A program made the position numbers and the translations under genes. This document shows positions 1-64,000 of a stretch of DNA of 64,000 bases, piece after piece. The notes beneath the pieces are model-generated. The model worked only from the letters and a program-made list of their open reading frames with translations. It did not search any database and had not been told where the DNA came from. How positions within the stretch are numbered: the stretch's first letter is position 1; every line of letters starts with the position of its first letter. Source of the stretch: Acidobacterium sp. S8 (GTDB lineage Bacteria > Acidobacteriota > Terriglobia > Terriglobales > Acidobacteriaceae); NCBI RefSeq assembly GCF_009765985.1, contig NZ_LMUM01000016.1, forward strand, positions 62,001-126,000. The letters are read 5' to 3'.

Positions 1-306
1 CAAGGGTTGATTATCGGTTTCGCAAATGACGGCATCGCGGGTGTACCAGGTGTATTGAGAGTAACTGTGGAGAGCCAGGACGGAAAGGTACTCAAGAGCG
101 GTTGTCTGGACGCCGGTTATCCGTTGCCGGGCAAGATTCGGCAGGCACAGTTCGTGCTTCCGAACGTCGTAGATTGGAAAGGATTGAAACTTAGAGCTGA
201 GATTGAGGTAAAGGGAATGCGCTATCCCGTGCGGTGGGCTTGTCACCAGAAGCTGAACGATGATGGCTCGCTCACACTGCGTCCCAACCTCCGTCGGCAG
301 GTCTAG
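1..306 (+). CDS. C-terminal part of an unidentified protein (5' end outside window)
   Basis: The frame is open from base 1 to the stop at 304-306, so this is the last 101 residues or so of a longer gene. The visible part alternates short hydrophobic and charged stretches typical of a beta-sandwich and ends in a segment with RYPVRWACHQKLN and DGSLTLRP. I do not recognise a family with certainty. An accessory beta-domain of a secreted carbohydrate-active enzyme would fit the look and the carbohydrate-related neighbours, but that is inference. An internal TTG at 7 is probably not the real start, because coding potential continues to the window edge. Confidence 0.55.
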   Translation, partial: QGLIIGFANDGIAGVPGVLRVTVESQDGKVLKSGCLDAGYPLPGKIRQAQFVLPNVVDWKGLKLRAEIEVKGMRYPVRWACHQKLNDDGSLTLRPNLRRQV

Positions 307-587
307 GCTACGATTGCTCTGATCCAAGAGACGCTCGTCTTAGCTACCTTTGCAGTCGCGTGGCGGAGCATGCATTTACGCCGAATCTTGACGCTCACCG
401 CAAGGTAAACAACGATTCCGAAAAAAGGGATCGCTGGTTTGGGAAAATTCTCACGATTATTGTGAATAATCATTGACTTATGACGAGGCTGTTATCACCG
501 ATCTGAAATGAATCAGGCAGCAGTTACGAAGCGAGCCTGTCGGACGTACTTCACTGCAGCAAATCTGAAGGACGAAATGAGAAATCA
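307..587. other. Non-coding gap with a 15-bp palindrome
   Basis: No gene is seen here. At 456-470 lies a perfect inverted repeat, ATTATT-GTG-AATAAT, followed at 473-478 by TTGACT, which resembles a -35 box, but no good -10 box lies at 16-18 bases. The palindrome could be a binding site controlling the amidohydrolase gene that starts at 588. This is a weak regulatory suggestion only. Confidence 0.35.
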
Positions 588-1499
588 ATGAAGCCGTTTC
601 ACCGATTGGGGGCATTGCTCTTTACATTTTCGGTCGTAATTTCAGCGTTAGCGCAAGCCGGCACTCCAAGGCTGATCGACGTTCATATACATTACAACGG
701 CGAGCCAGGTGTTTTGGAGAAGCTTCTCGTTAAGTTGAACGCCGTCGATGGAATGGCAATATTGCTGACAACGCCTCAAGGATTGCCTGAGGCAACTAGA
801 TTTATCCGAGAGCACCCGGATCGTTTCGTCGGGTTTGGAGATGTGAAATTAGACGACGTGAACGTCCTGGATGAGATCGACAGATTTCATCAGGCAGGCT
901 TTCGTGGCTTAGGCGAAATTACCTCTACACTGAAGAACTACGATGACCGTTCCTACTGGCCTATCTATGATCGTGCCGACAGATACCACATGCTTCTTCT
1001 CTTCCATACAGGTATTGTCAACCGACTACACCCAGAACAGCCAGCTGACATCAGTTTCGACCGAAGTCGCGTGACTCGTCTTGATCTGATCGCGCGGCAC
1101 TGGCCGAAGCTGACGATTATCGGCGCTCATCTTGGAAATCCTGATTATGCCGAAGCAGCCGAAATTGGTAGATGGGATCCAAATCTATATTTTGATGTTT
1201 CGGGAACGACTCTTCTCAAGAAGAAGAACGACTACCGTTTCTTCCAGTCGATTTTCTGGTGGAGCGGTCTCGTCAGTCCTCATACACCGAAGAACGGGGC
1301 GAACGCCTTTGAGAAGCTCGTCTTCGGTTCGGATGTCTTCAATGGAGAACTTGATGAGTTCGATGGTGCGTTGTCGCGTTATCACGCCATGCTGGATGCG
1401 TGTGAGGTTCCGCAGAAGTCACAGGAGGAGATTTTCTCTGGAACGATGTGGAACATTCTTCAACAGCAGGCAAGGGAAATGGCGGCAGATAGGCAGTAA
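588..1499 (+). CDS. Exported amidohydrolase (amidohydrolase_2 family)
   Basis: A 303-residue TIM-barrel metal-dependent hydrolase. Residues 1-24 form a signal peptide ending near ALAQAG, so the enzyme should act in the periplasm or outside. The metal-site pattern of the family is present: IDVHIH (H33, H35), a histidine at about 140 (LLFHTG), GAHLG (H181) and FGSD (D249). The family includes hydrolases and decarboxylases acting on ring or lactone substrates, so the exact substrate cannot be read from sequence. It is followed after about 100 bases by a second amidohydrolase of the same superfamily and then by a NagB-like gene, all on the plus strand, which suggests one transcription unit. Confidence 0.8.
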   Translation: MKPFHRLGALLFTFSVVISALAQAGTPRLIDVHIHYNGEPGVLEKLLVKLNAVDGMAILLTTPQGLPEATRFIREHPDRFVGFGDVKLDDVNVLDEIDRFHQAGFRGLGEITSTLKNYDDRSYWPIYDRADRYHMLLLFHTGIVNRLHPEQPADISFDRSRVTRLDLIARHWPKLTIIGAHLGNPDYAEAAEIGRWDPNLYFDVSGTTLLKKKNDYRFFQSIFWWSGLVSPHTPKNGANAFEKLVFGSDVFNGELDEFDGALSRYHAMLDACEVPQKSQEEIFSGTMWNILQQQAREMAADRQ

Positions 1500-1603
1500 C
1501 AAACGAGACGCTTCAGTGATCATGCTTCATTGGCGGCAGGATTCTGACTCTGCCAGCTGGGGAACAAACCTGCTCTCCTGACCGATTCAAAGCGAGGCAC
1601 GAT

Positions 1604-2746
1604 ATGCGGCGAGTACATCTCGAAGTGAAGTGGCAGTTAGCATGGACATTCTTGCTCGTATATGCCGCAGCGGCGGTATGCGGATGTAAAGCACGGCCTG
1701 CAGCGCCAGCTACATCCTCTTTAGCCACAGAGGCTCCGGTGACCGGGCCGTTTTCCACCCAGGAGCTCCAGCAATTCGCCGCACTCGATCCCATCGATAC
1801 ACATACTCACGTTTATCAGAGCTCACCTGAATTGGTCGCATTGCTTGAGCGGCTGAATCTCCATATTCTCGACATCGTCGTGGCGCGCGATCCCGATCAG
1901 AAGTCGCTGGATGAAGAGCGGCGGCAGGTTTGGGGCTTTGTGAATGTCAGCCACGGATATGCAACTATGTGCACGACATTCGATCCATTTCTTTACCGTG
2001 AACCTTCTTTCAGGAATGCTGCTATCGCGGAGATCGATAACGATTTCGATCATGGAGCAGCAGCCGTGAAGATATGGAAGAACATTGGCGAACAGGTCAA
2101 AGATCCCAAGGGACGCTACCTGATGCCGGACGATCCTGTGTTTGAACCGATTTATAAGGAAATTTCAGATCGCGATAAAACACTCATCGCTCACCTGGCT
2201 GATCCAGATTCTATCTGGGAGCCGCCAACGCCTAAATCACCAGACTATGGGTATTACATGCAGCACCCAGAGTGGTACATGTATAAAAAGCCGAATGCGC
2301 CATCGAAGGCGGCGATTCTGGTAGCTCGCGATCATGTCCTCGAGAGGAATCCGAAGCTTCGTGTTGTGGGCGCGCACCTGGGCAGTATGGAAGCCGATTT
2401 CAAACTATTGGCGGATCGCCTTGACCGTTATCCGAACTTCGCAGTGGATATTGCAGCTCGCATGCCTTACATTGTTATGCTGCCGCGGACAGATGCGATT
2501 GCCTTCATCGAGAAGTATCAGGACCGGTTAATTTACGCGACCGATCACAGCCTTGCCCCAGAAGCAAAAGCTCAAGATGCAGTGAAGCAGTGGGAGAGCT
2601 CCTACGCCTTCGATTGGCGCTTCCTCGCGACATCCGATTCACTTCAATACAGGGATCATCAGGTGCAGGGGTTAGCTCTTCCCACCGCAGTACTGCACAA
2701 GCTTTACCATGACAACGCTCTGCACTGGATCCCAGGAGTCATGTAG
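1604..2746 (+). CDS. Exported, probably lipid-anchored amidohydrolase
   Basis: A 380-residue amidohydrolase-superfamily protein. Its N-terminus has a hydrophobic stretch ending in AAVCGCKA, compatible with a lipoprotein cleavage site at the second cysteine. Metal-binding signatures are IDTHTH (H67, H69), AVKIWK (a lysine in the place of the carboxylated lysine, about 156), LIAHLAD (about 197), GAHLG (258) and YATDH (D314). It resembles the preceding amidohydrolase only in overall fold; the two are not close copies. It ends one base before the start codon of the NagB-like gene, so the two are almost certainly co-transcribed and translationally coupled. Substrate unknown. Confidence 0.75.
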   Translation: MRRVHLEVKWQLAWTFLLVYAAAAVCGCKARPAAPATSSLATEAPVTGPFSTQELQQFAALDPIDTHTHVYQSSPELVALLERLNLHILDIVVARDPDQKSLDEERRQVWGFVNVSHGYATMCTTFDPFLYREPSFRNAAIAEIDNDFDHGAAAVKIWKNIGEQVKDPKGRYLMPDDPVFEPIYKEISDRDKTLIAHLADPDSIWEPPTPKSPDYGYYMQHPEWYMYKKPNAPSKAAILVARDHVLERNPKLRVVGAHLGSMEADFKLLADRLDRYPNFAVDIAARMPYIVMLPRTDAIAFIEKYQDRLIYATDHSLAPEAKAQDAVKQWESSYAFDWRFLATSDSLQYRDHQVQGLALPTAVLHKLYHDNALHWIPGVM

Positions 2747-2747
2747 G

Positions 2748-3521
2748 ATGCGAAGCTTCCAGGTTGAAACCGCAAGAGTCGAGATTTATCCAGATGCGGT
2801 TTCAATGGGAAAAGCAGCGGCACAGGCGGCAGCCGAGGCCATCAAGGAAATTGAAAAACGTGAAGAAACAATCAATGTGATTTTCGCTACTGGTGCTTCG
2901 CAGCTTGTTACGCTTGATGCGCTTACGAAGATGGACAATCTTCCATGGACCAGAGTGCGTGGTTTTCACATGGATGAATATATCGGCCTTCCGATCAGCC
3001 ATCCGGCGTCGTTTCGCGGATACCTGCGAGAGAAACTGACAGAGAAGGTGAGCCTGAGAGAATTCAATGAAGTGGATGGCACTGCGCCTGATGCCGAGGC
3101 ATTCAGCCGTGACTATGCCGCGAAGCTATGCATCGCTGAGCCTCAGCTTTGTCTCATGGGTATTGGAGAAAATGGGCATCTCGCGTTCAACGATCCGGGA
3201 GTAGCCGATTTTAATGACCCCTTGGATGTGAAGGTCGTTCATCTTGACCGTGTGTGCAGAGAGCAGCAAGCTGCCGAGGGATGGTTTGCCAGCACCGACG
3301 AGGTTCCCGAATCTGCGATCACCATTACAATCCCGGCACTTCTGCGCGTCCCGCGACTCATCGTGTCGGTTCCAGGAATCCGTAAGGCAACGATCGTTCG
3401 CCGTAGCCTGACTGAATCGATTTCTACCGATTGCCCTGCTACCATTCTGCGTACACATCCCAACGCCACAATCTACCTGGATGAAGCTTCAGCTGCGGAG
3501 CTGAACGATCTGCTTCCTTGA
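2748..3521 (+). CDS. nagB: Glucosamine-6-phosphate deaminase-like protein (NagB family)
   Basis: A 257-residue cytoplasmic protein of the NagB/6-phosphogluconolactonase fold; no signal peptide. The start at 2748 is chosen because GGAG lies at 2734-2737 and the ATG follows the upstream stop by one base. Sugar-phosphate site motifs are FATGAS (46-51), FHMDEYIGLP (D76 matches the catalytic Asp72 of E. coli NagB) and GIGENGHLAFNDP. In E. coli NagB the last motif reads with Asp141, His143 and Glu148; here the positions are Asn142, His144 and Asp149. The enzyme would turn glucosamine-6-phosphate or a related aminosugar phosphate into a ketose phosphate and ammonia. The altered residues leave open another aminosugar substrate. 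Confidence 0.8.
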   Translation: MRSFQVETARVEIYPDAVSMGKAAAQAAAEAIKEIEKREETINVIFATGASQLVTLDALTKMDNLPWTRVRGFHMDEYIGLPISHPASFRGYLREKLTEKVSLREFNEVDGTAPDAEAFSRDYAAKLCIAEPQLCLMGIGENGHLAFNDPGVADFNDPLDVKVVHLDRVCREQQAAEGWFASTDEVPESAITITIPALLRVPRLIVSVPGIRKATIVRRSLTESISTDCPATILRTHPNATIYLDEASAAELNDLLP

Positions 3522-3542
3522 TTGTGAGAGGTATGGTGCAAC

Positions 3543-3558
3543 ACGACCGCTCGGTCGT
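3543..3558. repeat. Short perfect inverted repeat
   Basis: ACGACCG-CT-CGGTCGT forms two 7-base arms just after the NagB-like gene. A second pair of arms, CGGACC and GGTCCG, follows near 3567-3592. No T-run follows, so this is not a classical terminator. It could be an operator or a weak attenuating hairpin. Confidence 0.35.
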
Positions 3559-3621
3559 CGGCAAACCGGACCTTCAGGCCACTCTCGGTCCGCCTATGCC
3601 GATACGCCAATATTTTCTGTG

Positions 3622-3650
3622 TTGACTCCTTGGGGTCTTACTATTACTAT
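3622..3650 (+). promoter_or_regulatory. Predicted sigma70-type promoter for the TonB receptor and downstream genes
   Basis: TTGACT at 3622-3627 and TACTAT at 3645-3650 are separated by exactly 17 bases. Transcription would start near 3657 and leave a leader of about 70 bases before the ATG at 3726. Confidence 0.5.
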
Positions 3651-3725
3651 CGCTTTCCATCGATCGCTTTCGTATTACCCTGACTCCAATTGCTCACTAG
3701 TCTTGATTTGAAAGGTCGGACCGCC

Positions 3726-6700
3726 ATGGCTCGATTTATCAGGTTAGCTATCTTCTTATTAGCCGCGCTTCTGGGAACAGCTGCCATGTGGGCGGCCATT
3801 ACCGGCTCGATTTCTGGAGTGGTTACTGACCCCAGCGGAGCCGTCATGCCAGGATTGACCGTAGTAGCTACGAGTTTGTCGACGAACGTGAAGACCACCG
3901 CAGTCAGCGATTCGAAGGGTTTTTACAGCTTCCCGACTTTGAGCGTTGACATTTATAACGTGACGGTCAGCCAGCAGGGTTACCGCGACTATATCCAAAC
4001 CGGCGTGAAGATAGATGCGAACTCCGCGCTCCGCATCGACATCATCATGCAGCTCGGCACGGTTACCAATACTGTCAGTGTAAAAAGCGACACTCTGCAA
4101 GTGGAGACACAGAGCACGCAGAATGGCGTAGTCATTGACGGCCAAAAGATTACTTCTGTGCCGTTGAACGGACGTTCCTACATCGACCTGTTGAAGTTGC
4201 AACCAGGCGTATCGCCTTATTCCCATAGCCAGGACAGCAGCACATCGGGAGTCGGAGCGACTCAGGTCTCGGGTGACCTGGACAACGGCCAACAATCCGT
4301 CAACGGGGGCCGCACCGGATCCAACGCATTCATGGTGAATGGGGCAAATGCGGAAGAAGGCGTCCACAACGGCGCCGCAATGATCCCCAATCTCGACTCC
4401 ATCGCCCAGTTCCGTATCATCACCAACAACTTCGATGCGGAGTATGGAAACTACAGCGGTGGCCAGGTCAATGTTGTCACCAAGTCCGGAACCAATCAGT
4501 ATCACGGCACGGCGTTCGATTTCCTGCGCAACACCGATCTGGATGCCAGAAACTACTACGCTCCGACACGCGGCGTTTTCATCCAGAATCAATTCGGCGG
4601 TACGGTGGGCGGTCCGATCCGCAAGAACAAGATCTTCTGGTTTGGCGATTACCAGGGAACCCGGCAGATTTTGGGCCAGACTCAGAGCTATCCCGTGCCT
4701 TCAGATGCCGATCGCACGGGTGACCTGACGGACCAGGCGGACGCGCTCACTGGCACAGTAGTCGGTGCCGGCTGGGCTAACACTCTCTCTCAGACATTGG
4801 GATATCCGGTAACGCAGGGAGAAAATTATTACACTCCTGGCTGCGCGGATCCCGGAACTTGCGTCTTTCCCAATGCTGTCATTCCTCAAAGCGCGTGGTC
4901 GCCGGTTGCGGTGAACTCGCTGAAGTTCCTCCCTACGGCCAATGGAGTTGTCAACAATACCCCTAACTACTCCACCTCTGCCTACAACGGGACATTGAGC
5001 GACGATAAGGGAAGCGGCCGGATCGACATTCCTACACGAATCGGCGCTGTGTTCGGCTATTACTTCATTGACCGATTCCACACCGAGAATCCGTATAGCC
5101 AGGTAAACGTCCCGGGCTTTTCTGCAACCAATCAGGGTCAAACGCAAATGATCAATTTAGGGTTGACGACCACGTTTAACTCATCGACCGTCAACGATCT
5201 TCGTCTCGCATATCTGCGCGACGTAAACCTGACCGGCCAACCAACCTCAGGCCAGGGTTTGGGTGTCTCGCTTGCCTCGCAGGGTTTTGTTACTCCGTGG
5301 GGCCCCGAGGGCGGTATCTCCCCTATCAACCCTGCGTACGAGGGTGTTTCAAACTTTATGTTCAACAACTTCAGCCTTGGTGTCCCGCCTGACGCATTGA
5401 GGCAATATAACAACACCTTCCAGATCATCGATAACGTCACCAAGGTCTTTGGAACGCACACTCTGCAGTTTGGCACCAACCTCCACTACAACCAGATCAA
5501 CGAGCGTAACTATGACTGCTACAACGGGTGTTTTGGTTTTGATGGCGCAGAGACTGGCCTGGACTTCGCCGATTTCCTGATTGGGGCGCCCACCAGTTTT
5601 GTGCAGGCCAGCCAGCAGCTTCTCGATTCGCGAAGCAAATATTATGGATTTTATGGTCAGGATAGCTGGCGTGTGAACCGCAATTTCACCCTCAACTACG
5701 GCCTGCGATGGGAAGCCGCTACTCCCTGGTACGACACCCAGAACAAGCTGGAAACGGTCGTTCCCGGTGAACAATCGCTATCATTTCCCGGTGCTCCCCT
5801 CGGTCTGGTGGTGCCCGGAGACCCGGGCATCCCGCGCACGCTCGGGCCAACCAAGTACACCAACTTTGGTCCCAGGATCGGCTTTGCCTGGGCGCCAGAC
5901 GTGAGCGACGGTTTCCTCGGCAAGGTGTTGGGCGCTGCCGGAAAAAGCAGCATACGTGCGGGTTACGGTATCTTCTATAGCTCTATTGAGGACGCCACCG
6001 GATTCGTCGAGGTAGGCGATGCTCCTTATGGCAACTACTATTCTGTGTCATCGACTGAGCTGGCCACACCGTTTGTCGATCGGCCATCGGGAACTCCGGC
6101 CGGACAGAAGTTTCCCTTCGTCTTTCCTCCAACCAACGTGTCTCCTCAGAATCCCGATACAACCTTTAATTGGGCGGGAGCGACACCCATCGGCGGATCC
6201 GACTATTACTACTACAAAAACAAGGTGCCCTATGTCCAGGAATGGGAACTCTCTCTTCAGCGGCAATTGGGGACTGCAACCGTACTCAGCGTGAATTACG
6301 TCGGGACCATCGGGCGGCAGCTGCTGACGTTTGAGGAATCAAATCCAGGAGACCAGTCCCTCTGCCTGCAATTGAGTAACCCAGCCAATGTAGCGCCTGG
6401 TACGACGACTTGCGGGCCGTTCGGGGAAGACACAGTTTATACCACGGCGAGTGGCCAGACAGTGAACGGAACCAGGACGACCTTCGGGATTAACTTCAAC
6501 AGCAATCCCTACATGAAGACCGCAGTCGGCTCCAGCTTCAACTCGCTGCAGGTGACTCTGGAGCACAACGAAAAATACCTGAACTTCCTCATTGGATATA
6601 CCTTTGAGAAGTCGCTGGATAACGGTTCGGACTCCTTTGATGCGACCAATCCGTTGAATCCGGCCCAAACCTACGCATTATCGAGCTTTAACGTTCCGCA

Positions 6701-7247
6701 TAACCTGGTCGCCAGCTACACCATACAATTGCCCTTCGATCACTTTATCGGCGGAGGGGATATTGCGAAGCTGTTCACCGCTGGATGGGAGCTTTCCGGC
6801 GTAGCTACGTTTGCCAAGGGAGAGCCGGTTACTCTCAATGAGAATGACGATAATTCACTGCTTGGTGCCTTCAATGCAAACGTAGATGTGCCAAACTACG
6901 CGAACAACGGCAGCCCTCTTTATATAAATCGAAACCCGCGAAAGGGGCTGCCATATTTCAATCCGAACTACTTCGTCCCGGAAACAATCGGGCAGGTAGG
7001 CAACGCAATGCGGCGATCCTTCTCCGGTCCTGGCATCAATAATTTTGACATGGCTCTGCTAAAGACCACTGATATTACCGAGAACACTAAGCTGCAGTTT
7101 CGGGCAGAAGCATTCAATGTCTTCAACCATACGCAGTTTACGAATCCGAATGGGCTCGTCAACAACACCGGCCAGGGTGGTTTCGGTTATGTAACTGGTG
7201 CCAACGATCCTCGTATCATGCAGGTTGCCTTGAAGTTCCTGTTCTAG
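3726..7247 (+). CDS. TonB-dependent receptor, Oar-like, with carboxypeptidase-regulatory domain
   Basis: An outer-membrane receptor of 1173 residues. The ATG at 3726 gives a normal signal peptide (MARFIRLAIFLLAALLG...) and has AAGG about ten bases upstream; an in-frame TTG at 3690 is less likely. After the signal peptide comes a CarboxypepD_reg-like domain (about residues 25-115, ITGSISGVVTDPSGA), then a plug region with LNGRSYIDLLKLQPGV, and a long beta-barrel ending in a terminal aromatic residue (ALKFLF), as expected for barrel assembly. Receptors of this type are abundant in Acidobacteriota and are thought to import oligosaccharides or peptides with TonB energy. It heads the cluster of exported oxidative enzymes at 7427-15883, so its ligand may be the substrate of those enzymes. 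Confidence 0.9.
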   Translation: MARFIRLAIFLLAALLGTAAMWAAITGSISGVVTDPSGAVMPGLTVVATSLSTNVKTTAVSDSKGFYSFPTLSVDIYNVTVSQQGYRDYIQTGVKIDANSALRIDIIMQLGTVTNTVSVKSDTLQVETQSTQNGVVIDGQKITSVPLNGRSYIDLLKLQPGVSPYSHSQDSSTSGVGATQVSGDLDNGQQSVNGGRTGSNAFMVNGANAEEGVHNGAAMIPNLDSIAQFRIITNNFDAEYGNYSGGQVNVVTKSGTNQYHGTAFDFLRNTDLDARNYYAPTRGVFIQNQFGGTVGGPIRKNKIFWFGDYQGTRQILGQTQSYPVPSDADRTGDLTDQADALTGTVVGAGWANTLSQTLGYPVTQGENYYTPGCADPGTCVFPNAVIPQSAWSPVAVNSLKFLPTANGVVNNTPNYSTSAYNGTLSDDKGSGRIDIPTRIGAVFGYYFIDRFHTENPYSQVNVPGFSATNQGQTQMINLGLTTTFNSSTVNDLRLAYLRDVNLTGQPTSGQGLGVSLASQGFVTPWGPEGGISPINPAYEGVSNFMFNNFSLGVPPDALRQYNNTFQIIDNVTKVFGTHTLQFGTNLHYNQINERNYDCYNGCFGFDGAETGLDFADFLIGAPTSFVQASQQLLDSRSKYYGFYGQDSWRVNRNFTLNYGLRWEAATPWYDTQNKLETVVPGEQSLSFPGAPLGLVVPGDPGIPRTLGPTKYTNFGPRIGFAWAPDVSDGFLGKVLGAAGKSSIRAGYGIFYSSIEDATGFVEVGDAPYGNYYSVSSTELATPFVDRPSGTPAGQKFPFVFPPTNVSPQNPDTTFNWAGATPIGGSDYYYYKNKVPYVQEWELSLQRQLGTATVLSVNYVGTIGRQLLTFEESNPGDQSLCLQLSNPANVAPGTTTCGPFGEDTVYTTASGQTVNGTRTTFGINFNSNPYMKTAVGSSFNSLQVTLEHNEKYLNFLIGYTFEKSLDNGSDSFDATNPLNPAQTYALSSFNVPHNLVASYTIQLPFDHFIGGGDIAKLFTAGWELSGVATFAKGEPVTLNENDDNSLLGAFNANVDVPNYANNGSPLYINRNPRKGLPYFNPNYFVPETIGQVGNAMRRSFSGPGINNFDMALLKTTDITENTKLQFRAEAFNVFNHTQFTNPNGLVNNTGQGGFGYVTGANDPRIMQVALKFLF

Positions 7248-7338
7248 GAAAAATTTGTGTTCAGATCTGCAATTGTTGCCAGTTTGATGGCGGCACAATG
7301 GGCGAATGCTGAATCGACGGCAAGTGATTTCGACCAAC

Positions 7339-7391
7339 TTTGCGCCTTTGGACTGGTATCGATCACGACTCCACGCGGACAACAACCAGCG
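7339..7391 (+). repeat. Degenerate copy of the cytochrome c leader-coding segment
   Basis: Bases 7339-7391 closely match 9771-9823, which encode the end of the signal peptide of the di-heme cytochrome. The core GGTATCGATCACGA is identical and ACAACAACC is also shared. At 7339 the sequence no longer belongs to an obvious gene. A short frame here would read GLVSITTPRGQQPAG against GLVSITNLRAQQPAS in the cytochrome. It looks like a leftover of a duplication or deletion between these genes. Confidence 0.6.
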
Positions 7392-7426
7392 GGCCCTAGG
7401 GGCAGCTGCAATAGGAAAGGAACATT

Positions 7427-8728
7427 ATGCTGCCCGAGCGTGAGCTCAAAAATAATCTGAATGATCGGCGATCTTTTCTTAAATTGCTGGCCGCTGCTCC
7501 TCTCTTCGCCACCATTGCCTCGCGAAGTTTTGCGAGCACCGTGGCGGCTACTACGGGAAAATCTTCCTCCGCCGATGTTTATACCCGTCTTGGGGTCCGG
7601 CCATTGATCAATGCGCGGGGGACGTGGACGTATCTGAGCGGGTCATTGGAATTACCGGGCGTGCGGGAAGCGGTCGAGGCTGCATCGCGACAATTTGTTG
7701 ACTTGTTTGAACTACAGCGCGCAGCGGGCAAAAAGCTTGCGGAGCTTTCTGGTGCCGAATCCGGAATGGTCACGTCTGGCTCGGCTGGTGCGATGGCTCT
7801 GGCGACTGCGGGCTGCATCGCCGGGACCGATCCAAAAAATGTGTGGCAACTGCCCGACACAACCGGTTTGAAACATGAAGTTGTGATGCTGGGAGGGCGG
7901 AGCGCATTCGACAGTGCGATACGCCTCGCCGGAGGAAAGTTGGTGCTTGCGCATGGAGTGGACAATCTGCAGTCGGCCATTACCCCGCAAACGGCCATGG
8001 TCTATACAACGTGGCGGGACGACCGCTTGCAGAATACGCTGAAGATCACGCGGGCAGCCGGCGTCCCCTTGCTATTGGACGATGCGGCCGGCATTCCCCC
8101 GTTTGAGAATTTCAGACGCTACGCAAAGATCGGCGTCGATCTTTATTGCTTTAGCGGTGGAAAGGGTTTGGGTGGTCCGCAGTGTTCCGGGGTGCTGCTA
8201 GGCCGGAAGGACCTGATCGATGCCGCAATGGCGAATAACAATCCATGGGAGGGCGCCGTATGTCGGCCCATGAAGGTCGGCAAAGAAGAGATTATAGGGA
8301 TTCTTGCAGCAGTCGAATATTGGTCTCAAGCTGATCTTGCGGACCTAACCAAAGAGTGGCAGAGCAGGGTCGAACGCATCCAGAAGCTAGTTCAAACCGT
8401 ACCAGGAGTCACTACATCCATCATGACCCCTCAAGACGAGAACAGCTATCCGACCCTGACGGTAAAGTGGGACGTGCAGCGGTTCGGTTTGACGGTGGAC
8501 CAATGCGCTCAACAGCTGCGGGAGGGCGAACCCCGTATCGAGGTGCTCACGAACAATAATCCAAGTGGAGTACCCGCAGTCCGCGAAGGCGATGACCCCA
8601 AGGCAAAAGAGGAGGCGCCTCCGAACGTGTTGCAAATTATCTCAATGACCTTACAGCAGGGAGAAGATCTGACGGTAGGGAATCGCCTACGTCAGATTCT
8701 TGACAAAGCCCGCAAACAATCGCAGTGA
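7427..8728 (+). CDS. Tat-exported SelA-fold PLP enzyme (D-glucosaminate ammonia-lyase-like)
   Basis: A 433-residue pyridoxal-phosphate protein of the SelA/DgaE (D-glucosaminate-6-phosphate ammonia-lyase) family. The N-terminus has a twin-arginine signal (NDRRSFLKLL, residues 12-20, hydrophobic to about 31, cleavage after SFA), so the folded, cofactor-loaded enzyme would be moved across the inner membrane. The PLP lysine is K246 in SGGKGLGGPQ, and LLLDDAAGIPP (215-225) supplies the Asp that contacts the pyridine nitrogen. The start follows AAGGAA. Known relatives remove ammonia or water from amino sugar acids or related substrates. Its stop overlaps the GTG start of the bicupin gene, so the two are translationally coupled. 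That the substrate is a free aminosugar acid is inference from the dehydrogenase, lactonase and RidA neighbours. Confidence 0.8.
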   Translation: MLPERELKNNLNDRRSFLKLLAAAPLFATIASRSFASTVAATTGKSSSADVYTRLGVRPLINARGTWTYLSGSLELPGVREAVEAASRQFVDLFELQRAAGKKLAELSGAESGMVTSGSAGAMALATAGCIAGTDPKNVWQLPDTTGLKHEVVMLGGRSAFDSAIRLAGGKLVLAHGVDNLQSAITPQTAMVYTTWRDDRLQNTLKITRAAGVPLLLDDAAGIPPFENFRRYAKIGVDLYCFSGGKGLGGPQCSGVLLGRKDLIDAAMANNNPWEGAVCRPMKVGKEEIIGILAAVEYWSQADLADLTKEWQSRVERIQKLVQTVPGVTTSIMTPQDENSYPTLTVKWDVQRFGLTVDQCAQQLREGEPRIEVLTNNNPSGVPAVREGDDPKAKEEAPPNVLQIISMTLQQGEDLTVGNRLRQILDKARKQSQ

Positions 8729-9672
8729 ACAGATATCTAGATCCCGAGAGACTTTCTTCGATCGCAATATGCCATGGGGCAGACAGCCGACGCCATGCCG
8801 TCGTGCTCGTCGCTCTGGTCATAGGAATTTTCTGCGCACCTCTGCTCCACGCGAACGATCGCAAGATCGATCCAACCTTTCTATATCGTGACACTTCTGC
8901 GGTTGGGGAGAAGCAGTCAGATATGACGACGAAGACGTGCCACTACCGGGCGTTGTTCGGGAAGGGAGACTCGGATACATCCGTAGTCGTCGGAGTAGCA
9001 CGTTATGGAGAAGTGGTGATTGATCCGAATGGCGTCTGCCGTTTGGTTCAATATTCAGACGAAGACCAGGTGTACGTGGTGCTCGAAGGCGCGGGCTCCG
9101 TGAAGTACGGAGATGCAATCGTCCCGCTGAAGAAAGAAGACTACTTATATATTCCATCAACGATTCCGCATGTTCTGAGCAATAAGTCAGACATGCCACT
9201 AACCGCGATCATTATGGGTTTTCGTACGAAAGGCTTTGAGAAAACTCAGCCACCGCCGCAGCCTCTAAAGGCCAATATCGAGGATGTGCCGACAACTATG
9301 GTGAGCGGCCATCCCGATTCGACTCGTTACCGTCTGCTGATGGGTGACGTCGACAGCAAGCGCGACCGCATTGCAGCCGGCCGCGTTTTGACCAGCCTCT
9401 TCCTAATGGAGATCGCACCAGGCGGTACTAACTTTCCTCATCACCATGAGCGCGAAGAGGAAATTTACCTGGTCTTGAGCGGCCACGGCGTGATGGTGGC
9501 AGGGAGCGGAATGGATGGAATCGCGGGGCGGCATCCCGCCAAAGCGGGGGATGCCTATTTCTTTCGGCTCAACTGCACCGTCGGATATTACAGTGCTGCC
9601 AACGTCAAGTCGCGTATTCTCGCCGTGCGCTCGTGGTATCCGGGTATGGTGCAAATAGGCGCAGAACACTAA
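8725..9672 (+). CDS. Exported two-domain cupin protein
   Basis: A 315-residue bicupin. It starts at a GTG that overlaps the preceding TGA (GTGA). The N-terminus carries about 25 polar residues and then a hydrophobic segment (VVLVALVIGIFCAPLLHA), compatible with a signal peptide or anchor. The first cupin barrel includes DQVYVVLEGAGSVKYGD and STIPHVLSN. The second has a clearer metal site, FPHHHEREEEIYLVLSGHG, with three consecutive histidines and the family glutamate. Exported bicupins can act as dioxygenases, isomerases or sugar-acid converting enzymes, and sequence alone does not decide. Its position between a PLP lyase and a cytochrome suggests a role on the same small sugar-derived molecule. 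Confidence 0.75.
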   Translation: MNRYLDPERLSSIAICHGADSRRHAVVLVALVIGIFCAPLLHANDRKIDPTFLYRDTSAVGEKQSDMTTKTCHYRALFGKGDSDTSVVVGVARYGEVVIDPNGVCRLVQYSDEDQVYVVLEGAGSVKYGDAIVPLKKEDYLYIPSTIPHVLSNKSDMPLTAIIMGFRTKGFEKTQPPPQPLKANIEDVPTTMVSGHPDSTRYRLLMGDVDSKRDRIAAGRVLTSLFLMEIAPGGTNFPHHHEREEEIYLVLSGHGVMVAGSGMDGIAGRHPAKAGDAYFFRLNCTVGYYSAANVKSRILAVRSWYPGMVQIGAEH

Positions 9673-9736
9673 GGCCAACTGCGCAAGCTTGGTGCTGGCC
9701 CAGTGGGTATCGAAGGTTGAAAGAGGTCTTTGGCGA

Positions 9737-10573
9737 ATGATGAGTTGGTGGCACACGATCTCCATCCCATGTTTGCTGCTTGGATTGGTATCGATCACGA
9801 ATCTGCGCGCACAACAACCGGCAAGCACTACTACTGCAGCGGATGTTCAAGGATCGATGCTCTTTACCTCCAACTGCGGGAGCTGCCACGGATCCGATGG
9901 CCGCGGGGGCGAACACGGTCCGGACATCGCATCTGCTCCAGACGTGCAGCGACTTGCCGATTCAGACCTGATTGCGATCGCAAAAAATGGAGTCTCCGGG
10001 ACTGGTATGCCTGCCTTTGGCTGGCTCGGCCAAGAGAAAGTGACCGCTATTATTCAATATTTACGAACTCTGCAAGGGCGACGAACCGACATCAAGCTCC
10101 CGGGAAACCCGAGGAGTGGAGAAGCTCTTTTCTTTGGTGAGGCACGATGCTCAGAATGCCATATGGTCAATGGGAAAGGCGGCTTTATTGGCAGTGATCT
10201 TTCGCTTTACGGCGCGAACGAAAGCGCAGGCCAGATTCGAAGCGTGATTTTGGATCCCGGAAATTTTTTGCCTCCCCAGAAGAAAGCTACAACCGTCGTG
10301 ACGAACACAGGACAGAAGTTCACTGGATTGCTCAAGGTGGACGATAATTTTTCCGTTTCGATCCAGACAATGGATGGAGACTTTCATTTTTTTCAGAAGT
10401 CACAACTCGCCCAAATAGATCTTGGGTCTTACTCGTTGATGCCGGTCGACTACGGATCGATGTTGAATGACGAACAGATAAATGACCTGGTCAGTTATCT
10501 CCTTCATGTGGGAAGTGAAAATTCCAGGCACTCTCCAAAACAATCTTCAAAATCTGACGATGATGATGAATAA
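9737..10573 (+). CDS. Di-heme c-type cytochrome, exported
   Basis: A 278-residue protein with a signal peptide (ending near NLRAQQ) and two heme c attachment motifs, CGSCH at 47-51 and CSECH at 138-142, each followed by a candidate methionine ligand region (TGMPAFG for the first). The second half resembles the heme-binding domain seen in Planctomycetes and Verrucomicrobia proteins. The ATG at 9737 is chosen because GAAAGAGG lies about ten bases upstream. It is the only redox carrier in the cluster and is the likely electron acceptor for the PQQ dehydrogenase at 14249-15883, passing electrons to the respiratory chain. A C-terminal acidic tail (DDDDE) overlaps the next gene's start region. Confidence 0.85.
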   Translation: MMSWWHTISIPCLLLGLVSITNLRAQQPASTTTAADVQGSMLFTSNCGSCHGSDGRGGEHGPDIASAPDVQRLADSDLIAIAKNGVSGTGMPAFGWLGQEKVTAIIQYLRTLQGRRTDIKLPGNPRSGEALFFGEARCSECHMVNGKGGFIGSDLSLYGANESAGQIRSVILDPGNFLPPQKKATTVVTNTGQKFTGLLKVDDNFSVSIQTMDGDFHFFQKSQLAQIDLGSYSLMPVDYGSMLNDEQINDLVSYLLHVGSENSRHSPKQSSKSDDDDE

Positions 10574-11594
10574 TCGCTTATCTTTTTGCTCCAGGGACTC
10601 GTGGTTCAACATCGTCACCCTCAAGGTTGCGATAGCCGCTTTGACCTTGCTCATGATTGCCGGGTCGGCCCACCGTCTAAGTCATGGAGAAACGAGCAAC
10701 GGTGCGTTCGAACTTCAGGTGCTCACACCGGAGTTCTGGACTCTCTTTGATCGGAAAGCACAGCTTACCAAGCTGGCTTCGGGCTTCGGTTTTACGGAGG
10801 GGCCTGTTTGGGATAGCTCCGGTTATCTCTGGGTGAGCGATGAAACTCTCAACAAAATTTTCAAGGTAAACACTTCCACTGGGCAAAAACAGGAAATCAT
10901 CTCTCTGGGCGACCCCGATGGCAATACCTATGATCCACAACATCGCCTTTTAGACTGTGCCAGCGTTCTGCGGGCGATCATCCGTCTATCGCCCGATGGC
11001 AAAAGCTACAAAATAGTCGTGGATCATTACCAAGGCAAGCGTTTGAACAGTCCCAACGACGTAGTGCTCGGTCCGGATGGCGCTATTTACTTTACGGATC
11101 CAACGTCTGACTTGCCTCGCGGACAAAAGCAGGAACTCCCCTTTAAAGGCGTCTACCGCATCGCTCCGGACGGTCAACTTCAACTGTTGACAAAGGACGT
11201 GGAAGATCCGAATGGACTTGCGTTTTCTCCAGACGGCACCAAGTTGTATGTTGATGACTCCACCCAGAGAAATATCCACGTATACGACTTTCACGCAGAC
11301 GGTGGGTTGAGCAATGGACGGATCTTCGGCACAGAGCCAGGTGGTCCAAAGGATGGTGTACCAGACGGCATGAAGGTTGATCGAAATGGCAATCTGTATG
11401 TGGTAGGTCCAAGGGGTATATGGGTATGGTCCCCGCATGGCGTTCATCTGGGGACCATCGTAGTTCCCGAGCAGCCGGCAAATCTCGCATGGGGAGACCC
11501 CGACTACTCAACCCTGTACATAACTGCAACGACATCCGTGTACAAAATAGGGACCCGAGCACACGGATTCGTCCCCTACCTGCAGGCGCACTAA
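10560..11594 (+). CDS. Exported SMP-30/gluconolactonase-type lactonase
   Basis: A six-bladed beta-propeller of the SMP-30/gluconolactonase/LRE family, about 344 residues. The start lies in an ATGATGATG run at 10560-10568 that overlaps the end of the cytochrome gene by up to 14 bases; which ATG is used is not clear. A hydrophobic N-terminus (about residues 15-35) predicts export. Family metal-site motifs are EGPVWDSSGYLWVSDE, SPNDVVLGPDGAIYFTDP and LAFSPDGTKLYVDDS. Such enzymes hydrolyse sugar lactones, the direct products of sugar dehydrogenases, to sugar acids. Placement between the cytochrome and the dehydrogenase of the same cluster strongly supports a lactone made by the PQQ enzyme as substrate. 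Confidence 0.85.
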   Translation: MMMNNRLSFCSRDSWFNIVTLKVAIAALTLLMIAGSAHRLSHGETSNGAFELQVLTPEFWTLFDRKAQLTKLASGFGFTEGPVWDSSGYLWVSDETLNKIFKVNTSTGQKQEIISLGDPDGNTYDPQHRLLDCASVLRAIIRLSPDGKSYKIVVDHYQGKRLNSPNDVVLGPDGAIYFTDPTSDLPRGQKQELPFKGVYRIAPDGQLQLLTKDVEDPNGLAFSPDGTKLYVDDSTQRNIHVYDFHADGGLSNGRIFGTEPGGPKDGVPDGMKVDRNGNLYVVGPRGIWVWSPHGVHLGTIVVPEQPANLAWGDPDYSTLYITATTSVYKIGTRAHGFVPYLQAH

Positions 11595-11609
11595 TCTTTC
11601 GGAGGAGAA

Positions 11610-12872
11610 ATGATCGATCGGTTCAAGCGCAGCCTTCCATTCTTTGCCTGCCTTTTTTTCTGCGCGTTCGGGCTCAATCTCGTTGGCCAAGACGTCGGAT
11701 TCAAAGTCATTCAACCGCAGGGCTATGTGGCTGCCGATTCGTTCTATAGTCCTGGGATTCTGGCCGGGGGCACGCTCTACATATCTGGTCAAGGAAGCCG
11801 TAAGCCCGACGGCACACGTCCACCGGGGTTAGCCGAACAAGTCGCGCAAGCCTTCAGCAACGTTCATGCTGTGCTGAAGGGTGCAGGCATGGATTTTGGG
11901 AATGTTGTTTGGATGAACATCTATCTCGCGGATGAGCACGATGTGGCAGACATGAATGAGGTTTATTGGCAGACAATCGGCCAAAGCCCTCCAGCGCGAA
12001 CTGTTCTCACGGTTGCTGCTCTTCCAGATGGGGAAAAGGTGGAAATCAACTGCATTGCCGTAGCAGACACGATTCACAGGAAAGCGATTTGGCCACCAGG
12101 CTGGGCGCGCGGGCCGCAGGTGGATCCTCCTGCAATCCGGGCAGGTGAAATCTTGTACCTGTCAGCGCAGGGAGGCCGGGATCCGCTTACCGGGAAACAA
12201 GCGTCTGACTTTCCCGGAGAAGTCAGGCAAGCTCTCGACAATGTAAGTGCAGTGCTCAAAGCTGCCCAGCTAAGCATGAAGAATGTTCTATGGGTGAACC
12301 CCTACATGAGCGTCGGTGGGCAATACGACGTTATGGGCAAGATTTATGCGAGTTATTTCGAATTCGGCAATACACCGGGCCGCGGGACCATCCAGGTCGT
12401 CGATCTTCCTAAAGGGGATCACATCGCATTTAGTTGCATCGCCGGAGTAGACCTCAGCAAACGCAAAGCAATCCGGCCAAAAAATATGCCTCCCAGCCAC
12501 ACCGCCAGCCCGGGCATTCTCTATGGCGACACTCTGTATCTCTCTGCTAAAGATGGCTTCATTCCGGATCAAGGAATCGTCACGCCTGACCTTGAGCTGC
12601 AGCTGCGGCAATCCATGCGCAATCTTTTGGATGGATTGCAGGAAGCTGACATGGATTTCTCTGATGTTGTTTTCAGTACTGTCTATTTGCGCCAGATACA
12701 GGACGCTGATCGAGTGAACGCGTTATATGGCAAGTTTTTTAAGAGCCGTTATCCTGCCAGATCGGCGCTGCAGCAGAACTTCGAAGTGCACGATGAGGCT
12801 GCCGAGCAAATCTCCTTCATCGCGGTAAAACACTCATCCGCCGGTCCTGCGGACAAAGGCGCACGTAGATGA
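11610..12872 (+). CDS. Exported protein with three RidA (YjgF/UK114) domains
   Basis: A 420-residue protein with a signal peptide (cleavage near LVGQD) and three RidA domains in series, at about 33-153, 160-280 and 288-408. RidA proteins are usually single domains of about 130 residues that trimerise and hydrolyse reactive enamines and imines released by PLP enzymes. The conserved catalytic arginine is present in every copy: R130 (PPARTVL), R258 (TPGRGTI) and R384 (YPARSAL). A single chain could therefore form the normal trimer by itself, an intramolecular pseudo-trimer. The start has an excellent GGAGGAG six bases upstream. Its stop overlaps the next gene's start (ATGA). Export of RidA is unusual and matches the exported PLP enzyme nearby. 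Confidence 0.85.
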   Translation: MIDRFKRSLPFFACLFFCAFGLNLVGQDVGFKVIQPQGYVAADSFYSPGILAGGTLYISGQGSRKPDGTRPPGLAEQVAQAFSNVHAVLKGAGMDFGNVVWMNIYLADEHDVADMNEVYWQTIGQSPPARTVLTVAALPDGEKVEINCIAVADTIHRKAIWPPGWARGPQVDPPAIRAGEILYLSAQGGRDPLTGKQASDFPGEVRQALDNVSAVLKAAQLSMKNVLWVNPYMSVGGQYDVMGKIYASYFEFGNTPGRGTIQVVDLPKGDHIAFSCIAGVDLSKRKAIRPKNMPPSHTASPGILYGDTLYLSAKDGFIPDQGIVTPDLELQLRQSMRNLLDGLQEADMDFSDVVFSTVYLRQIQDADRVNALYGKFFKSRYPARSALQQNFEVHDEAAEQISFIAVKHSSAGPADKGARR

Positions 12873-14245
12873 AATTAACTGCCGTCAGCTGCTTCCTGGC
12901 CTTTGCTCTAGTGCTCTCCTTGGCGAGTGCTCAGCAGTCAACTCCCGCTCCATCGTCTGCATGTCAAATTCATGCAGTAGTCTTCGACGGTTGGCAAGCC
13001 CAGGAGGTAGCGAACGAATGGGTGAAGTTGACCTTTGTTCCTCAGTTGGGCGGTCGGCTGATGCAGGTCAGTTTCAATGGACACCCTTATTTATTCGTCA
13101 ACCAGGTTTACAAAGGCAAGTACATTTCCCCGGCCGAGGCTGCGGGACGTTGGATCAACTATGGTGGCGACAAGATCTGGCCTTTACCGGAAGGCAATGA
13201 TGACGAGCAGCACTGGACAGGAGCTTCCACTCCTCTTGACGACGGCGCATATGCCTTCTCGATTCTGTCACAAAACAATCGCTGCACAGTGCGGTTGGAG
13301 GGTCCCCCGGACCCGCCCACGGGCCTTCAATACACGCGTGAGATAAGTATCGGCAGCGACTCCCCTGAAATCTTTTTTCATGCGATTACCAGGAACATCA
13401 CGGGTCATTCGATCGCCTGGTCTGTGCAGTCCGTCTCTCAGTATGACCTGTCCGACGCCGGCGATCCCAGTCAGTACAATCATGACTTTTGGGCCTTTGC
13501 GCCGCTCAATCCCCGCTCCTCATATTTGAACGGCTATCATGTCCGCGATGGGCTGGCGAATGATCCCTCTTTTAGCGTAAAGGACGGATTATTTCGGCTA
13601 AATTGGAAATACCTTGAAAACGAGGTGTGGCTCGACTCCACCGCCGGTTGGATTGCATTAGTCGATGGCGCAACTCACTATGCGATGGTCGAAAAGACCA
13701 GGTACATTGAGGGTGCAGATTATCCCGATAAGGCTTCGGTTATCTTCTACAAGAACGGACCCACTTTGCAACTGAATGCTCAGGGTATGCCCTACCTGAC
13801 CTCGAAAAATCTTAAAGAGACTCCCTACTATATGGAGGCAGAACTGAACAGCCCTATGGCAGTCTTGGCGTCCGGCGAAACATACGCAATGGATACCTAC
13901 TGGTTTCCGTCACGTATGAGTCCCGACTTGAAAACTGTTACCGAGGCAGGCATGGTGGGTCGACCTCTCGTCGCAAAGAACAGCGCCGGAAAGCTCGAAC
14001 TTTCGGGCAGTTTTGGCGTCTTCTTTCCCGGCATGCTGAAGGCATATCTTTATGATGGAGGCGGCGCAGAAACAGGGGAGGTCTACCTCCAATCGGTTCA
14101 ACCGCAAGACCCGGTTCAGCTCTCACAAACGATAACCACGACGAAGAGCGTGGCGCGAGTCTCCGTTCACTTGATCGATAGCAGCGGGCTCGATCGCGGA
14201 GCTCTAGGGGAAGTATTTGTAACCGGAAGGGAAGAAGGACGCTGA
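12869..14245 (+). CDS. Exported DUF4380-like protein
   Basis: A 458-residue protein with a clear signal peptide (cleavage after LASAQQ). The body begins with WVKLTFVPQLGGRLMQVSFNG and has INYGGDKIWPLPEG, which I associate with the DUF4380 group, a galactose-mutarotase-like beta-sandwich. The biochemical role of the group is not established; a sugar-binding or mutarotase-type function is plausible from the fold. Its ATG overlaps the stop of the RidA gene by four bases, and the PQQ dehydrogenase follows after three bases, so the three genes are tightly coupled. Confidence 0.65.
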   Translation: MKLTAVSCFLAFALVLSLASAQQSTPAPSSACQIHAVVFDGWQAQEVANEWVKLTFVPQLGGRLMQVSFNGHPYLFVNQVYKGKYISPAEAAGRWINYGGDKIWPLPEGNDDEQHWTGASTPLDDGAYAFSILSQNNRCTVRLEGPPDPPTGLQYTREISIGSDSPEIFFHAITRNITGHSIAWSVQSVSQYDLSDAGDPSQYNHDFWAFAPLNPRSSYLNGYHVRDGLANDPSFSVKDGLFRLNWKYLENEVWLDSTAGWIALVDGATHYAMVEKTRYIEGADYPDKASVIFYKNGPTLQLNAQGMPYLTSKNLKETPYYMEAELNSPMAVLASGETYAMDTYWFPSRMSPDLKTVTEAGMVGRPLVAKNSAGKLELSGSFGVFFPGMLKAYLYDGGGAETGEVYLQSVQPQDPVQLSQTITTTKSVARVSVHLIDSSGLDRGALGEVFVTGREEGR

Positions 14246-14248
14246 CCC

Positions 14249-15883
14249 ATGAGTCTACGGAGGAGATGGCTAATCGCTGTGTACGCGTATATGTTGTCTA
14301 TTCCCTTGAGCGGGCAGGATAGTGATCCATCCCTCGCACGTGCTCCAGGCGTACAAGCCTCACAGCTGCTCTCTCGAACGATTAAAGACGACTGGCCTTC
14401 TTACAACGGTGATTACACAGGAAGGCGCTTTAGCAGCCTTACGCAAATCACACCGCAAAATGTCCAACATCTTCAGGCTCAATGGGTCTTCCACAGCAGA
14501 AACGCTGGCATTCTTGAAGTTACCCCCGTCGTTGTCGATGGAATCATGTACGTCACGGCTTCCAATGATGCATATGCCCTCAATGCGCAAACCGGACAGA
14601 TCCTGTGGCACTACTCTCGGCCGGTTTCCCGGGGCTTGATCGATGACGCCTCCGGCCATATCAGCCGCGGTGTTGCTCTCCTGGGTACGCGGCTTTACAT
14701 GGAAACCGACAATGCTCACCTCTTGTGCCTGGACGCACGATCGGGAAACCTGATCTGGGATGTGGCATACGCCGACTGGAACAAGAACTATGGAGGCACG
14801 AGTGCTCCACTGATCGTAAAAGACAAAGTACTGGTAGGAACCTCAGGCGGCGACGACGGAGTTCGCGGCTTTCTTGCTGCCTTCGACTCTATAACTGGCA
14901 AGTTGGCATGGCGTCTGTGGACGATTCCCGGCCCGGGAGAACCCGGCTCTTCAAGCTGGCCTGGAGATAGTTATCTGCACGGTGGTGGGACAACCTGGAT
15001 GCCGGGAACCTATGATCCAGAGCTGAATATCCTATACTGGGGCACCAGCAACGCAGCGCCGGATTACGATGACAGCATCCGGCCCGGGGATGACCTTTAC
15101 ACCGCGAGTCTGCTGGCGATCGATCCGGATAGCGGAAAATTGAAATGGTACTTCCAATTCACACCGCATGATTTATATGACTACGATGGTGTGGAGACAC
15201 CTGTCCTTGTAGACATGCAATATGAGGGAAAACCGAGGAAGCTTCTAATCGAGGCAAACCGAAATGGGTTTATCTATCTCCTTGATCGAACCAATGGAAA
15301 ATTCCTATCGGCTACGCCATTTGCAAAGAAGATCAATTGGGCGACAGGCGTGGATGCCAATGGTCGTCCGATGATTACGGACTTAAAGCCGACCCCGGAT
15401 GGAACCCTAATCTGTCCCGGCGTTGAAGGTGCTACCAACTGGTTCTCGCCTTCTTATAGCGAAGTGACGCACCTGTTCTACTTTTTGGCTTTTGAGGGCT
15501 GCTCGGTCTATTTTGTAAAACCAGCCCCATTTGAAGAGGGCAAAGAGTATTACTCAACAGGAACCAAGCACGATCCAAACGGCAAAACGGAACGGGTTCT
15601 TTTTTCCTTCGATCCCCAAACTAAGACCATTGCATGGCGGTACCCGCAAGCAGGGAATTCTCATTCCTGGGGTGGCGTCATGACAACCGCAACTGGCCTT
15701 GTCTTTTTTGCCGATGATGCAGATTTTTTTGAAGCAGCGGATGCCAAGACCGGCAAATCGCTGTGGCACTTTAACACCGGGCAAACTCTTCACGCATCTC
15801 CGATGAGCTATGCGGTATGGGGCAAACAGTACGTCGCTATCGCGTCAGGCTCTGATCTATTCAGTTTTGCGCTGCCGGAGTGA
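14249..15883 (+). CDS. Exported PQQ-dependent alcohol/sugar dehydrogenase
   Basis: An eight-bladed PQQ propeller of 544 residues with a signal peptide and no fused cytochrome domain. W-motif repeats such as DAYALNAQTGQILWHY, LLCLDARSGNLIWD and LLAIDPDSGKLKWY support the fold, and WPSYNGDYTGRRFSSL matches the N-terminus of quinoprotein dehydrogenases. The catalytic aspartate region reads LYDYDG, giving D311 and a second aspartate, D313, two residues on; this pair is the signature that binds lanthanides in XoxF- and PedH-type enzymes. The vicinal cysteine pair of methanol dehydrogenase is absent (DDASGHISRG at 132-141). Electrons should pass to the di-heme cytochrome in the same cluster. A sugar or aminosugar substrate is inferred from the lactonase neighbour. 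Confidence 0.85.
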   Translation: MSLRRRWLIAVYAYMLSIPLSGQDSDPSLARAPGVQASQLLSRTIKDDWPSYNGDYTGRRFSSLTQITPQNVQHLQAQWVFHSRNAGILEVTPVVVDGIMYVTASNDAYALNAQTGQILWHYSRPVSRGLIDDASGHISRGVALLGTRLYMETDNAHLLCLDARSGNLIWDVAYADWNKNYGGTSAPLIVKDKVLVGTSGGDDGVRGFLAAFDSITGKLAWRLWTIPGPGEPGSSSWPGDSYLHGGGTTWMPGTYDPELNILYWGTSNAAPDYDDSIRPGDDLYTASLLAIDPDSGKLKWYFQFTPHDLYDYDGVETPVLVDMQYEGKPRKLLIEANRNGFIYLLDRTNGKFLSATPFAKKINWATGVDANGRPMITDLKPTPDGTLICPGVEGATNWFSPSYSEVTHLFYFLAFEGCSVYFVKPAPFEEGKEYYSTGTKHDPNGKTERVLFSFDPQTKTIAWRYPQAGNSHSWGGVMTTATGLVFFADDADFFEAADAKTGKSLWHFNTGQTLHASPMSYAVWGKQYVAIASGSDLFSFALPE

Positions 15884-16422
15884 ATCAACCAGATCGCGAT
15901 GGGAGGAACGACTACGAGTCCCTTATTCATTGTAAATTCGGGGACGAACTCGCAGACAATAAAATCCGTTATCAATCGATATGGCTGTCTGGGGTGCGCG
16001 ACCGAGTTGCACAGTTCGCTCTCAGCCTTCGGCCATATGAAGCGCCCGCGCTCAAGTCACTTCGCGAACAGGCATAAACCATCGCCGTCCCCCATAGAAG
16101 CTTCACGATGTCGCCTCTGCGCCCGCGGAACACGAGCACTCGCCCGGAGAACGGTTGCTGCTGTAGAAGCGTCTGCACCTGCGCGCTCAGGCGATCAAAG
16201 CCGCGGCGCATGTCGGTCACGCCGTCTCATCCCGCGCATGCTGCTTCAAATTCCGCCTATTCCAGATGAGCGTCGTTCGAAGATGGCTCGAGATAGCGAC
16301 AGTGAGAACTTCCGCAATTATAAAAAGTATTAGACCTGTAATGCTTTATATCCAAAACCTATCATCGGAGAGCAATCTCAGCCCAGCAACAATTTAGTAA
16401 CTTACTTCTCAATTTGGAAGCA
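15884..16422. other. Gap without intact genes, containing an IS66 remnant
   Basis: Apart from the broken IS66 tnpB piece at 16009-16222 nothing recognisable is seen. The bases from about 16320 to 16430 are AT-rich and run into the end of the GH79 gene. Confidence 0.6.
16009..16222 (-). pseudogene. tnpB: Broken IS66-family tnpB (Orf2) fragment
   Basis: Reading the minus strand from 16222, the frame gives GVTDMRRGFDRL, then PFSGRVLVFRGRRGD and IVKLLW, which is the core of the IS66 accessory protein TnpB. A one-base frameshift follows, near 16080-16086. In the next frame the protein goes on as DGDGLCLFAK, a stop replaces the usual arginine, and LERGRFIWPKAE completes the signature. The normal N-terminus is missing because a stop lies just upstream of the GVTDM segment. 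The remains are immobile and old. No terminal repeats or other IS66 genes were found. Confidence 0.85.
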
Positions 16423-17919
16423 TTATTTTGTAAAAATCATAAGTGCAGCACTAATTACTGGCATGGAAATGCTGAAAGACCCACCTGTGGTATCTATATC
16501 TTCCACTGCCTGATTTCCATGAATGAATCCATCGTTGCTGTCATCGAAGGTCTGCCCCGCAAAACTTATCCCTGTTTTGGATTGATAGTTAGGAGCAGTC
16601 AAACGGAAAATCCTGGCATGACCGTATGCTCCAAGAGCGATATTGACGCTTCCGGATTCATTTTCATCTTTATTAATCAACACTAGACGGATTACGCCCG
16701 AGTTATCAATTGTTGCCCATGCCTTTAGATTGGCATGAGTATTTAACGTTACAGGGAGAAGATGGCATTTATTGCCTGTCGCCGCCTGGAAGAATAACAA
16801 GCCATAGTAGAGAGGATTGACTGTAGTCGTATAGCTTGCAACGTCAGCTGTTTGCTTTGCCGTTATACTAAATGGATTATATGGATTGGATGGATCTGAT
16901 CCTACCTGCCAATTTACCCCAGCCACGCCAATGTTGACATATTCAAACATTGAATCAATAGCCCAAAGCGCTGATCCGAACGCATCGCTAATGCCTTCGC
17001 CGCCCCCGTTATAAAGTGAATTCATCTCGCCCATTCGAAATGGAAGATGATATTGTTGACTGGTCGCAACCGCTGCCTCTACAGCCTTCGGTCCAGCTGT
17101 GGCAGCAATCGGAGTCAGTAACGTGTCAGGCGGATTGTTCAGCAAGCCATTCGCAACATAATAGTGAGCGCTGAAGGTGGCAAGCGCAGACGCTTCGGCA
17201 GCATCATAAGGCCCGATATTTGACAACATGGTTGGAGACGCCCATGAGGCGCCCATAAGCTTAGTAGAGCCCGAGAGCAGGGGAAAAATATTTTCCTTCC
17301 AGATGTTAAATTCCGCAAGATAGTTCTCGAACGTATAAGGGGCCTTCCTATAGCCTTTTTGCGGATATTGATCCGGTTCGTTTCCTATTTCGATTGCATC
17401 GATTGAGCCTTTCGGCATTTGATTAATGTAATCTTTCGCCTGATCCATTGCTAGATTGACATTTCCGGCCGCGAGATTCACTCCTAAGTAGAAATGAACA
17501 TCCAGAGCATTTGCCAATTCGACAAATGGACGAATCGTAGTTGAAGTTGGCTCCCCGCTCTCATCTGTGCTGTTCCCTCCGATTCTCAAGATGATTGGTC
17601 CCGATCCATAAGTCATAAGATTTCGAATAAGCTGTCTATATGCTTCGTTCACTCCAGATACAGAATCACCCATCATAGCTTGAGATGTACCCCATTCATT
17701 CGAGAGTCCCATGAAAGTAGGCGAGATTGCGCGTAGCGGTGTAGTTCCAATACTGACATCGGCAAATCCTTCTGAACTTGCGGATGTGGTTTCGCTTCCA
17801 GTCGATTTAGCCGACATATCTCCTGTTCCTGAGGTAGCCCCGCAACCGCCTATGAAAATCACGACTGCGATAGCGAGCAGACCAATAGTTAAACGCGCTA
17901 GATTAGACGGATACCTCAT
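16423..17919 (-). CDS. Glycoside hydrolase family 79-like lipoprotein (beta-glucuronidase/heparanase type)
   Basis: A 498-residue exported protein with a lipobox ending at C26 (IFIGGC), then a Ser/Thr-rich linker and a TIM-barrel. The catalytic acid/base is E181 in IEIGNEPDQY and the nucleophile is probably E298 in FRMGEMNSLYNGG, both typical of GH79 in clan GH-A. LRIGGNSTDES is another conserved strand. A C-terminal beta-domain ends in SISMPVISAALMIF. The start at 17919 is used because GAGGA lies about eight bases upstream; an in-frame start 30 bases earlier exists. The gene is visibly richer in A+T than its neighbours and lies between an IS66 remnant and an IS3 remnant, so acquisition by transfer is likely. 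Substrates would be glucuronic acid-containing glycans. Confidence 0.8.
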   Translation of the reverse strand: MRYPSNLARLTIGLLAIAVVIFIGGCGATSGTGDMSAKSTGSETTSASSEGFADVSIGTTPLRAISPTFMGLSNEWGTSQAMMGDSVSGVNEAYRQLIRNLMTYGSGPIILRIGGNSTDESGEPTSTTIRPFVELANALDVHFYLGVNLAAGNVNLAMDQAKDYINQMPKGSIDAIEIGNEPDQYPQKGYRKAPYTFENYLAEFNIWKENIFPLLSGSTKLMGASWASPTMLSNIGPYDAAEASALATFSAHYYVANGLLNNPPDTLLTPIAATAGPKAVEAAVATSQQYHLPFRMGEMNSLYNGGGEGISDAFGSALWAIDSMFEYVNIGVAGVNWQVGSDPSNPYNPFSITAKQTADVASYTTTVNPLYYGLLFFQAATGNKCHLLPVTLNTHANLKAWATIDNSGVIRLVLINKDENESGSVNIALGAYGHARIFRLTAPNYQSKTGISFAGQTFDDSNDGFIHGNQAVEDIDTTGGSFSISMPVISAALMIFTK

Positions 17920-18070
17920 GATTGCGTCCTCACCTGCTTCTATCGGCATCCGGTCGACAATCTTCAGGAATGAAAAGGGGATTGGCTTGAGCTACAACCG
18001 CTAATTAGTTCGACTTCGAATACGATTTGCTCGAAGGCAAGGGAGAGGACACGGCTCGAAGCATGCACGC

Positions 18071-18275
18071 GGAGGCGAAATGATCACTGCGCTGAAGCAG
18101 GTGGAGGCTAGTAGGACGGCAGAGGATGTGTCCCGCGGACATAGCGTGGGCAAGCACACGATCTATGCCTGAAGTCAAAGTATGGCGACATCGAGGTCAG
18201 CGAAGTCGAAGATGGCAAGCACTTGCGGGACGAAACTCGAGATTGAAGAAGCTGGCGGCCGAGCGGGAATTACTA
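18071..18275 (+). pseudogene. Broken IS3-family transposase orfA fragment
   Basis: From 18080 the plus strand reads MITALKQVEASRTAEDVS and then GHSVGKHTIYA, the helix-turn-helix of IS3-type OrfA. A one-base deletion near 18170 shifts the frame. The next frame continues with KSKYGDIEVSEVEDGKHLRDE, and after another one-base shift SRLKKLAAERE, the start of the leucine zipper. The first few residues and all of orfB are missing. It is a decayed remnant. Confidence 0.85.
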
Positions 18276-18294
18276 TCTTCGGGCTGAAATGCCA

Positions 18295-18636
18295 CTAACA
18301 CTGATTTGCTTGGGGCATAGATACTGCGGCAATTCCAAATGGGCAAATGCTAACATCATTAACTTCAGGGAGGTGTCTCGAGTCGCCTGGATTCGGCAGT
18401 TCGGCAGTTTTATGCGTGTAATCATGTCCAAAAACAATTGATACATGCTTATATGGGCGTAAGTGAATATAACGATTGATATCGTCGAGATGTAAAAGAG
18501 AAACGTATTTCGCTTCAGAGTTTTGTCTGAGAAATCCGAATCCCGCGAAGTGGTAATCGAAGGTGTAGGCAAAGATCAGAGTTATGTTAATCGACAACTC
18601 TTGACCGACTTGCATTTCAAATGGACTTGAAAGCAT
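18295..18636 (-). CDS. Doubtful small ORF, possible decayed gene
   Basis: An open frame of 113 residues that I do not recognise. It has segments rich in aromatic residues (AYTFDYHFAGFGFLRQ, RYIHLRPYKHVSIVFGHDY) that alternate like beta-strands. No good ribosome-binding site precedes it, and it lies in the AT-rich, insertion-scarred stretch between the GH79 gene and the SDR gene. It may be the tail of a gene broken during the insertions, or not coding at all. Confidence 0.25.
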   Translation of the reverse strand: MLSSPFEMQVGQELSINITLIFAYTFDYHFAGFGFLRQNSEAKYVSLLHLDDINRYIHLRPYKHVSIVFGHDYTHKTAELPNPGDSRHLPEVNDVSICPFGIAAVSMPQANQC

Positions 18637-18678
18637 AGTTGACTTGATTGTCGTTGAACGCCAATAGCCATAAAGTAT

Positions 18679-19428
18679 TTACCAGGGCAGCTCTTCGCCG
18701 AGGTGAATAAAGCGGCCATTCGGGCCGTCAGGGCCGATAAGAGCCAGGTCGACCGAGGTCTTCGCTCCTTCAGGAATTTCCATGGGCGCTGCGCTTGTGC
18801 CCATATCGGTCTTAACCCAGCCTGGATGCGCTGAGTTGACTTTGATATTTGTATCTTTAAGTTCATCGGCAAGATGAATGGTAAAGGAGTTGATTGCGGT
18901 CTTCGAGGTGTCGTAGGCGAAGCGCTTTATGCTCGCAATCGGGCTTTTGGGATCGGCATGCAGGGTCAAGGAGCCGAGAATGCTTGAGAGATTCACGATT
19001 CGGCCAGCAGGGCTTTTCTTGAGCAACGGCAGGAGCTCGCGGGTTACAAAAATCACCGAAAAGACATTCGTGCTGAAGACCTGTTCCAGTTCAGCTTCCG
19101 GCGTTTCGATAGTCTGCTTTGCGAAAAGATCTTCGCCCTTCCCATCCGCTGATCCGATACCTGCATTATTAATAAGAATGTCGAGTCGTCCAAACTGCTT
19201 TTCAATCTGCTTTGCTGCAGCAGTACGATCGCTCGCGCTGGTTACATCTAACTGGATTGGATACAGGTTCGTTAATCCCTCGGACTTGAGCTTAGCCACA
19301 GCCTCTTCGGCAGAGCCAAGCTTGCGACATGCTACGAGAACAGTTACATCCTTCTGGGCCAACTGACGCGCTGTTTCAAAGCCGAGTCCTCGATTGGCGC
19401 CAGTTACTAATGCAATTTTTTCGGACAT
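18679..19428 (-). CDS. Short-chain dehydrogenase/reductase
   Basis: A classical SDR of 249 residues. The cofactor motif TGANRGLG is at 9-16, NNAG at 87-90, the catalytic serine at 148-149 (NLSSI) and YDTSK at 172-176. It resembles NADPH-dependent carbonyl reductases, which reduce ketones and aldehydes; the true substrate is unknown. The start at 19428 is preferred over an in-frame start 87 bases earlier, because AAGGGA lies nine bases upstream and the Rossmann motif then sits at the usual place. It follows the 6-phosphogluconate dehydrogenase gene on the same strand with a gap of about 117 bases. Confidence 0.85.
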   Translation of the reverse strand: MSEKIALVTGANRGLGFETARQLAQKDVTVLVACRKLGSAEEAVAKLKSEGLTNLYPIQLDVTSASDRTAAAKQIEKQFGRLDILINNAGIGSADGKGEDLFAKQTIETPEAELEQVFSTNVFSVIFVTRELLPLLKKSPAGRIVNLSSILGSLTLHADPKSPIASIKRFAYDTSKTAINSFTIHLADELKDTNIKVNSAHPGWVKTDMGTSAAPMEIPEGAKTSVDLALIGPDGPNGRFIHLGEELPW

Positions 19429-19545
19429 GACGGTTATTCCCTTCACAGAAAAAACAGTAGATGAAGCATGAAGAATTCCCATTGTTAGTTCCATGGGTCT
19501 AAAAAACCAGCTCAACCTAACTGATTCCTGAAAAGAATTTGAGAT

Positions 19546-20568
19546 TCATTTCGTAGCAGGTTTTTCGAGATGACCGCCAAACTCATAGCGCATGGCGGAA
19601 AGAAGTTTATTCGAGAAATCAGCCAAACCTCGCGAACTGAACCGTTCATAAAGTGCCGCTGTCAACACGGGTGTTGGCACGCCTTCGTCGATGCCTGCTT
19701 TTATAGTCCAGCGTCCCTCTCCGGAATCCGACACTCGTCCTCCAAACTTTGCCAACTTTGGGTCTCCAGCTAATGCGGACGATGTGAGATCAAGAAGCCA
19801 TGAGGCAATCACGCTGCCGCGCCGCCATACTTCTGCGATGTCAGGTAGAACAAAATCGTACTTGTAATGTTCTGGGTCACGCAGGGGAGTGGTTTCGGCG
19901 TCGATTTCAGCGGTGTGTTTTCCTATGTTCGCAGCCTCTAATACACCGAGGCCTTCGGCATAAGCGGCCATCATTCCGTATTCAATGCCGTTGTGCACCA
20001 TTTTGACGAAATGTCCTGCACCGCTGGGTCCACAGTGCAGATATCCCTGCTCTGCTGTGCCGGCTATCTTCTCGCGGCCTGGTGTTTTTGAGATATCGCC
20101 TATGCCCGGGGCGATCGCCTGAAAAATTGGATCAAGATGTTTGACCTGGTCTTCATGGCCACCGATCATCAGGCAGTATCCGCGCTCCAGGCCCCAGACA
20201 CCGCCGCTTGTGCCCACATCGATATATTCAATGCCTTTGGGCGCAAGCTCGCCGGATCGCCGAATGTCATCGATATAGTAGGAATTTCCGCCGTCGATCA
20301 AGATATCGCCAGGACTGAGGTGCGGAACAATCGAAGCAATCGTCTCATCGACAGCGGCAGCAGGGATCATCAACCAGAGGGCACGCGGCTTCGTAAGCTT
20401 GCTTATCAAATCTTCTACGGAAGTGGAGCCGGTGATGCCTTTTTCTCTTCCCATTTCTTCGATAACTGCCTGTGACCGATCGTAGACGACACATTCGTGG
20501 CCTCGCGCAGCCAGCCGCTTCACCATGTTCGCGCCCATTCTTCCGAGTCCTATCATTCCAAGTTGCAT
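19546..20568 (-). CDS. gnd: 6-phosphogluconate dehydrogenase, decarboxylating (short type)
   Basis: A 340-residue enzyme of the short 6-phosphogluconate dehydrogenase class, which tends to use NAD. The N-terminal nucleotide site is GLGRMGANMVKRLAARGH (7-24). GGNSYYIDD and DVGTSGGVWGLERG bind substrate, and the catalytic lysine lies in GHFVKMVHNGIEYGM. It oxidises 6-phosphogluconate to ribulose-5-phosphate and CO2 in the pentose phosphate pathway. The start has GGAG seven bases upstream. Sugar acids made by the exported oxidative cluster could feed this enzyme after uptake and phosphorylation, which is inference from location only. Confidence 0.9.
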   Translation of the reverse strand: MQLGMIGLGRMGANMVKRLAARGHECVVYDRSQAVIEEMGREKGITGSTSVEDLISKLTKPRALWLMIPAAAVDETIASIVPHLSPGDILIDGGNSYYIDDIRRSGELAPKGIEYIDVGTSGGVWGLERGYCLMIGGHEDQVKHLDPIFQAIAPGIGDISKTPGREKIAGTAEQGYLHCGPSGAGHFVKMVHNGIEYGMMAAYAEGLGVLEAANIGKHTAEIDAETTPLRDPEHYKYDFVLPDIAEVWRRGSVIASWLLDLTSSALAGDPKLAKFGGRVSDSGEGRWTIKAGIDEGVPTPVLTAALYERFSSRGLADFSNKLLSAMRYEFGGHLEKPATK

Positions 20569-21050
20569 GGATTTCTCCTCTAACGATGTTGACTGCTTAT
20601 GTGTTGTGCCAGCGGGAATTGGGCCATTCCGAATTCTCGGATTCGACCCCTCACGACACCACTGGGAAAGCTTGAAGAAGCAAGGCTAGGATGAGCCATC
20701 TGGATTAAAAATGCCATTACATTCTCATGATTTTGCGATTGTGCTATAACGTTGTAACAGTCATATGCGAGTTTCTCGTTCACTTGTGTGCTCCTGTTGT
20801 CCCCGCGGCTGTTGACCCTTATCGTGGTCCAGACTTATCGGGGGATGGCTCCTCTTCGCAAATTTTGAGATGGCAAATCGACGTTCTGCTTAAAGGCAGA
20901 GCGATTGAGCTTAGACCTTGGCGCATTTTGCCGGTTCGCAGCTGACTTTGCCCTGACGTCTTTCTTCGTCCGATAAGACTTTTCCTTTGCCGAGCACTAC
21001 AGAGACTCGGCAATTCCTACGTCTCAAAAACGCTTTCAGGAGAGGTCTGC
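20569..21050. other. Divergent intergenic region between gnd and the second TonB receptor
   Basis: No credible gene in 482 bases. The leader of the receptor gene contains a spaced inverted repeat, GCCGAG at 20989-20994 and CTCGGC at 21006-21011. TTGACC at about 20811 could be a -35 box for the plus strand, but no good -10 follows. It should hold promoters for both divergent genes. Confidence 0.45.
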
Positions 21051-24000
21051 ATGTATTCCCGTTTACTCTTGCGTGTTTTTTTCGCGATTGCATTTTTCCC
21101 TCTACTATCTGCTGGTCTCATTGCTCAGACAACCGGAACTGGAACGATCACCGGCACCATTACTGATGCGTCAGGAGCTACGGTTGCAAATGCAAGCATC
21201 GTTCTCCTGCAACTCGCAACCGGTTTAAGCCGCTCTCTCACAACAAATGACAAGGGCGTGTACACGGCATCTGCTCTGCGCGCCAGTGAATACCAACTTC
21301 GCGTCGCGGCTCCGGGCTTTCAGCCGTTTGAGCAGAACGGCATCACGCTGGAAGCTGATTCAACGCGCTCAATCGACATTCATTTGAATGTGGGAAAAGT
21401 TTCTGAAACCGCTGTCGTAACGACAGCCGCCCCATCGATCGAAACATCAAATGGCGGCGTAAGTACGCTCGTTTCCGGAACACAGTTAACCGAACTCGCC
21501 TTGAATGGCCGCAACTTCACCCAGTTTCTTTCCCTGGGCGCCGGAGTGAGTTCGAGCCAGACAGGACAGCGCATGGGCCTCGGCCAGGAGGGAAACCCTC
21601 TGATGTCGGTCAATGGCGGCAGGATCAATTCCAACGCCTTCACCTATGACGGAATTCTCGCGATGGACACGGGCGGCAACCGCGGATTGAATTTGTTCCC
21701 TCCGACTGAGGCCATTCAGGAAGTACAGATTCACAAGAGCAATTTCACCGCGGACATTGCCAGTTACGGCTATTCGCTGGTCAATGTCGTAACCCGCTCA
21801 GGCGGCGATCACTATCATGGAGATGTTTATGAAATCTTCTCGAACGATGCTCTGAACGCGCGCAACTACTTCAACACCGTGAAGCCGCCGTTGCGCGATA
21901 ACAGCTTTGGCTACGACTTTGGCGGCCGTGTTTTCCCGCGAGCCGACAGCAATTTCAAGAAAGGATTGTTCTTCTTCTGGTCTGAGGCATGGGATAAGAG
22001 AATCGGTCCGGAACTTGTCAGCTTCACCTCGCCGCCGCAAAGCACCTTCACCGCGACTACACCCGATGCGGCGCTGCGCACCGGTAATTTCCAGGAGTTA
22101 ACGACTCCGATTATTGATCCAGCCACCGGCTTGCCTTTTCCCGGAAATGTCATTCCCTCATCTCGCATCGATCCGAACGCCAGCATTCTTCTCAGTACAT
22201 ATTTCCCGCTCCCGAACCGCGCCGGCTCAACCAACTATGCGGTGAGCCCGAAGAGCAGTACCAATTGGCGCGAAGAGCTGATCCGTATCGACTCGGCGAT
22301 TGGGGAACATGACAACCTAATGGCGCGTTATGCGCACGATAGCTGGAGCCAGGACCAGGCGATTCTCAAGCCTTCAAATCAGTCTTTTCCTACCATCGGC
22401 GGTTTCTTTGGCAAGCCCGGACAAAACCTGGTGCTGCAGTGGACGCACATTTTTACGCCCACGACCCTCAACCAGGCCACGATAGGTTATTCGCGAAACG
22501 CCATTACCCAGACGCCTGACGCCGCCGGACAGCGCCCGTCCTCATTGACGATACCGTCGCTCTACAACGCGAACGGCTACAACCTGGTTCCGACCGTCAG
22601 CCTCAGCGGATATTCGTCAATTGGCGCACAGGGCCTTACCAACAACACGAACAACGTTTACACATGGCGCGATGATTTCACCAAGCAGTTGGAGTCCCAC
22701 TCATTGAAGGCTGGCTTGAATATTCTTCGCATTCAGAAATTCGATCGCTATCCATACTCCGGCCAGGCCGGCTCATTTAGTTTCACCGGCAGCGCGACCG
22801 GAAATGCCGTCGCCGACTTCCTGCTTGGCAATGCTTATAGCTATACCGAGCAGAGCGCGGTACCGCAGGACTACCTCTTCGCCAACGCATTCGAATTTTA
22901 TGTTCAGGACGACTGGAAGATTCTGCACGATCTAACGTTGAACCTGGGCGTGCGTGACACCGTCTTTCAGGGCGCTCCCAACGGCTATGAGAAATACGAC
23001 AACATCAGCGACTTTGTTCCATCGCTTTATGATCCCACCAAGGCTCCGCAGGTCACGGCTTCCGGCGCGCTGGTCGCTGGTACAGGCGATCCCGAGAACG
23101 GAATTATTACTCCCAGCAATCAGAAAGGACTTGATCTGCCGCGCAGCCTCACTCCAGCCCGCAACAACATCGGTCCGAGGGTAGGTTTTGCATGGGCGCC
23201 GTTCGGATCAACGACTACCGCCATACGCGGCGGCTACGGCATCTTCTATCACTGGGATAATGACAACCACGAAAGCCTCAGCAGCAATCCGCCGTTCTCT
23301 CAATCGGCCACGATTTACAACACCACGTTGAGTGGATTTGTCTCGGGGACTCAGACTGCTTTCCCGCCAACAGTTGCAGCCTTCGATACTAGGAAGCTAT
23401 ATCCGGCAGTTCAGCAATGGAGCCTTACTGTAGAGAGACAGTTGCCATTTTCGACCGTCCTCGCTGTCAGCTATGTTGGCAATCAGGCAAAGCATCTCGA
23501 TCAAGCTCCGAACATCAATCAGGTGCAACCCAACATCGGCGTCGCGAAAGGAACGACGAATGTAAATACTGTGCGCCCATATCTTGGCTATGCGGCAATC
23601 AACTATGACGTCCGTTCAGCTTCGGCGAATTACAACGCGCTGCAGGCCGATGCGCGTCGCCAATTCAAAAATGGACTTTTGTTTGAGGTCGCATACACTT
23701 ACTCAAAAGCATTAGGCGCACAGGTCGGACAAAGCCAGTTTGTGAATGAAAATGGACCTACGGCTTACGACCGTCCGCAGGTCCTGACTCTGAATTACAT
23801 TTACGATCTCCCATTTTTCCGCGGTGAACATTCTCCGGCTGCTGTTCTTCTCGGAGGATGGGAGGCGAGCGGAGTGACGACGTTCCAATCCGGCTTGCCG
23901 ACCACGATTACAACCTCGACCGATCGCGCCGGTGTTGGCAATACCGGACAGCGGCCCAACGTCGTCGGCTCCTACAAAACCCACCCCGGAAACATCAACG

Positions 24001-24299
24001 GCTATTTCGACACCACGGCATTTGCTCTGCCCGCGCTTGGAACATTTGGAAATGAAGGATTGAATGTGGTTCGCATGCCGGGACTGAACAGCACGCAATT
24101 CAATCTTTCAAAGAAGCAGACATTTCATGTCTTCTCGGAAACGCCGGTGACAGCGAAATTCGAGGCTGAGTTCTTCAATCTTTTCAACCACCCGGCATAT
24201 AACGGAATCGGCACCACCTACGGCAGCGCCGCATTTGGAACGATCACCTCAGCGCTCGATCCACGGAATATCAATTTCAAATTGAAGTTTTCTTTCTAA
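21051..24299 (+). CDS. TonB-dependent receptor, Oar-like, second copy
   Basis: An outer-membrane receptor of 1082 residues with a signal peptide (cleavage near LIAQTT), a CarboxypepD_reg-like domain (about 28-110, GTITGTITDASGATVANA), a plug with LNGRNFTQFLSLGAGV and a barrel ending in KLKFSF. The start has AGGAGAGG nine bases upstream. It is only distantly similar to the receptor at 3726-7247, so it is not a recent copy. The sulfatase gene follows after 30 bases and the formylglycine-generating enzyme after that. A joint role in taking up and desulfating a sulfated glycan or similar compound is the simplest reading. Confidence 0.9.
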   Translation: MYSRLLLRVFFAIAFFPLLSAGLIAQTTGTGTITGTITDASGATVANASIVLLQLATGLSRSLTTNDKGVYTASALRASEYQLRVAAPGFQPFEQNGITLEADSTRSIDIHLNVGKVSETAVVTTAAPSIETSNGGVSTLVSGTQLTELALNGRNFTQFLSLGAGVSSSQTGQRMGLGQEGNPLMSVNGGRINSNAFTYDGILAMDTGGNRGLNLFPPTEAIQEVQIHKSNFTADIASYGYSLVNVVTRSGGDHYHGDVYEIFSNDALNARNYFNTVKPPLRDNSFGYDFGGRVFPRADSNFKKGLFFFWSEAWDKRIGPELVSFTSPPQSTFTATTPDAALRTGNFQELTTPIIDPATGLPFPGNVIPSSRIDPNASILLSTYFPLPNRAGSTNYAVSPKSSTNWREELIRIDSAIGEHDNLMARYAHDSWSQDQAILKPSNQSFPTIGGFFGKPGQNLVLQWTHIFTPTTLNQATIGYSRNAITQTPDAAGQRPSSLTIPSLYNANGYNLVPTVSLSGYSSIGAQGLTNNTNNVYTWRDDFTKQLESHSLKAGLNILRIQKFDRYPYSGQAGSFSFTGSATGNAVADFLLGNAYSYTEQSAVPQDYLFANAFEFYVQDDWKILHDLTLNLGVRDTVFQGAPNGYEKYDNISDFVPSLYDPTKAPQVTASGALVAGTGDPENGIITPSNQKGLDLPRSLTPARNNIGPRVGFAWAPFGSTTTAIRGGYGIFYHWDNDNHESLSSNPPFSQSATIYNTTLSGFVSGTQTAFPPTVAAFDTRKLYPAVQQWSLTVERQLPFSTVLAVSYVGNQAKHLDQAPNINQVQPNIGVAKGTTNVNTVRPYLGYAAINYDVRSASANYNALQADARRQFKNGLLFEVAYTYSKALGAQVGQSQFVNENGPTAYDRPQVLTLNYIYDLPFFRGEHSPAAVLLGGWEASGVTTFQSGLPTTITTSTDRAGVGNTGQRPNVVGSYKTHPGNINGYFDTTAFALPALGTFGNEGLNVVRMPGLNSTQFNLSKKQTFHVFSETPVTAKFEAEFFNLFNHPAYNGIGTTYGSAAFGTITSALDPRNINFKLKFSF

Positions 24300-24329
24300 C
24301 TCAAACTGTGAACGACAAACAGGAGAAAA

Positions 24330-25829
24330 ATGATGTCGTATGAAACCGGGCTCGATCCATTAGACAATCAAAAGCCAGAGCAAACGCGACGCGAGTTCCT
24401 ACAGGGCTCGCTCGCCGTGGCAGGCACTTTGCTGGCTTCGCAGGTGACGGGTGCGAAGGCATCGGCGGAAGCAAAACCAAAGCGGCCGAATCTCGTCTTT
24501 TTCTTCGGTGAAGGGCAGCGCGCCGATGCCCTATCCATTGCGGGAAACCCGATCCTCAAGACTCCCAATCATGACCGTATTGGACAAGAGGGAATCCGCT
24601 TCCGCAACGCATTTTGCACCAACGCGCTCTGCGCTCCGGCGCGCGCTACGACGCTTACAGGCATGTACTCGCGTTCCACCGGAGCGCTCTCGAACGAGCA
24701 CCTCAACGTTCCGCTACCAAGCGATATTCCTATCTTCACCGATCTTCTCCACGATGCTGGCTACGAGGTCGCCATTCTAGGGAAAGTGCATATTCATAAC
24801 GGCGTGGAAGATCGCTATTGGGACTATTATTTCGGCCACAACAATCCTGGAAATAACTACGCCAATCCATTTTTCAAGGAAGGACGCAAGGGCAAGATCG
24901 GACCCGAGAAGCAGTATCACAACGTCTATCCCGATGACCTTACGGTGGACCGCGCTCTCGCATGGCTCGAAGAAGATCGTGGAGACAAGCCTTTCTGCCT
25001 GCTCGTCTGGTTTGTCGCGCCTCATGAGCCTTTCTTCCGGGCGCGCCGACACTTCGATCTTTATCGCGACGCGGTGATTCCGAAACCGCCAACTTTTGAC
25101 GATGACCTGAAAGGCTATCCCGGGAAGCCAAAAGGTTTTGTCGACGCCGAAAATAAAATCGGCACCACTCCAACGCACGTCGCCTGCGGATCGCACGAAG
25201 GAATCGTCAAGGATTACTACGCCGGGCTCGTTGCCGTCGATGACAACATCGGACGCATCTTCAACTATCTGGACAAGAAAAATATTCTTGACGATACGGC
25301 GATCGTTCAAGGTTCCGATCATGGCTTCTTCCTCGGAGAGTGGCGGCTCTTCGATAAGCGCCTGATGCATGAGCCATCGATTCGTGTGCCTCTGATGATC
25401 CGATATCCAAAGAGGATTCAAGCCGGTACCGTTCGTGATGAGATGGTTCTGGATACAGATCTCGCCCCAACATTTCTCGATCTGGCGGGTCTGCCTATTC
25501 CGCAGCACATGCAAGGTAAGAGCGTTCTTCCGCTGGCGAAAGCCGCAGATCCGTCCTTCCGCCAGGAATGGTACTACGAATATTTTGAGTGGCCCAATCC
25601 CGAAGCAGTGCGCCCGCATCGCGGCATTCGCACAGAGCGCTACAAGCTGATTCACTATGTTTTGGAGCCGCAGGAGTTTGAGTTGTACGATCTTGTCAGC
25701 GATCCGGGAGAGACGCAGAATCTTTACGGTAAGCCTCAATTTCAATCCATTCAGCAGGATCTCTGGAATCGTCTCGACAAGTTGCAGGCTCAAATTCCGG
25801 AAAAGAAGAAAATCGCAGCAACAGCGTAA
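24330..25829 (+). CDS. Tat-exported type I sulfatase
   Basis: A 499-residue sulfatase of the alkaline phosphatase superfamily. It begins with a twin-arginine signal (QTRREFLQGSLAV, about 18-30; cleavage near GAKA). The type I active-site signature is CAPARATTLTG, with C101 the residue converted to formylglycine. Further metal and sulfate contacts are FFFGEGQRAD near the N-terminus, AILGKVHIH, and QGSDHGFFLGEW, and DTDLAPTFLDLAG is typical of the family. The start has GGAG seven to eight bases upstream. A folded, already modified enzyme would be exported by Tat, which fits the signal-less formylglycine enzyme encoded next. The substrate is a sulfate ester, perhaps on a glycan. Confidence 0.9.
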   Translation: MMSYETGLDPLDNQKPEQTRREFLQGSLAVAGTLLASQVTGAKASAEAKPKRPNLVFFFGEGQRADALSIAGNPILKTPNHDRIGQEGIRFRNAFCTNALCAPARATTLTGMYSRSTGALSNEHLNVPLPSDIPIFTDLLHDAGYEVAILGKVHIHNGVEDRYWDYYFGHNNPGNNYANPFFKEGRKGKIGPEKQYHNVYPDDLTVDRALAWLEEDRGDKPFCLLVWFVAPHEPFFRARRHFDLYRDAVIPKPPTFDDDLKGYPGKPKGFVDAENKIGTTPTHVACGSHEGIVKDYYAGLVAVDDNIGRIFNYLDKKNILDDTAIVQGSDHGFFLGEWRLFDKRLMHEPSIRVPLMIRYPKRIQAGTVRDEMVLDTDLAPTFLDLAGLPIPQHMQGKSVLPLAKAADPSFRQEWYYEYFEWPNPEAVRPHRGIRTERYKLIHYVLEPQEFELYDLVSDPGETQNLYGKPQFQSIQQDLWNRLDKLQAQIPEKKKIAATA

Positions 25830-25858
25830 CTGCTGTAGCGGGAAGTTACGAAGATCTC

Positions 25859-26851
25859 ATGTCAGAAAACAAGTTGAACGAAAACATAACGGACAAAGAT
25901 CCCATAACTTCCTGCTGCACGCCTCCGGTGAATTTCCGGCCAGTCATAGTTCAACATAGCGAGATAAGTCCAGAAACAGCCAGCGCGACAGACGCAACGC
26001 GCTCGATGATCTCGCTTTCCGGCGGTACGTTTCTCATGGGTACGGACTACGTTGGCGGATTTCCTGCAGATGGGGAAGGCCCAGTCCGTCCCGTATCTCT
26101 TTCCTCATTTCAAATCGACACGTATCCCGTCACGAATGCGGACTTCGCGGCGTTCATCGATGCGACTGGATATCTTACAGAGGCGCAGAACTTCGGATGG
26201 TCGTTCGTTTTCTGGTCACATATTCCACGGGAGCGCTACCAGGAGCTAGTCGAAGATACTGCGGCGGCTGCGCCGTGGTGGTGTAAAGTGCCCGGTTCTT
26301 TTTGGAAGCAGCCTGAAGGACCTGGCTCCAGCATCGGCGAGAGACTTACGCATCCGGTCGTGCATGTTTCTTGGAATGACGCAAACGCCTATGTGAAATG
26401 GGCAGGGAAGAGGTTGCCCACAGAAGCACAATGGGAATACGCGGCACGAGGTGGTCTGGAGCAGAAACTTTACCCCTGGGGCGACGACCTCACGCCTGAT
26501 GGTCAGCACCGATGCAATATCTGGCAGGGAGAATTTCCCGTACAGGACACAGCTGAGGATGGTTATGTAGGCACGTCTCCTGTCGACGCGTTTTCTCCAA
26601 ACGGCTATGGAATTTACTCCGTCACCGGAAACGTGTGGGAATGGTGTGCCGACTGGTTCGACCGGCCATCTCTATCGGGCGGCGAGATACTTGACCCAGC
26701 TGGACCTTCCGATGGCGAAAGCAAAGTCATGAAGGGCGGATCGTTTCTTTGTCATGCCTCATACTGCAATCGCTATCGCGTCGCGGCCCGAACATCGAAT
26801 ACTCCCGATAGCTCCGCTTCCAACATTGGCTTTCGTTGCGTGCGGAATTAA
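25859..26851 (+). CDS. Formylglycine-generating enzyme (sulfatase maturase)
   Basis: A 330-residue FGE/SUMF1-type protein. The domain starts near residue 50 (ISLSGGTFLMGTD) and ends in NIGFRCVRN. Both active-site cysteines are present, C298 and C303 in FLCHASYC, with the same spacing as Cys336 and Cys341 of human FGE, and the following RYRVAARTSNTPDSSASN is almost the human sequence. These cysteines bind copper and oxidise the sulfatase cysteine to formylglycine. There is no signal peptide, so it should act in the cytoplasm before Tat export of the neighbouring sulfatase. It overlaps nothing and follows the sulfatase by 29 bases. Confidence 0.92.
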   Translation: MSENKLNENITDKDPITSCCTPPVNFRPVIVQHSEISPETASATDATRSMISLSGGTFLMGTDYVGGFPADGEGPVRPVSLSSFQIDTYPVTNADFAAFIDATGYLTEAQNFGWSFVFWSHIPRERYQELVEDTAAAAPWWCKVPGSFWKQPEGPGSSIGERLTHPVVHVSWNDANAYVKWAGKRLPTEAQWEYAARGGLEQKLYPWGDDLTPDGQHRCNIWQGEFPVQDTAEDGYVGTSPVDAFSPNGYGIYSVTGNVWEWCADWFDRPSLSGGEILDPAGPSDGESKVMKGGSFLCHASYCNRYRVAARTSNTPDSSASNIGFRCVRN

Positions 26852-26862
26852 CGGATTCGCTC

Positions 26863-28002
26863 TTATGAAACGGGTGCAGTGTCAGGTACTCTCGTAGCGC
26901 TGAAAATTCCCAACAGTACCGAAGGCCATATCCTGGCCACGTATCCCAGCGAAGGCATGGCAGTAACTAATCGCGAAAGCAGAGACCCGAAGTAGAGACG
27001 GCTATGAAATTGCTTTCGGATCTCTCGATGGAAGTCAGCAGCGGAATAGCCGCTAAGGTAGAGTTGAGCCGCTCGTCGCGCTGTATAAAGTGCGATTGCC
27101 ATTCCGTCGCCACTGAACGACGGAATCACGGCAGCCTGATCGCCAATCCGCCACGGAGAAAGTATCTCTATCGGCCCGTTCATGCAATATCCGTAAGGAA
27201 TCGCTGAAAGAGCCAGCGGACGTTCGAGCATAGGCACGGAGCCATTCAGACGGCGAGCCAGATGATCGGAATGCCGCAGCATGTAATCGAGCAGGCTATC
27301 CCAGCCTGCACCAGGCTGCTGCAGCTTTTCCTTCGTGACGACAGCGCATAAATTTGCGCACCTGCCTTCAACCATCTGTAGGCCCGCGTATCCACCGGGA
27401 AAGAGAATCAGTTCTACATATCCAGCTAACTGCTTCTGCTGTTCCGGTGAAAACGCAAAATACATCTTGAAGGCAACCAGATTATTCTGTGTGCCCTTCG
27501 TCGCACGTGCCCAGCCTCGCAGTCCATGTTTACCGGTAGCGAGAAAGGCAGACTCTCCTTCAATGAACATCAATTCGCAGCCATCAGATACTTGCGCCCG
27601 CCAGTGATTCGAACTCTCTGAGTGATCCAGCCTCTCCGCAGTCCAGCCACGATGAACATTTACGCCAACCTGTCGGGCTCGCTGAAGCAACGCTTCGTCT
27701 AATACTCGTCGTGTTAACGAGAGCGCCGGTGCAGGGAATCGAACTTCCGCAAGCACTTCGCGCGTGACAAGACGCGTCGAGTGGATCGTTTGAGCGCCAA
27801 GATAATCGGGGCAGATTCCGAGCCGGTGAAGCAGCGGTAAGCTTTCCGGACTCAGAAACTCTCCGCAAACTTTATGTTGTGCCTCTTTGTTTTTCTCTAC
27901 GAGGACAACCGAACGTCCAGCTTCTGCGAGCGCAATGGCCAGCGCCGATCCGGCGAGGCCGCCACCGAGTATCAGCGCTTCGCTTGACAGCGGCGCAATC
28001 AT
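26863..28002 (-). CDS. FAD-dependent oxidoreductase (hydroxylase) of a type III PKS operon
   Basis: A 379-residue flavoprotein of the geranylgeranyl-reductase/PHBH-like group. The FAD-binding motif is GGGLAGSALAIALAEAG close to the N-terminus, followed by VCGEFLSPESLP. A second conserved stretch, IGDQAAVIPSFSGDGMAIAL, is the GD motif. The start at 28002 is preferred, because its ATGA overlaps the methyltransferase stop exactly; an in-frame start 39 bases upstream is less likely. In Streptomyces griseus the equivalent gene (srsC) hydroxylates an alkylresorcinol made by the type III PKS, so a tailoring oxidation of a phenolic lipid is the likely job. Confidence 0.75.
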   Translation of the reverse strand: MIAPLSSEALILGGGLAGSALAIALAEAGRSVVLVEKNKEAQHKVCGEFLSPESLPLLHRLGICPDYLGAQTIHSTRLVTREVLAEVRFPAPALSLTRRVLDEALLQRARQVGVNVHRGWTAERLDHSESSNHWRAQVSDGCELMFIEGESAFLATGKHGLRGWARATKGTQNNLVAFKMYFAFSPEQQKQLAGYVELILFPGGYAGLQMVEGRCANLCAVVTKEKLQQPGAGWDSLLDYMLRHSDHLARRLNGSVPMLERPLALSAIPYGYCMNGPIEILSPWRIGDQAAVIPSFSGDGMAIALYTARRAAQLYLSGYSAADFHREIRKQFHSRLYFGSLLSRLVTAMPSLGYVARIWPSVLLGIFSATRVPDTAPVS

Positions 28003-28766
28003 TGCGACTTTATCCGCCCAACGCAAAGGCGCGCGGGCCAATGCGTCTCAATGCTGGCCGCGTCGGGCGAAAGCTCCGATGCAGTCAGATATTTCTTCCA
28101 ATCATTTTGTCTGAATGCCCGTCGAATCGAAACCGGACCATCGTGGCGAACGAAGGGGTGCCAGCGCATTATGGCTGAGAGGATTCCGAATGCGCGATAA
28201 GCATTCCGGCTCCGGTAAAGATCATTGATAAACCAGCCGCGCCGTGCCACGCTCTCCATCCATGCGAGAAACGCAGCAATCTCATCGTCGTGCAGGTGGT
28301 GGGTAAAAAGCGAGCTGATCACCAGATCTACAAGATCACTCGCAGCGTCGAAGGACTGCGCCATTCCAGTGACCCACTGTATGCGGCTTTCTTGCGGAGT
28401 GAACTCACGTGCCGCGCGTATGGCATGAGGATTCAGATCTATCCCCGTTAGCCGAACGACCATGCGTCTGCGCATAGCCCACCGTTCGATACGCCGCAGC
28501 ATATCTCCGCCGCCGCAACCCACATCCACAATATGAAGCGGACGCGAAGCCGATGATGAATTTGCGAATTGCTGCAGCCATTGCAAAGTTGGACGATGCG
28601 CAAACGTAACGCGATTGACCTGCGATAGATCGCGAAGGCAGTCACGCAACTCTTCATAAGAACATGGCTCGTCCATCATCTCCGAGAGATGCGCGCGGAC
28701 CGAAAAATCGATGATGTCTTTATCCTGCTCTGCTTCCGGTGCTCGCGATGCTGCCTCAAAGGACAT
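27999..28766 (-). CDS. SAM-dependent methyltransferase of a type III PKS operon
   Basis: A class I methyltransferase of 255 residues with motif I at IVDVGCGGGDMLRR, the acidic end of strand 2 in GIDLNPHAI, and an extended N-terminus that is common in UbiE/Coq5-like tailoring enzymes. It overlaps the PKS gene by 11 bases and the flavoprotein gene by 4 bases, so the three form one operon with coupled translation. By analogy with srsB of Streptomyces griseus it would methylate a hydroxyl or ring position of the phenolic lipid. The acceptor is not visible in the sequence. Confidence 0.8.
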   Translation of the reverse strand: MSFEAASRAPEAEQDKDIIDFSVRAHLSEMMDEPCSYEELRDCLRDLSQVNRVTFAHRPTLQWLQQFANSSSASRPLHIVDVGCGGGDMLRRIERWAMRRRMVVRLTGIDLNPHAIRAAREFTPQESRIQWVTGMAQSFDAASDLVDLVISSLFTHHLHDDEIAAFLAWMESVARRGWFINDLYRSRNAYRAFGILSAIMRWHPFVRHDGPVSIRRAFRQNDWKKYLTASELSPDAASIETHWPARLCVGRIKSQ

Positions 28767-29883
28767 GGAATTTCATCGTTTCTGCGGTAAGTCCCGGCCC
28801 AAACGACATGGCGCAACCTCGCTGGCCGCCTCTTGCCGACCGCATCATCTCTTCCAGAACAAACATAATCGTAGCCGAACTCATGTTGCCAAAACGCCTT
28901 AGAATGTTGCGGGAAGTTGCGAGCTTGTCGCTCGCGAGTCCCAAGCCATCTTCTACCGCATCAAGAATCGTACGCCCCCCCGGATGCACCGCCCACAACT
29001 CAACGTCATGCGCGGGATCCAGCATATCGGGAGATTCGCGAAGCACGCGGCGCAATTGCGTTGGCACCTCGCCGGACAATTCCATATCAAATCCCACATC
29101 GCCGATGCGCCATTGGATCAGCTCAGTCGTCTCCGGAATCAGGATGGCCTGAAAGCTGTCCATCGCCAATCCGCGATCGTCCGCGCGGATCAGGCTGGCC
29201 GCGCAGCCATCCGCAAAAATCAGGAATGACAGCATGCTCTGAAGGTCCTGCGTCTCCTGAAAGTGCAGCGAACAAAGCTCAAGATTAATCATCAACACGC
29301 TCGACTCGGGTTGCGACCGAACGATGTGACGTGCCAGCTTGAGGCCGTTGATGGCGGCATAGCAGCCCATAAAACCCACCATCGTGCGCTCTGTACCCGG
29401 ATCGAGTGCCAGGTGCTCCAGTGCTACAAAATCCAGTCCCGGAGCGTACAGGCCGGTGCAGCAGGTAACGATGACGTGGCCAATACTATGCCGTTCTTCG
29501 TCGCTAAGCGACAGCCGGTCCAGTGCACAACGCAGAAGATGGGGAGCAAGTCGCTCAAAGAGTTCCATGCGTTTGGCAGTCGTCGGGAAATGGCCTCGAC
29601 GGAAAAGAGCGTTTCCGTCTATGGAATGGATAGGTGTCTCGGCCTCCGCGCAGAGATACGAGTAGCGATGATCGATGCCCGATCGCTGCGCCATTCGCTC
29701 CAGCAGCAAGCGAGCTCGAGGATCGTTAAGCATGCCCGAAGCATACGCAAGAAAGGGCGCGTGCATGTCATGCGGCGGTGTCGCTGTTGCGATGCGACTG
29801 ATACAGACAGGATTCATGGCTCCGATGACAGCCTCTCGTGGTGATCTCTCGCGCCAGGCTGCTCCATTTCTTCGGGCGGCCAT
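28756..29883 (-). CDS. Type III polyketide synthase (chalcone/alkylresorcinol synthase family)
   Basis: A thiolase-fold type III PKS of up to 375 residues. The catalytic triad is complete: Cys142 in TCCTGLYAPGLD, His300 in WAVHPGGR and Asn333 in FGNMSSATIM. MVGFMGCYAAINGLK is the substrate tunnel strand. The protein makes alkylresorcinol or alkylpyrone products by extending a starter acyl-CoA with malonyl-CoA. The true start may be the ATG at 29817 (MNPVCISRIATATPP), which gives the more usual N-terminus; the upstream ATG at 29883 is given because no clear ribosome site decides. It heads the operon with a methyltransferase and a flavoprotein hydroxylase, the srsABC arrangement. Confidence 0.87.
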   Translation of the reverse strand: MAARRNGAAWRERSPREAVIGAMNPVCISRIATATPPHDMHAPFLAYASGMLNDPRARLLLERMAQRSGIDHRYSYLCAEAETPIHSIDGNALFRRGHFPTTAKRMELFERLAPHLLRCALDRLSLSDEERHSIGHVIVTCCTGLYAPGLDFVALEHLALDPGTERTMVGFMGCYAAINGLKLARHIVRSQPESSVLMINLELCSLHFQETQDLQSMLSFLIFADGCAASLIRADDRGLAMDSFQAILIPETTELIQWRIGDVGFDMELSGEVPTQLRRVLRESPDMLDPAHDVELWAVHPGGRTILDAVEDGLGLASDKLATSRNILRRFGNMSSATIMFVLEEMMRSARGGQRGCAMSFGPGLTAETMKFHVL

Positions 29884-29980
29884 TGTTTCTATATCGGACT
29901 CGTCTCAGCTTTTATAGTTGCAGTAGTAAGGTGGAAAACACGAATCGAAGTGCATGGAATCAACAACTCGTGACCTAATG

Positions 29981-29998
29981 AAAAGCCGCGATCCGGCT
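29981..29998 (-). terminator. Possible rho-independent terminator after xseB
   Basis: On the minus strand AGCCG-GATCG-CGGCT is followed by TTTTC. The stem is only five base pairs. It lies just past the xseB stop codon. Confidence 0.45.
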
Positions 29999-30014
29999 CA
30001 GTCACGTTGCGACA

Positions 30015-30236
30015 TTATTTAAGCGGTGGGAACGGTTCTGCTTTCATAGATCCGTTACGCTGCTTCATCAGAATCTGAACTTTGCCCTCGGCCTCTTCGA
30101 GCTGCGTCTTGCACTCGGCGGAAAGCTGCATTCCTTCTTCAAACAGCTTGATGGAGTTTTCCAGCGGCAGGTCGCCGCGTTCCATTTGCTCTACAATTTT
30201 TTCCAGTCTCTTGAGAGATTCTTCAAAGTTTGCCAA
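30015..30236 (-). CDS. xseB: Exodeoxyribonuclease VII small subunit
   Basis: A 73-residue protein with the whole XseB signature: NFEESLKRLEKIVEQMERGD followed by LPLENSIKLFEEGM and CKTQLEEAEGKV. It forms a two-helix coiled coil that binds XseA to give exonuclease VII, which degrades single-stranded DNA in repair. The start is a TTG at 30236, with GAAGGGA six bases upstream, and gives the normal family length; the open frame runs further upstream inside the preceding gene, overlapping it by 14 bases. XseA itself is not in the window. Confidence 0.85.
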   Translation of the reverse strand: MANFEESLKRLEKIVEQMERGDLPLENSIKLFEEGMQLSAECKTQLEEAEGKVQILMKQRNGSMKAEPFPPLK

Positions 30237-32142
30237 CGCCTGTCCCTTCAATCGTCTCTTGTTTTGCGTCCCGGCTGGGCAGCACGCCAGCCAACACCTC
30301 GGCAGCGGCGGTATACCTTCCAAAGGGGGCGCTGACCTGCACACCCTGCACCATGGGGCGGGCCGTTTCCAGCATCTCCTGGGCTATGCGAATGCCCTCA
30401 GCTCGCGCGCCTTCAGGTAATGTAGCCTGCTGCATGCGCAGCATCACGCTATCGGGTACCGACACGCGCAAATCGTTCTTCATAAACTCGGCGTTCCGCA
30501 CACTGGTCAGCGGCCAGATACCCGCAATCACCGGGATCCGAAATCCTTCGATGCGCTTCAAAAAACTCTCCAGTACGCGCATATCGAAAACCGGCTGTGT
30601 GATCGCGTACTCCGCTCCGGCTTCCACCTTGTAAGCAAAGCGGCGCACCTCGTTATCAATATCCGGCACTCCCGGATTTGCCGCGCAGGCAATGGTTACA
30701 CCCGTAGAAACACCGATAGGATTGCCGCCGATGTCCAGCCCGTGATTGAGGCGGTTGACGATATTCACCAGGCCGATGGCATCCACATCGAAAACCGCCG
30801 TGGCATCCGGATAGTTGCCCAGCTTAGGTGGGTCGCCCGTGAGGCACAGGATATTTTTAAGGCCAATCGAAGATGCGCCCAGAAGATCGCTTTGAATGCT
30901 CAAGACATTGCGATCGCGGCAGGTGTAGTGCAGTATCGTTTCGATTCCCGTCTTCTGCTGGATCTGGATGCAGAGGCTCTGCGCGCTCATGCGAGCCGAG
31001 GCACGCGGCGAGTCGGGAACGTTAATCACATCGATGCCCAGCTCTGCGAGAAGCGCCGCACCTGCGAGTTCCTTGGAACAGTCGATGCCTTTCGGAGGCA
31101 CAATCTCGACCATTGCCACAAACTTGCCGTCATGGATAAGACGTCCCAACCGCGAGCGTTCCTCGATCGGCGGAGGCGGTGTTTCCGTCACAATTGGAGC
31201 GCGCGTATGGTGAGCGTGGTTGATCTTCTGCGCATCCACGGCCCGTGTTGCTGACTTCATCGCACGAATATGATTCGGCGTGGTGCCGCAACAGCCGCCG
31301 ATCAACTGTACGCCTGCCTTTATGAACTTCTTGGCAAAGCTCGCCAGGTATTCCGGTGAGCATAGATAAATATTGCGTCCGTCAACAGCACGAGGCATGC
31401 CGGCATTCGGCATCACTACCAAAGGAAGGCTGCTCTCCGCGGCCATGCATTCGATGGCCGTCAAGACAGTCGCCGGTCCGGTGCTGCAGTTCACGCCGAT
31501 CGCATCCGCACCCCAGGTGGTCAGTTTCGCAGCCGCTACTTCCGGAGTCGCGCCATCCAAACAGTGCGCTTCCTCGTCCACCGTAACCAGCGCAATCACC
31601 GGGATATCAGGCGCAACGGCACGCGCCGCCCGGAGAGCCTGCTCCGCCTCATTCAGCGCCGACATGGTTTCAATCACCAGCAAATCGGCGCCGACTCCGG
31701 GACCACCATCGGTCAGACCGCGAATCTGCTCGGCAAAAGCTTCATAAGCTTCTTCCAGAGACGTTTTGCCTAGCGGCTCAAGAAGAATTCCTAGTGGTCC
31801 CACGGAGCCGGCGACCCATGCCGTACCAGCCTGCTTGTCCTTCAATTGCTCAACTGCCTGTCGGGCAATTTTTACCCCGGCCTGGTTGATCGCCGCGACA
31901 TTGTCCTGCAATCCATAGCGTCCAAGCCGGTAACGATTCGCGCCAAAAGTATTGGTTTCAACGACCTCGGCCCCTGCCTGCAGATATTCCTCGTGAATGG
32001 AGCGCACCAATTCCGGCTGCGACAGGTTAAGCTCGTCATAGCAGCGATTAATAAATACGCCGCGACCATAAAGCATTGTGCCCATTGCTCCGTCAAAGAG
32101 AATGGTGCGGGTACCAAGCAGGTTTTGGATTCTGTTTGTCAT
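30223..32142 (-). CDS. Bifunctional homocysteine S-methyltransferase / methylenetetrahydrofolate reductase
   Basis: A 639-residue fusion like YitJ of Bacillus. The N-terminal half (about 1-310) is a homocysteine methyltransferase with LFDGAMGTMLYGRG and the three zinc cysteines in VNCSTGP and GGCCGTTP. The C-terminal half (about 335-620) is a MetF-type reductase, with VAMVEIVPPKGID, NVPDSPRASARMSA, LHYTCRDRN and LCLTGDPP for FAD and folate binding. Together they would make 5-methyltetrahydrofolate and move a methyl group to homocysteine. No cobalamin-binding domain is present, so the methyl donor used by the first half is uncertain. xseB overlaps its 3' end. Confidence 0.88.
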   Translation of the reverse strand: MTNRIQNLLGTRTILFDGAMGTMLYGRGVFINRCYDELNLSQPELVRSIHEEYLQAGAEVVETNTFGANRYRLGRYGLQDNVAAINQAGVKIARQAVEQLKDKQAGTAWVAGSVGPLGILLEPLGKTSLEEAYEAFAEQIRGLTDGGPGVGADLLVIETMSALNEAEQALRAARAVAPDIPVIALVTVDEEAHCLDGATPEVAAAKLTTWGADAIGVNCSTGPATVLTAIECMAAESSLPLVVMPNAGMPRAVDGRNIYLCSPEYLASFAKKFIKAGVQLIGGCCGTTPNHIRAMKSATRAVDAQKINHAHHTRAPIVTETPPPPIEERSRLGRLIHDGKFVAMVEIVPPKGIDCSKELAGAALLAELGIDVINVPDSPRASARMSAQSLCIQIQQKTGIETILHYTCRDRNVLSIQSDLLGASSIGLKNILCLTGDPPKLGNYPDATAVFDVDAIGLVNIVNRLNHGLDIGGNPIGVSTGVTIACAANPGVPDIDNEVRRFAYKVEAGAEYAITQPVFDMRVLESFLKRIEGFRIPVIAGIWPLTSVRNAEFMKNDLRVSVPDSVMLRMQQATLPEGARAEGIRIAQEMLETARPMVQGVQVSAPFGRYTAAAEVLAGVLPSRDAKQETIEGTGVGKL

Positions 32143-32291
32143 CACAAAGGGCTCTAGTCATGCTAAGTCACTTGCGGCATGAGCGCCAGCGGAACCGCCA
32201 GACTAATCAGGACCAGACTTGGGGGCTTCTGCTTTGTTATACTTGGCTTTCCCACGAACTCCGTAACAGGAACGGTAGAGGTCTTAAGGTT

Positions 32292-33722
32292 TTGAAGAAA
32301 AGAAGTCTCCTTTCAGTGGTTGCATTCATTTGCGCCGTCTCGTTTTTGACCGCCTGCGGCAAAAACTTTTATTTTGCAGGCCGTACTCTCCCGCCCAGCG
32401 GAGTGCTTAACCGGGTAATGGTGGCGATTCAGAATCCCAGCGCGCTATCGAAGGGAACGCTGCAGTTCGACGATGCGCTGTACGACATTCGCCACAGCTA
32501 TAACAACAAAACGCCGCTCTTCAGCATCGGTGGATATTCCGGCGCCCTGCCCGTAACCATCCAGAACATGCCCGAGCAGCAGGTGGGGGCCGTCTATTCC
32601 ATCGGCGATGGCAGCCTGACCATCGTGAGCTATGCCGGAGAAAAGGTTTCGACCACCACCGCAAGCAGCAGTCTGAACGGAATCTCCCAGAGCATTTTCA
32701 CCTCTCGCGATCTAAGCTATATCTATGCGGCCTCGCAGTCGCTCCATTCGTTGACGGTAGTCGATCATGGCACGACCTATACTCTGAATCTTCCCGGCGT
32801 CTATCGCGTTTCGATTAACCCCGGCAATACTGTCGCTCTCGCGTTTGTCCAGAATACGAACGACGTATACAGCGTTGTTCACCTGAACGCAGACCAGCAG
32901 CAGGCAGCAATCAACAACCCGCACTGGAATCCCGGCCTTCCGAACTCCCAGCCTGCGCAGGACTGCTATCCGCAGAACCTTCCTGTCTATTGCGTCTTCC
33001 CCGTAAGCACTGGCAGCAATGTATCGTTTGATCATCCGACCAAGGCCGTTTTCTCGCCCGATGGTTCGACTGCCTATGTGCTCAACTGTGGCCCGGAATG
33101 TGGCGGGACCACATCCGGCGTCACCGCCATACCGATCACCGCATCCTCACTCAATCCCTCGGGCGTGGGCGCGAGCGGCATCGCGCTTCTGGCGACACAG
33201 ACGATGGCTGTGCCGGGTGGAGTGACAAATGGCCTGTTTAACGGGAGTACCTTCTATTTGTCAGGGCAGCAGATACAGCCGGACGGCTTGCTCGCCGGCA
33301 ACCTGTCCATCCTGAATCCGGCCACTGGCCAAGTGACCGGCCAGTATTCGATCAGCGACGGCACTCATAACAAAATGATCCTCGCCGATGACAATACCCT
33401 CTGGATCGGTTCCTATCAGTGCCAGTCAGGCGAGCGCTACAAGCTGAGCCAAAGCTCGGCTCCGGGCACTCCCTTCGGCTGCATCACCATGTTCAACACC
33501 GCCAATAATACTGCGCTCGTCGAATCCTTCAAAGGAGATGGCACCGGCGTCGCCGCTGTCACCGGCCTGAACAAGGTCTACACGGCAGAAGGCGGTCAGG
33601 TCTACATTTACAACACCGCCGACGGCTCCGCGCGTGACAATACCAACGTCACCGTCAACGGAACCGCCTACGACGTGGCCTACATGGACGCAGCCAGCGA
33701 CGGCGACAATACGACCTACTAG
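32292..33722 (+). CDS. Beta-propeller-like lipoprotein of unknown function
   Basis: A 476-residue exported protein that starts at a TTG (32292), which gives a clean lipoprotein signal: KKRSLLSVVAFICAVSFLTAC. No in-frame ATG lies near that point; GTAGAGG about 11 bases upstream is a modest ribosome site. The mature part has repeated strands such as GSLTIVSYAGEK, AVFSPDGSTAYVLNCG and ADDNTLWIGSYQC that look like blades of a beta-propeller. The function is unknown. Proteins of this type are common in Acidobacteriota cell envelopes. Confidence 0.65.
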   Translation: MKKRSLLSVVAFICAVSFLTACGKNFYFAGRTLPPSGVLNRVMVAIQNPSALSKGTLQFDDALYDIRHSYNNKTPLFSIGGYSGALPVTIQNMPEQQVGAVYSIGDGSLTIVSYAGEKVSTTTASSSLNGISQSIFTSRDLSYIYAASQSLHSLTVVDHGTTYTLNLPGVYRVSINPGNTVALAFVQNTNDVYSVVHLNADQQQAAINNPHWNPGLPNSQPAQDCYPQNLPVYCVFPVSTGSNVSFDHPTKAVFSPDGSTAYVLNCGPECGGTTSGVTAIPITASSLNPSGVGASGIALLATQTMAVPGGVTNGLFNGSTFYLSGQQIQPDGLLAGNLSILNPATGQVTGQYSISDGTHNKMILADDNTLWIGSYQCQSGERYKLSQSSAPGTPFGCITMFNTANNTALVESFKGDGTGVAAVTGLNKVYTAEGGQVYIYNTADGSARDNTNVTVNGTAYDVAYMDAASDGDNTTY

Positions 33723-33759
33723 ATCCTGCAGCTGATAAACGAGTTATTCTTTGGGTCGT

Positions 33760-33793
33760 GGGTGCCCCATTCTTAGCGAAGCGAAGGGTGGGG
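33760..33793. repeat. Interspersed repeat, family A, copy 1
   Basis: GGGTGCCCCATTC and GAAGCGAAGGGTGGGG are the two ends of an imperfect palindrome. The same element occurs at 58699-58735 and 58801-58835. It lies just downstream of the lipoprotein gene. Confidence 0.75.
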
Positions 33794-33820
33794 AATCCGT
33801 CCAAGACTTTACAGAAAGAA

Positions 33821-33845
33821 AAGGCGCGATATTACATCGCGCCTT
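33821..33845. terminator. Bidirectional rho-independent terminator
   Basis: Perfect 10-base arms, AAGGCGCGAT at 33821-33830 and ATCGCGCCTT at 33836-33845, enclose a five-base loop and are flanked by A-runs on one side and T-runs on the other. It serves the lipoprotein gene on the plus strand. The stop codon of the minus-strand metallo-beta-lactamase lies in the hairpin (33832-33834), so it can end both transcripts. Confidence 0.85.
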
Positions 33846-34722
33846 TTGCTTGTTGCCTCTTCAATTCCGCAAGAAAAGCCTGGTCACGTTCGCCAACATA
33901 CCGCTGATAGCCCGCCGGATCCGCGAAGGGATTTGCCCCTCGATTCTTGATCTGCGCAAACTTCTCCGTCATCCCGTAATAGATTCCATGCGCCCCAAGA
34001 AACACATCGCAGGGCAATGATTTCAGCACACGAAACGTCTTCTCGTAATCCTGCGCAATTTGCGGATACGCTTTGTTATTCACCAGTTTGTATCCCGGAT
34101 TGACATTCGGGCTGCCCACAATCACCACGTTATAGATGTGGCCGCCGTCCTTCACCTTCAGCGTCCACGTAGTGCAGCCTTTAGTGTGTCCCGGCGTCAG
34201 ATGGGCCACAAGCACCGTATCGCCCAGCCGCACCTCGTCGCCGTCATGCAGAACGCGATCGACCTTTGCCGCCGGAAACCACATGTCCTTCGATTTTCCA
34301 TACTGAAAATCGCTCTTGCCGCCGCTTTCCACGCTCGCGACATCGGCATCCATCACCATATATTTCGCGCCTGTCATCTGCTTGATGCGCGCGCTGCCGG
34401 CACAGTGGTCCATGTGCGCGTGGCTGATAAGCAAAATCTTGATATCGCTGAAGCGAAACCCGAGCTGCTCGACACTCTTCTTGATCTGCGCCGGCGAAGT
34501 TTCCAGATTGCTGTTGATCAGAATGTGACCCTGCGGCGTGGTAATCAGAAAAGCGGCCAGGTCTTTGCTGCCAACGTAATATACGTTCCCAATCACGCGA
34601 TGCGCCGGGAAAGGAGCCGTCCATTCAGGATTAGTTTGCGAAAAAAGATTGGCAGGCTGCAAAAGAGAGCCCGCAAAGAAAATAATCAATGCAAAGATGC
34701 GAGAGAGCATACCTCCCAGCAT
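33832..34722 (-). CDS. Subclass B3 metallo-beta-lactamase
   Basis: An exported zinc hydrolase of about 296 residues with a signal peptide (SRIFALIIFFAGSLLQ). The complete B3 zinc-site set is present: SHAHMDH supplies two histidines, the aspartate and a third histidine; LTPGHTKG supplies another histidine; and LGAHGIYYGM supplies the last. IVGSPNVNPGYKL is typical for the B3 subclass, whose members include THIN-B and BJP-1. Such enzymes hydrolyse penicillins, cephalosporins and carbapenems in the periplasm. The start is not certain: ATG at 34722 or 34710 both give a good signal peptide, while an upstream ATG at 34800 would add an odd leader. A true resistance role is inferred from motif conservation. 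Confidence 0.85.
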   Translation of the reverse strand: MLGGMLSRIFALIIFFAGSLLQPANLFSQTNPEWTAPFPAHRVIGNVYYVGSKDLAAFLITTPQGHILINSNLETSPAQIKKSVEQLGFRFSDIKILLISHAHMDHCAGSARIKQMTGAKYMVMDADVASVESGGKSDFQYGKSKDMWFPAAKVDRVLHDGDEVRLGDTVLVAHLTPGHTKGCTTWTLKVKDGGHIYNVVIVGSPNVNPGYKLVNNKAYPQIAQDYEKTFRVLKSLPCDVFLGAHGIYYGMTEKFAQIKNRGANPFADPAGYQRYVGERDQAFLAELKRQQAKGAM

Positions 34723-34836
34723 GCCACCGCGCGCCGTGCCGTTGCCATCGCGTCTCCATAAACAACGATAACTTTCTATGTACACACCCTGCGGTTGCAT
34801 TAGTGATACAAAATCTGTGGGAGTCCAACATCCGCG

Positions 34837-35559
34837 ATGACCGATACTTCAATCGCCGACATTCTTGCCATCGCTGCCCATCGCGACGACATCGAGCAGA
34901 CCTGCGGCGGCACATTGCTCAAGATGAAATCGCTCGGTTGGCGCACTGCGATCCTCGATCTTACGCAGGGAGAAGCGGGCACCCGCGGCTCTGCCGAAGA
35001 ACGGTCAGCCGAAGCCGCCGCCGCCGCAAAAATTCTCGGCGTCAGCTGGCGTCAGGCGCTCGACATTTCCGACGGACGCGTTGAAAACACCTACGAAAAC
35101 CGCGTCAAAATCGTCCGCGCCCTGCGCCAGGTCCGTCCTCGCGTCGTCATCCTGCCGTATTGGACAGGCCGCCACCCCGACCACTACACATCCTCTACGC
35201 TCGGCTACGAGGCCTGCTTTCTCTCCGGTCTTGCCCGGCTCGACACTGGCGCACCCCCGCATCGTCCTTTCAAGATTATTTACGCCAGCCTATATGCTGA
35301 CGTGCGCCCCAGTTTCGTCGTCGATATCACGCCTTACATCGAGGAGCGCCACCAGTCTCTAATGGCCTACGCATCGCAATATCAGAATCAATTGACGGGC
35401 AGCGGACTCTTCGTACCAGAAGAAGAGATTCGTGAGCGCACTTTTGCCGAGGCACGTCATTACGGCCTGCTCGGCGGCGTGCGTTACGCGGAGCCATTTG
35501 TGCAGAAGGAAATTGGATTAGTGGATGACGTGCTGCGTATTCCGGTGCAGTCGATCTAG
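34837..35559 (+). CDS. bshB1: PIG-L family deacetylase, BshB1 type (bacillithiol biosynthesis)
   Basis: A 240-residue zinc-dependent N-deacetylase. The metal motif is AAHRDDIEQ near the N-terminus, where most relatives have AHPDD; the second motif, GRHPDHYTSS, carries the remaining histidines. LDLTQGEAGTRGSAEERSAEA is characteristic of BshB1. The enzyme removes the acetyl group from N-acetylglucosaminyl malate to give glucosaminyl malate, the second step to bacillithiol. It is divergent from the metallo-beta-lactamase gene with about 114 bases between, which should hold both promoters. Confidence 0.85.
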   Translation: MTDTSIADILAIAAHRDDIEQTCGGTLLKMKSLGWRTAILDLTQGEAGTRGSAEERSAEAAAAAKILGVSWRQALDISDGRVENTYENRVKIVRALRQVRPRVVILPYWTGRHPDHYTSSTLGYEACFLSGLARLDTGAPPHRPFKIIYASLYADVRPSFVVDITPYIEERHQSLMAYASQYQNQLTGSGLFVPEEEIRERTFAEARHYGLLGGVRYAEPFVQKEIGLVDDVLRIPVQSI

Positions 35560-35560
35560 C

Positions 35561-37417
35561 TTATTCCGCGTTGAGAGTCTGCCCGGAAGATTCGACAGCG
35601 TTTACCACCCGATTACGCCCGTTGCGTTTGGCCTCGTAGAGCGCCTGATCGGCAGCTTCGATAAGAAGATTTTGATTTGTATACGGCTCAGGATTTATCG
35701 TGGAACAGCCGATGCTGACTGTTACCAGCCCGTGTTGGCTCCCGGCATGCACGACGCCCTGCTCCGCCACCAGTGAGCGGATCCGCTCTGCCAGCCCCAC
35801 CGCCGCCTCGCAACTCGTTTCCGGCAGGATAATCGCAAACTCTTCACCGCCGAAGCGTCCCACCAGGTCTCCAGGCCGCTGAATCAGATCCAGGGCAACC
35901 CGGGCAATCTGTCGCAGACAGTTGTCACCCTGCAGGTGCCCATAGAAATCGTTATACAGCTTGAAGTGATCCACATCGAGCAGCAGTAGCGAGAGGGGAG
36001 AGCCAGTCCGGGCAGCCCTCCGCCACTCTTGTGAAAGCGATTCATCAAACTGTCTACGGTTGGCCGTTCCGGTCAATGCATCGACGGACGCAAGCGCTTC
36101 CAGCGCAAGATAAGCGTCCTGCAGTTTCTCCTCAGCCGCCTTCCGTTCGGAAATATTGCGTACCACATTCACGTAGCCGATCGGTTCGCCAGTGATGCGA
36201 TCGCAGTACAGGCTGATGTTGGCTTCCATCCATATGTACTCACCGTCTTTCTTACGGCAGCGATAGCTTAGCGTTTTTGACGGCTCGCCTGCCTTCAGTG
36301 CCTCCAGCGTCGCCGTCATCGCCGGAATATCATCCGGATGCACAATGTTCTTCTGGTAAGTCCCGCCGAGCAGCTCTTTGGGGTCCCATCCCATCATCCA
36401 TTGCACCGCAGGCGATAGATATTCGCGGCGGTGTTCAAGGTCCGTAAGCACAATAATGTCCCGCGAGTTTTCCGCCAGAAGCCGGTATAGCTGCTCGCTC
36501 TTGCGCGCTGCCTGCTCCAGCAGACGCCGTTCGTTCAGCACCACGGCCACCAGGGCCACGCACAACACGGCGCTTGCCAGAAGGACCTGAACAAGAAAGA
36601 CCTGTTTCTGCCAGCTCAACTCAAAGCCATGTACAACGGCCCCGCCCCCTTTTGCCACCACCATGATGCAAAAGGCCGCGATACCGCATACGCCTACCAC
36701 TCCGCCGCCCATGCCAAGTCGCACCACCAGCAGCAACAGGGGTGGAAAGACAGTGAAAAATATGGGCAGGTGGGTGTAGCGGAATATCGCAAGCGGCAGC
36801 AAGTACAAGAGGACCAGGAGGCCGGTCAGCTCCAGAAGCCGATTTCTTCGAAATAATGCAGCGACTTCACCATCCAGCAATGACAGGACGATAGGAGTGA
36901 CGATGATCGTTCCCAGGGTGTTCGAGAAGAACCAGTGCAAGCCGAAATTCCGCGGCGCTGGAGATTGCATCTGAAAAATGGCAACAGCGAAAACCGCTGA
37001 AATGGCAGGCCCAAGGATGCCGCCTACCAGGCACAACCGGGCCAGTTCGCGGGGCCGTGAGAACCGAACCGCGTCTCGGGTGATATGAGCAAATGGATAC
37101 GATGCGATGGCTACTTCCAACATGTCGCAGGCGGTGAGCGTCAGGCTGAGGAACACCGTATCGTGCATGTACAAATGCGCCAGCACATTTGTCACATATC
37201 CGATTCCGAAAATAACCGGCCATTTGTTCCGCCGATTCAGCAGCAGGGCTGAAAGTATCAGGCCGTTGGGCCACCAGAACGCGGCGTCACCGCCATCCTT
37301 TGCATCGAGCCACAGCGAGCCGCACGCACCCAGGAAAATAAGAACAGCCAGAGCGGCCATCGCAGATACAAACCTGGGATTCAATATAAAACGGTCATCG
37401 GCACGCAAACGATCCAT
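35561..37417 (-). CDS. MASE1-PAS-GGDEF diguanylate cyclase
   Basis: A 618-residue membrane signalling protein. Residues 1-300 hold about eight hydrophobic helices of MASE1 type (WWPNGLILSALLLNRR is typical). A PAS/PAC domain follows at about 310-435 (YRLLAENSRDIIVLTDLEHRREYLSPA, then YVNVVRNISERKAAEEKL). The C-terminal GGDEF domain at about 445-610 has a full active site, GRFGGEEFAIILPE, so it should make cyclic di-GMP from two GTP. No upstream RxxD inhibitory site is obvious. It lies last in a minus-strand run with lpxD and a response regulator. Confidence 0.9.
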   Translation of the reverse strand: MDRLRADDRFILNPRFVSAMAALAVLIFLGACGSLWLDAKDGGDAAFWWPNGLILSALLLNRRNKWPVIFGIGYVTNVLAHLYMHDTVFLSLTLTACDMLEVAIASYPFAHITRDAVRFSRPRELARLCLVGGILGPAISAVFAVAIFQMQSPAPRNFGLHWFFSNTLGTIIVTPIVLSLLDGEVAALFRRNRLLELTGLLVLLYLLPLAIFRYTHLPIFFTVFPPLLLLVVRLGMGGGVVGVCGIAAFCIMVVAKGGGAVVHGFELSWQKQVFLVQVLLASAVLCVALVAVVLNERRLLEQAARKSEQLYRLLAENSRDIIVLTDLEHRREYLSPAVQWMMGWDPKELLGGTYQKNIVHPDDIPAMTATLEALKAGEPSKTLSYRCRKKDGEYIWMEANISLYCDRITGEPIGYVNVVRNISERKAAEEKLQDAYLALEALASVDALTGTANRRQFDESLSQEWRRAARTGSPLSLLLLDVDHFKLYNDFYGHLQGDNCLRQIARVALDLIQRPGDLVGRFGGEEFAIILPETSCEAAVGLAERIRSLVAEQGVVHAGSQHGLVTVSIGCSTINPEPYTNQNLLIEAADQALYEAKRNGRNRVVNAVESSGQTLNAE

Positions 37418-37509
37418 ATCCCGTCTTTAGCGACAATCGATCTCGCTTCAGGAGAAACCGGTGGCAAAGAGCGCATGCGAGCCAGCCCCGGAGAAAAGGT
37501 ATTTTCAGG

Positions 37510-37872
37510 CTACCTGATTTTTTTGAGGTTGGGTATCCAGGAAATATTGCCGGATCCATCGATGCCGATTTCGAGCGTTCCCTGCTCGCCCTCCTGCAGT
37601 TCCGGCCCGGTGACGCTATGGGTCTTGCCCTGTGCGTCGGTAAATTGCATCGTCACTGGGCCCGATCCTTGAATTTTGAACCGGTAATGGAAGGCTGTTG
37701 CAGGCGGCAGGGATCCTGTTCCAAAGCTGGCGCTGGGATAATCCACTTCGATGAGGCTGACTTGCCCCTGGCCGTGATTTGTAATGGTGGTGGACACAAA
37801 AGCAGAACGGCAGCCGCCAAGAAGCAGCGCCGACAGGGAAATAGCGGAGCCAAGAAGAAAAGCTTTTTTCAT
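37510..37872 (-). CDS. Small lipoprotein of unknown function
   Basis: A 120-residue lipoprotein with the lipobox at LSALLLGGC. The mature part is a small beta-sandwich with STTITNHGQGQVSLIEVDYP and YRFKIQGSGPVTMQFTDAQGK. The ATG at 37872 is used; a start 39 bases upstream would lie inside the preceding gene. Function unknown. It lies between the REC-PAS regulator and the MASE1-GGDEF protein. Confidence 0.65.
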   Translation of the reverse strand: MKKAFLLGSAISLSALLLGGCRSAFVSTTITNHGQGQVSLIEVDYPSASFGTGSLPPATAFHYRFKIQGSGPVTMQFTDAQGKTHSVTGPELQEGEQGTLEIGIDGSGNISWIPNLKKIR

Positions 37873-37888
37873 ACGGTTGTTTTTGCGC

Positions 37889-38686
37889 TCAGAGCGTAGT
37901 CTTACGTTCAAGAATACGCGCAGTCAAAACAACCCCGGTCTCGTTGGTATGGAGAGTAATAGGGAACACAAGGACATTCCACACCCACTCCTCCCCCTTG
38001 CGCGGCAGGTTCAGCAGTCCCCGGTACGTACGATCGATATATGTTTCTCGCGTGGCAGCCACGGTGCGAATAATGTCCCGCCAGTCCCAGGCGAGGTCAG
38101 ACATCTCGTCGAACATGTTGCGGCCAGGAAACCAGTCACGCGACCGCTCCAGCAAACGCGCGCATGTTTCGTTCACATAATGCCAATTGCCCTGCGCATC
38201 CAGAACTTCGAGCACCACATCGTCGCCCATCGCCATGTTGATGCGGGAATAAAAAAAGTCCCGCGCATCCACGACCACGGGTCTGCCCCGTTTCTTCGCC
38301 TCAAACGAGCGTAGGGCGGTCACCAGGTCATCGATCGAGCTGTAGCCCTTCAACAGGTGCATATCCTCCGGGCCGCCAAACCTGCGTTCGAGCGTCGCCG
38401 AAAGAATGATGATGGGAACCTGGGGGCGCTGCTGCCGCAGCTTCGATGCTACTTCCGTGCCAAACTTACCCGCGCCCAGATGATAATCGAGTACGGCAAT
38501 ATCGATTTCGTCGAGCAGTTTCTCTGCCTCGCCGATCGTCGCCGCCGTTTCAGTCAAATAACCGTATTTTCTAAGGATGGTAGAGCGGAGCAGCAGGTTC
38601 TCTGGATGATCATCAAGCAGCAGTACTTTTACAGGCGCTGTAACAACCTGCAAACCCGCGGATTCCCGGTCAGTCTCGTTTTGCAT
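37889..38686 (-). CDS. REC-PAS response regulator without output domain
   Basis: A 265-residue protein with an N-terminal receiver domain (about 18-125: VLLLDDHPEN, phospho-acceptor aspartate in VLDYHLG, lysine in LLKGYSS) and a C-terminal PAS-like domain (about 150-260, LDAQGNWHYVNETCARLLERS). No DNA-binding or enzymatic output is present, so it probably passes its signal to a partner by contact. No histidine kinase gene lies near. The gap to the following lipoprotein gene is 16 bases, so they may share a transcript. The neighbouring diguanylate cyclase is a candidate partner. Confidence 0.75.
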   Translation of the reverse strand: MQNETDRESAGLQVVTAPVKVLLLDDHPENLLLRSTILRKYGYLTETAATIGEAEKLLDEIDIAVLDYHLGAGKFGTEVASKLRQQRPQVPIIILSATLERRFGGPEDMHLLKGYSSIDDLVTALRSFEAKKRGRPVVVDARDFFYSRINMAMGDDVVLEVLDAQGNWHYVNETCARLLERSRDWFPGRNMFDEMSDLAWDWRDIIRTVAATRETYIDRTYRGLLNLPRKGEEWVWNVLVFPITLHTNETGVVLTARILERKTTL

Positions 38687-38722
38687 GTTCTCTCTGGGAT
38701 GCAGTTTTAAGCCATAATGCTG

Positions 38723-39730
38723 CTATTCTGCGGTTTCTTTCGATTTTCTCTGTAGCTGACGTAACATCTCGGGCAATCTCGGCATAATCGCGCAAACCCG
38801 CAGCCACTGCCGATTATCATACGAGGGCGATCCGCTGATAATTTTGCCTGGTTCTATGTCATGACCCACGCCGGATTGTGCCGTTACAATCACTCGGTCT
38901 CCGATATGGCAGTGTCCCGCCACGCCGACCTGTCCGGCCAGGATCGCATCGTTGCCGACATGCGTCGAGCCAGCCAGTCCGACCTGCGCACAGAGCAGAG
39001 TATTTTCGCCAATCGAAGACCCATGCCCTACCTGCACAAGGTTATCGATCTTCGCCCCGCGGCCGATGCGCGTCTCGCCTACACTGGCCCGATCGATGCA
39101 CGAATTTGCCTGAATTTCGACCTCATCCTCCACAATTGTGGGCCCGGATTGCACAATTTTGCGCCATTTTCCTGCATTATCCTTGGCGAATCCGTAGCCA
39201 TCCGAACCGACGATCACGCCATTCTGCAGAATGACCCCATTGCCGAGCCGGCAATTTTCCCGCACCACGGCATGGGCGTGGGCAAAAAAATAATTCCCGA
39301 TCTCTACATTCGGATAAATCACCACATGCGGGAGGATCGTTGCATGATCGCCGATTACGCAGTGTTCGCCGATCACCGCGTAGGCTCCAATCGAAGCGCC
39401 CTTACCGACTTTCGCAGAAGGATGAATGACGGCCGTAGGATGTATCTCCGGTGCGTAAACCGGCGCCGGATGGAAGATCTCGATCGCGCGTGCAAAAGCC
39501 AGGTACGGGTTCGAAATGCGCAGCGTAGCCGCTTCGATCTCCGGAAAATCCGGAGCCACCAGCACCGCGCCAGCTTTCGTCTTCTTGGCCAGCGGAGCAT
39601 ATTTCGGATTCGCCACAAAAGTGGCGTGCTCCGCGCCAGCTTCTTCAATTCCGGCCACGCCGGTAATTTCCGTGTCTGGATTCCCGCGATATTCCGCACC
39701 TAAAAGCCGGGCAAGCTCTGCTAACTTCAT
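38723..39730 (-). CDS. lpxD: UDP-3-O-acylglucosamine N-acyltransferase
   Basis: A 335-residue LpxD. The N-terminal domain has the uridine-binding stretch GVAGIEEAGAEHATFVANPKY in broken form, and a left-handed beta-helix of hexapeptide repeats follows (IHPTAVIHPSAKVGKG, NLVQVGHGSSIGENTLLCAQ). The catalytic histidine lies in QVGHGSSIG. The enzyme adds the second acyl chain in lipid A synthesis, so this organism has a lipopolysaccharide outer membrane. It follows the hypothetical gene at 39758-40270 with a 27-base gap. The usual neighbours lpxA and fabZ are not present. Confidence 0.92.
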   Translation of the reverse strand: MKLAELARLLGAEYRGNPDTEITGVAGIEEAGAEHATFVANPKYAPLAKKTKAGAVLVAPDFPEIEAATLRISNPYLAFARAIEIFHPAPVYAPEIHPTAVIHPSAKVGKGASIGAYAVIGEHCVIGDHATILPHVVIYPNVEIGNYFFAHAHAVVRENCRLGNGVILQNGVIVGSDGYGFAKDNAGKWRKIVQSGPTIVEDEVEIQANSCIDRASVGETRIGRGAKIDNLVQVGHGSSIGENTLLCAQVGLAGSTHVGNDAILAGQVGVAGHCHIGDRVIVTAQSGVGHDIEPGKIISGSPSYDNRQWLRVCAIMPRLPEMLRQLQRKSKETAE

Positions 39731-39757
39731 GCGCAGATTGTACCTTTATGGGGAAGT

Positions 39758-40270
39758 TCATTGTCGCGTGAGAGGGAAGAGCGTCTCCTGCTGTTCGGCA
39801 TCCGGTTTGGCCGCTGCCGACGGCTTCTTCTTGGCCGTGCTCCCGATTACTGCCACAATTTCCAACCCTGTGAGTGCTGTTCGGGGCAGCCAGATGCGCT
39901 GGGTATTGCTCCGCGTGTCAGGTGGAGTAAGAAAAAATCCGGCCTCATCCAGCAGCCCCAAATTATTCTCCGCCAGGCCTTCCAGAACATCCCCATCCCG
40001 TAGTTGGGCCCGGAGCCATAAGCCTTCGCCGCGTGGCCGCCCGGCAAAGTTCTTGCGAATCAGCCGCTCTGGGTTATCGATTTCTCCGGAATTAAAGTCG
40101 CGAACAAAGCAGGCCCATTTAAGCTCCTGAATGGAAAAGGGCAATACTTTCCCCGCTAGGTCGAGTACTTCGAGCGACCCGTCGTGTGCGAAGTCGCTTG
40201 CAGGCAGATATCCCGCTACCCAATCCCGTGAAAATCGACGAAGAATGACTTTTTTCCGGCTCGAACCCAT
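39758..40270 (-). CDS. Conserved protein of unknown function
   Basis: A 170-residue soluble protein without signal peptide. The N-terminal half carries KKVILRRFSRDWVAGYLP and IQELKWACFVRDF, and RGEGLWLRAQLRDGDVLEGLAENN looks like a small beta-barrel strand set. The last 25 residues are low complexity (Lys/Ala/Gln-rich). I do not recognise a defined function; it resembles small acidobacterial proteins of an uncharacterised domain family. It is upstream of lpxD on the same strand. Confidence 0.6.
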   Translation of the reverse strand: MGSSRKKVILRRFSRDWVAGYLPASDFAHDGSLEVLDLAGKVLPFSIQELKWACFVRDFNSGEIDNPERLIRKNFAGRPRGEGLWLRAQLRDGDVLEGLAENNLGLLDEAGFFLTPPDTRSNTQRIWLPRTALTGLEIVAVIGSTAKKKPSAAAKPDAEQQETLFPLTRQ

Positions 40271-40487
40271 AGTTTCTTCAGACGCTCGTCATTGTCGCAT
40301 GTTAAAAGCGAAGCGCAGCGAAAATTGTGCAAACTGGTAGCCAAGCGGATTCCCATATGTTACAGTGTTCCTTTGTATCCCGCTGCAATTTGCCCATAAG
40401 TTATTGTAAATGAGTATCTTAATGTGACATGGGAATGATTGCTGTCGGGGCCGCTGAGTTTTCAGAATCCGCATAGATTGTTAAGGC

Positions 40488-42308
40488 ATGCCTGACTACA
40501 TTTATCTCTTAGAAAATCGTCTTTCACCCGCCCAACAGAATGCAATCGAACAGGTTCGTCAAGCCGCCAAGGCTGCAGGGATGACGGTATTTCTGACCGG
40601 CGGCGCGATCCGTGATTTATCCACCGGATCATCCGTCCGCGACCTTGATTTCACGGTTCAAGGAAATGTTACTAAACTGAAGAAACCATTAGAGAAAAGC
40701 GGTGCCACGCTGTGGGGCGAATATGAGCCCTCGCGCACGCTTTTCTTCTGGTTTCCAGGCAGCGTAAGGGTCGAAATCTCAAGCGCCCGCCGCGAGGAAT
40801 TTCCTAAGCCCGGCAAGCCTGTATACCACTGGGCCACCATTCAGGAAGATCTCCGTCGCCGCGATTTCACTGCGAACGCCATGGCCATCTCCCTCAACGA
40901 GGGATCGTTTGGCCTTCTATTGGATCCTCTGAACGGCATGGCCGATCTGGAGACCCGTCATCTGCGGCTGGTCAGTCCTTATGGCTTTATTGAAGATCCC
41001 TCCCGTCTGCTCCGCGCCACGCGCCTGAAAAGCCGCCTGAGCTGGGAGCTCGACGAGCGAACCCAGACGCGCTACGAAAACGCCAAGAACGAAAACATGA
41101 TCGATTCAATTCCAGTCCACCTTAAAGGATATGAGCTGGAAGAGATCGGCCATGAAGAAGACGGCCTGCGCGCCCTGAAGGCGCTCGAAGCCGAAGGCTG
41201 GATGAAGCATATCTGTCCGGCTTGGACGGCATCCAAAGTCGATGTCCATGGGCTCGAGAATCTTCAGGAAAACTATTACCAGTTAATCATGCAGGGTGTG
41301 CATCCCGATCTCTCTGCTGGCCAGATGGAGCTGCTCACCGCGAAAATGCAGCCCAAAGATATCGCATCGCTCAAGAAGACCTTTATCCGCCCCGGGTTTG
41401 TCGACCAGTGGAATCATCTCGAAGCGGGAGCCAAAGAGTTCGCAAAGGTCCTCACGGGCAAAGAAGCCAACACGCCTTCTGCGGCCTGGAAGCTCTTCGC
41501 CTCCTATCAGCCGGAGTCAGTTTTATGGCTGGCACATACCGGTAAGGGTGCAGCCATCCAGGGTAAGTTCAAGAATTTCTTCACTGTCTGGCCGGCAGCG
41601 AAGCAGAAAATTCCTCTCGCGCTCATGCTCGAGATGCGCATTACGCCGGAACTCGAGCGTTACGACGAGCTGCTGAACGAGTTGTTCTTTCAGCTCATGG
41701 ATGGAAAGCTCCAGACTGACGAGGAGATGCGTGCGTTCCTTGAACCCTATTCTCCGCCCGCGCCGCCGCCGCCGGTCACGATCCGTCGCTCGCGAAAGAA
41801 AGCGGCCGAGCCAAAGATCAAGACAGAAAAGATTACGGATGACGAGATCGATGACGAGCATCCCCATGCTCATGATCTGGATCTCGATTCAGACGATCTC
41901 GACGACACAGACGACGAAGATTCACACGAAGAAAGACTGAAACCTGCGAAGTCCGTTTCCGCGCCGGCTGCCAAAAGTGCTGCTGCCGCCAAGGTACAGC
42001 CAGCGCAGACTAAACCTGCGGCTCCGCCTAAACAGCCAGAGAAGCCAGTCAAAGCCGTAAAGAAGGAAGCACCAAAGCCTGCAGCGAAGGCCGCACCCGT
42101 AAAAGCTGTTCCGGCCAAGAAGACGGCTGCGAAGGCTACCCATGCGGCTCCGGCAAAGAAGGCTGCTCCGCCGAAGAAGGCAGCAAAGAAGCCCGCGCCG
42201 AAGCCTGCAAAGAGGGCACCCGCCAAGAAGACCGTCAAACCGGCCGCAAAAAAAGCCGTTGCCAAACCCGCGAAATCCGCAAAGTCAGCAGCAAAAAAGA
42301 AGCGCTAA
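40488..42308 (+). CDS. Poly(A) polymerase/tRNA nucleotidyltransferase with a histone H1-like tail
   Basis: A 606-residue protein. Residues 1-415 form a class II nucleotidyltransferase head and RNA-binding region: GGAIRD (38-43), the catalytic DLDF with D52 and D54, and RRDFTANAMA (124-133). Such enzymes add CCA to tRNAs or adenines to RNA. From about 418 a long tail follows: a Pro-rich piece, an acidic patch rich in Asp and Glu (about 451-481), and then about 120 residues made almost only of Lys, Ala and Pro (485-606), like eukaryotic histone H1 or bacterial HU-type tails. The tail adds 190 residues that normal CCA enzymes lack. A nucleic-acid-binding role of the tail is inferred. Confidence 0.85.
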   Translation: MPDYIYLLENRLSPAQQNAIEQVRQAAKAAGMTVFLTGGAIRDLSTGSSVRDLDFTVQGNVTKLKKPLEKSGATLWGEYEPSRTLFFWFPGSVRVEISSARREEFPKPGKPVYHWATIQEDLRRRDFTANAMAISLNEGSFGLLLDPLNGMADLETRHLRLVSPYGFIEDPSRLLRATRLKSRLSWELDERTQTRYENAKNENMIDSIPVHLKGYELEEIGHEEDGLRALKALEAEGWMKHICPAWTASKVDVHGLENLQENYYQLIMQGVHPDLSAGQMELLTAKMQPKDIASLKKTFIRPGFVDQWNHLEAGAKEFAKVLTGKEANTPSAAWKLFASYQPESVLWLAHTGKGAAIQGKFKNFFTVWPAAKQKIPLALMLEMRITPELERYDELLNELFFQLMDGKLQTDEEMRAFLEPYSPPAPPPPVTIRRSRKKAAEPKIKTEKITDDEIDDEHPHAHDLDLDSDDLDDTDDEDSHEERLKPAKSVSAPAAKSAAAAKVQPAQTKPAAPPKQPEKPVKAVKKEAPKPAAKAAPVKAVPAKKTAAKATHAAPAKKAAPPKKAAKKPAPKPAKRAPAKKTVKPAAKKAVAKPAKSAKSAAKKKR

Positions 42309-42374
42309 ACGAATCTCATCCTGCCTTGCCGCCGTGCTATCGTCGTATCCAACTTCCTACTTGGAGCACGACGC

Positions 42375-43811
42375 ATGGCAGGCGGCACCTGGATACGTGT
42401 AGCAGTACTCTGTTTGACCTTCAGCGCAATCTGCGCTTTCGCGCAACCATCGATTCATCAGGACGACCGCCTCGAAGGAGCGTACACCTTCGAGCGCAAT
42501 GGCTGGACCTACGTCCACCTCCAAGGCACTCCCGACCAGATCGGCTACCAGCACGGTTATTTATTGGCCTCACAGATTGAAGACGCCTACCATGTCTTCA
42601 AATTGCAGGACGAGCACAGCACGCAGCGCGACTGGGCTTTCTACCGCAACGCTGCCAAAACCATTCTCTGGCCTCACATCGATCCTGAATATCAGCAGGA
42701 GCTCTCGGGTATAGCCGAAGGCGTGCAGGCCAAAGGCATTCATCTTGACGTGTGGGACATAGTCGCTGTCAACGGAACGATGGAGTTATCGGATTACTAC
42801 GTTCCCTGGCTCAACAAGCAGCAACACGCGCAGAATCCTCCCAAACTCAACGCGCCCGGCAATTGCAGCGCCTTCGTCGCCACCGGAAGCTACACCAAAG
42901 ACGGCAAAATCGTCATCGCCCACAATAACTGGACCTCCTATGCCGAAGGCTCGCGCTGGACCATTATGTTCGACATCCAGCCTGCAAAGGGCCACCGCAT
43001 CATCATGGATGGCGTTCCCGGCATGATCACCAGTAACGACGACTTCGGCGTCAGTGACGCCGGCATCATGCTTAGCGAAACCACCATCAGCCAGTTTGAA
43101 GGATGGAACTCCGACGGCTCACCTACCTTTATGCGTTCGCGCAAGGCGTTGCAGTATGCCGATTCGATTGACGACGTAGTAGCGACGATGCGCACGGGTA
43201 ACAACGGCGGCTATGCCAACGACTGGCTCATCGGCGACCGCAAAACCGGCGAAGTCGCCTACCTTGAGCTCGGCCTCAAAAACACCCCGCTCTGGCGCAC
43301 GAAAGACGGCTACTTCGTGAGCTCCAACTTCGCCCGCGATCCCAAGTTGATTAAAGAAGAGACGGACGGCTTCAAATACGACGACCTCTCTACATCGCCA
43401 AACGCAAGGCGCGTGCGCTGGGAGCAGGAAATGGCCTCACATAAGGGGAACATCGACGCCACAACAGCCGAGCAGTTCCTCGCCGACCACGAAGACAGCT
43501 TCCTGAAAAAACAACAGGCCGACCAGCACAGCCTCTGCGGCCACGTCGATACCGTGAAGGAAGGCATTCCGCAATGGGACTGGGCTCCGTACTATCCCGG
43601 CGGCGCAGTGCAGGGCAAAGTCACTACCAGCGACATGGCCGAGCAGATGAGCCTCATCGCGCACGCAGGCCATCCCTGCGGTGAAGATTTTCTCGCCGCT
43701 CCTTTTCTCACCGCGCACCCGGAATATCTCTGGATGAAGCCCATCCTGCGCGATATGAAGTCGGGTCCGTGGACGACATTCAAGGCAGGGGAAAAACAGA
43801 ATCAGGAATAA
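42375..43811 (+). CDS. Exported C45-family autoproteolytic acyltransferase/hydrolase
   Basis: A 478-residue protein with a signal peptide (cleavage near CAFAQPS) and an Ntn-hydrolase fold. The probable nucleophile is C164 in GNCSAFVATG, where family C45 enzymes cut themselves before the cysteine. AHNNWTSYAEG and MITSNDDFGVSD follow the family pattern. Relatives are acyl-CoA:6-aminopenicillanic acid acyltransferases, phospholipase B-like proteins and acid ceramidase relatives, all acting on amide bonds. The start has GGAG eight bases upstream. The substrate is unknown. An amidase-type enzyme of this kind near a metallo-beta-lactamase is probably chance. Confidence 0.78.
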   Translation: MAGGTWIRVAVLCLTFSAICAFAQPSIHQDDRLEGAYTFERNGWTYVHLQGTPDQIGYQHGYLLASQIEDAYHVFKLQDEHSTQRDWAFYRNAAKTILWPHIDPEYQQELSGIAEGVQAKGIHLDVWDIVAVNGTMELSDYYVPWLNKQQHAQNPPKLNAPGNCSAFVATGSYTKDGKIVIAHNNWTSYAEGSRWTIMFDIQPAKGHRIIMDGVPGMITSNDDFGVSDAGIMLSETTISQFEGWNSDGSPTFMRSRKALQYADSIDDVVATMRTGNNGGYANDWLIGDRKTGEVAYLELGLKNTPLWRTKDGYFVSSNFARDPKLIKEETDGFKYDDLSTSPNARRVRWEQEMASHKGNIDATTAEQFLADHEDSFLKKQQADQHSLCGHVDTVKEGIPQWDWAPYYPGGAVQGKVTTSDMAEQMSLIAHAGHPCGEDFLAAPFLTAHPEYLWMKPILRDMKSGPWTTFKAGEKQNQE

Positions 43812-43827
43812 CGCGAATAGAAGACTC

Positions 43828-43902
43828 GTCATTCTGACGACCAACGGGAGGAAGAATCTCAAACCAGGATGGGGGGATTCTTCGAGACGTTCAGAATGAC
43901 GC
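43828..43902. repeat. Composite inverted repeat, family B, copies facing each other
   Basis: CGTCATTCTGA at 43828-43838 and TCAGAATGACG at 43892-43902 are perfect reverse complements. Inside them GAAGAATCTC and a matching inverted GATTCTTCGAGA form a second pair of arms. The whole makes a strong RNA hairpin. One more half-copy lies at 59642-59673. Confidence 0.75.
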
Positions 43903-44011
43903 TCCCCGCTCTTTTGCGATACATCATAAGAGAAATGCTTTAGCCGCTGAGATAGTTGAATTTTAAGAATTCCCAATAGGGATGAAACAAAACCGGAACC
44001 GAGGTATAGCC

Positions 44012-45358
44012 ATGGCCAACCCACTCACAACCACCGACGTTGTTCAGGCGACAAAGGAGTTCAACTACGGCACCTGGCGCTTCCAGAAGAACTGGACGCC
44101 ACTGCATATTGTCGACGCGGAAGGTTGTTACATCATCGACGCGGCAGGGAAGCGCTACCTCGATTTCTCCTCGCAGCTCATGTGCGTCAACCTCGGCCAT
44201 AAGAACCGCGCCGTTATGGATGCTATCGCGGAGCAGGCGCACACGCTGCCCTATGTCATGCCAGGCTATGCCACGACCGCTCGCGCTGAGCTGAGCGAAG
44301 CGCTCAAGGAAGTTCTTCCGCAGGGGCTGACAAAATATTTTTTCACCACCTCCGGTACTGAAGCCAACGAAGCCGCCTTCAAAATCGCGCGTATGTACAC
44401 GGGCAAGCCAAAAATTATCTCTCGCTATCGTTCGTATCACGGTTCTACCGCAGGCTCCATTTCAGCAACCGGCGACCCGCGCCGCTGGGCCGCCGAACCT
44501 TCGAGCAAAGGCCGTGATTTTGTCTTCGCTCCTGAAGTCAATTGCTACGACTGTCCCATCAAACACACCTATCCGCAATGCGGCGTGGCCTGCGTCGATT
44601 ATCTCGAACACATGATCGAGAATGAACAGAACGTCGCCGCCGTCATCGTCGAGCCCATCGTAGGCACAAATGGTGTCCTCGTTCCGCCACCGGAATACAT
44701 GCCGCGGCTGCGTGCCATCTGTGACCGCCACAACGTGCTGCTGATCGCCGACGAAGTGATGACTGGCTGGGGCCGCACCGGCAAATGGTTTGCCATGGAT
44801 CATTGGGGCGCTCTGCCCGACATGCTCACGACGGCAAAGGGAATCACCTCGGCCTATGTGCCGCTCGGCCTCTGCGCCACGACCGAAAAAATCGCCGCGT
44901 TTTTTGACGATCACTACTTCGCGCATGGACACACCTACGAAGCTCATCCCATGACGCTCAAGCCGGCCGTCGCTACCATTGCGGAGATGAAGCGTCTGAA
45001 TCTCATCGATCGCGCAGCGCAGCTTGAGCCATACATGCGTTCCAAACTCGAAGCTCTGAAAGAGAAGCATCCTTCCATCGGCGATGTGCGAGGCATGGGC
45101 CTTTTTTGGGGCGTGGAGCTGGTAAAGGACCGCGCCACAAAGCAGCCCTTCAACACCATGCAGGATAAGGTAAGCGGCAAGCCTCTGGTCGTTGATCAGG
45201 TCGCGGCGCACATGATGAAGAACGGCGTCACGCAACAGGCTTGGGTAAGCCACTTCGTCATCGCCCCGCCGCTGATCATCGAAAAAGAAGAGATCGACAT
45301 CGGAATCGCTGCCATGGACGAAGCCCTGGCGATTGCCGACGCGTTGGTACAGAACTAG
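44012..45358 (+). CDS. Class III (PLP) aminotransferase
   Basis: A 448-residue omega-aminotransferase of fold type I. The PLP lysine is K276 in TTAKGITSAYVPLG, ADEVMTGWGRTGKW is the aspartate strand that contacts the cofactor ring, and FTTSGTEANEAAFKIAR binds the phosphate. Members move amino groups from amines, beta-alanine, taurine or similar donors to pyruvate or other keto acids; which one is used here cannot be told. The ATG at 44012 is chosen for GAGGT six bases upstream. It is convergent with the deaminase gene at 45388-45861. Confidence 0.85.
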   Translation: MANPLTTTDVVQATKEFNYGTWRFQKNWTPLHIVDAEGCYIIDAAGKRYLDFSSQLMCVNLGHKNRAVMDAIAEQAHTLPYVMPGYATTARAELSEALKEVLPQGLTKYFFTTSGTEANEAAFKIARMYTGKPKIISRYRSYHGSTAGSISATGDPRRWAAEPSSKGRDFVFAPEVNCYDCPIKHTYPQCGVACVDYLEHMIENEQNVAAVIVEPIVGTNGVLVPPPEYMPRLRAICDRHNVLLIADEVMTGWGRTGKWFAMDHWGALPDMLTTAKGITSAYVPLGLCATTEKIAAFFDDHYFAHGHTYEAHPMTLKPAVATIAEMKRLNLIDRAAQLEPYMRSKLEALKEKHPSIGDVRGMGLFWGVELVKDRATKQPFNTMQDKVSGKPLVVDQVAAHMMKNGVTQQAWVSHFVIAPPLIIEKEEIDIGIAAMDEALAIADALVQN

Positions 45359-45387
45359 CGACTGATCTGGCGCGAATCGGCAGGTGG

Positions 45388-45861
45388 CTAATACTCCATC
45401 TTAGTCGTGCTCTCCTGCCAAGCCTGAAAGCTCTCCCATGCTTCCGTGCGCAGTAGCTCACGCTCGGGGATCACGCGTTTCTCCCGCGGTAGAGCAAGCT
45501 GCTCATACAAAAACGCATCAGCAAAATTGATACGCGCAGCATCTTCCGCGCGGTTGCCATAGTAGATAGTGCCGATATGAGCCCAGTAACTTGCAGCCCA
45601 GCACATCGGGCAAGGCTCGCAGCTGGTGTAGAGCACGCAGCCGCTCAGGTCGAAGGTATTCAGGTTGCGGCAGGCATCGCGAATCGCAGTGACCTCCGCA
45701 TGCGCGGTTGAGTCGTTCGTTGCGGTAACGGTGTTTGCGCCTTCGCCGACGACTTTTTCATCTTTTACGATGACGGCGCCGAACGGACCGCCTGCATTGC
45801 TGCGAACATTTTCCGTGGCCAGCGCAATCGCCCGCCGCATGAACTCTTCATGTACTGACAT
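45388..45861 (-). CDS. guaD: Nucleoside/guanine deaminase-like enzyme
   Basis: A 157-residue zinc deaminase of the cytidine-deaminase fold. The zinc site is HAEVTAIRDA and TSCEPCPMCWAASYW, and the C-terminus EAWESFQAWQ matches bacterial guanine deaminases. It would convert guanine to xanthine and ammonia; tRNA adenosine deaminase TadA is an alternative with the same motifs, but the C-terminal extension fits GuaD better. The start at 45861 is inside a perfect 14-base inverted repeat and has no clear ribosome site, so translation may be controlled by this hairpin. Confidence 0.8.
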   Translation of the reverse strand: MSVHEEFMRRAIALATENVRSNAGGPFGAVIVKDEKVVGEGANTVTATNDSTAHAEVTAIRDACRNLNTFDLSGCVLYTSCEPCPMCWAASYWAHIGTIYYGNRAEDAARINFADAFLYEQLALPREKRVIPERELLRTEAWESFQAWQESTTKMEY

Positions 45862-45888
45862 ACTGTTCAGGTCCCTGAACAGTATGTC
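45857..45888. repeat. Perfect 14-bp inverted repeat over the guaD start codon
   Basis: GACATACTGTTCAG (45857-45870), a four-base spacer GTCC, and CTGAACAGTATGTC (45875-45888). In RNA it is a 14-base-pair hairpin that hides the start codon of the deaminase gene; no T-run follows. It lies between the deaminase start and the end of the upstream permease gene. Confidence 0.9.
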
Positions 45889-45892
45889 ACGT

Positions 45893-48640
45893 TCACTCGT
45901 GGCGAAGCGCCTTGATCGGGTCGACGCTGGCGGCGCGCCGCGCCGGAATCCAGCTCGCAGCCAAAGCAACAAAAAATAGCAACAACGCCGCGCCACCCAG
46001 CGTAAGCGGATCATACGGTTTTAGCCCATACAGCATGCTGTCGATCAGCCGGGCCATTGCTGCCGCCGCGCCCAGCCCGACGACGACGCCAATCGCCGCC
46101 AGCCACGACGCTTCGCGCAGGACCATGCGCAGCACGCGCCCGGACTGCGCCCCCAGCGCCATGCGGATGCCGATCTCATTGGTGCGGCGGGAAACAGTGT
46201 AGGCCATGATGCCGTAAATGCCGATACAGGCAAGTACGAGCGCCAGCAGACCGAATCCGCCGGTAAGAGAAGCGAAGATACGCTCCTGTTTCGTCCTATC
46301 CTCGATCTGTTCATTCTGAGTGCGAATATCGAGCAGAGGGAGGTTTTTGTCTATCGAAGCTACAGCATCGCGCAGAACAGGCACGATCGCCTCCGGCTTC
46401 ATGCGGGTATGGACTGCGAACGTCATGCTCTCTTCGCCGTCCGCGTTCTGCCGGTAGGGCATATAGTACGTCGGGCTCGGATCCTTTCGCAGAGTGTAAT
46501 ATTTGGCGTCTTTCGATATACCAACGATCTCGATCGAATCGGTGCTCTGTTCGCTCGCTTTGAATGTTTTACCGATGGGGTTGGTGTCTGGGAAAAACTG
46601 TTTAGCCATCTCCTGACTTATGACGGCCACCATGCGCGATGTTTCCGTATCTGTTGGCCGGAAGCCACGGCCTGCAATCACTGGGATGCTGAAGGTGTCG
46701 AAGAAATGCTCTCCGACAAGGTCCATGAAAGCTGTGTTACGACTCTTCTTGGATGATTGCTGTTCACCCGGAAGAATTACACCAGTATTCGATACATTGC
46801 CGGAGATTAATGGAATTTCTATAGGCGTAACCGAATCGACTCCGGGTATCGCGCTGAACTTCTCTTCAAGCTGATGGTAGAGCTGCGTACTTTTTGCCGG
46901 CGAGTATTGCGTTCCCGGTGGATTCAGCTCGAAGAGCAGAATGTTGTTTGGATCGAAGCCGAGGTGCTCATGATTAAGATTCATCAGCGTGCGTACAAAC
47001 AATCCAGCGCCCACCAGCAGCAGCATCGAAAGCACTACCTGAATTACGACAAGAGTTTTTCCCGCGAAGTTATGCCTCCGCTGCGTCGCAGTTTGCGCAT
47101 TATCTTTTAATCCGGAGCTGACCTGGGTACGAGTCGCCTGCCATGCCGGCGCAAGTCCGAAGAGCAATCCGGTAAAGATGGAAATCGCAGCAGTAAATCC
47201 GAAGATCATCCAGTCGAATTTGCTGCTCATCACCGTCGGCTCCCACGAAGACGAAAGCAGATGCGGAATGGCATTGCGTCCCAGATATCCAAGCAGCAGC
47301 CCAGCTGCGCCGCCTGCAATGGAAAGCAGTAGGCTCTCGGTAAACATCTGGCGCAGGATGCGTGCGCGTCCGGCGCCCAGCGCAAGACGCACGCTCATCT
47401 CCCGCTGGCGGCTGCTGGCGCGGGCCAGCAGCAGGTTGGCGAGATTTGCGCACGCCAGCATCAGCACAAAACCTGCCAACGACATCAGCACGTAGATAGG
47501 TTTGGCAAAGTCGCCGGCAGCCGCATTCTGTCCCCGGCTGCCGTCTTCCAGGTCCAGGCGTGGCACCTCGTCATCTTTGCCGACAATCATCGTTGCCCGC
47601 ACCGCAGCGTTCAGATCAAGATCGACGGCTGCCCGGGCGGTCTCGGTAGAGATGCCAGGCTTCATGCGTCCCATGATCATGACCCACCAGAGATCTTTGT
47701 CCGTAAGCAGCGAAGATTTGAATTTGGGCGCAGCGATCGGCTGCATGCTGAAGGGAAGAAAAATATCAGGCGAACTTTGTGCGCCATAGGCACCGGTAAA
47801 GTCCGGCGGATTGACCCCGATAATGGTCATCGGTGTCCCATTGATTTCAATCTTCTTGCCGATCACATCTGGCGTTCGCCCAAAGCGTCGCGCCCAGAAA
47901 CCATCGCTGATCAGCATCACCGGCCCACTACCCACCGCCGCATCATCCGAATCTGTAATCACGCGGCCAAGGGCCGGATGAACACCAAGAACGCGATAGT
48001 AATTCCCCGAAACCATTTCGGATGTGACAACTTCTGCCTTGTTGTCGATGGTCGCGGTCATCCGTCCGTAATCCTTGAATCCGAAGACATCTTGAAAAAC
48101 GCGATTCTGCTGACGAAGCAGCTGATAAACCGGATAGGAAAAGGACGTGCTCAACGTCTTTCCGGACGGCGTGTTATCGAAGTAGCCCCACATGCCATGG
48201 ACAACTCCTTTACCGCCTTGCGTCATCGCGAACAACCGCAATTCGTCTGGATGTGAAACGGCGAGCTTGTCGAGCAGGATCGCCTTCGTAACCGTAAAGA
48301 TGACCGTATTAGCGCCGATACCCAGGGCTAATGATCCAATGGCAATAGCCGCGAAGCCAGGACTCTTTGCCAGCATGCGCATGGCATAACGAAGATCGCC
48401 GCGAAGTTCGTCCCACGCACGCGTTCCCCATGCTGCGCGCATATTTTCTTTCTGCGCAGTAACTCCACCCAGTTCGATGCGCGCGCGCCGAAAAGCCTCA
48501 TCATGTGGAAGGCCGCTGCGCATCAAGTCGTTGGCATAGCTCTCGATGTGGAAGGCAAGCTCGTCTTCAATCTCGCCATTGAGCTGCTCTGAGCGGGTAA
48601 CAGCCTTCCACCATGTGCGGACGCGGCTTGCGAGGCTCAT
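45893..48640 (-). CDS. ADOP-family MacB-like permease (copy 1)
   Basis: A 915-residue inner-membrane protein of the acidobacterial duplicated orphan permease family. Residues 1-85 are the N-terminal prefix (LNGEIEDELAFHIESYANDLMRSG), then a first helix with ALGIGANTVIFTVTKAILLDKL, a large MacB-type periplasmic core, three FtsX helices (about 380-500), a second periplasmic core and three more helices near the end (IGIRMALGAQSGRVLRMVLREA). No ATPase is encoded next to it, as usual in this family. The start overlaps the stop of the PadR gene (ATGA), with GGAGG just upstream. The protein probably exports or senses peptides or lipids, and its true job is not known. Confidence 0.87.
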   Translation of the reverse strand: MSLASRVRTWWKAVTRSEQLNGEIEDELAFHIESYANDLMRSGLPHDEAFRRARIELGGVTAQKENMRAAWGTRAWDELRGDLRYAMRMLAKSPGFAAIAIGSLALGIGANTVIFTVTKAILLDKLAVSHPDELRLFAMTQGGKGVVHGMWGYFDNTPSGKTLSTSFSYPVYQLLRQQNRVFQDVFGFKDYGRMTATIDNKAEVVTSEMVSGNYYRVLGVHPALGRVITDSDDAAVGSGPVMLISDGFWARRFGRTPDVIGKKIEINGTPMTIIGVNPPDFTGAYGAQSSPDIFLPFSMQPIAAPKFKSSLLTDKDLWWVMIMGRMKPGISTETARAAVDLDLNAAVRATMIVGKDDEVPRLDLEDGSRGQNAAAGDFAKPIYVLMSLAGFVLMLACANLANLLLARASSRQREMSVRLALGAGRARILRQMFTESLLLSIAGGAAGLLLGYLGRNAIPHLLSSSWEPTVMSSKFDWMIFGFTAAISIFTGLLFGLAPAWQATRTQVSSGLKDNAQTATQRRHNFAGKTLVVIQVVLSMLLLVGAGLFVRTLMNLNHEHLGFDPNNILLFELNPPGTQYSPAKSTQLYHQLEEKFSAIPGVDSVTPIEIPLISGNVSNTGVILPGEQQSSKKSRNTAFMDLVGEHFFDTFSIPVIAGRGFRPTDTETSRMVAVISQEMAKQFFPDTNPIGKTFKASEQSTDSIEIVGISKDAKYYTLRKDPSPTYYMPYRQNADGEESMTFAVHTRMKPEAIVPVLRDAVASIDKNLPLLDIRTQNEQIEDRTKQERIFASLTGGFGLLALVLACIGIYGIMAYTVSRRTNEIGIRMALGAQSGRVLRMVLREASWLAAIGVVVGLGAAAAMARLIDSMLYGLKPYDPLTLGGAALLLFFVALAASWIPARRAASVDPIKALRHE

Positions 48641-48981
48641 ACTTCCTCCGGAGTGGCGCTCAGGATCGCGCCAATGGCATCCGCCATGTCATGCCACTTT
48701 TCTGTTTCGGTGCGCAAACGCTTGCGGCCTGCAGCGGTGAGGCGATAATACTTGGCCTTGCGATTGTTCTCGCTCTGCCCCCATTCGCTATCGATCGAGC
48801 CTTCATGTTCCAGGCGATAGAGCGCCGGGTACAGTGACCCCTGCTGGATCTCAAGCCGATTGCCGGAGATCTGCTGGATGCGCAACAGCACTCCATACCC
48901 ATGGAGGGGACCAAGAGAGACAGCCTTCAGCACCATGATGTCCAGCGTGCCTTGCAAAAGATCGTTCTGCTTTGGAGCCAA
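48637..48981 (-). CDS. PadR-family transcriptional regulator (copy 1)
   Basis: A 114-residue winged-helix repressor of PadR type: LLQGTLDIMVLKAVSLGPLHGYG is helix 1-2, [20 protein letters not shown] the recognition helix and YYRLTAAGRKRL the wing. It starts with TTG at 48981, preceded by a full AGGAGGA. It is co-transcribed with the permease gene that overlaps its end, the normal PadR-ADOP arrangement, and most likely represses its own operon. Two inverted repeats lie in its promoter. Confidence 0.9.
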   Translation of the reverse strand: MAPKQNDLLQGTLDIMVLKAVSLGPLHGYGVLLRIQQISGNRLEIQQGSLYPALYRLEHEGSIDSEWGQSENNRKAKYYRLTAAGRKRLRTETEKWHDMADAIGAILSATPEEV

Positions 48982-48988
48982 GTCTTCC

Positions 48989-49033
48989 TCCTAGATTAAC
49001 TAGGAGAATACAGAAACTCTCCTAGAACGTCAA
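48989..49033 (-). promoter_or_regulatory. PadR1-ADOP1 promoter with two inverted repeats
   Basis: On the minus strand TTGACG (plus coordinates 49028-49033) and TATTCT (49005-49010) are separated by exactly 17 bases. TAGGAGA (49001-49007) and TCTCCTA (49018-49024), separated by 10 bases, cover the -10 box and spacer. A second pair, TCCTAG (48989-48994) and CTAGGA (49000-49005), lies downstream. These are good candidates for PadR1 operators. Confidence 0.65.
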
Positions 49034-49066
49034 GGAGTGACATATCAAACAAATCTAAATAATACC

Positions 49067-49097
49067 TTGACGATCTACAATGGTATGTGTAGATAAT
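49067..49097 (+). promoter_or_regulatory. PadR2-ADOP2/3 promoter with operator
   Basis: TTGACG at 49067-49072 and GATAAT at 49092-49097 form a promoter with a 19-base spacer. ATCTACA (49073-49079) and TGTAGAT (49088-49094), perfect arms 8 bases apart, fill the space between the boxes. Transcription would start within a base or two of the ATG at 49104, giving a leaderless messenger. Confidence 0.6.
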
Positions 49098-49103
49098 CAT
49101 GGT

Positions 49104-49433
49104 ATGGGAAAACCAAGCGATCTCGTCCAGGGAACTCTCGACCTTCTAATTCTGAAAACTCTTTCGCTTGAGGCCAAGCATGGATGGGCCATCGCCAAGC
49201 GCATTCAACAGGTCTCCGGTGAGGTCTTGCAGGTCCAGCAGGGATCGCTGTACCCGGCGCTTCACCGGCTGGAGCAGCAAGGCTGGATCAAGGCGAAATG
49301 GGCAGAGAGCGAGACGGGCCGTCAGGCGAAGTTTTATTCGCTTACAGCCGCAGGCCGTAAGCAGCTCGAATCCGAGACGGCAAACTGGAACCGCCTCTCG
49401 GAAGCCATCAATATCGTCGTTCAGGAAGCCTGA
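49104..49433 (+). CDS. PadR-family transcriptional regulator (copy 2)
   Basis: A 109-residue PadR-type repressor: [22 protein letters not shown], then [20 protein letters not shown] for recognition and [15 protein letters not shown] for the wing. The ATG at 49104 is chosen, because an in-frame ATG at 49080 lies inside the promoter. No ribosome site precedes 49104, in line with leaderless translation. Two ADOP genes follow after 11 and 3 bases and should be repressed by it. The gene points away from PadR1. Confidence 0.87.
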
Positions 49434-49444
49434 GGAGAGCGATC

Positions 49445-52093
49445 ATGCGCTGGCTAAGCAAGTTGTCCATGCAGATAAAAATGCTGTTTGGCCGGACCCA
49501 GGAAGACACACGCCTCGCAGATGAGCTTGAGTTCCACATCGAGCAGCAAATCGCCGAGAACGTGGCCGCGGGAATGAGCGCCGAAGAGGCGCGCCACGCA
49601 GCCCTGCGTATCTTCGGCAATCCTACGTTGCTGCGCGAGCAGGCGCGCGAAACATGGAGCTGGAACTGGCTCGACCGCCTGGCTCACGATCTTCGCCAGG
49701 GTATAAGAACTTTGACGCGAACTCCGGGTTTCGCAGCTCTCGCAGTTCTTGTCATGGCGCTGGGAATTGGCGCGAACGTTGCACTGCTTACAGTCATCCG
49801 CTCGGTCCTGATGAAGCCGCTGCCATTCAAAGATGCCGATCGACTGGTACGGCTCTTTGAAGCTGATTCAAAAGGGCGATTCCAAGACAATATCGTCGCC
49901 GGTGGCACCTTTGGGCGCTGGAAGCAGGATTCGCACAGCTTCGAAGACATGGCAGTGGTGAAGCGCACTGTTTATAACCTTTCGGGAACGAGCGGCCAGC
50001 TCCCTGAATTGATGGATGCATACTTTACCTCGTCGAGTTTCTTCGCGATGCTCGGCGTGCAGCCCGTTATCGGGCGGTCGTTTACCCGCGCCGAGGACCG
50101 TCCGGAAGGCTCTGCGACCGTGGTGTTGGCATGGGGTTTGTGGAAGCGTCGCTTCGGCGGAAGCCCGGGCATTCTCGGCAAGACCATCCTGCTCGACTCC
50201 AAACCATACACCGTGATCGGCGTGCTCCCTGCCTGGTTCTCTTATCCTGACCCCAAGGTGCAGTTGTGGACGGCGCTCTATCACGAAAAATCTCCCGAAA
50301 TGATGCAGATGTTCGCCGCCCACAACTTCGATGTAGTGGCGCGGCTGAAGCCCGGCATTTCTATTGCACAGGCAACGGCGGATTTGAATTCGGTTCAACG
50401 GCAGATTCGCGTGCAGAATCCGGAAGGCGCGGTGAATGACGCGGTCAACATTCGCCCCATGCTCGATGCCGAGGTCCGCGACGTAAAAACTGGACTCTAT
50501 GTAGTGTTTGCCGCTACCGGATGCCTGTTGCTGATTGCATGCCTCAACATTACGAATTTACTGGTGGCGCGCGCGGCGGCGCGACGCAGAGAGACTGCCA
50601 TACGGGCGGCACTTGGTGGAAGCATGGCTCGCCTGGTACGCGAACAAGTGATTGAGAGCCTGCTGCTTTCTATCGCCGGTGGCGGCGTCGGCCTGCTTTT
50701 CGCAGAGTTCATCCTCCAGTGGCTTGTTTCAGCGAGAGATGATATTCCGCGCGCCGATGCCATCCACATGGATTGGATGGTTCTGCTTGCGGCGCTCGGA
50801 GTCGTGCTCGTATGCGGCCTCTTCTCCGGCATCGTGCCGGCGATCTCCTCCGGTCACAGGAAGATCCTCACGTCGCTGAATGAATCTTCGCGTTCTCACA
50901 GCGGAGGACAGAAGAGCGCCCGCCTTCGCCAGGTGCTGCTCGCTTTGGAAGTCGGCCTCACCGTTGTGCTACTGGTTGGCGCGGGTCTGCTCATCAAGAG
51001 CTATCGCCAGCTTCGCTCTGTCAATCTCGGCTGCGCCACGCGTAACGTGCTCTCTGTGGATATCAATCTGCCGAAGATCAACTACAACACGGCGGAGAAA
51101 CGCGTTTTGTTCTATGAGCAGCTGGTAGAGCGTGTGCGGCAGCTTCCAGGCGTGCGCGGCGTGGGCGTGTCCACGGTGTTGCCCGGGCAGGGAATGAGGA
51201 GAAACGATACCTTCAACATTCCGGAGCGTCCTCCTTTGCCGCAGGGACAGGTTCTGGTTGCCTCTACCAGCTTTGTCGATCCTGAATACTTTCACGCTAT
51301 GCAGATCCCACTTCTTCAGGGAAGATTCCTGCAGCCTGACGAGCGCATGGAAAGAGCACAATCCGTCGTTGTGAATCAGGCTTTTGTCCGCCAGTATTTT
51401 CCGGCGGAAAATCCGATTGGGAAGCACATCGTCGCATCCGTCATAGGCAATGATGAGAGTTACGAAATTGTCGGCGTGGCCGGCGATTCACTGGAAGACC
51501 TCGACCATGCCGCGGTTGCCATGATCTACTACCCGCTCTACGCGGGGTCTGAACGCTCCACGGTGCTCGCCGTGCGCACCGCATCCAATCCCGATGCGGT
51601 CGCAATACCTATCCAGAAGATCGTTGCTGATCTCGACCGCGATCTGCCTGTAGCCAACATTCTCACCATGGATCAAATCCTCGGCCAATCGACTCAGAAC
51701 CAGAGCTTCGATGCGACTCTGCTGCTGGCTTTCGCGGTTCTCTCACTTGTCCTCGCCGGTGTAGGACTCTTCGGCGTACTGTCATACATTGTCGCGCAGC
51801 GCACGACGGAAATCGGCATTCGCATAGCGCTTGGCGCGCCGCGCGAACAGGTGATGAAGCTCATGCTCGTCCGCGGTCTCAAGCCCGCACTCTTCGGGCT
51901 TATCTTCGGTGTGGCTGCCAGCTTTGGTCTCGCACGCTATATCGAATCGCTGCTTTATGGCGTTCACCCTTTCGATCCACTGGTGCTTCTTGTGGTCTGC
52001 TGCCTGTTGCTTGTGGTGGCTTCCATTGCCTGTGCGGTGCCTGCGTGGAGAGCCTCACAGCTCGATCCTATTGAAGCATTGAGAGCTGAATAA
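49445..52093 (+). CDS. ADOP-family MacB-like permease (copy 2)
   Basis: An 882-residue relative of the permease at 45893-48640. Prefix region TRLADELEFHIEQQIAENVAAG (about 20-41), first helix VLVMALGIGANVALLTVIRSVL, periplasmic core, FtsX helices at about 360-480, second core, and last helices around IGIRIALGAPREQVMKLMLVRG. The start has GGAGAG five bases upstream. It is followed after three bases by a third ADOP gene. No ATP-binding subunit lies nearby, so the pair may act as a heteromer with a distant ATPase, or without ATP hydrolysis. Confidence 0.87.
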   Translation: MRWLSKLSMQIKMLFGRTQEDTRLADELEFHIEQQIAENVAAGMSAEEARHAALRIFGNPTLLREQARETWSWNWLDRLAHDLRQGIRTLTRTPGFAALAVLVMALGIGANVALLTVIRSVLMKPLPFKDADRLVRLFEADSKGRFQDNIVAGGTFGRWKQDSHSFEDMAVVKRTVYNLSGTSGQLPELMDAYFTSSSFFAMLGVQPVIGRSFTRAEDRPEGSATVVLAWGLWKRRFGGSPGILGKTILLDSKPYTVIGVLPAWFSYPDPKVQLWTALYHEKSPEMMQMFAAHNFDVVARLKPGISIAQATADLNSVQRQIRVQNPEGAVNDAVNIRPMLDAEVRDVKTGLYVVFAATGCLLLIACLNITNLLVARAAARRRETAIRAALGGSMARLVREQVIESLLLSIAGGGVGLLFAEFILQWLVSARDDIPRADAIHMDWMVLLAALGVVLVCGLFSGIVPAISSGHRKILTSLNESSRSHSGGQKSARLRQVLLALEVGLTVVLLVGAGLLIKSYRQLRSVNLGCATRNVLSVDINLPKINYNTAEKRVLFYEQLVERVRQLPGVRGVGVSTVLPGQGMRRNDTFNIPERPPLPQGQVLVASTSFVDPEYFHAMQIPLLQGRFLQPDERMERAQSVVVNQAFVRQYFPAENPIGKHIVASVIGNDESYEIVGVAGDSLEDLDHAAVAMIYYPLYAGSERSTVLAVRTASNPDAVAIPIQKIVADLDRDLPVANILTMDQILGQSTQNQSFDATLLLAFAVLSLVLAGVGLFGVLSYIVAQRTTEIGIRIALGAPREQVMKLMLVRGLKPALFGLIFGVAASFGLARYIESLLYGVHPFDPLVLLVVCCLLLVVASIACAVPAWRASQLDPIEALRAE

Positions 52094-52096
52094 CAT

Positions 52097-54754
52097 ATGC
52101 GCGCGTTTCATAAACTCGTCATGCAACTTCGCATGCTCATTCTCCGCCGCACCGCGGCAGAACGCCTTGATGATGAGTTGCAGTTTCATCTTGAGCAACT
52201 AATCGACGAGAACATCGCGCGCGGCATGAGCGCGGAAGAAGCGAAGCACGCAGCGATGAGAAGTTTCGGAAATCCAGCCGCGCTGCGCGATCAGGCACGC
52301 GCGACCTGGAGCTGGAACTCGCTTGAACAGATGATGCGCGACGTGCGTATCGGCATGCGCACCCTGGCCAGAACGCCGGGCTTTGCGATTGTCTCTATAT
52401 TGGTGATTGCAATTGGCATCGGCGCGAACGTGGCGCTGTTTACCATGGTCCAGTCCGTTCTGCTCAAGCCGCTGCCCTTCAATCATCCTGATCGTTTGCT
52501 GATGCTCCACGGGGTCAACGGCAGGTTTAAATTTGAGCCGGTTGCAGCGGGCGATTTCTATGACTGGCAGCGTCAATCCCATAGTTTTGAGCAGATGGCG
52601 ATCTGGCGCTGGTCCGGATTTAACATGACCGGAAATAAGGGCGAACTTCCCGAATTTCTAAATACCGCGACCGGCTCATGGAATATCTTTTCTGCATTCG
52701 GCGTCCAGCCGGTGCTTGGCAGAGATTTTTCACCGGATGATGACCGCATCGGAGCGCCTAAGACCGCGATCATTGCCTGGAATTTTTTTCATCGCCGTTT
52801 TCATGGCGACCCATCGATCGTGGGGAAAAGCATCCGGCTCAACGAGCAACTCTACACCGTGATCGGCGTGCTTCCTAGGTCATTCAGCTATCCTGACCCG
52901 TTGATTCAGCTATGGGTGCCATACCATCTCGATAATCCTGCCGACAGCTTGCAGAGCCATTTCAACCATACGAGCAATGTCATTGCACTCCTGAAACCAG
53001 GCGCCAGCGCGGAGCGTGCTACTGAAGAGCTAAATGCGGTTCAATATCAGATTCATCAGAATTTATATGCGACCGGTGTCGTTCACGACGGAGTGAGTTC
53101 GCGTTCTCTGCTCGATGACATGGTGGGAGATGTCAGGACACCTCTATATATTCTGCTTGCTGCCGTCGGCTGCCTGTTGCTGATTGCATGTCTCAATATT
53201 TCAAACCTGATGGTGGCGCGAGCCGCCGTACGCCGTAAGGAAATGGCAATTCGTGCAGCGCTAGGCAGCAGCCGTCTGCGCTTGTGCCGAGAACAGGTAA
53301 CGGAAAGCCTGCTGATCTGCCTCATCGGTGGAGCGCTTGGCCTGCTGCTGGCCATTGCTGCTACGCGATGGCTTACGACCCGCTGGACGGATATGCCGCG
53401 TGCTGACTCCATCCATCTTGATGCCACCGTGATTGCTTTTGCCATTGGCATCACCTTCCTGTCAGGAATGCTCGCGGGGCTCCTTCCAGCCCTTTCAGCA
53501 ACAGGCAGAGGACTGCTGGCGGCATTGCAGGACGCATCACGGACCGTCGGCAGCAGCACTTCGCGGACATCGTTACGCAAAAGCCTGCTTACGATTGAGA
53601 TTGCGCTTACGGTCATTCTGCTTGTTTGCGGCGGCTTGCTCTTCAAGAGCTTCGTACGTCTACGTTCTATCGACCTGGGATGCACAACAAGAAATGTGCT
53701 GACCATGCAGTATTTTCTGCACAACGCAAAATATCAAAAACCGGAAGAGATCGTTGCTTTCCACACGCAGCTGCTGGAACGCGTCCGTCGCCTGCCCGGC
53801 GTCGAGGCAGCGGGGCTTACGTCCGTGGTGCCGGGCGATGGTCATTACGGGGACAATCTATTCACGATTCGTGAACATCCGCCGTTGCCGACGGGCCAGC
53901 ATGTCTTTGCGTTAAATCGCTCAGTCGATCCGGGCTATTTTTCCACGATACAAATTCCTCTCATTCGAGGACGGTTCTTCTCGGAGGACGAGCGCATGGA
54001 CAGAGATAAGTACGTCATCATTGACCAGAAATTTGCGAATGACTTTTTCCCAAACGAAGATCCAATAGGGAAACACCTGCGCGTGAAATGGCAAAGCACG
54101 ATCGGCGAAGACTATGAGATCATCGGCGTCGTCGGGAATACACGGTATGCCTTGAAGGCAGAGCTTCGGCCCATGATGTATTTCCCGATTCTGTCTGGAA
54201 TTCACAGCCGCACATCCGATGTGACCCTGGTTCTGCGCACACAAGGCGACCCGGAACTGATCGCCCTCCCGGTTCAGAAAGAGATTACGCAGCTCGACCC
54301 CGAACTTCCCATATCGAGAATACGCACCATGCAGCAGATCATCGGCGAGTCCACTGCTGACTCCAGTTTCAGCGCTACTCTGGTGCTTGCGTTTGCCGTG
54401 CTTTCTCTGGTGCTGGCGGCAGTGGGTCTGTATGGAGTGCTCGCCTACCTGGTGACACAGCGAACGACCGAGATCGGCATCCGCATCGCGCTTGGAGCGC
54501 AGCGCGATCAGATGATGGGCCTGGTGCTGGTCGATGGCCTGCGTCCCGCCCTGATCGGCGTGGCCATTGGAATTCTCGGCAGCCTCGGCGCAGTGCGATT
54601 GATTCGATCCGCACTATTTGGAACCAGCCCGCTCGACACAAGCGTATTCGTAACTGTAATTGCTACATTACTGCTGGTCGCAGCGGCGGCCTGCGCACTG
54701 CCCGCATGGAAAGCTTCGCGTCTTGATCCTATGCAGACGCTGCGAACCGAGTAG
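52097..54754 (+). CDS. ADOP-family MacB-like permease (copy 3)
   Basis: An 885-residue permease closely similar to the one just upstream: DDELQFHLEQLIDENIARG and SAEEAKHAAMRSFGN in the prefix, IAIGIGANVALFTMVQSVLL in the first helix, and IGIRIALGAQRDQMMGLVLVDG near the C-terminus. The upstream copy ends only three bases before its start, so translation is coupled. It is probably the product of a tandem duplication with later divergence. It ends close to a convergent gene of unknown function. Confidence 0.87.
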   Translation: MRAFHKLVMQLRMLILRRTAAERLDDELQFHLEQLIDENIARGMSAEEAKHAAMRSFGNPAALRDQARATWSWNSLEQMMRDVRIGMRTLARTPGFAIVSILVIAIGIGANVALFTMVQSVLLKPLPFNHPDRLLMLHGVNGRFKFEPVAAGDFYDWQRQSHSFEQMAIWRWSGFNMTGNKGELPEFLNTATGSWNIFSAFGVQPVLGRDFSPDDDRIGAPKTAIIAWNFFHRRFHGDPSIVGKSIRLNEQLYTVIGVLPRSFSYPDPLIQLWVPYHLDNPADSLQSHFNHTSNVIALLKPGASAERATEELNAVQYQIHQNLYATGVVHDGVSSRSLLDDMVGDVRTPLYILLAAVGCLLLIACLNISNLMVARAAVRRKEMAIRAALGSSRLRLCREQVTESLLICLIGGALGLLLAIAATRWLTTRWTDMPRADSIHLDATVIAFAIGITFLSGMLAGLLPALSATGRGLLAALQDASRTVGSSTSRTSLRKSLLTIEIALTVILLVCGGLLFKSFVRLRSIDLGCTTRNVLTMQYFLHNAKYQKPEEIVAFHTQLLERVRRLPGVEAAGLTSVVPGDGHYGDNLFTIREHPPLPTGQHVFALNRSVDPGYFSTIQIPLIRGRFFSEDERMDRDKYVIIDQKFANDFFPNEDPIGKHLRVKWQSTIGEDYEIIGVVGNTRYALKAELRPMMYFPILSGIHSRTSDVTLVLRTQGDPELIALPVQKEITQLDPELPISRIRTMQQIIGESTADSSFSATLVLAFAVLSLVLAAVGLYGVLAYLVTQRTTEIGIRIALGAQRDQMMGLVLVDGLRPALIGVAIGILGSLGAVRLIRSALFGTSPLDTSVFVTVIATLLLVAAAACALPAWKASRLDPMQTLRTE

Positions 54755-54758
54755 CCGG

Positions 54759-55349
54759 TTAATTCACGCTCACATCGCCGTCTACATCCACCACCAGTGC
54801 GTTATTTTCCACCGTCATCGAATGGATCTTCAATCGATCAAGCTTCAGCTCATATCCGGTGCTCGCAAGCGACTGCGCCAGCACCTGCCGCAGCAGGGTA
54901 GCCGCGTTCACTTTCATGCTCGACGGCACCTGCCGGCTGAGAAAAGGCATGAGCACAAAATTCAGCTCGCGTGATTCACTAAGGTTCTCAATGCGTGCAT
55001 CGCGAAATCCAATCGTCTCGCTCTCCGCGTCCGGCAGCAGGGAAACGTCAGCATCCGGCGCCAGCGCGACGCCAAGACAGCTGCCCCGAAAGCGTGTCCC
55101 GAGCCTCGCACTCGTGTGGACATGAACGAAGATTCGATCCCCCGAGAAAGAAACCTTTGGCGAATCGGCATACACATAGCAGGCCGATTTAGCATCGCCC
55201 TTGATGTAATAGCGCCCATTCGGACCGCTGAAGAGCTGAACCTTCAACGTGTGTTCGAGCGCCTGCGCGGTGATCTTCAATTCGACAGCATGAGCCGCAG
55301 GCATAACCGCGAGCAGAGCAAGAAAAAACAAGGCAGCAGGAAATCGCAT
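54759..55349 (-). CDS. Exported protein of unknown function
   Basis: A 196-residue protein with a clear signal peptide (RFPAALFFLALLAVMPAAHA). The start at 55349 is used; the frame remains open far upstream into the glutamine synthetase terminator, but that part lacks coding character. The mature protein has RYYIKGDAKSACYVYADSPKVSF and VDVDGDVSVN at the end, a mostly beta-strand pattern. I do not recognise the family. It lies downstream of glutamine synthetase beyond a terminator, so it should have its own promoter. Confidence 0.6.
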   Translation of the reverse strand: MRFPAALFFLALLAVMPAAHAVELKITAQALEHTLKVQLFSGPNGRYYIKGDAKSACYVYADSPKVSFSGDRIFVHVHTSARLGTRFRGSCLGVALAPDADVSLLPDAESETIGFRDARIENLSESRELNFVLMPFLSRQVPSSMKVNAATLLRQVLAQSLASTGYELKLDRLKIHSMTVENNALVVDVDGDVSVN

Positions 55350-55373
55350 CTTGTATTCAGTGTAACTTTTGAC

Positions 55374-55410
55374 CGAAAGAAAAATCGCCCCGGCCTGAGC
55401 CAGGGCGATT
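55374..55410 (-). terminator. Rho-independent terminator of glutamine synthetase
   Basis: On the minus strand ATCGCCCTGGC-TCA-GGCCGGGGCGAT, a stem of about 11 pairs with one mismatch, is followed by TTTTCTTTC. It ends 20 or so bases after the stop codon of the glutamine synthetase gene. Confidence 0.85.
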
Positions 55411-55432
55411 ACAGCAACTACGCAGGGAAATC

Positions 55433-56863
55433 TTAGAACTGGTTCCAGAGATACTGGTTGTAGACCTCGTGATGGAACTGCACTTCCTGCGCCTTCACAA
55501 ACGTACCAAGCAGGCGCGGGCAACGGTCCGCCGAAGCCTGTTTCAGATCGGCGTAGCGCGCCTTCACATCTTCGCCGAGCAGCTTCGTCGTCCATGTCGA
55601 GTTCCGGAAGTTCTCAATCGCCGTATAGACATTGTCCGGCAGGTAGCGCTGCGCCTGGCGCAGGTTCTCGATCTTCGCCGTATCGCCGTGAAGTCCCGAC
55701 TTGAAGATCGAATACAGCACCAGGTACGGATTCGCATCCGGGGCCACCGAGCGCACTTCCACGCGCATGCTCTTCTCGTTGCCGATAGGAATGCGGATCA
55801 TCGAGCCGCGGTCCACCGCCGAAGCCTTGATCTGGTTCGGTGCTTCAAAGTGCGGATCGAGACGCCGGTACGAGTTCACGCTCGAATTCAGCAGCAGGCA
55901 GATATCGTTGCCGTGCGTCAAAATCCTGTCCACGAAATCCCAGCCCGGCTTGGCCAGCTTCTCTTCACCCTGCGGATCCCAGAAAATATTCTTGCCTTCT
56001 TTGCTGATCGAAACGTTGGTGTGCATACCGCTGCCGTTCACGCCGACCACCGGCTTAGGCAGGAACGACGCCGACATCCCCAGCTTGGTAGCCACCTGGC
56101 GGCAGACCAGCTTGTAAATCTGGATCTGGTCAGCGGCCGCAACCACTTCGCCGTAGCCGTAGTTAATCTCAAACTGTGAAGGCGCAACCTCCGGATGGTC
56201 CTTTTCATTCTCGAAGCCCATCGCGCGCATCACTTCCGCCGCTGAGTCGATAAAGGTACGCAGCGGGTCCCCGGGAAGCGAATGGTAGTAGCCGCCCGTG
56301 TTCACATAGTCGAACTTGCCCGTCTCCGGGAAGCGGCGCTCGGCGTCGATACCGGCGAAGATGAAGCCTTCAATCTCGTTGGCGGCATTCAGCGTGTAAC
56401 CTTCCTTGGCATGCAGCTCCTGGGCAAAGCCCTTCAGCACGCCGCGCATGTCCGCCGAATAAGAGGTGCCCTGCTTATCGATGACTTCGCCGAAAACCAG
56501 GACCTTGCCCGGGCCAAAAATATCCGCCGGTCCCCAGTAGAATGCGCTCCAGTCAATGCCGAGACGCAGGTCGCTTTCGCGCTGCGCCGTAAATCCGCGA
56601 ATCGACGAGCCGTCAAAGGTCAGATTGTCGTAGCTCTTGACCAGAAACTTCTTGTCATAATCCAGCATGTGCAGGCGGCCTTCCAGGTCGCTGAACAATA
56701 CCGTGACTGCCTTGATTTCCTTGGTGTCCGTCAGATATTTCAGCCGCTCTTCCTGGATCTTATGGGCGGCAACGCGGCCCATTCGCTGCGCTTTGGCACT
56801 CAGGTTCTTTTCTTCCAGCTCCCCGTATGAGAGCGACAGGAAATTACGAAGTTCGTTGGACAT
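55433..56863 (-). CDS. glnA: Glutamine synthetase family protein
   Basis: A 476-residue type I-like glutamine synthetase. FDGSSIRGF binds near the substrate site, NEIEGFIFAG carries metal-ligand glutamates, FEINYGYGEVVAAAD and VVGVNGSGMHTNVSI form the active site, and MRVEVRSVAPDANPYL is the arginine loop. The enzyme makes glutamine from glutamate, ammonia and ATP. The tyrosine loop adenylylated in enterobacterial enzymes (NLYDLP) is replaced by QAQRYLPDN, so control by GlnE is unlikely. The start has GGAG about six bases upstream. It could take up ammonia set free by the deaminating enzymes elsewhere in the window. Confidence 0.88.
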   Translation of the reverse strand: MSNELRNFLSLSYGELEEKNLSAKAQRMGRVAAHKIQEERLKYLTDTKEIKAVTVLFSDLEGRLHMLDYDKKFLVKSYDNLTFDGSSIRGFTAQRESDLRLGIDWSAFYWGPADIFGPGKVLVFGEVIDKQGTSYSADMRGVLKGFAQELHAKEGYTLNAANEIEGFIFAGIDAERRFPETGKFDYVNTGGYYHSLPGDPLRTFIDSAAEVMRAMGFENEKDHPEVAPSQFEINYGYGEVVAAADQIQIYKLVCRQVATKLGMSASFLPKPVVGVNGSGMHTNVSISKEGKNIFWDPQGEEKLAKPGWDFVDRILTHGNDICLLLNSSVNSYRRLDPHFEAPNQIKASAVDRGSMIRIPIGNEKSMRVEVRSVAPDANPYLVLYSIFKSGLHGDTAKIENLRQAQRYLPDNVYTAIENFRNSTWTTKLLGEDVKARYADLKQASADRCPRLLGTFVKAQEVQFHHEVYNQYLWNQF

Positions 56864-57043
56864 GCATCTCCTCTGGATGGGTTTAACCGACGCCCACCGT
56901 GGCCTACCCCTGTCAAAAACAGATAGGCCCGACCTGGCTGGTTTTCTCTCTTAACAGGGTATCGTGACACTATAAATTACGTTGTCGGTATCAATAAAAG
57001 TAATTTCACAAATAGAAATAAATTATTTGAGAGGGTTTAGCTC

Positions 57044-57781
57044 ATGCGCACCTATGATGAGACCACCTACGGCGACTTGATCGCCGAACAGTACGACCGC
57101 ATCAATCGCATCTCCCCTCAACAGACGCAGGCCGCGGCGGATGCTCTCGCAGAGCTGGCGAAAAATGGCCCGGCACTTGAGTTGGGAATCGGAACCGGCC
57201 GTGTTGCATTACCCCTCCGCGAAAAGGGAATCGCCGTGCATGGCATCGATGCCTCCTCACTGATGATTGAGGAATTGCGCAAGAAGCCGGGCGGAGACGC
57301 AATCCCTGTAACAGTCGGCAATTTTGGTGATGTGGCCGTCGAAGAAAAGTTCAGCCTGATCTACGTCGTCTTTAACACCTTTTTCGCCCTGCTCACGCAG
57401 GAAGAGCAGGTTCAGTGCTTCGCCAATGTGGCCAGCCATCTCTTAGCTGGCGGTGTCTTTGTCATCGAAGCATTTGTACCGGACTTGTCCCGCTTCACCC
57501 GCAACCAGAATATGGTCGCTACCAATGTCGGCGTAGATGGAGTACGCTTCGACGTCTCCATGTACGACCCGATGCATCAGCGAGTGGACAGCCAGCACGT
57601 CATCATCGCGAACGGAAGTATACAAACGTATCCGGTGCAGCTTCGCTATGCATGGCCCAGTGAATTGGATTTAATGGCGCAGCTTGCCGGATTGAAATTG
57701 TGTGAACGCTGGAGCAACTGGCAGCGGTCGCCCTTCGCTTCAGGCGATGGGGCTCACATTTCGCTCTATCAACAGGCGTGA
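57044..57781 (+). CDS. Class I SAM-dependent methyltransferase
   Basis: A 245-residue methyltransferase. Motif I is ALELGIGTGRVALPL, the acidic residue after strand 2 is in GIDASSLMIEELRKK, and IYVVFNTFFAL is motif II. The start has GAGAGGG eight bases upstream. The target is unknown. The ABC transporter ATPase follows after 12 bases, so the methyltransferase may modify the molecule that the transporter carries. Confidence 0.8.
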   Translation: MRTYDETTYGDLIAEQYDRINRISPQQTQAAADALAELAKNGPALELGIGTGRVALPLREKGIAVHGIDASSLMIEELRKKPGGDAIPVTVGNFGDVAVEEKFSLIYVVFNTFFALLTQEEQVQCFANVASHLLAGGVFVIEAFVPDLSRFTRNQNMVATNVGVDGVRFDVSMYDPMHQRVDSQHVIIANGSIQTYPVQLRYAWPSELDLMAQLAGLKLCERWSNWQRSPFASGDGAHISLYQQA

Positions 57782-57793
57782 GAAAATGCCGCT

Positions 57794-58714
57794 GTGGCCG
57801 CACCGCTCGAATTTCAAGGCACGACGAAATCGTTTGGCTCACAGAAGGCTCTCGATAATCTGTCGCTCACGGTTGAGCGCGGTGAGATTTTAGGCTTTCT
57901 AGGGCCAAACGGAGCGGGCAAGACCACGGCTATTCATCTGGCGCTCGGCTTTCTAAGAGCGAGCGCTGGTGGCGGCAAAATTCTGGGAGCATCCTTCGGT
58001 CATGCGGCATCGCGAGCCAAGGTGGGTTTTCTTCCGGACTCGCCAGCGTTCTTCGCCGAATCCGCTTTGAGCGCAGTAACCGTGGCGGGGCAGCTCAATA
58101 ATCTGCGAAATCCGCAGCTTCGGGAGCGCGCCAAAGCCTTGCTCTCCCGGCTCGATCTCTCATCCGCAGGCAAAGATGCTCGACGCTTTTCTCGCGGCAT
58201 GCAACAGCGGCTTGGCATGGCGCAGGCTCTTGTCAACGATCCCGACCTGCTCATTCTCGACGAGCCTACTTCGGCGCTCGATCCCCCTGGAGTGCTTGAG
58301 GTACGCGAGCTTCTGCGCGCGGCGCGCGACGATGGAAAGAGCATCTTCTTCAGCTCGCATCAGCTTTCCGAAGTCGAGCAGATCTGCGACCGCATCGCAT
58401 TTCTCGACCATGGTAGGTTGCTCCGCCTCGGCTCTCTCGCGTCCTTCCTCGAAGATAGCGGGCGCGTCGGAATCGTAATTCAAGGACTGCCTGCATCTGC
58501 CGAAATCGCGCAGAAATATCGTCAATATCGAACCGCATCGCCAGAAAATGTCCTGCATTTCACGGTGCCGGTGCGCCTGCAGCGGGAGTTGATCGAACAG
58601 GCCTGGGCCGCCGGCGGAACGCTGGAGAGCGTCACGCCGCTGCGCCGAAGCTTGGAGGACCTGTTCGTAACCTGGAGCAAAGAAGCAGATGCACACCTGG
58701 GTGCCCCATCCTGA
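57794..58714 (+). CDS. ABC transporter ATP-binding protein
   Basis: A 306-residue ABC ATPase starting at GTG (57794). Walker A is GPNGAGKTT (36-44), the signature is FSRGMQQRLGMAQAL, Walker B LLILDEPTSALDPPG and the switch histidine follows in FSSHQLSEVEQ. The pattern fits multidrug or lipid exporters with ABC-2 permeases. The last codons (GAPS and stop) are supplied by a copy of interspersed repeat A, so the original C-terminus may have been changed by repeat insertion. A 105-base tandem duplication follows. The permease gene starts 207 bases on. Confidence 0.88.
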   Translation: MAAPLEFQGTTKSFGSQKALDNLSLTVERGEILGFLGPNGAGKTTAIHLALGFLRASAGGGKILGASFGHAASRAKVGFLPDSPAFFAESALSAVTVAGQLNNLRNPQLRERAKALLSRLDLSSAGKDARRFSRGMQQRLGMAQALVNDPDLLILDEPTSALDPPGVLEVRELLRAARDDGKSIFFSSHQLSEVEQICDRIAFLDHGRLLRLGSLASFLEDSGRVGIVIQGLPASAEIAQKYRQYRTASPENVLHFTVPVRLQRELIEQAWAAGGTLESVTPLRRSLEDLFVTWSKEADAHLGAPS

Positions 58715-58849
58715 GACGAAGGCGAAGGGTGGGGGACGCGAACCGCTGCGCGAAGCTTGGAGGACTTATTCGTAACCTGGAGCAGGAAGCAGATGGCACT
58801 GGGTGCCCCATCCTGAGACGTAGGCAAAGGGTGGCCGGGAGCGCGAACA
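58638..58849 (+). repeat. Tandem duplication of the 3' end of the ABC ATPase gene, with family A repeats
   Basis: Two units of about 105 bases, 58638-58743 and 58744-58849, are near copies of each other. Each begins CGCTGCGC and AGCTTGGAGGAC and includes repeat A (58699-58735 and 58801-58835). The first unit is the real end of the ATPase gene; the second lies between the ATPase and permease genes and is non-coding. Confidence 0.85.
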
Positions 58850-58921
58850 GAACCAGAGAAAGCCAGTAGGAGCGCCTTGCGTTCCTGAAGTAAGCAGAAA
58901 GGGATTCGGAACGAGAAGGAA

Positions 58922-59617
58922 ATGATCAAGGCATGGCTCATCGCAAAGCGGCTCTTGTGGCAGAATCGCTGGCTCTTTCTGCTTCTGGCTCTCTGGCCCT
59001 ACATCATGGCCGCGATTCTCACCGGAGGCGGTCAGCCGGATCCCGACGACGTGCTCTGGATGCTGCATCAGGAATGCTTCGCCGGGCTGGCTCTGGTCGC
59101 CTTTACCGGAAGCACTTTGCTCGGGAATGAGCAGCGCTCACGGCGCATTATCATGGTGCTCGGTCGCGCCGTCAGCCGCCCGCAATACCTGCTTTCGCTG
59201 CTCATCACGGCTTGGCTGCCGCTGCTTCTCTACGCCAGCGGATTCGTAGTGAGCGGGATCTTCATGGCGCAATCGCTGCACAGCCCGCACGGTGGAATTT
59301 GGATCATGCTGTCAGCTCAGCTTGTGCTTGGAATCTGGGCAGGAGCCGTCAGCATCTTCTGGTCCATCCTGCTGCCCCAGTTGATCGCCTCCATCGCCTC
59401 CGTAGCTCTTCTTGGACTGGCCGCATACCTAGGCGGACTGGGAATAATCGGCCCCGGCAGGCTGATCCTCACTTTGTTCGAGACGTCATTTTCCGCCGGA
59501 ACCGTGCCCAGCTCCCTGTCAATCGACCTTTTGCTCACGCTGGTAGCTGGCGGTGCCTGGTTTGCAGCTGCTGCATGGATATTCAATCGCCGCGATCTCA
59601 ATCTCTCCGCCGACTAG
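58922..59617 (+). CDS. ABC-2 type transporter permease
   Basis: A 231-residue membrane protein with about six hydrophobic helices (about 15-35, 55-75, 90-115, 125-150, 155-180, 200-220). The cytoplasmic loop with NEQRSRRIIMVLGRAVSRPQYL is typical for ABC-2 exporters. The start has GAGAAGGAA just upstream. It is the partner of the ATPase at 57794-58714; together they would export a small lipophilic compound or lipid-linked molecule. Confidence 0.75.
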   Translation: MIKAWLIAKRLLWQNRWLFLLLALWPYIMAAILTGGGQPDPDDVLWMLHQECFAGLALVAFTGSTLLGNEQRSRRIIMVLGRAVSRPQYLLSLLITAWLPLLLYASGFVVSGIFMAQSLHSPHGGIWIMLSAQLVLGIWAGAVSIFWSILLPQLIASIASVALLGLAAYLGGLGIIGPGRLILTLFETSFSAGTVPSSLSIDLLLTLVAGGAWFAAAAWIFNRRDLNLSAD

Positions 59618-59641
59618 AAAGTACTCGTCATCTAAAGAGCT

Positions 59642-59673
59642 CGTCATTCTGAGCCGAAGGCGAAGAATCTCAA
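59642..59673. repeat. Interspersed repeat, family B, half copy
   Basis: CGTCATTCTGAGCC and GGCGAAGAATCTCAAG match the half-element at 43828-43862. It is located in the gap between the convergent permease gene and nuoN. Confidence 0.7.
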
Positions 59674-59716
59674 GCCATACCAATCAAAACTAAATTCTTA
59701 AGATAGAGGAAGTTGC

Positions 59717-59747
59717 CCAAAAAGGGACCCTCCAGTGAGGGCCCCTT
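59717..59747 (-). terminator. Rho-independent terminator of the nuo operon
   Basis: On the minus strand AAGGGGCCCTC-ACTG-GAGGGTCCCTT, 11 pairs with one mismatch, is followed by TTT. It lies 20 bases downstream of the nuoN stop codon. Confidence 0.88.
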
Positions 59748-59767
59748 CAACGGAATGGGTCGGAAAA

Positions 59768-61252
59768 TTACTTCACAGCTGTAGTTGTGTCGCTCACCGT
59801 CGATTGAAGCGTCAGCGCTCCAGCCTTGGCCAGCGCCAGCACCCGCCCCGGCACGATACCGAGAATCAGCGTACCCGCGATAGTAATCAGGAGAGCAAAC
59901 ATCAGCGGCACAGTAACCCGTGGAATGCCGTCGAGCAGGTCGCTATGCACGGGCTTCGAGTAAACCGAAACCAGCGGACGCAGATAGTAATAGACGGCGA
60001 TGCCACTGTTCACCAAGCCGATAATCGTCAGCCACACCAGCCCGGAGTGCAGGGCCGAAGCGAAGACATAAAACTTGCCGAAGAATCCGCCGGTGAAAGG
60101 AATGCCGATCAGCGAAATCAGGAAGAAGGCCAGCGCTCCGCCCAGCAGAGGCGAACGGTACGCGAGTCCACGGTAATCCTGAATGAGAGTGAGACGGTCA
60201 TCCATGCCACCCGCGTGACTGATCACGGCAAATGCGCCAACGTTCATAACCGCATAACTCGCTGCGTAGAAGCTTGCCGCCGCAATGCCATCGGGCGAAA
60301 GCGCGGTGAAGGCGACCAGCAGGTATCCGGCATGTGCAATCGAAGAATACGCCAGCATGCGCTTGATGTTCTGCTGTCGCAGCGCGCCCAGGTTACCGAA
60401 GGTCATTGAGAGCGCCGCCATCCACCAGATCAGCGGTTGCCAATGGCTATGCAAAGCAGGGAGCGCGGTGTAGAGCACGCGGAGCAGTACAGCAAAAGCC
60501 GCCGCCTTAGGAGCAGTCGACATCAATCCGACCACAGGTGAAGGCGCGCCTTCATACACATCGGGCGCCCAGACCTGGAAGGGAACCGCCGACACTTTGA
60601 AGCCGATGCCGATCAGGATCATGGCCATCCCGATGACACCAAAAACCGGCACCTGGCTCGTCGAAAGTAGCCCAGCAATTTGAGGAATGTCCGTCGTCCC
60701 GGTCGCGCCGAAGATCAGCGCAATGCCATAAAGGAAAAATGCAGTGGCAAACGATCCAAGCAGGAAGTACTTGATCGCCGACTCCGGCCCCTTGGCGCTC
60801 TTCCTGCGGAAGGCAGCCATGATGTAAGTTGAGATCGAAGAAATTTCGAGGCCCACGAAGACCAGCAGCAGCTCGGTGGCGCAGCTCATCAGCATCATGC
60901 CGACAGCACCGAAGCACATCAGAGCAAACAGTTCGCCGAGGCTCTCGGCATCCCGGCCTGCCGCGTCAAGCGTGACCAGCAGCGTCACCAGCACGATTCC
61001 GGCAATCAGGACATGAAAGAAAACGCTGAAGGCATCCGTCTGGACGGTTCCAAAGTACGCCGTGCCCGCAGGCAGTTGCAGCTGCCAGAAGCTTGCGAAG
61101 AGCGCGGCCAGGGTTCCCAGCACCGCGAGCCATCCGAGCGGCTTGCGGCTGGCATTCTTTGCCAGCAATGGCTCACCCAGCATGATGAGCACGCCGGTGA
61201 TAGTGAGAATCACCTCGGGGAGAATACGAAATACTTGTGCCACGTCTGTCAT
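59768..61252 (-). CDS. nuoN: NADH-quinone oxidoreductase subunit N
   Basis: A 494-residue antiporter-like membrane subunit of respiratory complex I with about 14 helices. [17 protein letters not shown] and [19 protein letters not shown] carry the conserved Glu and Lys of the proton channel, and [18 protein letters not shown] is the NuoN signature. Its start overlaps the nuoM stop by four bases (ATGA). It is the last gene of the operon and is followed by a terminator. Confidence 0.95.
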
Positions 61253-62763
61253 CGCTTCTCCGCCACGTTAGGTAACAAAGTCATAGTCGCATGCGCAAAA
61301 CTGTTAGCCATCTGGTCCACAGCGCCGCCGATGGCGCGAATCCAGTAAGGCGAAGCCACACCGAGCACCAGCATGAGAATCACCGCTGGAATCAACGCGA
61401 AGCCCTCACGCGCTACAATATCGGGCACATTCTTGTTGACCACCAGTTGCGACTGTTCGCCGTAAAAGAGCTTCTGAATCATGGTGAGCATGTAGGCTGC
61501 ACTCAGAATCACGCCCAGCGTCGCGGCCGTCGCCCAGTAAGGATGCACGCCAAAACTGGAACTGAGAATCAGGAATTCGCCAACAAACCCGTTAAGAATC
61601 GGCAAGCCAACCAGCGAAAGCGCTGTGATGACATAGAGCGTCGCCATGCGCGGCAACTTGGCAGCCATGCCGCCGTACAGCGCCATGTCGTATGTGCCAT
61701 AGCGTTCATAAAGGATGCCGAAAAGAATCAGAATCGCAGCGCCGGAAAGCTCATGGTTCAGGACTTGATACACAGCGCCGTTCAGCCCGACAACGGTAAA
61801 GCAGAAGATGCCAAGCGTGCAGAAGCTAAGATGCCCGACCGTAGAGAAAGCGAGAAAGCGCTTCAGATCCTGCTGCACCAGCGCTATCGACGCTCCGTAA
61901 AGGATGCCGATGACGGCCAGCGCGATCATCAGCGGAGCAATCTGCCGCGACTGTTCCGGGAAGAGTCCGAGGTTGAAACGAATAATGGAGTAGAGGCCAA
62001 GCTTGCCGGCAACCACCATCGCCATTGCCGTAGGAGCTTCGGAAAATACATCGCTCAACCATCCATGCAGTGGGAAGACCGGAACCTTGACAGCAAAGGC
62101 CGCGAGGAACGCCAGCGAGACCCACCACAGAGCCTGCGGTGCGAGAGCCGAACCGTTCTGCGCCAGGTACTGCTGCGTCAGAACAAAATCGAAGGTGCCG
62201 GTCTTGGCGTAGAGCCACAATAGAGCAACCAGGAGCAACGCCGAAGGCAGGAAGGTAAAGATGAAGAACTTGATCGCCGCCTGAGGCCCACGCTGCCGGC
62301 CGAACATGGCAATCAGAATCGCCATCGGAACCAGCGACAGTTCCCAGAAACCGTAATAAAGGAACATGTCGAGCGCGACGAAGACGCCAAGCATCGCCGT
62401 CTGCTGAATCAGGAAGAGGAAATAAAATTCCTTGGTGCGAGTCTCAATTGCCTTCCACGACGCCAGTACCGCCAGCGGTCCTAGGAAGCCGACGAGCACC
62501 ACCAGCCACATCGAGATGCCGTCGATACCAAGGTGGTAATGGATGTTGGGGCTCGCGATCCACGGATGATTCTCTTCAAACTGGAAGCCGGTCTGCCCAT
62601 AGTTGAAGTGCGCAGGCAGATGCAGCGTCAGTGCGAACGTCAGCAACGATACCAGCAGCGTGAACCACTGGATCAGCTTGCCGCGCCGCGGCAGCAGGGC
62701 AACCACGATCGCGCCCGCCGTGGGCACAAACGTAATCAGCGACAAAATGGAATCGTTAAACAC
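61249..62763 (-). CDS. nuoM: NADH-quinone oxidoreductase subunit M
   Basis: A 504-residue complex I membrane subunit. [21 protein letters not shown] (in part) carries the channel glutamate, [23 protein letters not shown] the lysine and the conserved loop, and [17 protein letters not shown] the next key helix. It moves protons with NuoL and NuoN. The gene lies 31 bases after nuoL and overlaps nuoN. Confidence 0.95.
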
Positions 62764-62794
62764 GAATACGTTCCTTAATCTTCAAGCGCCGTCA

Positions 62795-64000
62795 TTAAAA
62801 CGACAGATGCGTTCCGAATCCGAAGTACGTCAACAACAGCAGAGCAGCTGCACCAAGCGCCAGCCATCCTGCATAAGACCGAATATTGCCCGACTGCACC
62901 CGCTGCACAAGAGAGCCAATGCCCTGGGTTGCATAACCGAGCGCCAAACCACCGCCGGTAATCACGCCAGTGTCGAACAGGCCTTTCAGCACATACCGCG
63001 AAAGGAAGAGCACCGGCGTAATGATGACAGCGCCGTACAATTCGTCGATCCAGTACTTGTTCAGCAGCAGCGAGTACAGTCCACGAACCTTCGCTGCAAT
63101 CTGCGCCGGAAGTTCGGGTTTTGCAAAATACATGAGGTGAGCAATAAACCAGCCGATGAGCGCCGTCGCCACGGAGACAACCGCCAGCAGCAACTCCAGA
63201 GACTTGTTCCCTTCCGGAGCCTCCGCGGCGGGTACAACCGCTTGCTGCTGCGTGCTCATCGCAACGCTTACCTGCTCAAACGAGAGGTGCTGCGCATGCA
63301 TGACCGGCGACAGGAAGTGCTCAATCTCATTGTGGCCGCCAAGGGCCGCCGGAACACCAACCCATCCGCCAATTACAGAAAGGATGGCAAGGATGACAAG
63401 CGGAGCAAGCATGATCCACGGGCTTTCATGCACGGGATGCTTGTGTTCTTCTTTCTCGGCATGATGCCCTGGCTCCGGTGTATGCGCTGCAGCTTGGTCC
63501 GCACGGCTCTTCCCGAAGAAAGTGAGGTACCACAATCGAAACATGTAGAAAGATGTCAGCCCGGCTGTCAGCAGCCCGACAAACCAAACAATCTTCCCGA
63601 CAGGGTTCGGCGAGATAAACGCCTGGTAGAGAATCTCGTCCTTACTGAAGAATCCGGCAAACGGCGGAAAGCCGGCGATAGCAAAAACCGCAGCCGTCAT
63701 CGTCCAGAAGGTGACAGGAATTTTCTTCCGAAGTCCTCCCATCACTCGCATATCCTGCTCACCGCTCAGCGCGTGGATGACAGAACCAGCGGCGAGGAAG
63801 AGCAGCGCCTTGAAGAAAGCGTGCGTCAGCAAGTGGAAGATGCCGGCAGAATATGCAGCCACGCCACAGGCGAGGAACATATATCCCAACTGTGAAACCG
63901 TCGAGTAGGCCAGCACGCGTTTGATGTCCGTTTGAACGAGCCCGATCGTCGCGGCGAAGAGAGCTGTCGCGGCACCAATAATGGCCACAGTGCTCAGCGC
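62795..64000 (-). CDS. nuoL: NADH-quinone oxidoreductase subunit L, 5' end beyond the window
   Basis: The last 401 residues of NuoL. The frame is open to the edge at 64000. TDIKRVLAYSTVSQLGYMFLACG and HLLTHAFFKALLFLAAGSVIH are the channel helices with the conserved lysine and histidine, and DEILYQAF belongs to the core. A long lateral helix region follows at the C-terminus. It is the first visible gene of nuoL-nuoM-nuoN. Confidence 0.95.
   Translation of the reverse strand, partial: ALSTVAIIGAATALFAATIGLVQTDIKRVLAYSTVSQLGYMFLACGVAAYSAGIFHLLTHAFFKALLFLAAGSVIHALSGEQDMRVMGGLRKKIPVTFWTMTAAVFAIAGFPPFAGFFSKDEILYQAFISPNPVGKIVWFVGLLTAGLTSFYMFRLWYLTFFGKSRADQAAAHTPEPGHHAEKEEHKHPVHESPWIMLAPLVILAILSVIGGWVGVPAALGGHNEIEHFLSPVMHAQHLSFEQVSVAMSTQQQAVVPAAEAPEGNKSLELLLAVVSVATALIGWFIAHLMYFAKPELPAQIAAKVRGLYSLLLNKYWIDELYGAVIITPVLFLSRYVLKGLFDTGVITGGGLALGYATQGIGSLVQRVQSGNIRSYAGWLALGAAALLLLTYFGFGTHLSF

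Follow-up and report, generated by a model that had tools for sequence, protein, structure and literature searches.

Within the window (the whole 64,000-nt stretch of DNA analysed here), the list of open reading frames places seven co-directional genes on the + strand at 7427-15883, with overlaps or gaps of at most 17 bp between adjacent genes, an operon-like arrangement. The first (7427..8728) codes for a SelA/DgaE-like PLP enzyme (Aminotran_5/SelA in Pfam) with a Tat-type N-terminus, a proposed amino-sugar-acid ammonia-lyase. It is followed by genes for a bicupin (8725..9672; two Cupin_2 stretches, start codon uncertain), in which H239, H240, H241 and E245 are conserved in the alignment; a di-heme cytochrome c (9689..10573; Cytochrom_C, two CxxCH motifs); an SMP-30/gluconolactonase-like putative lactonase (10560..11594; SGL, 163 bits), whose ORF opens at 10482, the ATG at 10560 being proposed as the better start; a triple RidA with three domains per chain (RidA3; 11610..12872; Ribonuc_L-PSP, PF01042, three times); a DUF4380-like and weakly mutarotase-like protein (12869..14245); and a quinoprotein dehydrogenase-like beta-propeller (PQQ-like; 14249..15883; PQQ in Pfam), all with export-type N-termini. 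The Pfam gathering score was exceeded for Aminotran_5/SelA, Cupin_2, Cytochrom_C, SGL, all three Ribonuc_L-PSP domains and PQQ; both matches of the DUF4380-like protein lie below curated cut-offs (DUF4380, 24.8 bits against a Pfam gathering score of 29.4). As noted in a sequence-only reading of this DNA, the cluster is adjoined on the same strand by genes for a TonB-receptor-like outer-membrane barrel with a carboxypeptidase-regulatory domain (3690..7247; OMP_b-brl_4, CarboxypepD_reg) and for a NagB-like protein (2709..3521; matches below equivalog cut-offs), which has no signal and is predicted to be cytoplasmic.

That reading had also assigned export signals to all seven cluster genes. A hydrophobic N-terminal stretch was indeed found in all seven proteins, with Kyte-Doolittle maxima (11-residue window, first 60 residues; a heuristic rather than a dedicated signal-peptide predictor) of 2.08-3.42, as compared with 0.59 for the NagB-like neighbour and 1.05 and 1.45 for two further genes of the window. 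The PLP enzyme carries a Tat motif, DRRSFLK, in which Arg14-Arg15 are invariant across 36/36 aligned rows. Judged from sequence, the seven proteins are thus predicted to be exported, the PLP enzyme via Tat.

Recurrence of the gene set and of export-type RidA proteins

An orthologue of the PLP enzyme (at least 58% identity) was identified in 13 of 200 genomes of the order, and all 13 also encode the triple RidA; the two genes lie within 3 kb of one another in 12 of these genomes and within 200 bp in eight. We extended this analysis to 79 named loci collected by RidA homology, 77 of which gave a scored RidA3 ORF. A PLP-family gene was present within 6 kb of RidA3 at 49 of the 77 loci, and within 300 bp on the same strand at 41; at the remaining 28, some of them on short contigs, no PLP-family gene was found within 6 kb. 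At the 46 named loci possessing both PLP (>300 bits) and RidA3, the companions were DUF4380 (30/46), PQQ-like (28/46), related barrels (22/46), cytochrome (20/46), SMP-30 (18/46), cupin (16/46) and NagB-like genes (6/46). Genes for the exported PLP enzyme, RidA3, PQQ-like protein, DUF4380, SMP-30 and cytochrome therefore co-localise across genomes. Gene order, the loss of which outside this genome the sequence-only reading had named as refuting, is often shuffled, but gene content is retained: the 46 loci display 30 order patterns, partly owing to cut contigs, and genuine rearrangements among them are P-U-C-S-R-D-Q, C-S-R-P-D-Q, and C-S preceding an inverted Q-D and then U-P-R (P, PLP; U, cupin; C, cytochrome; S, SMP-30; R, RidA3; D, DUF4380; Q, PQQ-like).

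Six of the 46 loci, again including some short contigs, have PLP and RidA3 without the other five genes. These are the loci expected if the exported pair dehydrated free beta-hydroxy amino acids (of the serine/threonine type, or their D-forms), with the genes for sugar oxidation being simply neighbours in a general scavenging cluster, an account that is also in keeping with 2-aminoacrylate being described as the product of the classical RidA partners. We consider it improbable, given that the nearest characterised lyase to the PLP enzyme acts on an amino-sugar acid and that DUF4380, PQQ-like, SMP-30, lactonase, GH35 and NagB-like genes recur near the PLP-RidA pair.

The pairing extends beyond the window. 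Its genome contains seven RidA genes. Three PLP loci, comprising four PLP genes, each include a RidA with an export-type N-terminus; a fourth export-type RidA lies directly 3' of the gene for a flavin amine oxidase and faces one for a class I/II aminotransferase, both of these enzymes being Tat-type; and the other three RidA genes have no signal. By these sequence features, all four export-type RidA genes accompany Tat-type enzymes that are potentially imine-forming. A parallel operon on G. tundricola pACIX902 runs from a barrel through RraA, PLP, RidA, PLP and an amidohydrolase/deacetylase to a lactonase, a BBE oxidase, a hypothetical protein and a beta-galactosidase, its enzymes having Tat- or Sec-type N-termini by eye, except for the BBE protein. 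The chemical order suggested by the sequence-only reading thus finds the same logic repeated, with mostly export-type N-termini.

Some observations count against the deamination route proposed below, among them the 28 RidA3 loci with no PLP-family gene within 6 kb. No clear N-deacetylase was recognised in the window operon, and two PF04909 amidohydrolases upstream of it were not recurrent at other loci, except for one weak match; genes for EF_0837-type amidohydrolases/deacetylases (a putative activity) were present at three loci (L185, L007 and L115). Among 40 distant acidobacterial members of the PLP family, nine have a RidA nearby, which is a lower bound because an annotated RidA escaped the profile used. 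A Sinorhizobium member lies in a phosphonate-type biosynthetic cluster with no annotated RidA, and the PLP family is therefore not tied to one chemistry.

Active-site residues and folds

The sequence-only reading had related the PLP enzyme to D-glucosaminate-6-phosphate ammonia-lyase. A relationship to DgaE is evident, but cut-offs and active-site residues argue against identity: as a candidate DgaE, the protein scored 155 bits against a cut-off of 385 (TIGR01437) and 143 against 600 (NF047797). It shares with DGL the fold, the PLP Lys and the carboxylate-binding Arg, since DGL K213 (numbered 217 in the DGL paper) corresponds to K246 and R226 to R260, both invariant in 36/36 rows. It differs from DGL in its Tat signal and in lacking the phosphate residue R301, which aligns with an invariant T343 (Arg332 and Arg346 fall outside the aligned range). 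The His162-His163 pair of DGL is likewise absent from all 36 PLP orthologues (a single His lies nearby in two), from three paralogues and from 40/40 distant acidobacterial loci, three of which show a lone His at the first position. Free enamine is released by the H163A variant of DGL, and the DGL paper names RidA as a type of enamine-degrading enzyme. Loss of the His pair is not what makes RidA necessary, however, since a Rhizobium homologue (L186) that has no Tat signal retains His-His and has an adjoining RidA gene. Based on its sequence, the PLP enzyme probably acts on oxidised amino sugars by removing ammonia.

Structural superimposition of the PLP enzyme model gave a Z of 35.9 with Cap15 (8t7j; 345 aligned, 2.4 A) and of 34.3 with DGL (351 aligned, 2.8 A), so that the modelled fold is as close to the O2-dependent Cap15 as it is to DGL. 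The enzyme could then be of the Cap15 type, using O2 to oxidise or oxidatively decarboxylate a sugar amino acid, with RidA hydrolysing the resulting imine. Cap15 is described as similarly SelA-like in ancestry and as using a glycyl-uridine, an amino acid on a sugar moiety; it is set apart, in the same descriptions, by its role in capuramycin biosynthesis and its requirement for O2 and phosphate. Passages of PMC11794154 describe Cap15 and PvdN as oxidative-amidation PLP enzymes, and discuss, for another PLP enzyme, a missing proton donor as promoting its reaction with O2. In the alignments, however, Cap15 has an Arg at the position of T343, plus a His-containing loop; its carboxamide product would presumably need no RidA; and the lactonases, deacetylases and RraA aldolase homologues of the clusters fit a keto-deoxy acid better. 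We therefore regard an oxidase as a poor prospect, and favour ammonia loss.

RidA3 clearly exceeds the cut-offs of PF01042 (191 bits against 27.3) and TIGR00004 (207 against 106.25), and its structure model has the RidA fold (pLDDT 89, pTM 0.87). RidA requires the equivalent of Arg105 for imine hydrolysis, and this Arg is present in 51/52, 52/52 and 44/52 rows for domains 1, 2 and 3. In 39/52 first domains Asn replaces the second Glu of the ...EIEAIA motif, which we take to be a functional residue of the archetypal RidA subfamily; we therefore place RidA3 in the Rid/YjgF superfamily rather than in that subfamily. Fold and catalytic Arg are those of the RidA/UK114 deaminases, from which the window protein differs in joining three domains in one exported-type chain. 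To our knowledge, known RidA proteins are single-domain trimers of the cytosol or organelles.

The PQQ-like protein, previously read as a PQQ dehydrogenase, does pass the cut-off of the PQQ alcohol dehydrogenase model TIGR03075 (496.8 bits against 480.05). It scores higher against the NCBIfam model TIGR04528, 'acido-empty-quinoprotein group A' (547 bits, below the cut-off of 650), and in the window's genome, rated 99.99% complete, PqqC and PqqE fall short of their cut-offs (55 bits against 240 and 66 against 381); both results weaken the quinoprotein step. Furthermore, the protein lacks the vicinal Cys pair that sits over PQQ in PQQ alcohol dehydrogenases: the CC segment of 1kv9 aligns with DDASGH, and Cys is not among the common residues of that segment in 23 rows. 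The Glu at what we take to be a metal-ligand site aligns with Asp (D202, 23/23 rows). These features would suit a protein that is not a dehydrogenase here, having no PQQ or using another cofactor, with C1 oxidised elsewhere and the operon handling pre-oxidised sugars such as aldonic acids. We think this rather unlikely: the other presumed PQQ and metal positions are retained (E90 and R140 in 22/23 rows; W250, N268, D311, D313 and R338 in 23/23), the di-heme cytochrome is well suited to accept the electrons, and bacteria can import PQQ, so that synthesis by the host is not strictly needed. Such a non-dehydrogenase role would not conflict with the other steps of the route proposed below.

A candidate extracytoplasmic deamination route

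We give even credence to the operon encoding a route by which an amino sugar is oxidatively deaminated outside the cytoplasm, probably in the periplasm; that the exported PLP enzyme and exported RidA act as a pair is its best-supported part. From the observed linkage, export-type N-termini, residues kept and lost, and folds, we infer substrate, step order, catalysis and enamine release as follows. A sugar or oligosaccharide would cross the outer membrane via the neighbouring barrel, and the quinoprotein-like propeller would oxidise C1 to a lactone, passing electrons to the di-heme cytochrome. The SMP-30 enzyme would convert the lactone to the amino-sugar acid, whose alpha-amino acid end the Tat-exported PLP enzyme would bind with R260 on the carboxylate and K246 as base. 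Elimination of the C3 hydroxyl would follow, the product presumably leaving as an enamine because the proton-donor His of DGL is missing. The three-domain RidA would then hydrolyse the enamine or imine to a 2-keto-3-deoxy acid and ammonia. Some clusters also encode an exported RraA-type protein, which may split the keto-deoxy acid into pyruvate and an aldehyde.

A close known parallel is the ong pathway for oxidised chitin in Pseudoalteromonas prydzensis, with the PLP deaminase OngC, the RidA protein OngD and the deacetylase OngB, in which, as PMC9537276 describes it, the RidA gene beside that of the PLP deaminase is essential for growth on GlcNAc1A. It has in common with the route proposed here TonB-type import, a C1-oxidised amino-sugar acid and a PLP deaminase with RidA. 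It differs in that OngB and OngC are predicted to be cytoplasmic, while the PLP enzyme and RidA of the window operon have export-type N-termini; OngD is a single-domain protein of 127 aa rather than a three-domain one, and OngC is described as a putative D-amino acid deaminase rather than being DgaE-like (PMC9537276). The pyoverdine-biosynthesis PLP enzyme PvdN is periplasmic, according to a title cited in PMC11794154. It resembles the window enzyme as a PLP enzyme outside the cytoplasm and differs in having a biosynthetic role. We know of no RidA partner of PvdN.

The pairing of PLP enzymes with RidA is thus already known inside cells; what appears new, on sequence grounds, is a conserved export-type pair in clusters of soil Acidobacteria. 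More tentatively, Acidobacteria may have a general extracytoplasmic imine chemistry, with each exported RidA dedicated to a Tat-exported enzyme that forms imines or enamines, as for the four export-type RidA genes of this genome. In the main branch, the PLP lyase, having lost its internal proton donor, would pass its reactive enamine to a single-chain RidA pseudo-trimer, so that amino sugars would be degraded to keto-deoxy acids, and perhaps on to pyruvate, by an Entner-Doudoroff-like route lying outside the cytoplasm. The pair bears on the role of OngD, essential for use of oxidised GlcNAc and left open in the account given in PMC9537276. The exported acidobacterial sets of SelA-like, RidA, RraA and DUF4380 proteins, so far unassigned, would gain proposed roles in turning over chitin-type or sulfated polymers of amino sugars. 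RidA has so far been studied as a cytoplasmic guard of PLP enzymes against enamine damage; if the route holds, it would gain a direct catabolic role rather than a housekeeping one, and a common soil phylum would be seen both to use and to control enamine chemistry beyond the cytoplasm.

Gene organisation and predicted export signals of the operon

The seven co-directional genes that the sequence-only reading had placed at 7427-15883 (+) were recovered when open reading frames were read, all in one direction: they encode a PLP enzyme (7427-8728), a cupin protein, a di-heme cytochrome c, an SMP-30 protein, a protein with three RidA domains (RidA3; 11610-12872), a DUF4380 protein and a PQQ-like protein. 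The PLP-cupin and RidA-DUF4380 gene pairs overlap by 4 bp, and the remaining intergenic gaps are 17 bp or less, given an SMP-30 start at ATG 10560, which falls within the 3' end of the cytochrome gene. The family names originally proposed agree with Pfam and NCBIfam, with the exception of DUF4380, which reaches only a sub-cut-off score. Using a heuristic measure, we found a hydrophobic N-terminal stretch in every protein, as expected if all seven carry export signals, and a Tat motif of typical form at the N-terminus of the PLP enzyme.

The PQQ-like protein mostly retains the expected PQQ and metal residues, whose roles we take to be the usual ones, and carries a D-x-D pair that we presume to be like that of lanthanide enzymes. 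The vicinal Cys pair is not present in this protein, and the ligand Glu is an Asp. PqqC and PqqE give only sub-cut-off scores in the window's genome, and PqqC exceeds its cut-off in 2 of the 21 genomes searched. Genome G000, in which neither pqqC nor pqqE was detected above its cut-off, encodes two quinoproteins (C29:53537-54967 and C27:281147-282580) that exceed the cut-off of the acido-empty-quinoprotein group A model; a search of open-licence papers yielded none that names this quinoprotein.

Close to the operon, at 16426-17949 (-) and 21051-26848 (+), lie genes for a protein with a GH79 C-terminal domain, a second barrel receptor, a sulfatase bearing an SGSH_C (N-sulphoglucosamine-sulfohydrolase C-terminal) domain, and an FGE-sulfatase-domain protein of the sulfatase-modifying-factor type. 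These look like a set for utilising sulfated glycosaminoglycan-type substrates, and a sulfated amino-sugar diet weakly matches the genes of this context. Elsewhere in the window, a 105-base unit is present in two tandem copies matching at 88% (58637-58848), and AT skew is strongly positive (0.249) over the 4 kb at 60001-64000.

The PLP enzyme and the triple RidA protein

The PLP enzyme does not reach the curated cut-offs for DgaE, the D-glucosaminate-6-phosphate ammonia-lyase (DGL). When its structural model (pLDDT 80, pTM 0.75) was compared with known structures, the matches were Cap15 of capuramycin biosynthesis (Z 35.9), DGL (Z 34.3) and, far lower, SelA (Z 23.9). Chemistry of the Cap15 type, an O2-dependent monooxygenase-decarboxylase according to PMC6384614 and PMC11794154, is the strongest rival to a lyase reaction. 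Residue comparisons point towards the latter. K213 and R226 of DGL (chain numbering; K213 is Lys-217 in the numbering of PMC9529869) correspond to the invariant K246 and R260 of the window enzyme, R301 aligns with the invariant T343, and the His162-His163 pair of DGL is absent in 36/36 aligned PLP orthologs. In that paper, DGL with a mutated His-163 is described as releasing its enamine into solution, and RidA is named by the authors as the enzyme type that degrades such enamines (PMC9529869). Taking together the conserved K246 and R260, the change from R301 to T343, the missing His pair and the behaviour of the DGL mutant, the window protein looks, from its sequence, like an ammonia-lyase that acts on a non-phosphorylated substrate and would release an enamine. 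The further idea that loss of the DGL histidines makes a RidA partner necessary was rejected, since a Rhizobium homolog (L186; from plasmid matches, 3 of 40 listed being examined) retains His-His yet adjoins a RidA gene, so that the missing His alone does not explain the presence of RidA. In a quick tree with several long-branch warnings, the 11 window-type PLP rows form one supported group.

The RidA3 protein possesses three PF01042 domains, in which equivalents of the catalytic Arg are retained in 51, 52 and 44 of 52 rows (domains 1, 2 and 3, respectively); the archetype's second Glu is replaced by Asn in 39/52 first domains. RidA proteins are trimers, and a single RidA3 chain, modelled with confidence across its domains (pTM 0.87), could thus form a whole trimer. 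A chorismatase-like identity, which ranked high when the whole chain was compared, was rejected at 12-13% identity and a query TM of ~0.52; taken singly, the domains share up to ~43% identity with RidA structures.

Linkage of the PLP and RidA3 genes across genomes

A search for conserved co-occurrence, which the sequence-only reading had proposed, revealed that the PLP, RidA3 and partner genes recur together in varying order. Among 200 genomes of the order, a triple-RidA homolog was identified in 14 (E 1e-40) and a PLP-family match in 51 (E 1e-60), 13 of which carry window-type PLP orthologs (>500 bits, 58-100% identity; next match 257 bits). All 13 belong to the 14 triple-RidA genomes. The two genes lie less than 3 kb apart in 12/13 genomes (<200 bp in 8) and on different contigs in the remaining one; in the 14th triple-RidA genome the RidA gene sits on a 3.5 kb contig. 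Genes of the DUF4380 and PQQ-like types lie close to the PLP or RidA gene in 11/14 neighbourhoods; the exceptions are two short contigs (3.5 and 4.9 kb) and, in the split genome, the contig that bears RidA. Subsets of the 14 carry cytochrome, SMP-30, cupin, barrel, NagB-like and RraA-like genes.

We extended this analysis to named genomes by RidA homology, where the best 80 of 138 relatives gave 79 loci, 75 labelled Acidobacteriota (including Paracidobacterium acidisoli, KBS 83, KBS 96, Bryobacterales and Sulfotelmatobacter) and four Alphaproteobacteria. A triple RidA was scored in 77/79 (75 clusters at 95%). A PLP-family gene lies within 300 bp on the same strand in 41/77 and within 6 kb in 49/77, and none was found within 6 kb in 28/77. 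Where both genes occur (46 loci, requiring a PLP score above 300 bits), the partners present were DUF4380 (30), PQQ-like (28), barrel (22), cytochrome (20), SMP-30 (18), cupin (16), NagB-like (6) and RraA1 (6), counts that are lower bounds because many contigs are short. Some of the 30 gene patterns across these loci likewise reflect truncated contigs; the longer contigs truly vary in gene order and strand. That content is kept though order is reshuffled argues for a functional linkage of the operon genes. Two upstream PF04909 amidohydrolases were rejected as pathway members, since they do not recur except for one weak AH2 match.

The proposition that the triple RidA is always partnered with a PLP enzyme was also rejected: a PLP gene above 300 bits accompanies only 11/39 RidA3 loci scoring below 600 bits, and 35/38 at or above it, a split that is partly circular, since PLP-associated loci were used to build the profile. 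At two of the low-scoring loci, L097 and L107, RidA3 adjoins enolase-superfamily or DHDPS-family genes. Enolase-superfamily dehydratase genes, some with Tat-type N-termini, lie at or near the triple RidA in L097:10113-12193, L107:10212-11324 and L117:5408-6802, with a DHDPS-family gene additionally in L097, making further extracytoplasmic sugar-acid pathways possible at these loci. Triple RidA genes in Alphaproteobacteria-labelled MAGs (L080, L081, L084, L087) have no PLP gene in the stretch.

Putative exported PLP-RidA pairs beyond the operon

Three further PLP paralogs, all with Tat-type N-termini, are encoded on contig 26 of the window's genome. Two of them flank a Tat-type RidA (L006:16333-16800), and the third has a Sec-type RidA (L007:13477-14007) 0.3 kb away. 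Of 33 PLP loci of 4 kb, four belong to the window's genome itself and 29 to other genomes. A RidA open reading frame is present in 27 of them, with one RidA shared between two and some loci nearly identical; the six without comprise three window-type loci with RidA 2.9-3.0 kb away, the split genome, and two that have none.

The window's genome has seven RidA genes, four with export-type N-termini; no signal was seen in the other three proteins. Three of the four accompany PLP loci. The fourth lies directly 3' of a Tat-motif flavin amine oxidase gene, or overlaps it via its first start codon, and is oriented convergently with the gene for a Tat-type class I/II aminotransferase, a set (L197:1991-5553, contig 27) that, judged by gene content, may represent a second kind of exported imine-forming system.

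In a distant sample of 40 acidobacterial family members, chosen from 80 listed matches (39/297 phylum genomes having a match), an EF_0837-type amidohydrolase is nearby in 9, a loose Tat pattern is present in 31 and RidA is nearby in at least 9, a minimum because the RidA profile overlooked the annotated RidA beside L186. Adjacency to RidA is clearly not universal among these distant members. On a Sinorhizobium meliloti plasmid, a SelA/DgaE-like protein (L187:5995-7590) is clustered with phosphoenolpyruvate mutase, cytidylyltransferase and other genes in a phosphonate-type biosynthetic setting, with RidA not among the annotated genes.

Along plasmid pACIX902 of Granulicella tundricola, the annotated genes run barrel (carboxypeptidase-regulatory), RraA, PLP, RidA, PLP, amidohydrolase/deacetylase, lactonase, BBE-domain oxidase, hypothetical protein and beta-galactosidase (GH35). 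Inspected by eye, N-termini are Tat-type in the PLP, RidA and lactonase proteins, Sec-type in the deacetylase and beta-galactosidase, and hydrophobic in RraA; no export-type N-terminus was seen in the BBE protein. Contig 26 of the window's genome similarly brings together RraA, two PLP, RidA, BBE and lactonase genes, with the deacetylase further along. With activities taken from family names, the pACIX902 route would run from glycosidase through C1 oxidase, lactonase, deacetylase, PLP lyase and RidA to a pyruvate-type aldolase, and the operon reads as the logic of the window operon built with other oxidase and lactonase families. PLP paralogs at L006:14672-16285 and L185:10710-12308 carry a C-terminal extension of ~100 residues, and many distant loci likewise encode proteins of 520-575 aa.

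In keeping with the claim that an exported PLP-RidA pair is undescribed, no paper on such a pair, or on an exported RidA, was found among the titles and abstract starts listed from the open-licence literature, one listing covering 10 of 470 matches. The linkage data support cooperation between an exported PLP enzyme and RidA well and make it probable; a complete amino-sugar oxidation-deamination route is plausible, the case being evenly balanced. Known counterparts exist in DgaE and in the cytoplasmic ong pathway for oxidised GlcNAc, of which the system in the window is a variant that differs in its predicted export.
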